Program-made: the position numbers and the translations under genes | Assembly: GCA_020073005.1 (NCBI GenBank) | Contig: JAIQFX010000062.1 | Coordinates: 1 to 36,062 of the forward strand | DNA length: 36,062 bases | Direction of reading: 5' to 3' | Source of the DNA: Terriglobia bacterium | GTDB lineage: Bacteria; Acidobacteriota; Vicinamibacteria; Vicinamibacterales; CAVVIG01 | Shown: positions 1-36,062 of the stretch, piece after piece | Position numbering within the stretch: position 1 is the first letter of the stretch | How the letters are laid out: each line of letters starts with the position of its first letter | Notes under the pieces: generated by a model | Seen by the model: only the letters and a program-made list of their open reading frames with translations | What the model was told of the DNA's origin: nothing | The model's database searches: none

Positions 1-46
1 AGACGACGAGGGCGTGCCGCACTGAGCGCTTGAGCGTCGCCGCCAT
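1..46 (-). CDS. possible 5' end of a truncated gene
   Basis: An ATG at 46-44 opens a minus-strand frame that runs off the window, reading MAATLKRSVRHALVV. A basic stretch followed by hydrophobic residues would suit a signal peptide or membrane anchor. The gene would lie just downstream of the gamma-glutamyltransferase on the same strand, with the 45-80 repeat between them. Only 15 codons are visible, so no family can be named. The alternative is non-coding sequence, or the tail of a plus-strand gene ending at the TGA at 31-33. Confidence 0.25.
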   Translation of the reverse strand, partial: MAATLKRSVRHALVV

Positions 47-80
47 TACCCAATTACCCATTTGCCCACTTACCCAATTC
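45..80. repeat. octamer tandem repeat (TTACCCAA type)
   Basis: About four degenerate 8-nt units of the form (A/C)(A/T)TTACCC or ATTTGCCC are visible. The array lies 3 nt beyond the stop codon of the gamma-glutamyltransferase gene and fills the gap to the next putative start. The same repeat type occurs at 18211-18242. Confidence 0.7.
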
Positions 81-82
81 AT

Positions 83-1765
83 CTAGTACCCAGCGGCTTT
101 TCCCATCGCCGATCTGCCGTCGCTGCCGCCCTGCAGCCAGCCGCCGTCGCTGACGATCGCGGCGACCTGCGCGAGGACGACGCCGGGCGAGTAGTCGACG
201 TCGTAGCCGCGCGACTTGAGCAGCGCGACCGTGTCCGGCGAGATGGCGCGCTCGAGGTACAGCGTGTCCGGCTGCCACTGATGGTGGAAGCGCGGCGCAT
301 CGATCGCGTCCTGCACGTTCATGTTGAAGTCGATGACGTTGAGGATCACCTCGAGCACGGCCGTCGAGATGCGCGAGCCGCCTGGCGCGCCGGCCGTCAT
401 GAAGAACTTGCCGTCCTTCAACACGATCGTCGGCGTCATCGACGAGAGCGGCCGCTTGCCCGGCTGAATCGCGTTCGCTTCGCCCTGCACCAGGCCGAAC
501 ATGTTCGGCGAGCCGGGCTTCGACGAGAAGTCGTCCATCTCGTTGTTCAGCAGGAAGCCGAGGCCGGGAACCGTGATGCCGTTGCCGAAGCCGCCGTTCA
601 GCGTGTACGTCACGGCGACCGCGTTGCCCTCGCTGTCGACGACGGAATAGTGCGTCGTCTCCATCGGCTCAGTGCCGGCGGGTCGGCCGGGCTTGACGGT
701 TGTGCTCGGCGTCGCGCGTTCAGGATCGATCGACGCGCGCAGCTTCGCGTGATACGCGGGATCGAGCAGTCCGGCGATCGGCACCTTCACGAAGTCCGGA
801 TCGCCGACGTACTCGTTGCGGTCGGCGTACGCGCGGCGCATCGCTTCGGCGACGTAGTGAATCGCGGACGCCGATCCGGCGCCCGCCTTCTCGTATCCAG
901 TGCCGCCGAGAATGCCGAGCATCTCGAGGAGCGCGATGCCGCCGGAGCTGGACGGCGGCGCCGTGATGACCGTGTAGTTGCGGTACTTGCCCTGGAGCGG
1001 CGTGCGCTCGATCGCCTTGTAGCTCTTCAGGTCGTTCAGCGAGATGATGCCGCCGTGCTTCGCCATCTCCTCGGCGAAGCGTTTCGCGGTCTCGCCTTCG
1101 TAGAATTCACTCGGACCGTTCTTCGAGATGCGCGCGAGCGTCTGCGCCAGCTCCGGCTGCGCGAGCGTCTCGCCGACGTCGAAGAACGCGCCGTTCTTCT
1201 GGAAGATGCGCTTCGATTCCGGATCCTTCGCCAGGTCGCGCGAGGCCTTGAGTGATTCGGCGAGCGCGTAGGACACAGGGAAGCCCTTCGCGAGCTCGAT
1301 TGCCGGCGCCATGTTCTGTGCCCACGAACGCTTGCCGTACTTCGTGACCGCCATCTCGAATCCGCGGACGGTGCCCGGGACGCCGGACGATCGCCAGCCT
1401 TCGATGCTGTCCTTTGTGAGGTTGCCCTGCGCGTCGAGATACATGTTGCGCGACGCCTTCTCGGGCGCGCGCTCGCGGAAGTCGATGAACGTCGACCGTC
1501 CATCGGCGAAGCGGATCAGCATGAAGCCGCCGCCGCCGAGGTTGCCGGCGAAGGGATGCGTGGCGGCCAGCGCGAAGCCGACGGCGACCGCGGCGTCCAC
1601 GGCGTTGCCGCCGGCCTTGAGGACGGCGACGCCGACGTCGGCGGCCTGCGCCTCCATGGCGACGACCATCCCGTGACGCGCGTGGAGCGGCTGACGCGTG
1701 GCGCTCGCCGGGACCGTGCAAACGATGAGAGCGAGGGCTATGAGGGCGGCAAACGTTCTTCGCAT
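83..1765 (-). CDS. ggt: gamma-glutamyltransferase, exported
   Basis: This 560-residue protein is the usual length for gamma-glutamyltransferase, an N-terminal nucleophile hydrolase that takes the gamma-glutamyl group from glutathione and related peptides in the periplasm. Residues 1-22 look like a signal peptide (hydrophobic core, then SASA). The catalytic Thr that begins the small subunit is T370 in the motif ETTHYSVVD. After it come GNAVAVTYTLN, LLNNEMDDFS, PLSSMTPTIV and the GAPGGSRI glycine loop, all close to the E. coli enzyme. The precursor should cleave itself between residues 369 and 370. The start is supported by a TAGAAT box 8 nt upstream on the minus strand. The gene is divergent from the dienelactone hydrolase gene. 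Family assignment is very secure; a role in glutathione or peptide salvage is inferred from the family. Confidence 0.96.
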   Translation of the reverse strand: MRRTFAALIALALIVCTVPASATRQPLHARHGMVVAMEAQAADVGVAVLKAGGNAVDAAVAVGFALAATHPFAGNLGGGGFMLIRFADGRSTFIDFRERAPEKASRNMYLDAQGNLTKDSIEGWRSSGVPGTVRGFEMAVTKYGKRSWAQNMAPAIELAKGFPVSYALAESLKASRDLAKDPESKRIFQKNGAFFDVGETLAQPELAQTLARISKNGPSEFYEGETAKRFAEEMAKHGGIISLNDLKSYKAIERTPLQGKYRNYTVITAPPSSSGGIALLEMLGILGGTGYEKAGAGSASAIHYVAEAMRRAYADRNEYVGDPDFVKVPIAGLLDPAYHAKLRASIDPERATPSTTVKPGRPAGTEPMETTHYSVVDSEGNAVAVTYTLNGGFGNGITVPGLGFLLNNEMDDFSSKPGSPNMFGLVQGEANAIQPGKRPLSSMTPTIVLKDGKFFMTAGAPGGSRISTAVLEVILNVIDFNMNVQDAIDAPRFHHQWQPDTLYLERAISPDTVALLKSRGYDVDYSPGVVLAQVAAIVSDGGWLQGGSDGRSAMGKAAGY

Positions 1766-1804
1766 GGTGGTTGATTCTACCGAGATTCCGCTATTCTTAC
1801 GCGC
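1766..1804. promoter_or_regulatory. divergent leaderless promoter region
   Basis: Only 39 bp separate the two start codons. On the minus strand a TAGAAT box (1779-1774) lies 8 nt before the ggt ATG. On the plus strand a TATTCT box (1792-1797), with a weak TTGATT -35 at 1771-1776, lies 7 nt before the hydrolase ATG. Neither gene has a Shine-Dalgarno sequence, so both mRNAs probably begin at or very near the start codon. The two promoters overlap, so they may compete. Confidence 0.55.
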
Positions 1805-2497
1805 ATGGCTGAAACAGTGGAGTTCAAGAGCAACGGCGGCACCGCGTCAGGGTATCTGGTCAAGCCGCCAACGGGTTCCGGTCCGGGCGTGCTCGTCATT
1901 CAGGAATGGTGGGGGCTCGACGCGAGCCTCAAGCAGACGACGGATCAAATCGCTGCGGCGGGGTTCGTCGCGCTCGCGCCCGATCTTTATCACGGCGAGC
2001 TCGCCGGTCACACCGAGATGGACAAGGCGGGCAAGCTGATGCAGAGCCTCCCGCCCGATCGCGCGGCGCGCGACATGAGCGGCGCCGTGGACTATCTCGC
2101 CAATCACAAGGCCGTCACGAGCAAGGGCATCGGCGTCGTCGGCTTCTGCATGGGCGGCATGCTGTCGTTCCTCATCGCGGCCAATCGCGGCGACAAGGTG
2201 AAAGCGCTCGTCCCGTTCTACGGGTTCCCGCAGGGCGCGATGGAGCCGGACTGGTCCAAGCTGCACGCGAAGGTGCGCGGGCACATGGCGGAGCACGACG
2301 GCTTCTTCAAGCCGGAAGCCGCGCGCGCGCTCGAAGTGAAGCTGCGATCGATGGGGAAGGACGTGCTGCTGACCGTCCATCCGGGCACGGGCCACGCGTT
2401 CATGGGCCCGCACAACGCGCTCGGGACATTGAACAAGGAACTGGCCGCGCGCATCTGGCCCGAGGTGTTCAAGTTCCTGAAGGACACGCTGCACTGA
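1805..2497 (+). CDS. dienelactone hydrolase family protein
   Basis: This is a 230-residue cytoplasmic alpha/beta hydrolase of the dienelactone hydrolase family, with no signal peptide. The expected catalytic residues are present: Cys115 in GFCMGG as nucleophile, Asp165 in the AEHDGFF segment, His197 in HPGTGHAFMG, and the helper Glu34 in VIQEWWGL. Classical members open the lactone ring of dienelactone in chlorocatechol breakdown. No other aromatic-degradation genes lie nearby, so the real substrate is unknown. Many family members in heterotrophs are general carboxylesterases. A TATTCT box 7 nt before the ATG suggests a leaderless mRNA. The gene is divergent from ggt. Confidence 0.93.
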   Translation: MAETVEFKSNGGTASGYLVKPPTGSGPGVLVIQEWWGLDASLKQTTDQIAAAGFVALAPDLYHGELAGHTEMDKAGKLMQSLPPDRAARDMSGAVDYLANHKAVTSKGIGVVGFCMGGMLSFLIAANRGDKVKALVPFYGFPQGAMEPDWSKLHAKVRGHMAEHDGFFKPEAARALEVKLRSMGKDVLLTVHPGTGHAFMGPHNALGTLNKELAARIWPEVFKFLKDTLH

Positions 2498-2499
2498 GA

Positions 2500-2712
2500 A
2501 TGGAGTCTATGTTCGGAACACTCGTTCCGACGTTCGTCGTCGTCGGCTGGAGCGGATCGGGCGGCGACGCGTTTCCGTTCTACTTCCGCGAGACCGGGCT
2601 CGGCCCGCGGATGGCCGCGCAGCCGACGGCGCCGGCGCAGCCGCCGTTTCGAGAAGCGGACGCCGGGCGGGCAGTGAGATCGCCAGCCTGCCTATGGCAT
2701 AATTATTTATAG
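2500..2712 (+). other. weak ORF downstream of hydrolase, possible gene remnant
   Basis: An open frame of 70 codons starts with ATG 3 nt after the hydrolase stop and ends at a TAG at 2710-2712, just before the small transcription unit. The first half uses GC-ending codons and encodes a short hydrophobic stretch (LVPTFVVVGW), while the second half is Ala/Pro/Arg-rich and looks non-genic. A GGAG precedes a second in-frame ATG at 2509 by only 3 nt. I recognise no family. It could be a decayed gene end or simply a GC-rich open frame. Confidence 0.2.
2695..2703 (+). promoter_or_regulatory. extended -10 promoter element
   Basis: TGGCATAAT matches an extended -10 (TG, one base, then CATAAT). It lies in an unusually AT-rich patch in an otherwise GC-rich window. 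A transcript would start near 2710, a few nt before the 24-codon ORF. No good -35 is visible, which fits an extended -10 promoter. Confidence 0.45.
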
Positions 2713-2714
2713 AG

Positions 2715-2789
2715 ATGTTCCGCGGTCTGCTGATTTCCCTGCTGCTTATTGGCGTCGGCCTTCGAGCCGACGCGCGTGGGGTGATCTAG
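2715..2789 (+). CDS. 24-residue hydrophobic micropeptide
   Basis: The ATG at 2715 opens a 24-codon frame, MFRGLLISLLLIGV followed by a short charged tail, ending in TAG. The peptide is one hydrophobic segment with an Arg at position 3, like a small single-pass membrane peptide or a leader peptide. It is the only frame inside a compact unit with an extended -10 upstream and a perfect intrinsic terminator 30 nt downstream. It could be a membrane micropeptide, the leader of an attenuator for the Pro-rich ORF downstream, or an untranslated small RNA that happens to contain an ORF. No Shine-Dalgarno is seen; the leader would be only about 5 nt. Confidence 0.4.
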   Translation: MFRGLLISLLLIGVGLRADARGVI

Positions 2790-2819
2790 CCGGAGCCGAC
2801 CGAACAGCGCGTTCAGCCG

Positions 2820-2854
2820 AGGGCCATCACCTCACCAGGTGATGGCCCTTTTTC
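2820..2854 (+). terminator. rho-independent terminator
   Basis: A perfect 13-bp stem (2820-2832 with 2837-2849, arm AGGGCCATCACCT) and a 4-nt CACC loop are followed by a T-rich run starting at 2849. It is the clearest intrinsic terminator in the window. It closes the transcript that starts near 2710 and also lies downstream of the dienelactone hydrolase gene. Confidence 0.9.
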
Positions 2855-2870
2855 TTTGTGCCTGTGTGGA

Positions 2871-3068
2871 ATGACATACCGGAGACCGACCGTGCGCCAC
2901 CCGAGACCGACCTTCTATACGCCGCCCACACCCACGCACACCGCGTGGCCGCGTCCGCGCGAGCCGCAGCCGCCCTCGCCGGATCCGGTCGAGGTCCGCG
3001 GCCCCGTCGAACCGCACAAGGACGAGGACCGTCCCTCGGACGAGCCCGGCTACGGCCACGGCGTCTGA
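2871..3068 (+). CDS. hypothetical Pro-rich small protein
   Basis: A 65-residue frame starts at ATG 2871 (MTYRRPTVRHPRP...) and ends in TGA at 3066-3068, 31 nt before the next gene. Seventeen residues are Pro. The first half is basic, and the second half is acidic (HKDEDRPSDEPG). Codon third positions are almost all G or C, as in the real genes nearby, and the stop lies neatly before the next gene. There is no signal peptide or membrane segment. It would be disordered. A competing frame starting at 2858 covers the same DNA and looks less protein-like. Function is unknown, and it may not be a gene. Confidence 0.4.
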   Translation: MTYRRPTVRHPRPTFYTPPTPTHTAWPRPREPQPPSPDPVEVRGPVEPHKDEDRPSDEPGYGHGV

Positions 3069-3099
3069 TATCCTCTGCGCAACGATAACGGAGGACCTC

Positions 3100-3714
3100 A
3101 TGCGCATGCTTCACACGGCTCTCGTGATTTCAGTCGTCGCGGCGTCCGCGGCGATGCTCGGCGCGCAGGCGCCCGCTGGCGCTGGACAACGCGGTGGCGG
3201 ACAGCGCGGAGGCACGCCTCCACCGCCCGCGATGACGCTGACGACGACGGCGTTTCCGGACGGCGGGATCATCCCGCCGCGGTTCACGCAGGCGGGCGAG
3301 CAGACGTCGCCGGCGCTTGTGTGGACGAACACGCCGCCAGGTACGCAAAGCTTCGTCCTGCACATGCACGATCTCGAAGTCGCGCGCAACAAGACGACTG
3401 ATGATCAGGTCCACTGGGTCGTCTGGAACATTCCTGCGACGGCGACCGGACTTCCCGAAGGCGTGCCGGCCGGAGCGGATCGTCCGGATGGCAGTCATCA
3501 GATCAGCGCGAGCGGTCCCATGTATCGCGGTCCCGGCGCTGGCGCGAACGGACCGATGCATCACTACACGTTCGAGATCTACGCGCTCGATACGAGGATC
3601 GACGTGCCCGCGTCGACCGATGCGTTCGAGACGCGCGCGAACGTCATGAAGGCGATCCAGGGCCACGTGCTCGGCAAGGCGGTCTACATGGGTTTGTTCA
3701 AGCGGCCGCAGTAA
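3100..3714 (+). CDS. YbhB/YbcL family (PEBP-like) exported protein
   Basis: The product is a 204-residue member of the phosphatidylethanolamine-binding / Raf-kinase-inhibitor-like fold in its bacterial YbhB/YbcL form. A signal peptide (residues 1-22, ending LGAQA) is followed by a Gly/Arg/Pro-rich linker to about residue 43 and then the PEBP domain. Family landmarks are SPALVWTNTPPGTQSFVLHMHD, the HWVVWNIP strand, and the GPMHHYTFEIYALD segment near the ligand pocket. Bacterial members bind small anions or lipids and have no firmly known role. GGAGG lies 6 nt before the ATG at 3100, so this gene, unlike several neighbours, has a normal ribosome binding site. The next gene follows after 11 nt, suggesting co-transcription. 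Confidence 0.93.
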   Translation: MRMLHTALVISVVAASAAMLGAQAPAGAGQRGGGQRGGTPPPPAMTLTTTAFPDGGIIPPRFTQAGEQTSPALVWTNTPPGTQSFVLHMHDLEVARNKTTDDQVHWVVWNIPATATGLPEGVPAGADRPDGSHQISASGPMYRGPGAGANGPMHHYTFEIYALDTRIDVPASTDAFETRANVMKAIQGHVLGKAVYMGLFKRPQ

Positions 3715-3725
3715 CGGACGCGAGC

Positions 3726-4100
3726 GTGAAATCCACATCGCTCCGGTGGGGACGCGTAGTGGTCGGAGGGTTCCTGGCGGAGCTGCTCGTCTTCGCCATC
3801 GTCTTTCCGGTGCTCTACGTGTTTGGGCAGCGAGCCTTTCTGGCGTCCATTCTTGTCGCTTCGGCAGTGATGCCGTTCATCTTTGCGATCTGGGTGGCCA
3901 GGCACGCCGAGTCACGCCTTGTACTCCATGGAGCGCTCGTTGGCGTTGTCGCCGCGCTGATCTATACGGGCGTTGCGTGGGGGCAGCCACAGCCGCTGTT
4001 GTACAAGATCGCTCACGGACTCAAGGTCGTCGGTGGCGCGGCTGGCGGCGTAGTGGCGTCCCGTCGAAAACTGGCTGTTAGACCCGTTATGGAGTTCTAG
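3726..4100 (+). CDS. hypothetical four-helix membrane protein
   Basis: This 124-residue protein starts at a GTG 11 nt after the PEBP gene. Four hydrophobic segments are visible, at roughly residues 8-32, 38-58, 68-86 and 93-110. The N-terminus is basic and the last residues are polar. I recognise no catalytic motif; the size and layout resemble small uncharacterised integral membrane proteins. It probably shares a transcript with the upstream PEBP-like gene. Its 3' end overlaps the 3' end of the opposite-strand PLP-enzyme gene by 14 bp, so the two transcripts converge and may affect each other. Confidence 0.75.
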   Translation: MKSTSLRWGRVVVGGFLAELLVFAIVFPVLYVFGQRAFLASILVASAVMPFIFAIWVARHAESRLVLHGALVGVVAALIYTGVAWGQPQPLLYKIAHGLKVVGGAAGGVVASRRKLAVRPVMEF

Positions 4101-5046
4101 GATTCAAAAGCAGGCGAACGCGCCCGAGGACTTCAGGCGCGATGTTGGCGCCGGTGACGAGCAGGACGCTCGTCGCCGGCTTCGGATCTTCGAGAAACGC
4201 GGCTGTCGTCGCTGCGGCCGCCGGTTCGGCGGTCACGCCCTCGTGCATCAGCAGATGTCCGATCGCTCCAAGCAGTTCTTCCTCGCTGACGGCACGGACA
4301 TCATCCAGCAGATCGAGAATCGCCGCGACGTTCGGCGCGAGCGCGCGTCTGACGGCGAGGCCGTCGGCGATCGTGTCCGCTGATTCCGTCTCGATCGCGC
4401 GACGCTGCTGCCACGACTGAAAGTACGCGGGCGCGTTCGCGGCGACGACGCCGATGACCGACACGGACGCCTTGAGCTGCTTGAGCGCCGACGCGAGTCC
4501 GCGGATGAGCGCGGTGTCGCCCATCGGGACATACACGCGATCGACCGCGGGCAGCTGCGCGATGATCTCCAGGCCGATCGTCGCTGGGCCGACGGGCACC
4601 TCTCCGTCGGTCGCGTCGTGGAGGAAGAACGCGTGCGTGCGATCGGTGTACTCGTACGCCGCGTCGATCGCCGCCGACAGATCGGCGCCGGTCTCGACGA
4701 GCGTCGCGCCCAGCTCGCGAATCCGCGCAGCCTTGACTGGATTCGGATTCACCGGCAGAAAGATCGTCGTCTTGACGTTCAGCAGCCGGCCCGCGTACGC
4801 GACCGCCGCGCCGTGATTGCCGGTGCTCGCCGCGACGACTTCACTGATCGATCGCCGCGCGATGTTGACCGAGAGCGAATAGATGGCGCCGCGAACCTTG
4901 AACGATCCGGTCGGCAGTCCTGATTCGATCTTGAGATAGACCTCGCGGTCCGGTGCGCAGAGCGACGGCGCGCGTGTCAGCGGTGTCGGAGGGAAATGCG
5001 CGGCGAGAAGCGCCTGGGCTTCCCGCGCGCGTGAGAGACCAATCAT
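4087..5046 (-). CDS. PLP-dependent threonine/serine dehydratase-like enzyme
   Basis: This 319-residue enzyme belongs to fold-type II PLP enzymes (threonine/serine dehydratase, cysteine synthase group). The Schiff-base lysine is K50 in GSFKVRGA, and the substrate/PLP loop is STGNHGAAVAYAG around N77. The phosphate-binding loop, normally a run of glycines such as GGGGLISG, reads VPMGDTALIRG here, which is a real departure. The C-terminal TGAN segment stands where Ser or Gly usually contacts the pyridine ring. There is no regulatory ACT domain, as in catabolic or racemase-type members. The ATG at 5046 is preferred over the TTG just before it. The reaction is probably deamination of a hydroxy-amino acid, but racemase or diaminopropionate-type activity cannot be excluded. 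Confidence 0.88.
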   Translation of the reverse strand: MIGLSRAREAQALLAAHFPPTPLTRAPSLCAPDREVYLKIESGLPTGSFKVRGAIYSLSVNIARRSISEVVAASTGNHGAAVAYAGRLLNVKTTIFLPVNPNPVKAARIRELGATLVETGADLSAAIDAAYEYTDRTHAFFLHDATDGEVPVGPATIGLEIIAQLPAVDRVYVPMGDTALIRGLASALKQLKASVSVIGVVAANAPAYFQSWQQRRAIETESADTIADGLAVRRALAPNVAAILDLLDDVRAVSEEELLGAIGHLLMHEGVTAEPAAAATTAAFLEDPKPATSVLLVTGANIAPEVLGRVRLLLNPRTP

Positions 5047-5063
5047 CAAGCGAAATCAACACA

Positions 5064-5089
5064 GCGGGTGGCCGCGAACGGGCGCCCGC
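5064..5089. repeat. interspersed 26-bp repeat, copy 1
   Basis: The sequence starting gcgggtggccgcg is an exact inverted copy of 9736-9761. It contains the palindrome CGGGCGCCCG. It lies in the 178-bp gap between the PLP-enzyme start and the hydrolase stop. The left flank (GTTGA... on the other strand) is also partly conserved between the two copies, so the element is somewhat longer than 26 bp. Confidence 0.8.
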
Positions 5090-5180
5090 TCGTGGGCGCA
5101 GGCGGGGCCATCAACGCGTTCATCCGCCGAGCACACGAGGGGGCTGTTCGCGGACAGGACCCGAGTCCAGTTGATTTCTC

Positions 5181-5223
5181 GGAGTTCCGGCTGAAGCCGG
5201 ACGCCACGTACCCGGACGCCACG
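5181..5223. repeat. REP-like hairpin plus direct repeat
   Basis: TCCGGC-TGAA-GCCGGA (5186-5201) is a 6-bp stem with a 4-nt loop. It overlaps two direct copies of CCGGACGCCACG (5197-5208 and 5212-5223). It lies just downstream of the hydrolase stop on the minus strand. It looks like an interspersed intergenic palindrome. I see no T-run that would make it a classical terminator. Confidence 0.5.
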
Positions 5224-5227
5224 GGCC

Positions 5228-6331
5228 TCATTTCGCTGTCTGCAGTTTTCCGCCAGTGGCCGAGAGCATCAGCTTGACGAGCTCTTCCGTGATCTTCGGC
5301 TCGAGGCCTTCGGTATGGCCCTTCTCGAGCCGCGCGACGTCGGCGACGATGCGGCCGTCCTTGCAGCTGCCGTACGTGAAGATCTGCGCCGTGCCCGGCC
5401 GCGGCAGCAATCCCCACGGCGGATTCGGCGGCACCTGACGCGACCGGTCGTAGATGTAGCCGGCCTTCGTGTCCACGACCTCACGCGCGCCGCCGCGCGG
5501 ACCGCAGCTGAGTCTCGCCGCCCACGACGACGATTCGGGCAGGCCCTTCTCGTCCATTTCGCGGCGGCCCGTTTCGTAGATGAACGAGAAGTCCGTCGGC
5601 GGCAGACCCGTCGTCGCTCCCGGCATCGCGCCGCGTGCCGCCGCCGCGGCGCCTGCGCCGCCACGCGCCGCTCCGGCGGCCGAGCCACGGCCGCCGCCCG
5701 CCGCCGCGCCAGCCGGCGGCGCGCCGATCGCGCCGAAGCCCGCACGACCCGGATTCTCGCCGAGACGTCCGCCGGAGAGACTCAGCCAGCCGTCCACGCG
5801 ATCCTTGAAGAAGTCCGTCCGCACGATGCGGTTCGACGTCATGCCGCCCTGCGAATGCCCGACGAGCCAGAACGCTTTGATGTTCGGCTTCCCGATCTGC
5901 TCGACGACGAAGTTCACGATGTTCCGCAGATACTCATCGTCCACATCCGACCAGACGTGCGTCGGCGAGTTCGGCGTCGCGATGACGAGCCGGTATTGAT
6001 CCTTGTAGTCGACGATGGGGAAATAGTGGCGCTGCCAGTTGCCGTACGAACCGGCGCCGTGCAGGCTGAGGATGAACGTGATCTTCTCGCCAGGTTTCAG
6101 ATCGCATGGGTAATCGAGGAAGTACGTCCGCCGCGTCTTCATCTCGACGACGGGGCCCTGGTTGATCACGCGATCGCTCGGGCAGTCGGCGTCAGGGCAG
6201 CGCAGTGTCGGCGGCGCCACGCACGGCGCGCCCGCGATGGAAACAAAGGGTTGCGCGCTGGCCACGCTGGCGCACGCAAGCGCCGCGGCAGCGATGACCA
6301 GCAGGCGTGCGTGAGCGGATGTGTGTTTCAT
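5228..6331 (-). CDS. secreted alpha/beta hydrolase (esterase/depolymerase-like)
   Basis: This is a 367-residue exported protein with a signal peptide ending near residue 26 (SVASAQ). The hydrolase core has the oxyanion HGAG at 91-94, the nucleophile S160 in VGHSQGG, and a late His339 in EKGHTEG that is the likely catalytic base. Six or more cysteines occur, suggesting disulfides in the periplasm or outside the cell. Between the nucleophile and the base is a Gly/Ala-rich low-complexity insert (about 198-240), which is probably a flexible lid or linker added by repeat expansion. The closest general resemblance is to polyhydroxybutyrate depolymerase / feruloyl-esterase-like secreted esterases, but the substrate is not shown by the sequence. 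The gene is alone on its strand segment between the PLP enzyme and ADOP1. Confidence 0.85.
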
Positions 6332-6358
6332 GGCGCCACGGTAGAGATTCGTGGCGCC
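6332..6358. promoter_or_regulatory. inverted repeat abutting the hydrolase start codon
   Basis: GGCGCCAC (6332-6339) and GTGGCGCC (6351-6358) are perfect 8-bp arms around an 11-nt spacer, directly against the minus-strand ATG at 6331. It could be an operator, or an RNA hairpin that would block the start codon. No Shine-Dalgarno is visible. Chance occurrence is possible in GC-rich DNA. Confidence 0.4.
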
Positions 6359-6374
6359 CCTGTCAAGAAGAGCC

Positions 6375-6436
6375 GCTCGGCTGAAGCCTCGCGCTACCGC
6401 TGCAGGGTTCTCGCTCGCCTGAAAGGCTCGCGCTAC
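6375..6436. repeat. two copies of a GCTCG-CCTGAA-GGCTCGCGCTAC repeat
   Basis: A 23-nt copy (6375-6397) and a 24-nt copy (6413-6436) lie between the hydrolase start and the ADOP1 stop. The second is identical, in inverted orientation, to 21470-21493. Each can fold into a short hairpin around a GAA-type loop. This is the pattern of an interspersed intergenic palindrome (REP-like). It may end the ADOP transcripts, since both sites lie just downstream of ADOP stop codons. Confidence 0.65.
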
Positions 6437-6446
6437 GAGTCGTACG

Positions 6447-8900
6447 TCATTCCGCGCGGAGCGCCTCGGCAGGATCCACGGTCGCGGCGCGGAGCGCCGG
6501 TACGTAGCTCGCCAGGACCGCCGCCGACACGAGGCCGAGCGACACGCCCGCGTACGTCAGCGGATCGACGGGGCTCACGTCGAACAGCAGCGTCGCCATC
6601 AACCGCGTCAGACCTACGGCCGCGAGGAGACCGATCGCGATCCCGACGACCGCGAGCCGCAGCCCCTGACCGACGAACATTCGCGTCACTTCCTCGCGCT
6701 GCGCGCCCAGCGCCATCCGGATTCCGATCTCGCGCGCGCGCTGCGACACCGCGTACGAGATGACGCCGTAGAGCCCGGCGACGCCGAGCAGCAGCGCCAT
6801 CGCGCCCGCGATCGACAGCATGACCAACGTGAACGACGTCCGCGCCATCGACTTGTCCGTGACTTCCTGCATCGTCCGCACTCTTGCGACCGGCAGGTCG
6901 GGATTCAACGACCAGATCGCGCGGCTCACTTCGTTGACGAGGGCGCTCGTTCCGGCGCGGCTGCTCCGGATCACGAACGTCGTGCTTCGCTGCGCGTACG
7001 TCTCGTCGCCTTCAAAGTTCCCCATCAGCATCGGCCAGTAGACGGCCGTCGGCGCCTTCTTGTCGAGGCCATCGTCGCGGACGTCGTTCACGACGCCGAC
7101 GATTTCTCGCCACGGCGAATTATTCGTGGCGCGCACGCGCTTGCCGAGCGCCGCCGACGGCTCGCGCCACAGCTCGCGCGCGAGGTTCTCGGAGACGAGC
7201 GCGACCTGCCGCGTGTCGTAGAGGTCCTCCCACGTGAAGTCCCGGCCGGCGAGCACCTGATTGCCCATCGTCTTGAGCAGGCCCGGCGAGATCATCTTGA
7301 AATGGCGCAGCGGCGGCAGCGTCCCTTCGGGATACGTCGTGCCGTCGGCGAACATCAGGTCGGTCCAGTTGTCGTTGTCCATCGGCAGTCCCGACGCGAG
7401 GCCCACCGACGACACGCCGGAGACGGTTGCGATCCGTTCCGCGATGCGCTGCTCCGCGCGTGTCGCGTCCACGGGATCCGCGACCGCGGTGCTCGGTATG
7501 TAGAGGCGCAGCGTCAGCAGATTCTGTGGCGACGTGAAGCCGGGCTGCACATGCTTCAACGCCTGGAACGTGCGAATCATCAAACCGGAGCCGACGAGCA
7601 GCACGAGCGCGAGCGCGACCTGCGCGACGACGAGCGTGTTGCGCGCGCGATGACGCTCTTTGCTCTGGCTCAGCGTCCGCCCGCCGGCGCGGAGCGCTTC
7701 ATTCAGATGCGGGCCCGCGTACTTGACGACGGGGAAGAGACCGAAGAGCGCGCCCGCGAGCGCCGAGATCGCGAACGTGAAGAGCAGGACCGAGCCGTCG
7801 ATCGTGATCTCGGTCGCGCGCGGCAGGTTCGCCGGCGCGATCGCCGTGAGCACGCGCAGGCCGCCGTACGCCAGGGCGAGTCCGGCCGCGCCGCCCAGCA
7901 CGCCGAGCGCGAGGCTCTCCGTCATCAGCTCGCGCGCGATGCGTCCCCAGCCCGCGCCGAGCGCCGCGCGGATCGCCAGCTCCTGCCGCCGGCCGTCGGT
8001 CCGTACAAGAAGAAGGTTGGCGACGTTCGCGCACGCGATCAGCAGCACGATGCCGATCGTGCCCATCAGCACCCAGAGGACGCGGCCGATGTCGCCGACG
8101 AGATCCTCCTTCAACGGCTGCGGCACCGCCGTGAGCCGAGCGTCCTTGAACAACGTGAGGCTGAATCCAGGAAACGGCGGGAACGTGTCGATCGCGACCG
8201 GAATCAGCCGCGTCATTTCGGCGGTCGCGCGATCGAGCGTCACACCTGGCGCCAGACGCGCGAGGCCGTAGTAGCTGAAGTTGCCGAGAAACGTCTTCGC
8301 GCGGTCCAGCCGCATCGGGCTGAACGCGGACGCCGTCCGATCGAGGAACCGGAACGATTGCGGGAGGACGCCGATCACTTCGCGCGCGCGGCCGTCGAGG
8401 AGGACGCGGCGTCCGATCGCCGCGGGATCGCCGCCGAATCGCGTCTGCCAGTACCCGTAGCTGAGGATCATCGTCTCGGGACTGCCGGGCGTGTCGTCGG
8501 CTCGGGTGAACAGCCGGCCGAGCAGCGGCTTCACGCCCAGCATCGGCAGGATGCCGTCCGTCACGTCCACTATCGGGATCTCCTCGGGATCGCCGAGGCC
8601 GGTGACGCTGTCGGAGTGCCCGCGCCAGATCCCGATGTCGGTGAAGCTCTTCCCCTGCTCGCGGTACGTGAAATAAAGAAATGGTGCGGTACCCGCGTTC
8701 TTGATGTTGACGCCAGGCGCGCTGTGGTTGACCGCGACGAGCGCGTCCGATCCCGGGTACTGCAGCGGCTTTATAAGGATGCCGTTGACCACGCTGAAGA
8801 TGGCGCTGTTGGCGCCGATGCCGATGGCGAGCGTCAGGACCGCGATGCTCGTGAACGCCGGGAACCGGACAAGGCGGCGCAGCAGATGCTTCAGCGGCAT
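6447..8900 (-). CDS. ADOP-family FtsX/MacB-type ABC permease (1)
   Basis: This 817-residue protein has the duplicated permease layout of acidobacterial orphan permeases: MacB periplasmic core, FtsX domain, then the pair again. The first helix is at about 15-38 ([21 protein letters not shown]), the first FtsX block is around [18 protein letters not shown] with the [10 protein letters not shown] motif, the second core is near 440, and the last block carries [11 protein letters not shown]. It ends with DPAEALRAE. The N-terminal cytoplasmic prefix seen in ADOP2-4 is missing. No ATPase gene is near. A TATTAA box 6 nt before the ATG suggests a separate leaderless transcript. MacB relatives couple ATPase movement to periplasmic transport; what ADOPs move is unknown. 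Confidence 0.93.
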
Positions 8901-8906
8901 GACTTC

Positions 8907-8912
8907 TTAATA
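8907..8912 (-). promoter_or_regulatory. -10 box for ADOP1, leaderless
   Basis: On the minus strand TATTAA ends 6 nt before the ATG at 8900. No Shine-Dalgarno is present. The spacing fits a transcript that starts at the start codon. Confidence 0.45.
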
Positions 8913-9009
8913 CGCGATTGCTTGCAGAAAGTTAGGCCGACTTCGTACTTTTTTCATCGGTGCGCCATCGCCCTGTCACGTCTCCCGCGTGTACTGGATC
9001 GTGATCATT

Positions 9010-9732
9010 ATGCCGTCCTTACCGATCCGGTTCCGCACGCTCGTCTTGCTCGCCTGCGCCACTGTGGCCGCCTGCAACTCGTCGAGCACGTCACCCACGA
9101 CGACGACGTCCACGACGACGTCCACGACCACGACGACCACGACGACGAGCGCGACGGTGCCGCCGAACGTGACCGGGGTCAGCCCGAACATCGGCCCGAA
9201 CGAGGGCGGCAGCAACGTGACGATTACGGGCACCGGCTTCACGGGCGCGACGGCGGTGATGTTCAACGATCAGAGCGCCGCGTCGTTCTCCATCCCGTCG
9301 GACTCGACGATCAAGGCCGTCTCGCCGCCGACGCCGCTGCCGGGCGGCGCGACGGTCGACGTCTTCGTCACCACGGCCAACGGCACGAGCGTGGCCGTCC
9401 CGGCCGATCACTTCACGTTCACGCAGAACGTGATGAACCGGTTCACGCTGTCGGACAGTTCGGTGAGGGGTGGCGCGACCATCGTCGGAACGGTCGCCGT
9501 GCAGTACATCGCGCCGGCGGCGGGCTACACGCTGCCGGTGACGTGGTCGTCTGCGCCCGCGAACTCGACGGCGGCGATCGTGCCGGCGTCGATGCGGATC
9601 GAGTCCGGGTTCATCACCGGATCGTTCGCGATCCAGACGCAACCCGTGACGTCGCAGCAGTGCTTTCTGATCGGCGTGACGTTTCCGCCGACGGGAGCCG
9701 GAGCGACCGCGGCGTTCTGCGTCGTGCCCTGA
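9010..9732 (+). CDS. IPT/TIG-domain lipoprotein
   Basis: This 240-residue protein begins at ATG 9010 and has a lipoprotein signal peptide with lipobox VAAC; the lipidated Cys is residue 22. A Thr/Ser-only linker (about 23-48) follows, then an IPT/TIG immunoglobulin-like domain (PPNVTGVSPNIGPNEGGSNVTITGTGFTG..., ending HFTFT near 137). The C-terminal 100 residues are beta-rich with two cysteines and resemble no family I know. An upstream in-frame GTG at 8989 would add 7 residues before the signal peptide, so the ATG is preferred. IPT domains usually serve in surface adhesion or polymer binding. The protein is expected to be anchored in a membrane, with its domains outside the cytoplasm. Confidence 0.85.
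   Translation: MPSLPIRFRTLVLLACATVAACNSSSTSPTTTTSTTTSTTTTTTTTSATVPPNVTGVSPNIGPNEGGSNVTITGTGFTGATAVMFNDQSAASFSIPSDSTIKAVSPPTPLPGGATVDVFVTTANGTSVAVPADHFTFTQNVMNRFTLSDSSVRGGATIVGTVAVQYIAPAAGYTLPVTWSSAPANSTAAIVPASMRIESGFITGSFAIQTQPVTSQQCFLIGVTFPPTGAGATAAFCVVP
9097..9152 (+). repeat. ACG/ACC triplet microsatellite coding for a Thr linker
   Basis: A run of acg/acc/tcc triplets encodes nearly pure Thr with Ser. It is the linker between lipid anchor and IPT domain. Triplet slippage would change linker length in frame. Confidence 0.7.
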
Positions 9733-9735
9733 ACG

Positions 9736-9761
9736 GCGGGCGCCCGTTCGCGGCCACCCGC
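9736..9761. repeat. interspersed 26-bp repeat, copy 2
   Basis: This is an exact inverted copy of 5064-5089. It lies between the convergent lipoprotein gene (+) and Cys-rich membrane protein gene (-). The palindrome CGGGCGCCCG at 9737-9746 could form a short hairpin, but there is no T-run on either strand. Confidence 0.8.
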
Positions 9762-9783
9762 GCTCGGTTGAGTCGACGTCGTC

Positions 9784-10323
9784 TCAATGCACGCGCGGGC
9801 GCTCGACGACCAGATCCGGGTGCGATCGCATGAACGACTCGGCGACGTGGCAGTTCCAGCACACCGGCTGGTGCGTGTCGAACAGATCCGGCAGCCGCTC
9901 CGGCTTCAGATCCGACCACTCGATCGTGACACCGTCGGGGCCGCGCAGCGCCGGCGGATGCTGCGCGGACGTCGCCGTCGTGATCGGCTTGCCGCAGTAC
10001 GAGCACGGGTGCGCCGCGTACCAAAGTTCGACGAGCTCGAGAACCGTACCTTCCGGCCCCGCGTGAATCTGCGTCAGACACGGCTGCCGGCAGGGTCCGC
10101 GCTCGGCCCAGCGCGAGCATTCCTCGAGGCGCAGATCCGCGCGATCGTCGACGAGCGCCGTGACCGCCGCGTGCCCGACGTCGACCGAAACCGCCGCCGG
10201 CTTGCGCGTCTCCGGACACGTGACGAGCCGGACGCCGCGATAGCGCCGCCACGCCATGATCGGTCCGCGCGCGTAAACGAGGACGCACACGGCAAACAGG
10301 AGAACCAGGACCGTTACCATCAT
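9784..10323 (-). CDS. membrane-anchored Cys-rich protein with CxxC and CxxCH motifs
   Basis: The 179-residue product has one N-terminal helix (residues 2-19) and a soluble domain with paired cysteines: C36 in TCPET, C69/C78/C82, CSYC at 107-110, and CWNCH at 155-159. CWNCH matches the c-type haem attachment motif, but the other pairs (CxxCGK) look like zinc or iron-sulfur sites, so haem binding is uncertain. GGAGGG precedes the two adjacent ATGs; the inner one at 10320 has the better 7-nt spacing. The gene stands alone, divergent from the M24 peptidase. I recognise no named family. The sequence suggests a membrane-tethered metal-binding or redox protein. Confidence 0.7.
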   Translation of the reverse strand: MMVTVLVLLFAVCVLVYARGPIMAWRRYRGVRLVTCPETRKPAAVSVDVGHAAVTALVDDRADLRLEECSRWAERGPCRQPCLTQIHAGPEGTVLELVELWYAAHPCSYCGKPITTATSAQHPPALRGPDGVTIEWSDLKPERLPDLFDTHQPVCWNCHVAESFMRSHPDLVVERPRVH

Positions 10324-10369
10324 GTTGCCCTCCGCGGGCCGAGCAATCTCCGCCCTACGTCGTGTCGTA

Positions 10370-10391
10370 AGGGCCGACCGTGGTCGGCCCT
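10370..10391. repeat. perfect 10-bp palindromic hairpin
   Basis: AGGGCCGACC (10370-10379), a 2-nt GT centre, then GGTCGGCCCT (10382-10391). It lies in the 168-bp gap between divergent genes, so it is not a terminator for either. It is most likely an interspersed palindromic repeat or a protein-binding site. Confidence 0.6.
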
Positions 10392-10478
10392 ATCAGTGGA
10401 GCAAAGCCCCGGCCAAGGGCGGCCGCGCGAAAAACGCGAAGGATTTGCCGCGGCGTTGCGTCATGACGACGAAAACCC

Positions 10479-10484
10479 GACAAT
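10479..10484 (+). promoter_or_regulatory. -10 box for the M24 peptidase, leaderless
   Basis: GACAAT is followed by 7 nt and then ATG 10492. A weak TTGCGT -35 lies at 10456-10461 with an 18-nt gap. No Shine-Dalgarno is present. Confidence 0.45.
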
Positions 10485-10491
10485 TCGTCCC

Positions 10492-11919
10492 ATGCCATCG
10501 ACATTCCTCCGCCGCGCCCTCGTCGCCTCGCTCGTGCTCGCCGGCTCCAGCGGCGTTGTCTCCGCGCAGGAGCGGCTCGCGCCGAACGCGCTGCCCGCGG
10601 CCGATCGTCCGTTCGGCACGCTCCGCGAGCAGGCGGCGCTGCAGCAGGCGTGGCTGAAGCAGCGGCTCGACACGTTTCTGCCCGCGCTGATGCGCAAGCA
10701 CGGCGTCGACATGTGGGTCGTGCCGATGCGCGAGTACAACGAGGATCCGATCTTCCCGTCCATCACCGCGCCGGAGACGTTCGCCGCGCGGCGCCGGACG
10801 ATCTACGTCTTCTTCGACAAGTGCGCCGCACCCGGCGCCGCTCCGTCAGCGCAGTGCGTCGAGCGCATCGCGCTCGGCGGGACGTCGCAGGGCGGGCTGT
10901 TCGACGCGCGGACGTCGGCGAAGACCGTCGCGAATCCCGTCAACGGTCGCCAGGCGGAGCTGTGGGGCGACGAGCAGTGGCTGCTGCTCAAGGAAGTCGT
11001 CGAGGAGCGGAAGCCGAAGGTGATCGCGATCGATCGGTCGACGGTGTTCGCGTTCAGCGACGGCCTGTCGAGCGGCGAGCTGCAGGGGATGAGCGAGGCA
11101 CTGGGGAAGACGTGGACGTCGAAGTTCAAGAACGCCGAAGGCCTGCCGCTCGATCTCGTCGCGTCACGGCTGCCGGAGGAAGAAGCGTTCTTCGAGAAGA
11201 TGACCGCGCTCGTCTGGCAGATGACGCAGACGATGTTCTCGGACAAGGTCATCGTGCCGGGCGTGACGCATTCGAAGGATCTCGTGTGGTGGTGGCGGCA
11301 GCGCACCAACGATCAGGGGCTCGGCACCTGGTTCCAGCCGAGCATCGAAGTGCAGCGCAAGGGCGCGACGCCGAAGGAGCTCGGCGACGATCCGGTCATC
11401 CAGCCGGGCGACGTGCTGCACTGCGACGTCGGCATCACCGTCGCGCGTCTGAACACGGATACGCAGCATCTCGCCTACGTCCTGCGTCCAGGCGAGACGG
11501 ACGCGCCGGCGGGCCTCAAGCAGGCGCTCGCGAATGCGAACGCGATGCAGGATTTCACGTTGGAGGAGATCCGCGTCGGCCGGACCGGCAACGAGATCCT
11601 GCAGTCGGTGCTCGCGCGGATGAAAGCGAAGGGCATCACGGGGACGCTGTACTCGCATCCGATCGGATTGAACGGCCACGGCGCGGGTCCGCTCATCGGC
11701 CTCTGGGACTACCAGGACGGCGTCGTCGGCCGCGGCGAAGCGCGCGTCATTCCGTCGATGTGGTTTTCAGTCGAGCTGCAGGCGACGACGTCCGTGCCGG
11801 AGTGGGGCGGGCAGGCGGTGCAGATGGCGCAGGAAGAGGACATGATCGTCGGCGCGGACGGAAGGAATCGTTGGGCGAGACAAAGACAGAGTCAGTTGTT
11901 CTTGATCGGGAGTCGGTAG
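10492..11919 (+). CDS. secreted M24 family metallopeptidase (Xaa-Pro aminopeptidase-like)
   Basis: This 475-residue exported peptidase starts at ATG 10492 with a signal peptide ending SAQ (residues 1-26). The longer open frame upstream is not likely coding. A creatinase-like N-terminal half (about 45-220) is followed by the pita-bread M24 domain (about 225-460). The two-metal site is readable: D312 in LHCDVGI, D323 in LNTD, H389 or H396 in SHPIGLNGHGAGP, E428 in FSVELQ, and E448 or E449 in MAQEED. The family removes N-terminal residues next to proline. The last two codons and the stop codon lie inside a heptamer repeat array, so the C-terminus has been trimmed or replaced by the repeat. Confidence 0.9.
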   Translation: MPSTFLRRALVASLVLAGSSGVVSAQERLAPNALPAADRPFGTLREQAALQQAWLKQRLDTFLPALMRKHGVDMWVVPMREYNEDPIFPSITAPETFAARRRTIYVFFDKCAAPGAAPSAQCVERIALGGTSQGGLFDARTSAKTVANPVNGRQAELWGDEQWLLLKEVVEERKPKVIAIDRSTVFAFSDGLSSGELQGMSEALGKTWTSKFKNAEGLPLDLVASRLPEEEAFFEKMTALVWQMTQTMFSDKVIVPGVTHSKDLVWWWRQRTNDQGLGTWFQPSIEVQRKGATPKELGDDPVIQPGDVLHCDVGITVARLNTDTQHLAYVLRPGETDAPAGLKQALANANAMQDFTLEEIRVGRTGNEILQSVLARMKAKGITGTLYSHPIGLNGHGAGPLIGLWDYQDGVVGRGEARVIPSMWFSVELQATTSVPEWGGQAVQMAQEEDMIVGADGRNRWARQRQSQLFLIGSR

Positions 11920-11980
11920 TCAGTAGTCGTTAGTCATTGGTCGTTGGTCGTTAGTCGTTAGTCGTTAGTCGTTAGTCGCG
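11911..11980. repeat. heptamer tandem array (AGTCGTT type)
   Basis: Ten contiguous 7-nt units of the form (A/G)GTC(A/G)(G/T)T (with one agtcggt and a final agtcgcg) cover the last two sense codons and the TAG of the M24 gene and the whole gap to the sigma-factor start. The units are all in register. This resembles the heptameric STRR elements known in cyanobacteria. Confidence 0.85.
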
Positions 11981-11982
11981 AT

Positions 11983-12837
11983 TTGCCTATTCCCGCGAAT
12001 GTCGTCGAGCGCCTTTACCGGCGCAGCCGCGCCTCAGAATGGGGAGTGGCGCCCGGGCGTTTCGCCGGCGCGCTCGCGTCGAGCGTCGACTGGGCGTTCG
12101 CCGGCGCGCACCCGGACGAGGCCGCCGTCGCGCGGTACCTCGAGTCGCTTCACCTCGACGATCTCGCGCTGGCGTGCGCGTGCGCCGACGGCAGCGAGCC
12201 CGCCTGGGATCACTTCGTTCGTGAATTCCGGCCCGTCTTGTACCGATCCGCCGACGCGATCGATCCATCCGGCGGCATGCGCGAGATCGCCGACGCGTTG
12301 TACGCCGATCTCTACGGGTCACTCTTCCGCTACTACCACGGCCGCAGCAGTCTCGCGACGTGGCTGCGCGCCGTGCTCGCGCAACGGCACGTGGACCGCG
12401 TGCGCGTGCAGCGACGTGTCGAGCCGCTGCCTGACGACGATGCGCCGGCGGCGATCGCGACGTCGGCATCCGCGCCGGATCCCGATCGCGATCGGCTGAT
12501 GCCGCTCGTCCAGGCCGCGCTTGTCGCGGCCATCGCGGCGCTTGTCGCACGCGACCGGCTCCGCTTGGCGTGCTACTACACGCAGGGACTGAAGCTCGCT
12601 GAGATCGGACGGCTGATGAGTGAGAGCGAAGCGACCGCGTCGCGGCAGCTCGCGCGGATCCGTCGCGAACTGCGCGACGTCATCGAGCGCGATCTGCGCG
12701 AACGCCAGAAACTGACGGTCGCGGAAGTCGTCCAGGCGCAGCGCTATGCGATGGACGATGCCGGCGCGCTCGATCTGGGCCGGTTGCTCGCGCCGGACGG
12801 CCCGCGCAAGAAATCCTCGCCGGATCGTTCAAGATGA
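11983..12837 (+). CDS. RNA polymerase sigma-70 family (ECF-like) factor
   Basis: The protein has 284 residues from a TTG at 11983; an in-frame GTG at 12046 is an alternative start. Region 2 is readable around PAWDHFVREFRPVLYR to SLATWLRAVLAQRHVDRVR, and region 4 around LACYYTQGLKLAEIGRLMSESEATASRQLARIRREL, with the helix-turn-helix AEIGRLMSESEATASRQL. It is longer than a typical ECF factor (about 180-200), with an Ala-rich linker and a C-terminal tail of about 50 residues. The next gene, 10 nt downstream, encodes a zinc-binding anti-sigma protein, which strongly supports a sigma/anti-sigma pair. It would direct RNA polymerase to envelope-response promoters; targets are not evident. Confidence 0.82.
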   Translation: MPIPANVVERLYRRSRASEWGVAPGRFAGALASSVDWAFAGAHPDEAAVARYLESLHLDDLALACACADGSEPAWDHFVREFRPVLYRSADAIDPSGGMREIADALYADLYGSLFRYYHGRSSLATWLRAVLAQRHVDRVRVQRRVEPLPDDDAPAAIATSASAPDPDRDRLMPLVQAALVAAIAALVARDRLRLACYYTQGLKLAEIGRLMSESEATASRQLARIRRELRDVIERDLRERQKLTVAEVVQAQRYAMDDAGALDLGRLLAPDGPRKKSSPDRSR

Positions 12838-12847
12838 GGAGACTGGT

Positions 12848-13828
12848 GTGACGCCCGAACACGAGCCGTCCCCGCAGTGTCTCGACGCCGAAACCATGGC
12901 GGCGTGGGTGGACCGCGCGCTGCCTGCGGCGGAAGCCGCCGCTGCCGAAGCGCACGTGGCCGACTGCGCGCGCTGTCAGCAGATGCTGGCCGCGCTCGTC
13001 ACGTCGATGCCGGCCGTCGCCGAGCCGTCGCCCTGGTGGCGGCGTCCATGGGTCATCGGACTCGTGCCGCTGGCCGCCGGTTCACTGGCGCTGGCATTCT
13101 GGCTCGTTGTGCCCGGACAGTCACCGCAGACAGCGCCGACAGCGACCACCGCGAACGCGACGACGTCGCGTGCGCCGACTGCCGCCGCGCCTGCGACGCC
13201 GGCGACCTCGCCCGCGCCTCCTCCGTCGGTTCAAACACTTGCCGAGCGTGTCGAGACGCCGTCCGCGGCGAGTCCCGCTCAGGCGGAGAGCAAGCGGGAC
13301 GTCGAGTCGAGCACGAGCGCCAACGAGGCGCGGCGAAAAGACGCGCCGGCGGCGGCTCCGGCCGCGCCGGCCCCGCCAACTGCCGCGGACGCGCTGCGAC
13401 CCGCTGCCGAGGCTGCGTCCAGAGCCGCCATGCGCGCCGCCGCGGCGCCCACATTAGATAAGGTAGCGACCACGGTGGACGTCATCTCGCCGGACCCCTC
13501 GGTCCGCTGGCGCATCGGCGCGAGCGGATCCGTTCAGCGCTCGACCGACGGCGGCGCCACATGGATCGCGCAGGCGAGCGGCGTCGCGCAGAACCTGACG
13601 GCCGGCGCGTCACCTCAGCGTGACGTGTGTTGGGTCGTCGGCCGCGCGGGCACCGTGCTGCTGTTCACGGACGGCACTCTGTGGAGGCGGCTCGAGTTCC
13701 CGGAAACCGTGGACCTCACGCGTGTGGACGCGCGGGACGCCGCCGCCGCGACCGTCACGGCCGCCGACGGACGCAGGTTCCAGACCGCGGATGGCGGCCG
13801 GACCTGGGGCCGCCTGCAAGATTTCTGA
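12848..13828 (+). CDS. ZAS-type anti-sigma factor with external Ycf48/BNR-like domain
   Basis: This 326-residue protein starts at GTG 12848; GAGGAG lies 6 nt before it and overlaps the sigma-gene stop. The cytoplasmic part has the zinc anti-sigma motif HxxxCxxC (H36, C40, C43, in EAHVADCARC). One transmembrane helix (about 68-88) is followed by an Ala/Pro/Thr-rich stalk (about 90-215). The C-terminal 110 residues carry photosystem-assembly / BNR-type repeats (RSTDGGATWI, TADGGRTWGR), part of a beta-propeller-like fold. The layout is cytoplasmic sigma-binding, membrane anchor, then external sensor. The partner is the sigma factor just upstream, and release would follow a signal at the cell surface. 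The external domain on an anti-sigma factor is the unusual part. Confidence 0.85.
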   Translation: MTPEHEPSPQCLDAETMAAWVDRALPAAEAAAAEAHVADCARCQQMLAALVTSMPAVAEPSPWWRRPWVIGLVPLAAGSLALAFWLVVPGQSPQTAPTATTANATTSRAPTAAAPATPATSPAPPPSVQTLAERVETPSAASPAQAESKRDVESSTSANEARRKDAPAAAPAAPAPPTAADALRPAAEAASRAAMRAAAAPTLDKVATTVDVISPDPSVRWRIGASGSVQRSTDGGATWIAQASGVAQNLTAGASPQRDVCWVVGRAGTVLLFTDGTLWRRLEFPETVDLTRVDARDAAAATVTAADGRRFQTADGGRTWGRLQDF

Positions 13829-13871
13829 GCGGCGCCGTTCAAGGGTCAGAAGCGCCTGAAAGGAGCCTCTG

Positions 13872-15338
13872 ATGACCCTGAAAGTCTGGACCGCCGCAGC
13901 GGCCATCGTTGCCGCGTCCGTCACTCTCCCGCGCCACACGCCGGTTGCCATCGCGCACGCCGAACCGCGCGATCAGGACCGCGGCACCACGCTCGACGAT
14001 CAAGTCGAGCTTGGGCTCACCGTCTACAACTCCGACATCGCGCTGGTGCGCGACGTGCGCATGCTCAACCTCGCGCGCGGCACGTCCGATCTCAAGTTCA
14101 TGGACATCGCCGCGACCGTCAATCCCGCGACCGTGCATTTCCGATCGCTCACCGAGCCGGGCCGCGTGAACGTGCTCGAGCAGAACTACGAGTACGACCT
14201 GCTCGAGCCGGAAAAGCTGCTGCGCAAGTACGTCGGCCGCGACGTCACGCTGGTGCGTACGCGCCAGCAGGACGGCTCGACGATGGAGGAGGAGACGAAG
14301 GCGCGGCTGCTCAGCTACAACGGCGCGCCGGTCTGGCAGATCGGCGGTGAAATCGTCACCGGCATGCGCGCGGATTCGATGCGGTTCCCTGAGCTGCCGG
14401 CGAGTCTCTACTCGCGGCCGACGCTCGTCTGGACGCTCGACAACACCGGCGCGGCGCGTCACCGCGTCGAGGCGTCGTATCTGGCGGGCAAGCTCTCGTG
14501 GTCGTCGGACTACGTGCTGCGCGTGGCGCGCGACGATCGAACGGCTGATCTCGACGGCTGGGTGACGCTGACCAACGGCAGCGGCACCGCGTTTCGCAAC
14601 GCCCGGCTTCAGCTCGTCGCCGGCGACCTGCACCGCGTCCGTCAGGTGCTGAACAAGGTGATGGCCGATGAAATGCGCGCGGCCGCGCCTGCGCCCCCCT
14701 CCTCAATGGTGCAGGAGAATTTCTCCGACTATCACCTCTACACGGTGAACCGGAAGACCACCATCAACAACAGCCAGACCAAGCAGGTCAGCATGCTCGA
14801 AGGCGCCGGCGTGCCCGTGAAGAAGCGCTACGTGGTGGACGGCCAGTCGTTCTACTACCGCAACGCGCAGCATCCCGGCGCGCCGCTCAAGGACGTCGTG
14901 CAGGTGTACTACCAGTTCAGGAACGAGGATGGCCACGGGCTCGGCGTGCCGATGCCGGCCGGCGTCGTCCGCGTCTATCAGGAGGACTCACACGGCGACA
15001 CGCAGTTCGTCGGCGAGGATCGCATCGATCACACGCCGAAAGGCGAGACGCTGAACCTGAAGATTGGCGACGCGTTCGACGTGATCGCCGAACGGAAGCA
15101 GACCGACTTCCAGAAGATCGCGACCAACGTCTACGAGGTCGCGTACGAGATCACGCTGCGCAATCACAAGGCGGTGCCGATTGGCGTCGAGGTCAACGAG
15201 CCGATCGGCGGCACGTGGCGGATCCTGACGTCCTCGCACGAGTGGACGAAGACGGACGCGTGGGCCGCGCAGTTTCAGGTGCCCGTCGCCGCGGACGGGG
15301 CGGCGGTGCTGAAGTACCGGGTACGGGTGACGTATTAG
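13872..15338 (+). CDS. DUF4139 domain-containing exported protein
   Basis: The protein has 488 residues with a signal peptide (1-30, ending AHA). The sequence NSDIALVRDVRMLNL, VNPATVHFRSL, EQNYEYDLLEPEKLLRKYVG and the later VYYQFRNEDGHGLGVPMPAGVVRVY follow the DUF4139 pattern, a family of large beta-rich secreted proteins of unknown function. AAGGAG lies 7 nt before the ATG, and the gene follows the anti-sigma gene after 43 nt, so it is probably in the same transcription unit and may be one of the outputs or sensors of that pair. The stop codon TAG lies in the first unit of a heptamer array (15337-15392). Confidence 0.85.
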   Translation: MTLKVWTAAAAIVAASVTLPRHTPVAIAHAEPRDQDRGTTLDDQVELGLTVYNSDIALVRDVRMLNLARGTSDLKFMDIAATVNPATVHFRSLTEPGRVNVLEQNYEYDLLEPEKLLRKYVGRDVTLVRTRQQDGSTMEEETKARLLSYNGAPVWQIGGEIVTGMRADSMRFPELPASLYSRPTLVWTLDNTGAARHRVEASYLAGKLSWSSDYVLRVARDDRTADLDGWVTLTNGSGTAFRNARLQLVAGDLHRVRQVLNKVMADEMRAAAPAPPSSMVQENFSDYHLYTVNRKTTINNSQTKQVSMLEGAGVPVKKRYVVDGQSFYYRNAQHPGAPLKDVVQVYYQFRNEDGHGLGVPMPAGVVRVYQEDSHGDTQFVGEDRIDHTPKGETLNLKIGDAFDVIAERKQTDFQKIATNVYEVAYEITLRNHKAVPIGVEVNEPIGGTWRILTSSHEWTKTDAWAAQFQVPVAADGAAVLKYRVRVTY

Positions 15339-15392
15339 TAGTCGGTAGTCGAGAGTCAGTAGTCGAGAGTCAGTAGTCGAGAGTCAGTAGTC
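15337..15392. repeat. heptamer tandem array (GAGAGTC/AGTAGTC)
   Basis: Eight contiguous heptamers, mostly GAGAGTC alternating with AGTAGTC, begin at the second base of the DUF4139 TAG stop codon and run to 15392. The array is directly followed by the competing hairpin element at 15397-15464. Confidence 0.85.
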
Positions 15393-15396
15393 ATGC

Positions 15397-15464
15397 CATG
15401 TCCGCCCGCCTGGGAGTTCCCGGGCGGGTCCGGATAACACCGGACACAACGGCGGGCGGCCATG
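15397..15464 (+). other. structured element with competing hairpins
   Basis: Three pairings are visible. Outer: 15397-15410 with 15451-15464, 13 of 14 positions complementary. First inner: 15405-15415 with 15418-15428, 10 of 11 with one G-U. Second inner: GTCCGG 15428-15433 with CCGGAC 15440-15445 around a 6-nt ATAACA loop. The outer stem and first inner hairpin share 15405-15410, so they exclude each other. No T-run follows. The element lies in the leader side of the kinase gene. Confidence 0.5.
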
Positions 15465-15540
15465 ACCCAATAACCAACTCAACCACTCACCGAACAATTA
15501 TCCGCTTACCAACGGGCGCCGCAGTTCCCTGCTGCCACGC

Positions 15541-15546
15541 TAGAAT
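15541..15546 (+). promoter_or_regulatory. -10 box for the kinase gene
   Basis: TAGAAT lies 18 nt before ATG 15565 and 3 nt before GTG 15550. A start site about 7 nt downstream of the box would fall beyond the GTG, which favours the ATG with a leader of about 12 nt. Confidence 0.45.
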
Positions 15547-15564
15547 GCCGTGTCCGGTGCCCGC

Positions 15565-18192
15565 ATGCTTGGCAAGACGCTCCATCACTACCGGATCCTC
15601 CGGTCGCTTGGCTGCGGGGGTATGGGCGAGGTCTATGCCGCCGAAGACACGAAGCTCAATCGCATCGTCGCTCTGAAAGTCCTGGCGGGGTTGACGGCGA
15701 CCGACCCCGAGCGGCTCAGCCGATTCCAGCGCGAAGCCAAGGCGATCGCCGCGATCAACCATCCGAACATCGTCACGATCTATTCAGTGGAAGAAGCCGA
15801 GGCGGGCGGCGTTCCGTTCCTGACGATGGAGCTCGTCGAAGGGAAGCCGCTGGACGCGCTGATCCCGCGGCGCGGCATGAAGCCGGCCGCACTGCTCGAC
15901 CTCGCCGTGCCGTTGGCCGACGCCGTCAGCGCGGCGCACCAGCGCGGCATCGTGCATCGCGATCTCAAGCCGTCCAACATCATGATCCGCGACGACGGCC
16001 GGCTGAAGGTACTCGACTTCGGGCTCGCGAAGTTGCGGCAGGAAACGGCGGACGCGCCGGGCGCAGAGGCCGCGACGATCGAACAGCTCACCGCGCGCCA
16101 TGGCGTGATCGGCACGGCGGCGTACATGTCGCCCGAGCAGGCTGAAGGGCGGCCCGTCGATCATCGCTCCGACATCTTCTCGCTCGGCATCCTGCTGTAC
16201 GAGATGGCGACCGGCACGCGCCCGTTCAAGGGCGAGTCGGCGATGTCCATTCTCTCGGCGGTCATCAAGGACGCGCCGGTCCCTGCTGCCGACGTCAACC
16301 CGGGCATCCCGCCGGAGCTTGACCGGGCGATTCGCCGGTGTCTCGCGAAGGATCCGGCGCGGCGGTACCAGAGCGCGGCCGACCTGCGCAACGATCTCGA
16401 GGATCTGGCGCAGGCGCACCCGGCCGGGCGGCGCCCACTCGCGGGCCGCCGCGCGATACAGGGGCTCGCCGTGGTCGCGACACTCGCCCTCGCGATCGCG
16501 GCCACCGTGGTGGTCTCGCGCGGTCGCGGCGATCGTGTGCCAGCGGCGACGTTCACCACGTTGACGTCGATGCCGGGCAGGGAATGGTTTCCGAGTTTGT
16601 CGCCCGACGGCAAGTGGGTCGTCTACGGCGCCGAGACGGAAGGGAATTTCGACATCTTCCTGCAGAGCGTCTCCGGCTCGAATCCGGTCAACCTGACCAA
16701 GGATTCCGCGGCCGACGACGACATGCCCGCGTTCTCGCCAGACGGCGAGCGCATCGCGTTTCGATCGAGCCGCGACGGCGGCGGCATCTTCGTCATGGGA
16801 CGAACGGGCGAAGCCGTCAGGCGCGTGACGCGCAGCGGGTTCAATCCGGCCTGGTCTCCTGACGGGATCGAGCTCGCGTTCACCACGGGCCGGATGGACA
16901 TCAACCCGCAGAACTCCGAGGGCGTGAGCGAGCTGTGGGTCGTCTCCGCGACCGGTGGCGAGCCGCGGCGCGTTTTCGCAGGCGATGCGATTCAACCGAA
17001 CTGGTCACCCCACAAACGGCGGATCGCCTTCGCGCGACGCGGTGGCCCGGCCCGGACAACGGATATCTGCACGATCCTGCCAGGGCAAGGCGAGCCGGTC
17101 ACGCTGATGAACGATGCCCCACTGGACTGGAATCCGATCTGGTCGCCGGACGGCACGCACATGTATTTCGTGAGCGATCGGTCCGGCACGATGAACCTCT
17201 GGCGAATGGCGATTGACGAGGAGACTGGCAGAGCGCGCGGCGAGCCCGAGCCCATCGTGACGCCCGCGCCGTTTTTCGCGCATCCCACCATCTCGGTCGA
17301 CGGCAGGCATCTCGCCTACAGCTCGGTGCTGAGAACGACGAACATTCAACGGCTCGCACTCGATGCGTCCGCGAAGCCGGCCGGCGATCCCGTGTGGGTC
17401 ACGAGCGGCTCGCGTCTCTGGTCCGATCCTGATCCGTCACCGGATGGACAGTTTGTCGTGTACTACTCGAACGTCCAACCGGTGGGTCATCTGTATGTCA
17501 GCCGGATCGACGGCACGGGCCAGCGCCAGCTGACGGGCGATTCCGCGGCCGATCGTGTGCCGCACTGGTCGCCGGACGGCGCGTGGATTTCGTTTTTCTC
17601 GAACCGATCGGGACGACTGCAGATCTGGAAGATCCGCCCCGATGGAAGCGATCTCCAGCAGCTGACCGACGCGCCCGACGAATTGGCGTACTCGACCTGG
17701 TCCCCGGATGCGTCGCGAATCGCGGCCGCGACCCCGCGCGCCGGGCGCGCCGGAGGCCAGCCGACGACGTACCTCACTGAGACTGGTCAGCGCTGGAGCG
17801 AGCAGCGCCCGGCGACGTTGCCGCCGATTCCCGGCAGTCCGTATTCGCTGGCGCCAAACGGCTGGTCGCCGGACGGCCGGCGGCTGATCGGATTCACCGG
17901 ACCAACGTCGCCGTCATCGGGCGTGATGATGTACACGTTCAAGACGCAGACGTACGAGCGGCTCACGAATTTTGGCGAGTGGCCGGTGTGGCTGCCGGAC
18001 AGCCGGCGCGTGCTGATGGGTGACGGCGGGAAGCAGTTCTGGCTGCTGGACACACAGACGAAGCAGACGAAGGTGATCTATTCCGGCGGCCGCGACGTTC
18101 TCGGTCCGCCCCGCCTCGCGGCCGATGGCCGGACCATGTACTACTCGCGTCGCGTCACTGAAGCGGACATCCACCTGATGACGCTGCGGTGA
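15565..18192 (+). CDS. transmembrane Ser/Thr protein kinase with TolB/PD40 propeller
   Basis: This 875-residue Hanks-type kinase is taken from ATG 15565 ([12 protein letters not shown]), the start typical of its family; the upstream GTG at 15550 would lie before the probable transcription start. Kinase landmarks: Gly loop [10 protein letters not shown] (15-24), K38 in VALKVL, E57 in the C-helix, HRDLKPSN with D133, DFG with D151, and the activation segment [10 protein letters not shown]. One transmembrane helix lies at about 298-318. The outer part (330-875) holds many PD40/TolB-type repeats with SPDG signatures ([35 protein letters not shown]), forming a beta-propeller sensor. It is expected to sense a cell-surface ligand and phosphorylate cytoplasmic proteins; neither is known. 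It follows the sigma/anti-sigma/DUF4139 genes on the same strand. Confidence 0.94.
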
Positions 18193-18210
18193 GCGCCTCT
18201 GACCCGACTA

Positions 18211-18242
18211 CCCACTTACCCAATTACCCACTTATCCAATTA
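18211..18242. repeat. octamer tandem array (CCCAATTA/CCCACTTA)
   Basis: Four 8-nt units, with the last (TCCAATTA) containing the three bases of the TldD stop codon (TAA on the minus strand, 18242-18240). The array fills the gap between the convergent kinase and TldD genes and may serve both 3' ends. Confidence 0.8.
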
Positions 18243-19889
18243 CGCGTACGCCGCCCCGACCATGATCTTCTTGATCCGGATCGTCGGCGAGCCGTGCGAG
18301 ATGCTGTTGGTCTGCGTCGGCTGACCCTTCGCGTCGCCGCCGGTGCCGTACATCCGCCACGTCTCCGGACCGCCGATCGCGTCGAGGTTCGCCCAGAAGT
18401 CGGTCGTGATGGCGTTGTAGGTGACGTCGGTGACCATCCGCGTGATCTTGCCGGCTTTGATTTCCCAGAAGCAGTTGCCGCCGAACTGGCCGTTGTAGCG
18501 CTGCTGATCGATCGAGTAGCTGCCGCGGCCGTCGATGAGGACGCCGTCCCTGGTGTCCGCGATGATCTGTTCCTGTGTCGGCGATCCCTTGGGCCCCGCT
18601 TCGAGCCGCACGTTCGGCATCCGCAGGAACGGGTAGTCGCGCCACGACGAGGCGGACGTGCAGCCTTTGCTCGCCTTGTCGTTGATGAGCGGCGCCGTTT
18701 CGCGATTCGTCTGCAGGCCGACGAGAATGCCTTCCCGCACGATCGGAAACTCCATCGTCTTGACGCCGTCATCGTCGTAGCCGACAGTCGCCAGCGCGCC
18801 GGGCATCGTCCGATCGCCCGTGATGTTCATCAGCTTCGAGCCGTACTTCAACTTGCCGACGTCGGTCAGCTTCACGAAGCTCGTCCCGGCGTAATTCGCT
18901 TCGTACCCAAGGACCCGGTCGAGCTCGGTCGCGTGGGCGACGATCTCGTGGATCGTCAGCATCGCGTGCGACGGCGTCAGCACGAGATCCTTCAGGCCCA
19001 TGCCGACCGGCTTCGCGGTCGTCATCTCGACGGCGTCGTTGGCGATGCGCTCGACGTTCTCGAGCAGATCGCCTTCCTCGGCGACTTCCCAGCCGCCGGT
19101 CTTCGGCACCGCGATGTGGCTGCGCGTCTTCGTCACGTCGCCGACTTTCGCCGACACGTTGAGCGTCGGGTTCAGCTCCCACGTTTCCTGCTCGATGTAG
19201 GAGCCTTCGCTCGACGCGAGGTACTTCCACTCGTTCACGATCTGCACGCCGCAGGTGACGCTGCTGACGCCCTTCACCTTGACGGCCGCATCGACGACCT
19301 TCTGGCAGTACGCCGTCTTCTGATCCTGCGGGATCGTAGACGGGTCCGTCTTGAGCGGCGTCGCCCAGTACTCCTGATACGACGGCACGGGCGCCAGCTT
19401 CACGTCGACCTTCTTCGCGATCGCGCTCGCCTTGGCGACGTCGGTCGCCATCCGCGTGATGCGCCGGATTTCATCTTCAGTGACGATCGGGCTGCTCGCG
19501 AATCCCCAGACGCCGCTGTGGATCACGCGGACGCCGAAGCCCGCCGCGCCGCGACCCGCGCCCCCGCGCCGGCCCGCGCCGCCGCCGCGCCCGAAGCCGC
19601 CACCGCCGCCGCGTCCGCCGCCACCGCCGAATCCGCCGTTGGCGTCGCGGTCAGGACCGCCGCTCGCGTTGACGCCGCTGTTCACGCTGCGCGTGAACCG
19701 GATGTCGGCGTACGTGCAGCCGGCGCGCTTCGCTTCACCGAGCGCGAGATCGGCGAGGCCCTTGAACGACGAGGTCATCGGGTTGCCCTTGGGCGACTGC
19801 GCGATGAGCTCGGCGACCAGATCGCTCGAGGCGATGACCAACCCGGCGGCGCCGGTGTACTTCAGAAAGTCTCGACGTGAAGGGGACAT
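18240..19889 (-). CDS. tldD: TldD-like metallopeptidase with Tat signal
   Basis: This 549-residue member of the TldD/PmbA family begins with a twin-arginine signal (SRRDFLK, then a hydrophobic stretch to residue 30). The zinc motif HEIVAH (H314, E315, H319) followed by ELDRVLGYEANYAGTSF is the TldD signature; C473 in GGNCFWEIKAG is a candidate third ligand. Residues 86-116 are a Gly/Arg-rich insert not typical of TldD. GGAGAAG lies 6 nt before the ATG. The TldE-like partner gene lies 108 nt upstream on the same strand. In E. coli the TldD/TldE pair is a cytoplasmic protease that processes modified peptides (microcin B17, CcdA). Here export is predicted, so the substrate and place of action would differ. 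Confidence 0.9.
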   Translation of the reverse strand: MSPSRRDFLKYTGAAGLVIASSDLVAELIAQSPKGNPMTSSFKGLADLALGEAKRAGCTYADIRFTRSVNSGVNASGGPDRDANGGFGGGGGRGGGGGFGRGGGAGRRGGAGRGAAGFGVRVIHSGVWGFASSPIVTEDEIRRITRMATDVAKASAIAKKVDVKLAPVPSYQEYWATPLKTDPSTIPQDQKTAYCQKVVDAAVKVKGVSSVTCGVQIVNEWKYLASSEGSYIEQETWELNPTLNVSAKVGDVTKTRSHIAVPKTGGWEVAEEGDLLENVERIANDAVEMTTAKPVGMGLKDLVLTPSHAMLTIHEIVAHATELDRVLGYEANYAGTSFVKLTDVGKLKYGSKLMNITGDRTMPGALATVGYDDDGVKTMEFPIVREGILVGLQTNRETAPLINDKASKGCTSASSWRDYPFLRMPNVRLEAGPKGSPTQEQIIADTRDGVLIDGRGSYSIDQQRYNGQFGGNCFWEIKAGKITRMVTDVTYNAITTDFWANLDAIGGPETWRMYGTGGDAKGQPTQTNSISHGSPTIRIKKIMVGAAYA

Positions 19890-19906
19890 ACGTGTCTTCT
19901 CCGTTT

Positions 19907-19988
19907 AACCGCGGAGACCGCCGAGGACGCGGAGCATCTTGTTGCTTTTGTTTCTCAAGCTCCGCGCTCTCCGCGTTCTCTTGCGGTT
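19907..19988. repeat. large imperfect inverted repeat (CGCGGAG type)
   Basis: An arm of 28 nt (19907-19934, starting AACCGCGGAGACCGCC) and an arm of 29 nt (19960-19988, ending TTGCGGTT) are largely complementary and enclose a T-rich loop of 25 nt. Each arm is built from repeats of GCGGAG/CTCCGC. It occupies most of the gap between the TldE-like and TldD genes, within their probable shared transcript. Confidence 0.6.
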
Positions 19989-19997
19989 TGCATTTTC

Positions 19998-21395
19998 TTA
20001 GACTGCAGGGCTGACGGATGTCATGTAGAAGTCTTCAACTCGAATCGCAGGCATCAGCGCGGTGCCTGGACCGTCATACGCCTCGCCCGTGTGAATCGGG
20101 ACCGCTTTGCCGACCGCCGACAGATTCGCGAACGCGACGAGCGGCGACATGTTCCAGCGGAAGTTCTGCACCGGCCCGGCGATCTCGCCGTTCACGATCA
20201 GGAACAACCCGTCGCGCGTCATGCCGGTGTTGAGCAGCGTCAGCGTGTCGACCGGACGCAGATACCAGAAGAACGTCACGAGCAGCCCGCGCCGCGTGGA
20301 CTTGATCATGTCCTCGATGGACTGATTCGTGCCCTCCATCACGAGCGACATGTTCGGATTGGCCGGCGAGGGCGGCACCTTCTGCCGCCGCGCGGTGTTC
20401 GGATCGTAGTAGACGTTCTTCAGCACGCCCTTCTCGATCCACGTCACCGGCTTCGCCGCCGAGCCGTCGTTCATGATCGGCGTCTGCCGCAGGATCGGAT
20501 TGCCGATGTCGCTCTTCAGCGTGAAGCTGTCGCTGAACAGCTTCTGTCCGATCTTCGGCGTCCCGTCCGCCGCGACGAACGGACGGCCGATGCCGCCGAA
20601 GTTGAAGCCGCCGCCGCCGCCGCCGAATCCGCCGCCGCCCTGGCCGGCGTTGAAGGCGCCCATCATTGTTGAAAGAAAGCGCGCGGCCGGACGCGGCTCG
20701 ATGATCGTCGTGTAGCGGCCGGGCTCGATCGCGCGCGGCTTCTGACTCTTCAACGCTTTGTTCGACGCGACTTCGGTCAGCTGCGCGACGTCGATCTGCG
20801 ACAGCTCTTTCGCCCCCGTGATGCCGGACCAGCCCGAACCCGATCCGCTCGCCATGCGGCACGTGAGGATGAATCCGGTTTCCGCGTACTGGTAGTACGC
20901 GAAGAGCCCCTCGGTGTTCGCCTGGCAGTTCGTCTGATACGCCTTCGGGATATAGCCGGCGCCGAGGACGCCTTTCTTCTCGCAGATGTCGACCGACTGC
21001 TTCACCCACTTCGCGCGATCGCCGGGTCCGAAGTCCACCATCTCCTGCAGCGCGGCGTTGACCGGGATGTAGTCCTGCGGTCCCTTCACGAGCGGCGGCA
21101 GGTTCGGATTGTCGCGCGCCTTCTCGGCCGCGCCCTTCGCTTCGTCGACCGCCGCCTTCAGCGAGTCGTCGTCGAACTCGCGCGTCGTCGCGTTGCCGGT
21201 CCTCTGGCCGAGTCGAACGGTGATCGACAAGTTCTGATCGAACTGGACGAGGTTGGTCGTGATCGTCGAGTTCGCCCAGCGCGTGCCGGACCGCTCGCCG
21301 CCGTCGAAGGTCGCCTCGGCGCCATCAGCCTTGGCGTCGCGGGCCATCGTAAGGACTTTGTCGGTTAAGGATTTGATTTCGTCGCGGGAATACAT
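19998..21395 (-). CDS. pmbA: TldE/PmbA-like protein
   Basis: The 465-residue product resembles TldE (PmbA), the non-catalytic partner of TldD: it lacks the HExxxH motif but has the fold landmarks TITTNLVQFDQNLSITVRLGQRTG near the N-terminus and the C-terminal SMNSGMTRDGLFLIVNGEI-like segment (here NTGMTRDGLFLIVNGE). It carries its own Gly-rich insert (251-270) similar in composition to the one in the TldD gene downstream. No signal peptide is seen, unlike its partner. The two genes are co-oriented, 108 nt apart, and probably form one transcript. The complex would need both proteins in one compartment, which is the puzzle here. Confidence 0.85.
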   Translation of the reverse strand: MYSRDEIKSLTDKVLTMARDAKADGAEATFDGGERSGTRWANSTITTNLVQFDQNLSITVRLGQRTGNATTREFDDDSLKAAVDEAKGAAEKARDNPNLPPLVKGPQDYIPVNAALQEMVDFGPGDRAKWVKQSVDICEKKGVLGAGYIPKAYQTNCQANTEGLFAYYQYAETGFILTCRMASGSGSGWSGITGAKELSQIDVAQLTEVASNKALKSQKPRAIEPGRYTTIIEPRPAARFLSTMMGAFNAGQGGGGFGGGGGGFNFGGIGRPFVAADGTPKIGQKLFSDSFTLKSDIGNPILRQTPIMNDGSAAKPVTWIEKGVLKNVYYDPNTARRQKVPPSPANPNMSLVMEGTNQSIEDMIKSTRRGLLVTFFWYLRPVDTLTLLNTGMTRDGLFLIVNGEIAGPVQNFRWNMSPLVAFANLSAVGKAVPIHTGEAYDGPGTALMPAIRVEDFYMTSVSPAV

Positions 21396-21416
21396 GATGG
21401 GAGAAGAGGGTACTAC

Positions 21417-21448
21417 AGAATTTGAGAATTTGAGGATTTGAGGATTGG
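21417..21448. repeat. octamer tandem array (AGAATTTG type)
   Basis: Four contiguous units, AGAATTTG twice, AGGATTTG and AGGATTGG. It lies 21 nt upstream of the TldE-like start and 48 nt from the ADOP2 stop, followed by the REP-like copy at 21470-21493. Confidence 0.75.
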
Positions 21449-21469
21449 GAGATTTCAGAACGTAAGGAT

Positions 21470-21493
21470 GTAGCGCGAGCCTTTCAGGCGAGC
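21470..21493. repeat. inverted copy of the 6413-6436 repeat
   Basis: 24 nt exactly complementary to 6413-6436. It lies 3 nt beyond the ADOP2 stop codon; the other copy also lies just beyond an ADOP stop. A GCCT-TTC-AGGC hairpin is at its centre. Confidence 0.75.
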
Positions 21494-21496
21494 GTG

Positions 21497-24181
21497 TTAT
21501 TCGCAGCGCAGCGCGATCATTGGATCAACGCGCGCGGCTCGCCGCGCCGGGACGTACGCGGCGAGCAGCGCGATGGCCATCATCGCCACCGCGGCGACGG
21601 CGATGGAGAAGACGCTTCCCGCCGGCAGGCCCTCGATGAAGTGTGTCGCAAGTCGCCGACTCAAGAAGGCGAGAGGCGCCCCCACAATCATTCCTCCCGC
21701 GGCCAACGCGATCGCGCTGGTCAGCACGCTGCCGATCACATCACCGGACGTCGCGCCGAGCGCCATGCGAATCCCGATCTCATTCGTGCGCCGCGTAACG
21801 GTGTACGCCAGCAATCCGTACAATCCGATCGCCGCCAGCAGCGCACCGAGCCCGCCGAAGAAGCCGGACAGCGTCGCGGTCAGCCGCTCGGGAACGATCG
21901 CCGCGTCCACCTGCTCGGCCAGCGTTGTCACCGTTGAGACGCGCACGTTCTTCACCACCTCGCGGACGACGCGACGCACCTCTCCCGTGACGGCCGCGGG
22001 CGCACCGCTCGTCCGCAGCGAGAACTGCGACGGGCAACACCCTTCCTGAAACGCGTTCATGTACATCGTCCGCGGGAATGCGTCGTGCGGGTCCAGATAC
22101 TTCGCGTCGCCCACGACGCCGACGATCTCGTACGGCGCCTCCTCTTTATCGAACGTGACGTGCTGGCCGAGCGGATTCCGATCCTTGAAGTAATACCGCG
22201 CCAGCGTCTGGCTCACGATGGCTACGCGCGGGCGGCTTGCGTCGTCGAACGCGAAGTCGCGGCCGCTGATCAAGGGCGTGCCCGTCGTTTCGAAGTACTT
22301 CGGTCCGACCCAGTTCAGCGAGAGATAGCGGCGTTCCTCGGGCCGCTCCGTGAACCCTTCCACGCGCGCGAAGCGGGCGGCGCCCGCGCCGGAAACCGGC
22401 GTCGTTCCGCTGAGCGTGGCCGAACGCACGCCGGGAATCGCGGAGAGACGGCCGAGGAGCTCCTGGTACAGGGCAGTCAGCTGCGTGCGGTTGTATCCGG
22501 CGCCTCGCGGGTCGAGTTTCACGAGCAGGACGGAGTCACGCTGGAATCCGAGATGGTCCAGATCTCTCAGGCTCGAGAGACGGCCGGCGAACAATCCCGC
22601 GCCGCTCAGGAGCACGAGCGACAACGCCACCTGAGCGATGACGAGACCCTGGCCGATCCGCCGCCGGGATCGCGTTTCACCAGCCCTCACGCTCAAGGAC
22701 GCTGCCGGCGACGATGAGATGGCGTTCCAGGCGGGCGCCGCGCCGAACAGCACGCCTGCCGCGAGCGCGACTGCCGCTGTGAAGAGCAGCACGCGGGCAT
22801 CGGGCTGCACGTGAATGTCGAGACGTTGAGGCAGCCCGATGATCGGCCGGCCCGACGAGATCATGCGGACGAGCGCGTCGGCGCCGACGTACGCGAGCGC
22901 GACGCCGACGAGGCTGCCCGCCGCCGAAAGCAAGAGCGATTCGGTCAGCACCTGCCGCACGAGTCGAAAGCGGCCCGCGCCGAGCGAGACGCGGACGGCC
23001 ATCTCGCGCTGCCGCGCGGCCGCGCGCGCGAGCAGCATGCTCGCGACGTTCGTGCACATGAGGACGAGCAGGACGCCGACGATCGCCATCACCACCAGAA
23101 GCGGCGCGGCGAAGCCACGGCGCAGCGTCGAGAATCCCGCGCTCGCCGGCACCACGTCGATCATCACGCGTCGCCACTGCGCGTTGCCGCTTGCCGCGGC
23201 GGTCTCCTCGATCCTCGTCCGATCGAGCACACGCATTTCCGCGCGCGCCTGCTCAATGGACGCGCCGGCGTTGAGGCGTCCCATCAGCTTCCAGCTTCCA
23301 CTCCAATGACCGGGGCCGGGGGCATCCGATCGCCCGGTCAACGCCTGCATCGCCGCCGGGACCCACACCTCGGGTGTCGATCCCACTTCGAGCCCGAAGA
23401 ACTCCCGGCGCGTCACGCCGATCACGGTCGCAGCTGCGCCGTCCAGCGTGATGCGGCGGCCGAGGATGTCCGGATCGCCGGCGAATCGGTTCCTCCAGCA
23501 CGACCAGCTCACGACTGCGACCGTGGAGTTCGCCGTCCCGACGCGATCGTCCTCCGGTCCGAACAGCCGTCCGAGTGCCGGCTGCACGCCGAGCGCGCGG
23601 AAGAACGTGCCGTCGACGTACTCGCCGTCGATCGTTTCCGGCTCAGCCCTGTCGCGCGTCAATTGAAATTGCGCCGAGGATGTCCCGATGAGATCCGCAA
23701 AGACGTGGTTCTGCGCGCGGTACTGCTCGTAGTACTTCCAGGCGAACCAGTTCCCGGCGGGCTCATTGGGGTACACGCTCAACAGTTCGACGAGCTGCTC
23801 CGGATGCCGCACCGGAAGCGGCCGCAGGATGAGCGTGTTGATCAAACTGAAGATCGCGGTGTTCGCGCCGATGCCGAGGGCGAGCGTCAGGATCGCCGTC
23901 GCGGCGAAGCCGGGACTTCGTCGCAGCGTCCGCGCCGCGTACTGCAGATCGCGCCGGGCATCGTCGAGCCAGACGAACGAGCGCGCGTCGCGATGACGCT
24001 CCTTGGTCTGCTCGACGCCGCCGAACACGCGCCGGGCGGCCAGGCGCGCGTCTTCCGGGCTCATGCCGCGGCGTCGAAAGTCATCTTCGAGCAGCGTGAG
24101 GTGCGCCGCGATCTCGCGCGCAAGGTCGGGCTCCGCGCGATGGGGGCGAACGACGTTTACGAGTCGGCGAATGAAGCGCAT
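21497..24181 (-). CDS. ADOP-family permease (2), prefix-containing
   Basis: An 894-residue duplicated permease. Residues 1-80 are the cytoplasmic prefix ([44 protein letters not shown], then [25 protein letters not shown]) typical of PadR-linked ADOPs. The first helix is near 92-115; the middle FtsX block contains VLLVLMCTNVASMLLARAAARQREMAVRVSLGAG, and the last [14 protein letters not shown]. It ends DPMIALRCE. It is third permease of the PadR operon, starting 4 nt after the stop of ADOP3. No ATPase is encoded nearby. Transported substrate is unknown. Confidence 0.94.
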   Translation of the reverse strand: MRFIRRLVNVVRPHRAEPDLAREIAAHLTLLEDDFRRRGMSPEDARLAARRVFGGVEQTKERHRDARSFVWLDDARRDLQYAARTLRRSPGFAATAILTLALGIGANTAIFSLINTLILRPLPVRHPEQLVELLSVYPNEPAGNWFAWKYYEQYRAQNHVFADLIGTSSAQFQLTRDRAEPETIDGEYVDGTFFRALGVQPALGRLFGPEDDRVGTANSTVAVVSWSCWRNRFAGDPDILGRRITLDGAAATVIGVTRREFFGLEVGSTPEVWVPAAMQALTGRSDAPGPGHWSGSWKLMGRLNAGASIEQARAEMRVLDRTRIEETAAASGNAQWRRVMIDVVPASAGFSTLRRGFAAPLLVVMAIVGVLLVLMCTNVASMLLARAAARQREMAVRVSLGAGRFRLVRQVLTESLLLSAAGSLVGVALAYVGADALVRMISSGRPIIGLPQRLDIHVQPDARVLLFTAAVALAAGVLFGAAPAWNAISSSPAASLSVRAGETRSRRRIGQGLVIAQVALSLVLLSGAGLFAGRLSSLRDLDHLGFQRDSVLLVKLDPRGAGYNRTQLTALYQELLGRLSAIPGVRSATLSGTTPVSGAGAARFARVEGFTERPEERRYLSLNWVGPKYFETTGTPLISGRDFAFDDASRPRVAIVSQTLARYYFKDRNPLGQHVTFDKEEAPYEIVGVVGDAKYLDPHDAFPRTMYMNAFQEGCCPSQFSLRTSGAPAAVTGEVRRVVREVVKNVRVSTVTTLAEQVDAAIVPERLTATLSGFFGGLGALLAAIGLYGLLAYTVTRRTNEIGIRMALGATSGDVIGSVLTSAIALAAGGMIVGAPLAFLSRRLATHFIEGLPAGSVFSIAVAAVAMMAIALLAAYVPARRAARVDPMIALRCE

Positions 24182-24185
24182 GAGG

Positions 24186-26861
24186 TCATTCCGCCCTGAG
24201 TGCAGTGATTGGGTCGACCTGCGCCGCCCGCCGCGCGGGAAGGTAGCACGCCAGGAGCGCTGCGGCGAAGAGCAGCACCGTCACGCCGATGAACGTCAGC
24301 GGATCGGTCGCCGTCACGCCGAACAGCAGGGCCGCCACCGAGCGGGTCAGCGCCAGCGCCGCCACGATGCCGATCGCGAGGCCGATGAGCACGGTCCGCA
24401 TGCCCTGGCTCAGGATCATCCAGAGCACGTCGCCGGTGGCCGCGCCAAGCGCGACGCGGACACCGATTTCCCGCGTGCGGCGGCTTACCGAGTAGGCCAT
24501 CACGCCGAACACGCCGGTGACGGCAAGCACGAGCGCCGCGATGCCGAAGAAGCCGATCAGGATGACGTTGAACCGGCGCGAGCCCAGCGAGGCGGCATAG
24601 ACCTGTGAGATCGTCCGGAACCGTGCCGGAATCTCGGGCTCCAGTTCATGGAGGATTCCGCGCGCGGCCGTCGTCACCATCTCCGTGTCGCCGTCGCTCA
24701 GGATGGTCAGCGTTTCCGATGCCCGAGGGCGCTGGAACAGATTGACGTAGACCGCCGGCCGCGGCGGAGCGTCGAGGCCGTAGTCGTGTGTGTCCCCGAC
24801 GATGCCGACGATCGTCAGCAGGCGCAGGTCGCCGTCCATGTTGCCGAATTCAATCGTCTGTCCGATGGGATCCTGATCGGGCCAGCGGTCCCGGGCCAGC
24901 GACTGCGTGATGACCGCGACATGCGGCGCATCCGCGCCGTCGCGCGCGTCGAAGATGCGCCCGCGCACGAGCGGAATGTCGAGCGCCTGGAAGTAGCCGT
25001 CGGTCGCCACGCAGAAGTCCGCGATGCCGACACGCTGTTTCTGCCGGAACAGCACACCCAGTTCGGTCATCGACTTCGGCGCCTCGTTCGGCGACACCAA
25101 TGCAAACATGCCGTCTGGATGGCGACCGTCCATCGGCAGGGCGCTCGTGGCGCCCACTCTGCGCACGCCCGGAATCTGTCCGACGCGCGCAATCAAGTCC
25201 GCGAAGAACCGCGCCTGGCGGGTCGTCGCCTGCGGATCCTCGACTCGCGGCAGGTCGACGTCCATCGCCACGATCTTGTCCACGCGGAATCCGGGACTCA
25301 CTTCCAGGACTTTCAAGAGGCTGCGCCCGAGAAGGCCGGCGCCGACCACGAGCACGAGCGTGATCGCCATCTGCGCCACGACGATGACGCGGCCCGTGCG
25401 CTGGCGGCTGCGCGAGCCCGTCTGGCCGCGGCCGCCTTCGACGAGGTCCCCGCGCAGATCGCCGGCCGTCGCGCGCAGGGCCACAAATGCGCCGAGGCCC
25501 GCGGCGACCGCCGTGGAGAGCAGCAGCGCGAACGCCAGGACCGGAACGTTTATCGATACGCTGTCAAGGCGCGGCAGACTCGCGGGCGCGAGCGCCACGA
25601 GCTCCGCGACGCCCCAGAATGCGCCGAGCACGCCGAGGCCGCCACCGACGAGCGACAGCAGGAATCCTTCCGTGAGGAACTGACGGACGAGGCGTCCGCG
25701 CCCGGCACCGAGCGCGCCGCGCACGGCGAGCTCCGTCTCGCGCGCCGACGCCTGCGCCAGGAGCAGGTTCGCGACGTTCGCGCAGGCGACGAGCAGCAGG
25801 AATCCGACGGCGCCGAGCAACACGAGCAGCGGTGAGCGCGCGTTATTCGTGATCGAATCGTGCAACGCAATCACCATGCCGTCTTTCAGAAGGTAATCGC
25901 CTTGATCGGGCGACGCATCGTGAATGCGACGGGCGATGGCGCTGATGTCGCGACCGGCCTGATCGACGGTCACGCCCTCGCGGAGGCGCGCGACCGCGCG
26001 GTGGTTGTGGGACGTCCGGCTCGGGTTCCCGCCGTCCAGATCGGTGGGCAGCCAGAGATCGGCGCCTTCCGGAAAACCGAAGCCTGGCGGGAGCACGCCA
26101 AGCACGGAGACGGCCACGCGATCGATCTTCAGATGCGCCTGCGCGAGATCGTGCGGAGCGCCGAGGTACTGTTTCCAGTATCCGTAGCTGACCAGCGCGG
26201 TGGGCGCGGCCCCTTTCTTCGCGTCGGAGGCCGTGAAGTCGCGGCCGACGATCGGCTGAACGCCGAACACCTGCGTGAAGCCAGGCGAGACGTACGCGAT
26301 ATGCGTGCGCGTGACCTGCGACGCGCTCGACACCGAGACCATGCGCTCGGTGTACTTGGCGATCGCCTGGAAGCTGCGGCTCTGATCGCGGAAGTCGTCG
26401 AAGTTCGGATCGGCGAGGGCGCTTGGCCTGCCTTTAGTCGTGACTTCGAAGATCGCGACGATGCGATCGGGATCCGCGAACGGCAACGGACGCAGTAACA
26501 CGCCATAGACGACGCTGAAGATCGCCGTCGTGGCGCCGATGCCGAGGGCGAGCGTCAGGATCGAGGTTGCGGCGAAGCCGGGATTGCGTCGTAGCGTGCG
26601 AAGCGCGTAGTGCAGATCACGTCTCGCATCGTCGAGCCAGACGAACGAGCGCGCGTCGCGATGGCGATCCTTGGTCAGCTCGATGCCGCCGAACGCGCGG
26701 CGGGCGGCGAGCCGCGCTTCGTCCGGGCTCAGGCCGCGCCGCCGATGCTCGTATTCGAGCAGCGCGAGATGCGCAGCGATTTCGCGCGTCAGGTCCGGTT
26801 CGGCGCGATGCGGCCGGACGACGTTGCTCAGCCGGTGCAGGAGCCGTCGCATGAGGCCCAT
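24186..26861 (-). CDS. ADOP-family permease (3), prefix-containing
   Basis: 891 residues with the same plan: prefix ([44 protein letters not shown]), MacB core, FtsX block ([33 protein letters not shown]), second core, final FtsX block ([14 protein letters not shown]) and end DPITALRAE. ATG 26861 is taken as the start; a second in-frame ATG at 26852 is possible. It begins 6 nt after the ADOP4 stop and is followed 4 nt later by ADOP2, so translation is probably coupled along the operon. The periplasmic core differs clearly from ADOP2 and ADOP4, which argues against very recent duplication. Confidence 0.94.
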   Translation of the reverse strand: MGLMRRLLHRLSNVVRPHRAEPDLTREIAAHLALLEYEHRRRGLSPDEARLAARRAFGGIELTKDRHRDARSFVWLDDARRDLHYALRTLRRNPGFAATSILTLALGIGATTAIFSVVYGVLLRPLPFADPDRIVAIFEVTTKGRPSALADPNFDDFRDQSRSFQAIAKYTERMVSVSSASQVTRTHIAYVSPGFTQVFGVQPIVGRDFTASDAKKGAAPTALVSYGYWKQYLGAPHDLAQAHLKIDRVAVSVLGVLPPGFGFPEGADLWLPTDLDGGNPSRTSHNHRAVARLREGVTVDQAGRDISAIARRIHDASPDQGDYLLKDGMVIALHDSITNNARSPLLVLLGAVGFLLLVACANVANLLLAQASARETELAVRGALGAGRGRLVRQFLTEGFLLSLVGGGLGVLGAFWGVAELVALAPASLPRLDSVSINVPVLAFALLLSTAVAAGLGAFVALRATAGDLRGDLVEGGRGQTGSRSRQRTGRVIVVAQMAITLVLVVGAGLLGRSLLKVLEVSPGFRVDKIVAMDVDLPRVEDPQATTRQARFFADLIARVGQIPGVRRVGATSALPMDGRHPDGMFALVSPNEAPKSMTELGVLFRQKQRVGIADFCVATDGYFQALDIPLVRGRIFDARDGADAPHVAVITQSLARDRWPDQDPIGQTIEFGNMDGDLRLLTIVGIVGDTHDYGLDAPPRPAVYVNLFQRPRASETLTILSDGDTEMVTTAARGILHELEPEIPARFRTISQVYAASLGSRRFNVILIGFFGIAALVLAVTGVFGVMAYSVSRRTREIGVRVALGAATGDVLWMILSQGMRTVLIGLAIGIVAALALTRSVAALLFGVTATDPLTFIGVTVLLFAAALLACYLPARRAAQVDPITALRAE

Positions 26862-26867
26862 TCTTGA

Positions 26868-29606
<2,739 letters not shown>

Positions 29607-29607
29607 G

Positions 29608-29955
29608 TCACGACTCGTTCAGCAGGAGTTTGTCGACGAGGCCCGCGAGCCGGCGCCAGCGCGCGGTCTGCTGCTCGAGCGCGCGCACGCCGGACTTCGT
29701 GATCGCGTAGAACTTCGCATCACGATTGCTCTCGGTCTTGTCCCACGTGCCCTTGATCCAGCCCTTCTGCTCGAGCCGGACGAGCGCCGGATACAGCGTG
29801 CCCTGGTTGAGCGTGAAGGAATGGTCGGCGACCTGCGCGAGCCGTTCGGTCAGCGCGTAGGCGTGCTGCGGGCCCATGGTGCTGAGCGCGCGAAGGACGA
29901 TCAGGTCCAGCGTGCCCTGGAGGAGCTCGACGCGCGGCGATTCTTTACTAGGCAT
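29608..29955 (-). CDS. PadR-family transcriptional regulator (acidobacterial ADOP-linked type)
   Basis: The 115-residue protein has the PadR winged helix: [14 protein letters not shown] (11-24), HAYALTERL, the recognition helix and wing [16 protein letters not shown] (52-67), and YAITKSG. A C-terminal helix (about 85-112) would serve dimerisation. It heads the permease operon, 1 nt before ADOP4, as usual for this subgroup. PadR proteins repress their own operons, often releasing DNA on binding small hydrophobic ligands or stress compounds. Upstream (29959-29979) two direct AGTAGAGC copies spaced by 13 nt, overlapping the probable promoter, may be its binding site. Confidence 0.93.
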
Positions 29956-29958
29956 CCC

Positions 29959-29998
29959 AGTAGAGCGGGAGAGTAGAGCAGGTTCACTAGAGAGTCAA
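29959..29998 (-). promoter_or_regulatory. putative promoter/operator of the PadR-ADOP operon
   Basis: On the minus strand a TTGACT -35-like box (29998-29993) is followed after 15 nt by TCTACT, and the same CTCTACT motif recurs 13 nt later just before the PadR start. The two direct copies (AGTAGAGC on the plus strand at 29959-29966 and 29972-29979) are candidates for autoregulation. The -10 match is weak. Confidence 0.35.
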
Positions 29999-30004
29999 GT
30001 GGAG

Positions 30005-30039
30005 ATTTCAGAATTCAGAATTCAGATTTCAGATTGGGT
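30005..30039. repeat. heptamer tandem array (AATTCAG/ATTTCAG)
   Basis: Five in-register heptamers: ATTTCAG, AATTCAG twice, ATTTCAG, and ATTGGGT. It lies 11 nt before the -10 box of the fusion gene. The same units flank the gene's 3' end at 32975-33062. Confidence 0.8.
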
Positions 30040-30049
30040 GGAGATTGGC

Positions 30050-30055
30050 GATAAT
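30050..30055 (+). promoter_or_regulatory. -10 box for the Vgb-amidohydrolase fusion gene
   Basis: GATAAT, then 7 nt, then ATG 30063, with no Shine-Dalgarno. It fits the leaderless pattern seen at several other genes in the window. Confidence 0.5.
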
Positions 30056-30062
30056 CCGCCCC

Positions 30063-32231
30063 ATGCGAGTGATGCACGCCTGCCTTCTGCCCGTGGTGTT
30101 CGCGGCGGTCGCGCTCTCGGCGGCGCGCGTACGTCCGCTCGAAGCGCAGGCGCGCGATGCGGTGGTCCGAGTCGCCTTGACCGGCGTGGTGTCGTCCGCG
30201 GAGGACGGCCCGATGGAGGGCGTCCTCGTCAGCGCGAAGAAGACCGGGTCCACCATCACGACGACCGTCGTCAGCGATCGGGAGGGCCGTTACCGGTTCC
30301 CGTCGTCGAGACTCGAGACAGGACGGTACGCGTTGCGTGTGCGCGCGGCGGGCTACGACTTGCAGGGTCCGGCCACGATCGACGTCACCACCAACACGGC
30401 GACCACTGCAGATCTGAAACTGCAGAAGGCCCGCGATCTCGCGTCGCAGTTGACCAACGCCGACTGGTTCGCGAGTTTCGCAGGCACCGACGCGCAGAAG
30501 GGATCGATCCGCGGCTGCACGCACTGCCACACGCTCGAACGGATCGCGCGCACGACGTACGACGCGGACAAGCTGGTCGCCGTCATCGAGCGCATGTCCA
30601 CGTACCCGCAGCTCTCGTTCCCGATGAAGATTCAGAAACTGCCGGCACCGAGGATCGGGGGCGGTACGCAGTCGACCGAGCAACGCGACGCCGCGTGGCG
30701 ACGTCAGGCTGAATATCTGACGACGATCAACCGTAGCGCGGGCGATTGGCGCTACGCGCTCAAGACGGCGCCGCGGCCGACGGGCAAAGGCACGCAGGTC
30801 ATCTACACCGAGTACGACCTGTCGCCCCGCACGCGGCAGCCGCACGACGTCATCGTCGATTCGAGCGGCATGGTGTGGTACGCGAGCTTCGGCGAGCAGA
30901 TTCTGGCGAAGCTCGATCCGCGGACCGGAAAAACCACCGAGTATCAGATTCCGACGCTGAAGCCCAACGCGCCGACCGGCATTCTCGGCGTGCGGTTCGA
31001 TCGCGACGAGAACATCTGGCTCGGGATGCAGTTCCAGGGCGGCATAGAGAAGTTCGATCGCAAGACGGAAACATTCCAGACGTGGAGCCTTCCGCCGGAG
31101 CTGAACGGCCCGCACGTGCAGATCAATCAGGTCGGGCCGGGCCGATCGTACGTCGATGGAAAAGTCTGGCTGCAGGACGCCGGCACGTACACGGTCCTGC
31201 GGCTCGACATCGCCTCCGGCAAATTCGAAGTGTTCGAGCCGTACAAGATCCCGCGTCCCAACATCTACGACGTCGTGCCCGATACACAGAACAACTGCTA
31301 CTTCCTCGTGCTCGGCAGCGAGGACGTCGGCCGCATCGACGCGAAGACCGGCGCGATCAGGATCTTCAAGACGCCGACGCCGCGCTCCGGACCGCGGCGC
31401 GGCATGATGGACGCGCAGGACCGCGTGTGGTTCGGCGAGAACAACGGCGATCGGATCGGGATGTTCGACACGAAGTCCGAGCGCTTCCAGGAATGGCCGG
31501 TGCCGACGCCAGGCGCCTGGCCGTACGACGCGACGTCCGACAAAGACGGCAACGTCTGGACCGGCGGCGAGTACGACGATCGCATCCTGCGCCTCGATCC
31601 GAAGAGCGGCCAGTTCATCTCCTATCTGCTGCCGAAGCCGACCAACGTCCGCCGCGTGTTCGTCGACAACCGGACGACGCCCGCGACGTTCTGGGTCGGC
31701 AGCAATCACGGCGCGTCGATCGTCAAGCTCGAGCCGCTCGACTCGCCGGCGTCCGCGGCCACGGTGTTCGAAGGCGCGCGATTGATCACCGGCGACGGCG
31801 GCGCGCCGATCGAGAACTCCGCGTTCGTCGTCGAGGGCGATCGGATCACCAGCGTCGGCAGGAAAGGCGCGGTGAAGGCGCCGTCCGGCGCGACGCGCAT
31901 CGACTTGACCGGCAAGACCGTGATCCCCGCGCTCGTCGACGCGCACGTCCATCTCGGCTACAGAAAAGGTCTCAGCTTCACAGCGGACAACTACACGCGC
32001 GAGAATCTGCTCGACATCCTCGATCGCTTCGCGTACTTCGGCGTCGCCGCCGTGCTCGAAGCGGGGACGGGCCGCGGCGATCTGCCGTTCCAGGTACGGA
32101 GCGAGGCGCGCTCCGGCGCGCGATACCTGACGGCGGGCCACGGCTTTCGGCGTCACGACCGAGGCCGAGGCGCGCGACGACGTGCGCGCGCTGGCCGCGA
32201 AGAAGCCGGACCTGATCAAGATCTGGGTTGA
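30063..32231 (+). CDS. exported CpReg / haem-motif / Vgb-propeller / amidohydrolase fusion, N-terminal part
   Basis: Reading from ATG 30063, the protein has a signal peptide (1-30), a carboxypeptidase-regulatory-like beta domain (about 37-120), a short cytochrome-like segment with CTHCH (152-156), a virginiamycin-B-lyase-like (Vgb) beta-propeller (about 230-555; repeats such as GKTTEYQIP, DENIWLGMQ, GNVWTGGEYDDRILRLDPKSG) and the start of an amidohydrolase domain (from about 559, metal motif DAHVH, H628 and H630). At 32145-32147 a TTT, where TT would keep the frame, shifts reading: after GHGF the sequence becomes Arg-rich and stops at 32231. The other frame resumes the amidohydrolase domain (next entry). 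An intact protein would have about 969 residues. The shift may be a true mutation or a sequencing/assembly error. Confidence 0.85.
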   Translation: MRVMHACLLPVVFAAVALSAARVRPLEAQARDAVVRVALTGVVSSAEDGPMEGVLVSAKKTGSTITTTVVSDREGRYRFPSSRLETGRYALRVRAAGYDLQGPATIDVTTNTATTADLKLQKARDLASQLTNADWFASFAGTDAQKGSIRGCTHCHTLERIARTTYDADKLVAVIERMSTYPQLSFPMKIQKLPAPRIGGGTQSTEQRDAAWRRQAEYLTTINRSAGDWRYALKTAPRPTGKGTQVIYTEYDLSPRTRQPHDVIVDSSGMVWYASFGEQILAKLDPRTGKTTEYQIPTLKPNAPTGILGVRFDRDENIWLGMQFQGGIEKFDRKTETFQTWSLPPELNGPHVQINQVGPGRSYVDGKVWLQDAGTYTVLRLDIASGKFEVFEPYKIPRPNIYDVVPDTQNNCYFLVLGSEDVGRIDAKTGAIRIFKTPTPRSGPRRGMMDAQDRVWFGENNGDRIGMFDTKSERFQEWPVPTPGAWPYDATSDKDGNVWTGGEYDDRILRLDPKSGQFISYLLPKPTNVRRVFVDNRTTPATFWVGSNHGASIVKLEPLDSPASAATVFEGARLITGDGGAPIENSAFVVEGDRITSVGRKGAVKAPSGATRIDLTGKTVIPALVDAHVHLGYRKGLSFTADNYTRENLLDILDRFAYFGVAAVLEAGTGRGDLPFQVRSEARSGARYLTAGHGFRRHDRGRGARRRARAGREEAGPDQDLG

Positions 32232-32973
32232 CGATCGCAACGGCACCGTCGAGAAGCTGAAGCCGGCGCTCTATCGCGCGATCATCGACGAGGCGCACAA
32301 GCACGGCTTGCGCGTCATGGCGCACATCGCCAAGCTTGACGATGCGAAGGATTTGTTGCGCGCCGGCGTCGACGGCTTCGGCCACGTCGTCCGCGACCGC
32401 GATGTCGACGCCGAGTTGATCGCGCTGCTCAAGCAGCGGCCGCAGACCTTCTTCGAGGAGACGCTGTGGGGTGAACGCCAGGCGATCTACGCGGGCACGC
32501 CGGCGTGGATCGACGAGCCGATTCTGCGCGACAGCTTGTCGCGGGAGGAAATCTCGCAGCTCAAGAAGTCGTTTTCGGCCCCGCTCACGGCCGAGCAGCG
32601 TGAGAACGCGCAGCGGATGCTGCGAAACGTCAGGGCGCTCAACGCGGCCGGCGTGAAGCTCGGACTCGGCACCGACACGGGTGGCGTCACCGGTGGACAG
32701 TACTTCGGCATCGCGTCACTCATCGAGCTGGAGCTGATGGTGAAAGCCGGGTTGACGCCGGCGCAGGCGATCGTCTCCGCGACGCGCAACTCGGCGCAGA
32801 TTCTTGGACTCGATCGGCTCGGGACCGTCGTTGCAGGGAAGTCCGCCGACTTTATCGTGCTCGACGCGAACCCGATGGACAACATCGGCAATGTCCGCCG
32901 CATCTCGACCGTGTACATGCGTGGCGTCGAGATCAACCGAGCGGCGTTGAGAGCGCGATGGGACAGCAGATGA
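32182..32973 (+). CDS. amidohydrolase domain, C-terminal part after frameshift
   Basis: In this frame the metal-dependent amidohydrolase continues: LIKIWVDD with the candidate bridging Lys, HGLRVMAHIAK, GVDGFGHVVRD, and the catalytic Asp in GLGTDTGG, then the usual end NSAQILGLDRLGTVVAGKSADFIVLDANPMDNI. The frame is open from well before GTG 32182 and overlaps the N-terminal reading by about 85 nt; the two join at 32145-32147 without loss of conserved sequence (GFGVTTEAEARDDVRAL). It is therefore one gene with the preceding entry, not an independent one. Such domains hydrolyse cyclic amides or peptides; here it would act in the periplasm. Confidence 0.85.
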   Translation: MRALAAKKPDLIKIWVDDRNGTVEKLKPALYRAIIDEAHKHGLRVMAHIAKLDDAKDLLRAGVDGFGHVVRDRDVDAELIALLKQRPQTFFEETLWGERQAIYAGTPAWIDEPILRDSLSREEISQLKKSFSAPLTAEQRENAQRMLRNVRALNAAGVKLGLGTDTGGVTGGQYFGIASLIELELMVKAGLTPAQAIVSATRNSAQILGLDRLGTVVAGKSADFIVLDANPMDNIGNVRRISTVYMRGVEINRAALRARWDSR

Positions 32974-32974
32974 G

Positions 32975-33062
32975 AGTTCAGATTTCAGAATTCAGGTTTC
33001 AGATTGATGGAAGTGTGGCGGTCCCAGAATCTGAAATCTGAACTCTTAAATCTGAAATCTCA
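32975..33062. repeat. inverted pair of heptamer arrays between convergent genes
   Basis: Five heptamers (AGTTCAG, ATTTCAG, AATTCAG, GTTTCAG, ATTGATG; 32975-33009) are followed after 18 nt by five in the opposite sense (AATCTGA twice, ACTCTTA, AATCTGA, AATCTCA; 33028-33062). The last unit contains the three bases of the ADOP5 stop codon; the first begins 1 nt after the amidohydrolase TGA. The two arms can pair (for example TTTCAGATT with AATCTGAAA), so the element could act as a bidirectional terminator. Confidence 0.75.
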
Positions 33063-35528
33063 CGAGTCGCGCAGTACTTCCGCGGGATCAATCCGAGACG
33101 CGCGACGGGCCGGCAGCCATCCCGCGAGCGCGCCGACGGCGGCGAGCGTGATCGCGGATCCGACGAGCGTCGCCGGGTCCCGCGGTTCGAGCCCATAGAG
33201 TAATGTTGCGACGAACTTCGACGCCCACACGCTGACGCCCGCCCCGACGATCACCCCGATCCCGACCAGCACGCTGACGCGCGACAGCACGAGCCAAACG
33301 ACGCCGGCCGGCGCGGCGCCGAGCGCCATACGAATGCCGATCTCGAACCGTCGCCGCGCGACCGCGTACGCGGTGACCCCGTACAAGCCGAGGCCCGCGA
33401 GCAGCAGTGCGACGACGCCGAAGAAGCCCGACAGCATCGCGAGCAACCGATCCGCCGCGAGTGATTCGTCGACTTGTTGCGCAAGCGGCTCGAACCTGAA
33501 CGTCATGTCGTCGTTGATCCCTCGGAGGGCTGTTTCCACTGCGCGCGCCACCGACGCCGGAGAACCAGTCGCCGATCGCACGCCGATGTTGAAGGTGTAC
33601 TGCAGGAGCGGCCAGTCCCATTGCGCCAACGGCAAGTAGATCGCGGGCTGGACCGGCTCCCTGAGGGATCTGGACACCGTATCGCCGACGACGCCCACGA
33701 TGGTCTTTGCGCCCATCGGAAATTCGTTGGTGGGAGACGCGCGCGAAGCCACGCCGAGTGTCGTGCCAATGACTTCGCGGCCCGGCAAGAACCGTCGGAC
33801 GAACGCGTCGTTTACGAGCATGACCCGAGGGGCGGTCCGTGTGTCTCGGTCGTCGAAGTCACGACCTGCTCGGATCCCTGTGCCATAGGCCGCCATCCAC
33901 CCTGGCGTGATGAGGTCCATGTACGTAATGGGCTCGGCATCGGGCGGAGCCGACGTTCCCGGCGCGCTCACTACAAAGTCACCGCGAAGCCCTCCGGCGA
34001 TGGGTGGGTTCATCGAACCGCCTGCGGCGACCACGCCGGGGACCGTCGCCACGGCCCGCACGAGTCGACCGAATAACTGACTGCGCTCCGTGGCGCCCAC
34101 GGTGGGCGCGTTCACCGAGACGACGAGCACGCGATCGCGATCGAATCCGAGCGGCACGCGCGCGAGCCGCTGGAAGGTCTGCACGAAAAGTCCCGCGGCG
34201 ACGACGAGCACGAGCGACAGCACGACCTGCGCCACGATGAAGCTGTCGGACGACGCGGCAGGCCCGCCGCTCGCGGTGCGCCCGTGGGCATTCAACGCCT
34301 CGATGGGCGCGACACGCGTCGCGCGGAACGCCGGCGCGACACCGAACAGAATGGTGGTCATCGCCGTCGTCGCGACCGTGAACGCCACGACGCGCCAATC
34401 GAGCGCGAGATCGAGCGCGATCGGCGCGCGCGATGTGGACAGGACGGCCACCAGCAGACGACTCGCTGACGGCGCCAGCGCGAGTCCGATCGCCGCTCCC
34501 AGCGAAGACAGCAGCACGCTTTCGGTGAGCAGTTGCCGGACGAGCCGCCAGCGCGACGCCCCGAGCGCGACGCGGACGCTGAGTTCCGGCCGGCGCGCGA
34601 TGCCGCGAGCCAGCAGCAGGTGGCCAACATTGGCGCACGCGACTACGAGCACGAGCGCGACGACGACGAAGATGATCAGCAGCGGGCGCTCGAACCGCTG
34701 ACGCAGCATCGACGCCCCGAGCCCGGCGGGCTCGAGCGTCAGCGGATTTTGGAGGAAGTCGGGGCGCGGCTTCGCCGGCATCGCGCCGGCCCGTATCTGC
34801 GGTTGCAGCGCACGGAGGGCCGTACGGCCATCGGAGATAGAAAGGCCCGCCTTCAACCGGACCATGATGTTCAACCACAGCGTGTCGTCGTCGAACGGCG
34901 TGCTGGTGAACTGCGCCGCGAGCCGATAGGGCATCGCGACGTCCATCACGCGTCCCACCTCAACGCCGAAAAATGTGGGCGGCATCACCCCAACCACCGT
35001 AACCGGCATCCGATTGATCGACAGCCGTGCGCCGACCACGTCGTCGCGCGCGCCGAGACGCGCGCGCCACAGTCGATAGCTCACGACCGCGACAGGACCC
35101 TCGGGCGCGTTGAGTGCGTCGTCGGCCGGCGTCAACAGACGTCCCCGAAACGCGCGCACGCCGAGGGTCGTGAAGAAGTCGCCGCTGACAAACTGTCTGT
35201 CGGCGGATTGATTCTCGCCGCCGACGTTCAGGATCGCCGTGCCACAACAGTCCGTGTACCCGAGTGCGCCGTCGAAGACGTCCCGGTGCTGGCGGATCTG
35301 ATCGAATGTCGCATAGCTGTACTGCTGTGGGGAGGCCGGAGAGGCGCTCGTCGAGACCATCGCGAGGCGCTCCGGGTCAACAACAGGCAGCGAGCGGAGC
35401 AATAAGCCGCTCACGAGGGAGAAGATCGCCGTATTCGCGCCAATCCCGAGCGCGAGCGAGAGGATCGCGACGAGCGAGACGACCGGCGTCGCCCGCAGCG
35501 TGCGAACGGCGAGGCGGAAATCGTGCAC
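33060..35528 (-). CDS. ADOP-family permease (5)
   Basis: An 822-residue duplicated permease without the N-terminal prefix, starting at GTG 35528 ([41 protein letters not shown]). A TACAAT box lies exactly 7 nt before the GTG, so it likely has its own leaderless transcript. Middle FtsX block: VLVVACANVGHLLLARGIARRPELSVRVALGAS; last block: [20 protein letters not shown]. The end is DPAEVLRDS. Its last 130 bp of sense DNA match ADOP6 almost base for base, while the regions further upstream diverge. There is no PadR gene or ATPase next to it. Confidence 0.93.
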   Translation of the reverse strand: MHDFRLAVRTLRATPVVSLVAILSLALGIGANTAIFSLVSGLLLRSLPVVDPERLAMVSTSASPASPQQYSYATFDQIRQHRDVFDGALGYTDCCGTAILNVGGENQSADRQFVSGDFFTTLGVRAFRGRLLTPADDALNAPEGPVAVVSYRLWRARLGARDDVVGARLSINRMPVTVVGVMPPTFFGVEVGRVMDVAMPYRLAAQFTSTPFDDDTLWLNIMVRLKAGLSISDGRTALRALQPQIRAGAMPAKPRPDFLQNPLTLEPAGLGASMLRQRFERPLLIIFVVVALVLVVACANVGHLLLARGIARRPELSVRVALGASRWRLVRQLLTESVLLSSLGAAIGLALAPSASRLLVAVLSTSRAPIALDLALDWRVVAFTVATTAMTTILFGVAPAFRATRVAPIEALNAHGRTASGGPAASSDSFIVAQVVLSLVLVVAAGLFVQTFQRLARVPLGFDRDRVLVVSVNAPTVGATERSQLFGRLVRAVATVPGVVAAGGSMNPPIAGGLRGDFVVSAPGTSAPPDAEPITYMDLITPGWMAAYGTGIRAGRDFDDRDTRTAPRVMLVNDAFVRRFLPGREVIGTTLGVASRASPTNEFPMGAKTIVGVVGDTVSRSLREPVQPAIYLPLAQWDWPLLQYTFNIGVRSATGSPASVARAVETALRGINDDMTFRFEPLAQQVDESLAADRLLAMLSGFFGVVALLLAGLGLYGVTAYAVARRRFEIGIRMALGAAPAGVVWLVLSRVSVLVGIGVIVGAGVSVWASKFVATLLYGLEPRDPATLVGSAITLAAVGALAGWLPARRASRIDPAEVLRDS
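33124..33254. repeat. near-identical segment shared by ADOP5 and ADOP6 (copy A)
   Basis: 131 bp differ from 35618-35748 at one position (33186 against 35680); similarity continues at a lower level to about 33330. It codes for the C-terminal end of both permeases. Confidence 0.85.
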
Positions 35529-35535
35529 GGCCGGA

Positions 35536-35541
35536 ATTGTA
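35536..35541 (-). promoter_or_regulatory. -10 box for ADOP5, leaderless
   Basis: On the minus strand TACAAT is followed by 7 nt and GTG 35528. It lies in the 25-nt gap between ADOP6 and ADOP5, so ADOP5 need not depend on read-through. Confidence 0.5.
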
Positions 35542-35553
35542 GCGCCGGCTGTG

Positions 35554-36062
35554 CTACGAGTCTCTCAGTACTTCCGCGGGATCGATGCGCGATGCGCGGC
35601 GAGCCGGCAGCCATCCGGCGAGCGCGCCGACGGCGGCGAGCGTGATCGCGGATCCGACGAGCGTCGCCGGGTCCCGCGGCTCGAGCCCATAGAGTAATGT
35701 TGCGACGAACTTCGACGCCCACACGCTGACGCCCGCCCCGACGATCACGCCGATCCCGACCAGTACGCTGACGCGCGACAGGACCAGCCGAACGACGCCG
35801 GCCGGCGCGGCGCCGAGCGCCATGCGGATGCCGATCTCGGTTCGACGACGCGAGACCGCGTACGAGGTCACGCCGTAGAGGCCAAGCCCCGCGAGCAGCA
35901 GCGCGAGGCCGCCGAAAAATCCCGACAGCATCGCGACGAGGCGCTCCTGTGTAAGCGACGAGTCGATCTGATTCACAAGCAAGTGCGTCTGGAATTCGAG
36001 ATTGGGGTCGATCTTCGTCAATGCCGCGGCCGTCTCGCGCGCCAGGAGTTCCGGGGCGCCCT
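35554..36062 (-). CDS. ADOP-family permease (6), 3' end only
   Basis: The frame is open from the window edge to the stop at 35554 and contains the last FtsX block of an ADOP ([43 protein letters not shown], end DPAEVLRDS). The TTG at 36021 is not the true start: the frame continues upstream as ...ELLARETAAALTKIDPN, which aligns with the second periplasmic core of ADOP5. The gene lies 25 nt upstream of ADOP5 on the same strand, so the pair is a tandem duplication. Confidence 0.92.
   Translation of the reverse strand, partial: GAPELLARETAAALTKIDPNLEFQTHLLVNQIDSSLTQERLVAMLSGFFGGLALLLAGLGLYGVTSYAVSRRRTEIGIRMALGAAPAGVVRLVLSRVSVLVGIGVIVGAGVSVWASKFVATLLYGLEPRDPATLVGSAITLAAVGALAGWLPARRASRIDPAEVLRDS
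35618..35748. repeat. near-identical segment shared by ADOP5 and ADOP6 (copy B)
   Basis: Partner of 33124-33254 in the same orientation, about 2.5 kb apart. Such a pair is a natural substrate for recombination or gene conversion. Confidence 0.85.

Follow-up and report, generated by a model that had tools for sequence, protein, structure and literature searches.

In ECF / zf-HC2 pairs, the membrane-bound anti-sigma factor generally carries an outer sensor, and its gene is probably under the control of its own sigma factor. PMC8999054 lists a member of ECF270 from an Acidobacteria bacterium, and a term search of the main text of PMC7406223 returned none of six domain words. In the literature searched, the matches listed gave no function for DUF4139, and those for the VIT domain or DUF4139 included none on the present switch; DUF2330, Ycf48-like with anti-sigma, and Vicinamibacter with anti-sigma were not found. 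Anti-sigma factor occurred together with Ycf48 only in a chlorophyll context, and beta-propeller together with anti-sigma factor and ECF only in other subjects. Here, we analysed a stretch of 36,062 nucleotides (the window) from a member of the Acidobacteriota and found a candidate three-gene feedback ECF switch, a reading to which we give a probability of roughly 75%: from comparison of sequences, the anti-sigma factor would hold the sigma factor, and its release would lead to transcription of the anti-sigma gene and of a DUF4139 gene. The main new result is a promoter-like element, TGCAAGAA-N13-CGTTCTA, before DUF4139, with a weaker copy before the anti-sigma gene. The features are as follows.

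11983..12837, + strand: ECF-type sigma factor, 284 aa, TTG start (exceeds the TIGR02937 cut-off but not that of TIGR03001; homologue alignment)
12805..12832, + strand: promoter-like element upstream of the anti-sigma gene, CGCAAGAA-N13-CGTTCAA, lying within the sigma gene at its 3' end (matrix scan)
12848..13828, + strand: membrane anti-sigma factor, 326 aa, GTG start (zf-HC2, PSII_BNR, one hydrophobic helix)
12896..12979, + strand: zf-HC2 zinc finger (HxxxCxxC), predicted sigma-binding part (PF13490; motif)
13052..13108, + strand: one predicted membrane helix spanning residues 69-87 (19-residue Kyte-Doolittle value 2.21)
13460..13825, + strand: three-bladed Ycf48-type propeller piece, residues 205-326 (AlphaFold model; Ycf48 5ojr_B match)
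13815..13842, + strand: promoter-like element upstream of DUF4139, TGCAAGAT-N13-CGTTCAA, separated from the ATG by 29 bp (motif discovery, matrix scan)
13872..15338, + strand: all-beta DUF4139 protein, 488 aa (PF13598; identity to relatives; structure model)
15550..18192, + strand: Ser/Thr kinase with PD40 repeats, judged to lie outside the unit (Pkinase and PD40 matches)

All four genes of the original prediction were present in 11983-18192, all on the + strand. The conserved unit is three genes, not four. The order sigma / anti-sigma / DUF4139 was kept within the window's order and in other Acidobacteriota, so the conserved gene order proposed as a check stood for the first three genes and broke down at the kinase. 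The DUF4139 gene was found in 45 of 149 genomes of the order, 43 of which also had the anti-sigma gene and 39 the sigma gene anywhere in the genome. In 29 of the 45, the sigma gene lay upstream on the same contig and strand, at a gap of 905-1698 bp in 28 and of 6087 bp in one.

The sigma factor exceeded the cut-off of the ECF superfamily model TIGR02937 (48.7 bits, cut-off 42.9) and was below those of the Pfam region 2 and region 4 models. Its group exceeded no subfamily cut-off among the best 25 of 42 families, and many homologues aligned with the window protein from the first residues on. For the adjoining anti-sigma gene, the most probable start codon is GTG 12848, which is preceded by a GAGGAG site, and not the ORF start at 12746; the gene encodes a protein with one predicted membrane helix, as expected of a zf-HC2 membrane anti-sigma factor. 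Its zf-HC2 match reached 27.9 bits (PF13490, cut-off 22.2), and HxxxCxxC was present in 32/32 aligned anti-sigma proteins, the window protein included; by analogy with the zf-HC2 family, we infer that the zinc finger binds the sigma factor. The stalk was A/P-rich and disordered, and the AlphaFold model had low confidence at the membrane helix. A first scan of the named genomes with the anti-sigma sequence gave zero relatives. Profile matches, hydropathy and alignment thus bore out the predicted HxxxCxxC, single helix, stalk and C-terminal Ycf48/BNR repeats, and supported the joining of a sensor-like outer domain to the sigma-binding domain.

The PSII_BNR (Ycf48, PF14870) match of the outer domain was just above the cut-off (28.2 bits, cut-off 27). 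In the AlphaFold model, the domain had 12 strands with a mean pLDDT of 89-98 per block from residue 211, and it superposed on residues 57-180 of Ycf48 5ojr_B (Z 17.8, rmsd 1.9, 118 aligned), which identifies the blade fold. A C-terminus that did not fold as BNR/Ycf48 had been set beforehand as grounds for refutation, and the prediction survived this in the model. The domain is not a complete propeller, because it has three blades and covers only positions 14-137 of the 303-position Ycf48 model; against the Ycf48 equivalog NF010237 it scored 28.5 bits, far below the cut-off of 326. For a membrane switch, sensing through an incomplete propeller would be uncommon. It is conceivable, though we consider it unlikely, that this unclosed propeller pairs with itself in two or three copies and that its being assembled or broken up serves as the signal. 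The three four-stranded blades of the model would suit such pairing, the model also matched 6r5z, a 9-bladed propeller of three 3-bladed chains (Z 14.3), and engineered 2- to 5-bladed WD40 pieces form homo-oligomers according to PMC6805158; however, the open edges could be held by another partner, and the anti-sigma proteins of L067, L069 and L071 seem to have only two blades. These three cases were judged by eye, since the Asp box pattern count was too loose to rely on and an alignment test aimed at blade loss detected no lost blade.

The DUF4139 protein exceeded the PF13598 cut-off (35.0 bits, cut-off 31.8), was 57-74% identical to 18 members of the order, and had an N-terminus that looked like a signal peptide by eye. 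It stayed below the cut-off of the MuiA mucoidy inhibitor model (TIGR02231, 18.7 against 112.6). The alignment of DUF4139 succeeded, with the best 80 of 550 kept. No solved structure was related to it by sequence at a useful E-value. With its structure model (pLDDT 86.5), the best Foldseek rows were oligosaccharyltransferase subunits (E 1.9e-5, TM 0.14), and a second structure comparison gave part-matches with Z 8.9 or less; because these fold matches are weak or partial, no function is claimed. The sequence evidence makes the DUF4139 protein the probable regulated output. That it is also the partner of the three-bladed piece, so that the output would turn its own switch back off or its absence would signal damage, appears improbable: co-occurrence and linkage with the sigma and anti-sigma genes are in its favour, but the link of DUF4139 to an ECF system persists where the anti-sigma factor lacks a propeller, and sigma or anti-sigma genes occurred without DUF4139 in 16 of the 149 genomes.

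Motif discovery in 28 regions before DUF4139 gave a score of 237.6, compared with 41.9-52.3 in four shuffles. A scanning matrix built from 24 of these regions' sites was then applied outside the DUF4139 upstream stretch, and among 36 loci of the order, 32 had their best site at the anti-sigma gene; the other 4 failed, and L051, L065, L066 and L072 passed with low scores. In held-out loci with both genes, the top site on both strands fell at DUF4139 or anti-sigma in 25/25, and 5 of 21 held-out loci failed the anti-sigma site test. The element before DUF4139 was absent in L057 and degenerate in L054. In the window, scanned with a matrix derived solely from the sites upstream of DUF4139, the anti-sigma site was second-best with a score of 22.6, and the next site on either strand scored 4.5. 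Among 79 near-matches to the element core in the genome, the DUF4139 site ranked highest and the anti-sigma site second, and the remainder scored 16.9 or less. We counted against the main reading that both window elements read CGTTCAA, that both overlap the last codons of the preceding gene, and that the anti-sigma element is only 15 bp from the start codon. We rejected conserved coding sequence as an explanation for the element, because the element before DUF4139 follows the anti-sigma stop codon in most loci examined and the anti-sigma site follows the sigma stop codon in L095 and L106. For the sigma gene, motif searches in 48 upstream regions did no better than four shuffles at four of five settings; at the fifth, the score was slightly above them (51.7 against 43.0-49.2).

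A scan of the 149 genomes found 62 sites, compared with 19 for a reversed control. Counted by hand from coordinates, 55 of the 62 precede DUF4139 (26), anti-sigma (12) or four other kinds of gene, namely RnfD-like/DUF2330 (10, one decayed), DUF7918-like (4), YfbK-type VWA (2) and VIT-VWA (1). A sigma or anti-sigma gene without a site at one mismatch or fewer occurred in 18 of the 149 genomes, the window's included. The element might instead be the site of another regulator or sigma factor, the neighbouring sigma factor controlling something else, but we hold this to be rather unlikely. In a search of 18 genomes, chosen for unlinked DUF4139 or as controls, L111 and L115 combined the element before DUF4139 with sigma matches that were no more than weak, and another five (L107, L120, L125, L126 and L130) had a sigma match and no scoring element there, all of which would suit a different regulator; the element scores of L111, L114 and L128 were only 10.8-12.8, and the other strand elsewhere reached up to 15.0. 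Against a different regulator stand the ECF-like distance between the two blocks (from GCAAG to TCTAA, 18 bases in this element; from GGAAC to TCTAA, 19 bases in L135), the placement before start codons, the second site at the anti-sigma gene, and the fact that, of 46 genomes carrying a site, 42 also have a sigma or anti-sigma gene.

The joint surface-sensing system of the original prediction, in which the anti-sigma factor and the kinase are two propeller sensors with the secreted DUF4139 protein between them, is very hard to maintain: the genes are adjacent on one strand in the window and the kinase has an outer PD40 propeller, but the arrangement is not conserved, since a kinase-domain match directly followed in only 2 of 40 related loci (after DUF4139 in L054, after the anti-sigma gene in L060), was confined to kinase residues 3-324, and no element precedes the kinase, as no other window site scores above 4.5. 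The kinase was thus rejected as a member of the unit and is probably not part of the switch. At least 1500 bases after DUF4139 were present in 23 of the 29 loci having DUF4139. Other kinase or PD40 matches lay further off in six loci (L044, L055, L057, L064, L069 and L070).

In the three-gene switch that we favour, the anti-sigma factor would span the inner membrane once, holding the sigma factor inside through its zinc finger and exposing the three-bladed Ycf48-type piece, a domain assigned by sequence and model, on a flexible stalk. An envelope signal would inactivate the anti-sigma factor and free the sigma factor, which would transcribe from TGCAAGAA-N13-CGTTCTA promoters; the element was found by comparison, and its use by the window's sigma factor is presumed. 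The site before the anti-sigma gene would yield more anti-sigma factor as negative feedback, and the site before DUF4139 the main, probably exported, output. It is very likely, judging from the genomic pattern, that the sigma factor turns on the probably exported DUF4139 protein.

In other genomes of the order, DUF2330, VWA/VIT and DUF7918-like genes are likewise preceded by the element. In the window's genome, the DUF2330 model found none (the same model was positive in 3/4 other genomes), the VIT model found none (its control was detected in 1/14 genomes), and a DUF7918-like query, searched without a positive control of its own, had no match; a YfbK-type VWA query had 45 matches, nearly all in the N-terminal carboxypeptidase-regulatory part. 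As these searches found no full counterpart in the genome, the regulon may consist of DUF4139 and the anti-sigma gene alone. DUF4139 relatives in loci with Nitrospirae or Deltaproteobacteria in the title lie behind a different ECF/anti-sigma pair, accompanied by a GGAAC-N-GTCT element before DUF4139. In our best reading, DUF4139 would be the constant output and the sensor exchangeable. More speculatively, and with considerable doubt, DUF4139, DUF2330 and VWA/VIT proteins may be interchangeable or cooperating parts of one exported machine under different ECF switches in several phyla, its state being read in Acidobacteriota by the unclosed three-bladed propeller, completed by itself or by a machine part. 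A sigma group over no listed subfamily cut-off thereby gains a concrete candidate target promoter and a small regulon, and DUF4139 and DUF2330 gain a regulatory context not found in the literature searched. Since the sensor end varies between lineages and the output protein is constant, work on a single cultivable species could be informative for several phyla.

Compared with ECF / zf-HC2 membrane anti-sigma pairs, the locus is alike in the gene pair, HxxxCxxC, the single membrane helix, the outer sensor and an anti-sigma gene that is probably controlled by its own sigma factor; it differs in the three-bladed Ycf48-type sensor piece, the element sequence, the site at the anti-sigma gene with none clear at the sigma gene, and the DUF4139 output. 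TIGR03001 (Myxococcales sigma family 1) was the best-scoring curated family for the sigma factor, yet its 74.8 bits fall below the family cut-off of 154.6. The photosystem II assembly factor Ycf48 (PF14870) shares blade sequence and fold with the outer domain, but is a complete propeller, whereas the window protein has three blades fused to an anti-sigma factor. The ECF / zf-HC2 (DUF2275- or DUF4349-like) / DUF4139 loci titled Nitrospirae, Deltaproteobacteria and Omnitrophota (L134, L135, L139, L143-L145 and L154) resemble it in that an ECF pair and an ECF-type element precede a DUF4139 relative (45-48% identity in the best segment), and differ in sigma type, outer domain and element sequence.

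The genes under study encode an ECF-type sigma factor, an anti-sigma factor and a DUF4139 protein, with a kinase gene adjoining, and all four are present as the original prediction described. A promoter-like two-block element, scored with a position matrix, precedes two of them.

11983-12837, + strand: ECF-type sigma factor, passing TIGR02937 (ECF superfamily model)
12805-12832, + strand: element before the anti-sigma gene, matrix score 22.6, second best in the window
from 12848 (GTG, most likely start), + strand: anti-sigma gene, with zf-HC2 part, helix, stalk and C-terminal domain
13815-13842, + strand: element before DUF4139, matrix score 33.6, best in the window
13872-15338, + strand: DUF4139 protein, PF13598 match
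15550-18192, + strand: kinase with PD40 repeats, following DUF4139

The sigma factor fails its best-scoring subfamily model, TIGR03001. The N-terminus of the DUF4139 protein resembles a signal peptide by eye (best 19-residue hydropathy 1.56), and we infer that the protein is exported and acts outside the inner membrane. Upstream of the unit, 8989-9732 encodes a protein that is probably secreted and has a long threonine-rich stretch, and tandem GTTAGTC-like repeats (11930-11978) occupy the short gap between a peptidase gene and the sigma gene.

Gene order was compared in 149 genomes of the window's taxonomic order (G-numbers; E ≤ 1e-20 for DUF4139, ≤ 1e-15 for sigma and ≤ 2e-9 for anti-sigma). 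DUF4139 was found in 45, with a single match each except in G045 (two partial, overlapping matches at contig ends), sigma in 52 and anti-sigma in 55. The sigma gene lay upstream of DUF4139 on the same contig and strand in 29 of the 45, separated from it by 905-1698 bp in 28 genomes and by 6087 bp in the remaining one, G142. In ten more it lay on a different contig. Among these 45 genomes, sigma occurred anywhere in 39 and anti-sigma in 43, only G052 lacking both; 16 genomes of the order had sigma or anti-sigma without DUF4139. Order genomes share kinship, so a Fisher test of this co-occurrence is descriptive only. Among the best 80 of 550 named DUF4139 loci (L-numbers; some contigs are identical to those of the order set), sigma, propeller anti-sigma and DUF4139 stood in this order in 32, some cut by contig ends and one (L088) with a split sigma gene, and six more had anti-sigma and DUF4139 at a contig start. 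The conserved unit is these three genes. In L072/L088 (both genome G049), the two sigma pieces match ~2.7 kb apart, and element scores are low (5.4 at the anti-sigma gene, 4.3 at DUF4139).

The original prediction also placed the kinase in the system, which is wrong on this evidence: a kinase-domain match was a direct neighbour in only 2 of 40 fetched loci, after DUF4139 in L054 and after anti-sigma in L060. At least 1500 bases after DUF4139 were available in 23 of the 29 loci with that gene. Behind the kinase, the window carries TldD/PmbA on the opposite strand (18240-21395); in L070 (G051, 1-3612), sigma and anti-sigma are directly followed by PmbA and TldD, 61% and 58% identical to the window's.

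The predicted anti-sigma architecture, an HxxxCxxC part, one helix, a stalk and a Ycf48-like C-terminus, was borne out by domain matches and an AlphaFold model made with 32 sequences. HxxxCxxC is present in 32/32 aligned proteins, and a single hydrophobic helix spans residues 69-87. Compared with 31 homologues, the A/P-rich stalk (~115 residues) has a mean identity of 22%, and the zinc-finger part and C-terminal domain 44% each. Residues 205-326 are modelled as twelve strands (mean pLDDT 89-98 per ten-residue block from residue 211 onward), which we read as three four-stranded blades, part of a propeller. Ycf48 (5ojr_B, residues 57-180) ranked first in Foldseek and VIA-align (Z 17.8, rmsd 1.9 over 118 residues). 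The domain also matched 6r5z, in which three 3-bladed chains form a 9-bladed propeller (Z 14.3, rmsd 2.4 over 116), a score that many ordinary propellers in the same list also reach. Engineered pieces of 2 to 5 blades are reported to assemble into homo-oligomers (PMC6805158); self-association can thus close an open piece, and may do so here. By eye, the first blade appears absent in L067, L069 and L071.

Motif discovery returned GCAAGA-N15-GTTCTA from 28 regions upstream of DUF4139, with a score of 237.6 vs 41.9-52.3 in four shuffles; of five settings applied to 48 regions upstream of sigma, four stayed within the shuffles and one was slightly above (51.7 vs 43.0-49.2). A relaxed search placed the element in 26 of the 28 regions, 24 with fixed spacing, one a base longer (L072) and one degenerate (L054); it lay further upstream in L050 and was not found in L057. 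Only the 24 DUF4139 sites went into the matrix. In the window, the next-best site on either strand scored 4.5. With the DUF4139 upstream stretch left out, 32 of 36 sigma-bearing order loci, the window included, had their best site on both strands at the anti-sigma gene (at low scores in L051, L065, L066 and L072); L043, L044, L053 and L063 did not. In all 25 held-out loci with anti-sigma and DUF4139, not used for the matrix, the top site of both strands was at one of these two genes, and the anti-sigma gene had a second site in 16 of 21. By their titles, L083, L084 and L091 are not outside the order; the rest are titled, for example, Terriglobia, Acidoferrales, gp2 or plain Acidobacteria. Within the window, three matches to the pattern TGCAAG-N15-CGTTC compare with 0.71 expected, a count reached by 5 of 100 shuffles. 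The whole genome has 79 sites with ≤1 mismatch to this pattern, not above the reversed control (96), so only ranking and comparison with relatives carry weight; the DUF4139 and anti-sigma sites ranked highest (31.9 and 24.9; next 16.9).

Across the order, TGCAAGAA-N13-CGTTCTA with ≤1 mismatch gave 62 sites in 46 of 149 genomes (reversed control, 19). By hand count from coordinates, 26 precede DUF4139, 12 the anti-sigma gene, 10 an RnfD-like/DUF2330 operon (one decayed, G132), four a DUF7918-like protein (below Pfam cut-off), two a YfbK-type VWA protein and one a VIT-VWA protein; of the remaining seven, which are unassigned, those of G030 and G038 are at contig ends and those of G028, G049, G063, G064 and G101 score 2.3-19.2. 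DUF2330 was assigned by Pfam scan only in L217 and L233 and by model in G131, and otherwise by eye. G089 and G131 lack DUF4139; there, the site before this operon lies ~2 kb upstream of sigma. Sigma or anti-sigma occurred in 42 of the 46 genomes (absent from G063, G064, G101 and G132), and 18 genomes, the window's among them, had either gene and no site at this stringency. DUF2330, VIT and DUF7918-like matches (the last searched without a positive control) and a full YfbK-type VWA protein were not found in the window's genome, where the regulon may thus consist of just the anti-sigma gene and DUF4139.

Outside linked loci, the correspondence between sigma and element is loose. The sigma alignment was searched in 18 genomes of named loci, with L092 and L095 as positives, and the element before DUF4139 was called at a matrix score of ≥10. 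Both were present in L114 (12.5), L117 (31.5) and L128 (12.8), the element of L127 being seen by eye only; L111 (10.8) and L115 (24.4) had the element with weak sigma matches (E 8e-12, 3e-14). Sigma without a scoring element was found in L107, L120, L125, L126 and L130, and neither a scoring element nor a strong sigma match in L090, L108, L118 and L131; the L113 locus has no upstream sequence. By eye, the anti-sigma behind the unlinked sigma ends in BNR-type repeats in L236, L238 and L239; L242 has such repeats in a second frame. L240, L241, L243 and L244 (titled Pyrinomonadaceae, Blastocatellia or Acidobacteria) share, by eye, a different C-terminal domain, not a propeller, in the anti-sigma beside the sigma homologue.

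Alongside the observed gene order, domains, model fold and element distribution, we propose that the sigma factor would use the element as a promoter and be held by the anti-sigma factor, with feedback arising from the element at the anti-sigma gene. DUF4139 is better read as the regulated output than as a ligand, and may in turn act back on the sensor.

A different ECF sigma and zf-HC2 anti-sigma precede a DUF4139 relative in seven loci titled Nitrospirae, Nitrospiraceae, Deltaproteobacteria or Omnitrophota (L134, L135, L139, L143, L144, L145 and L154), and most of these anti-sigmas have DUF2275- or weak DUF4349-like matches. In L139, a metalloprotease-like gene (by eye, 8230-9207) lies between anti-sigma and DUF4139. 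In six of the seven, a relaxed GGAAC-N-GTCT element lies before DUF4139, and L154, which also has a VIT-VWA gene, has one before the ECF gene. The strict pattern occurred in 7 of 75 DUF4139 upstream regions (expectation 0.0017 per region), namely in five of these loci and in L136 and L140, where an ECF gene was not seen nearby. This second ECF pair goes with GGAAC-N-GTCT, and DUF4139 is thus linked to control by two ECF systems, each with its own sensor and element.
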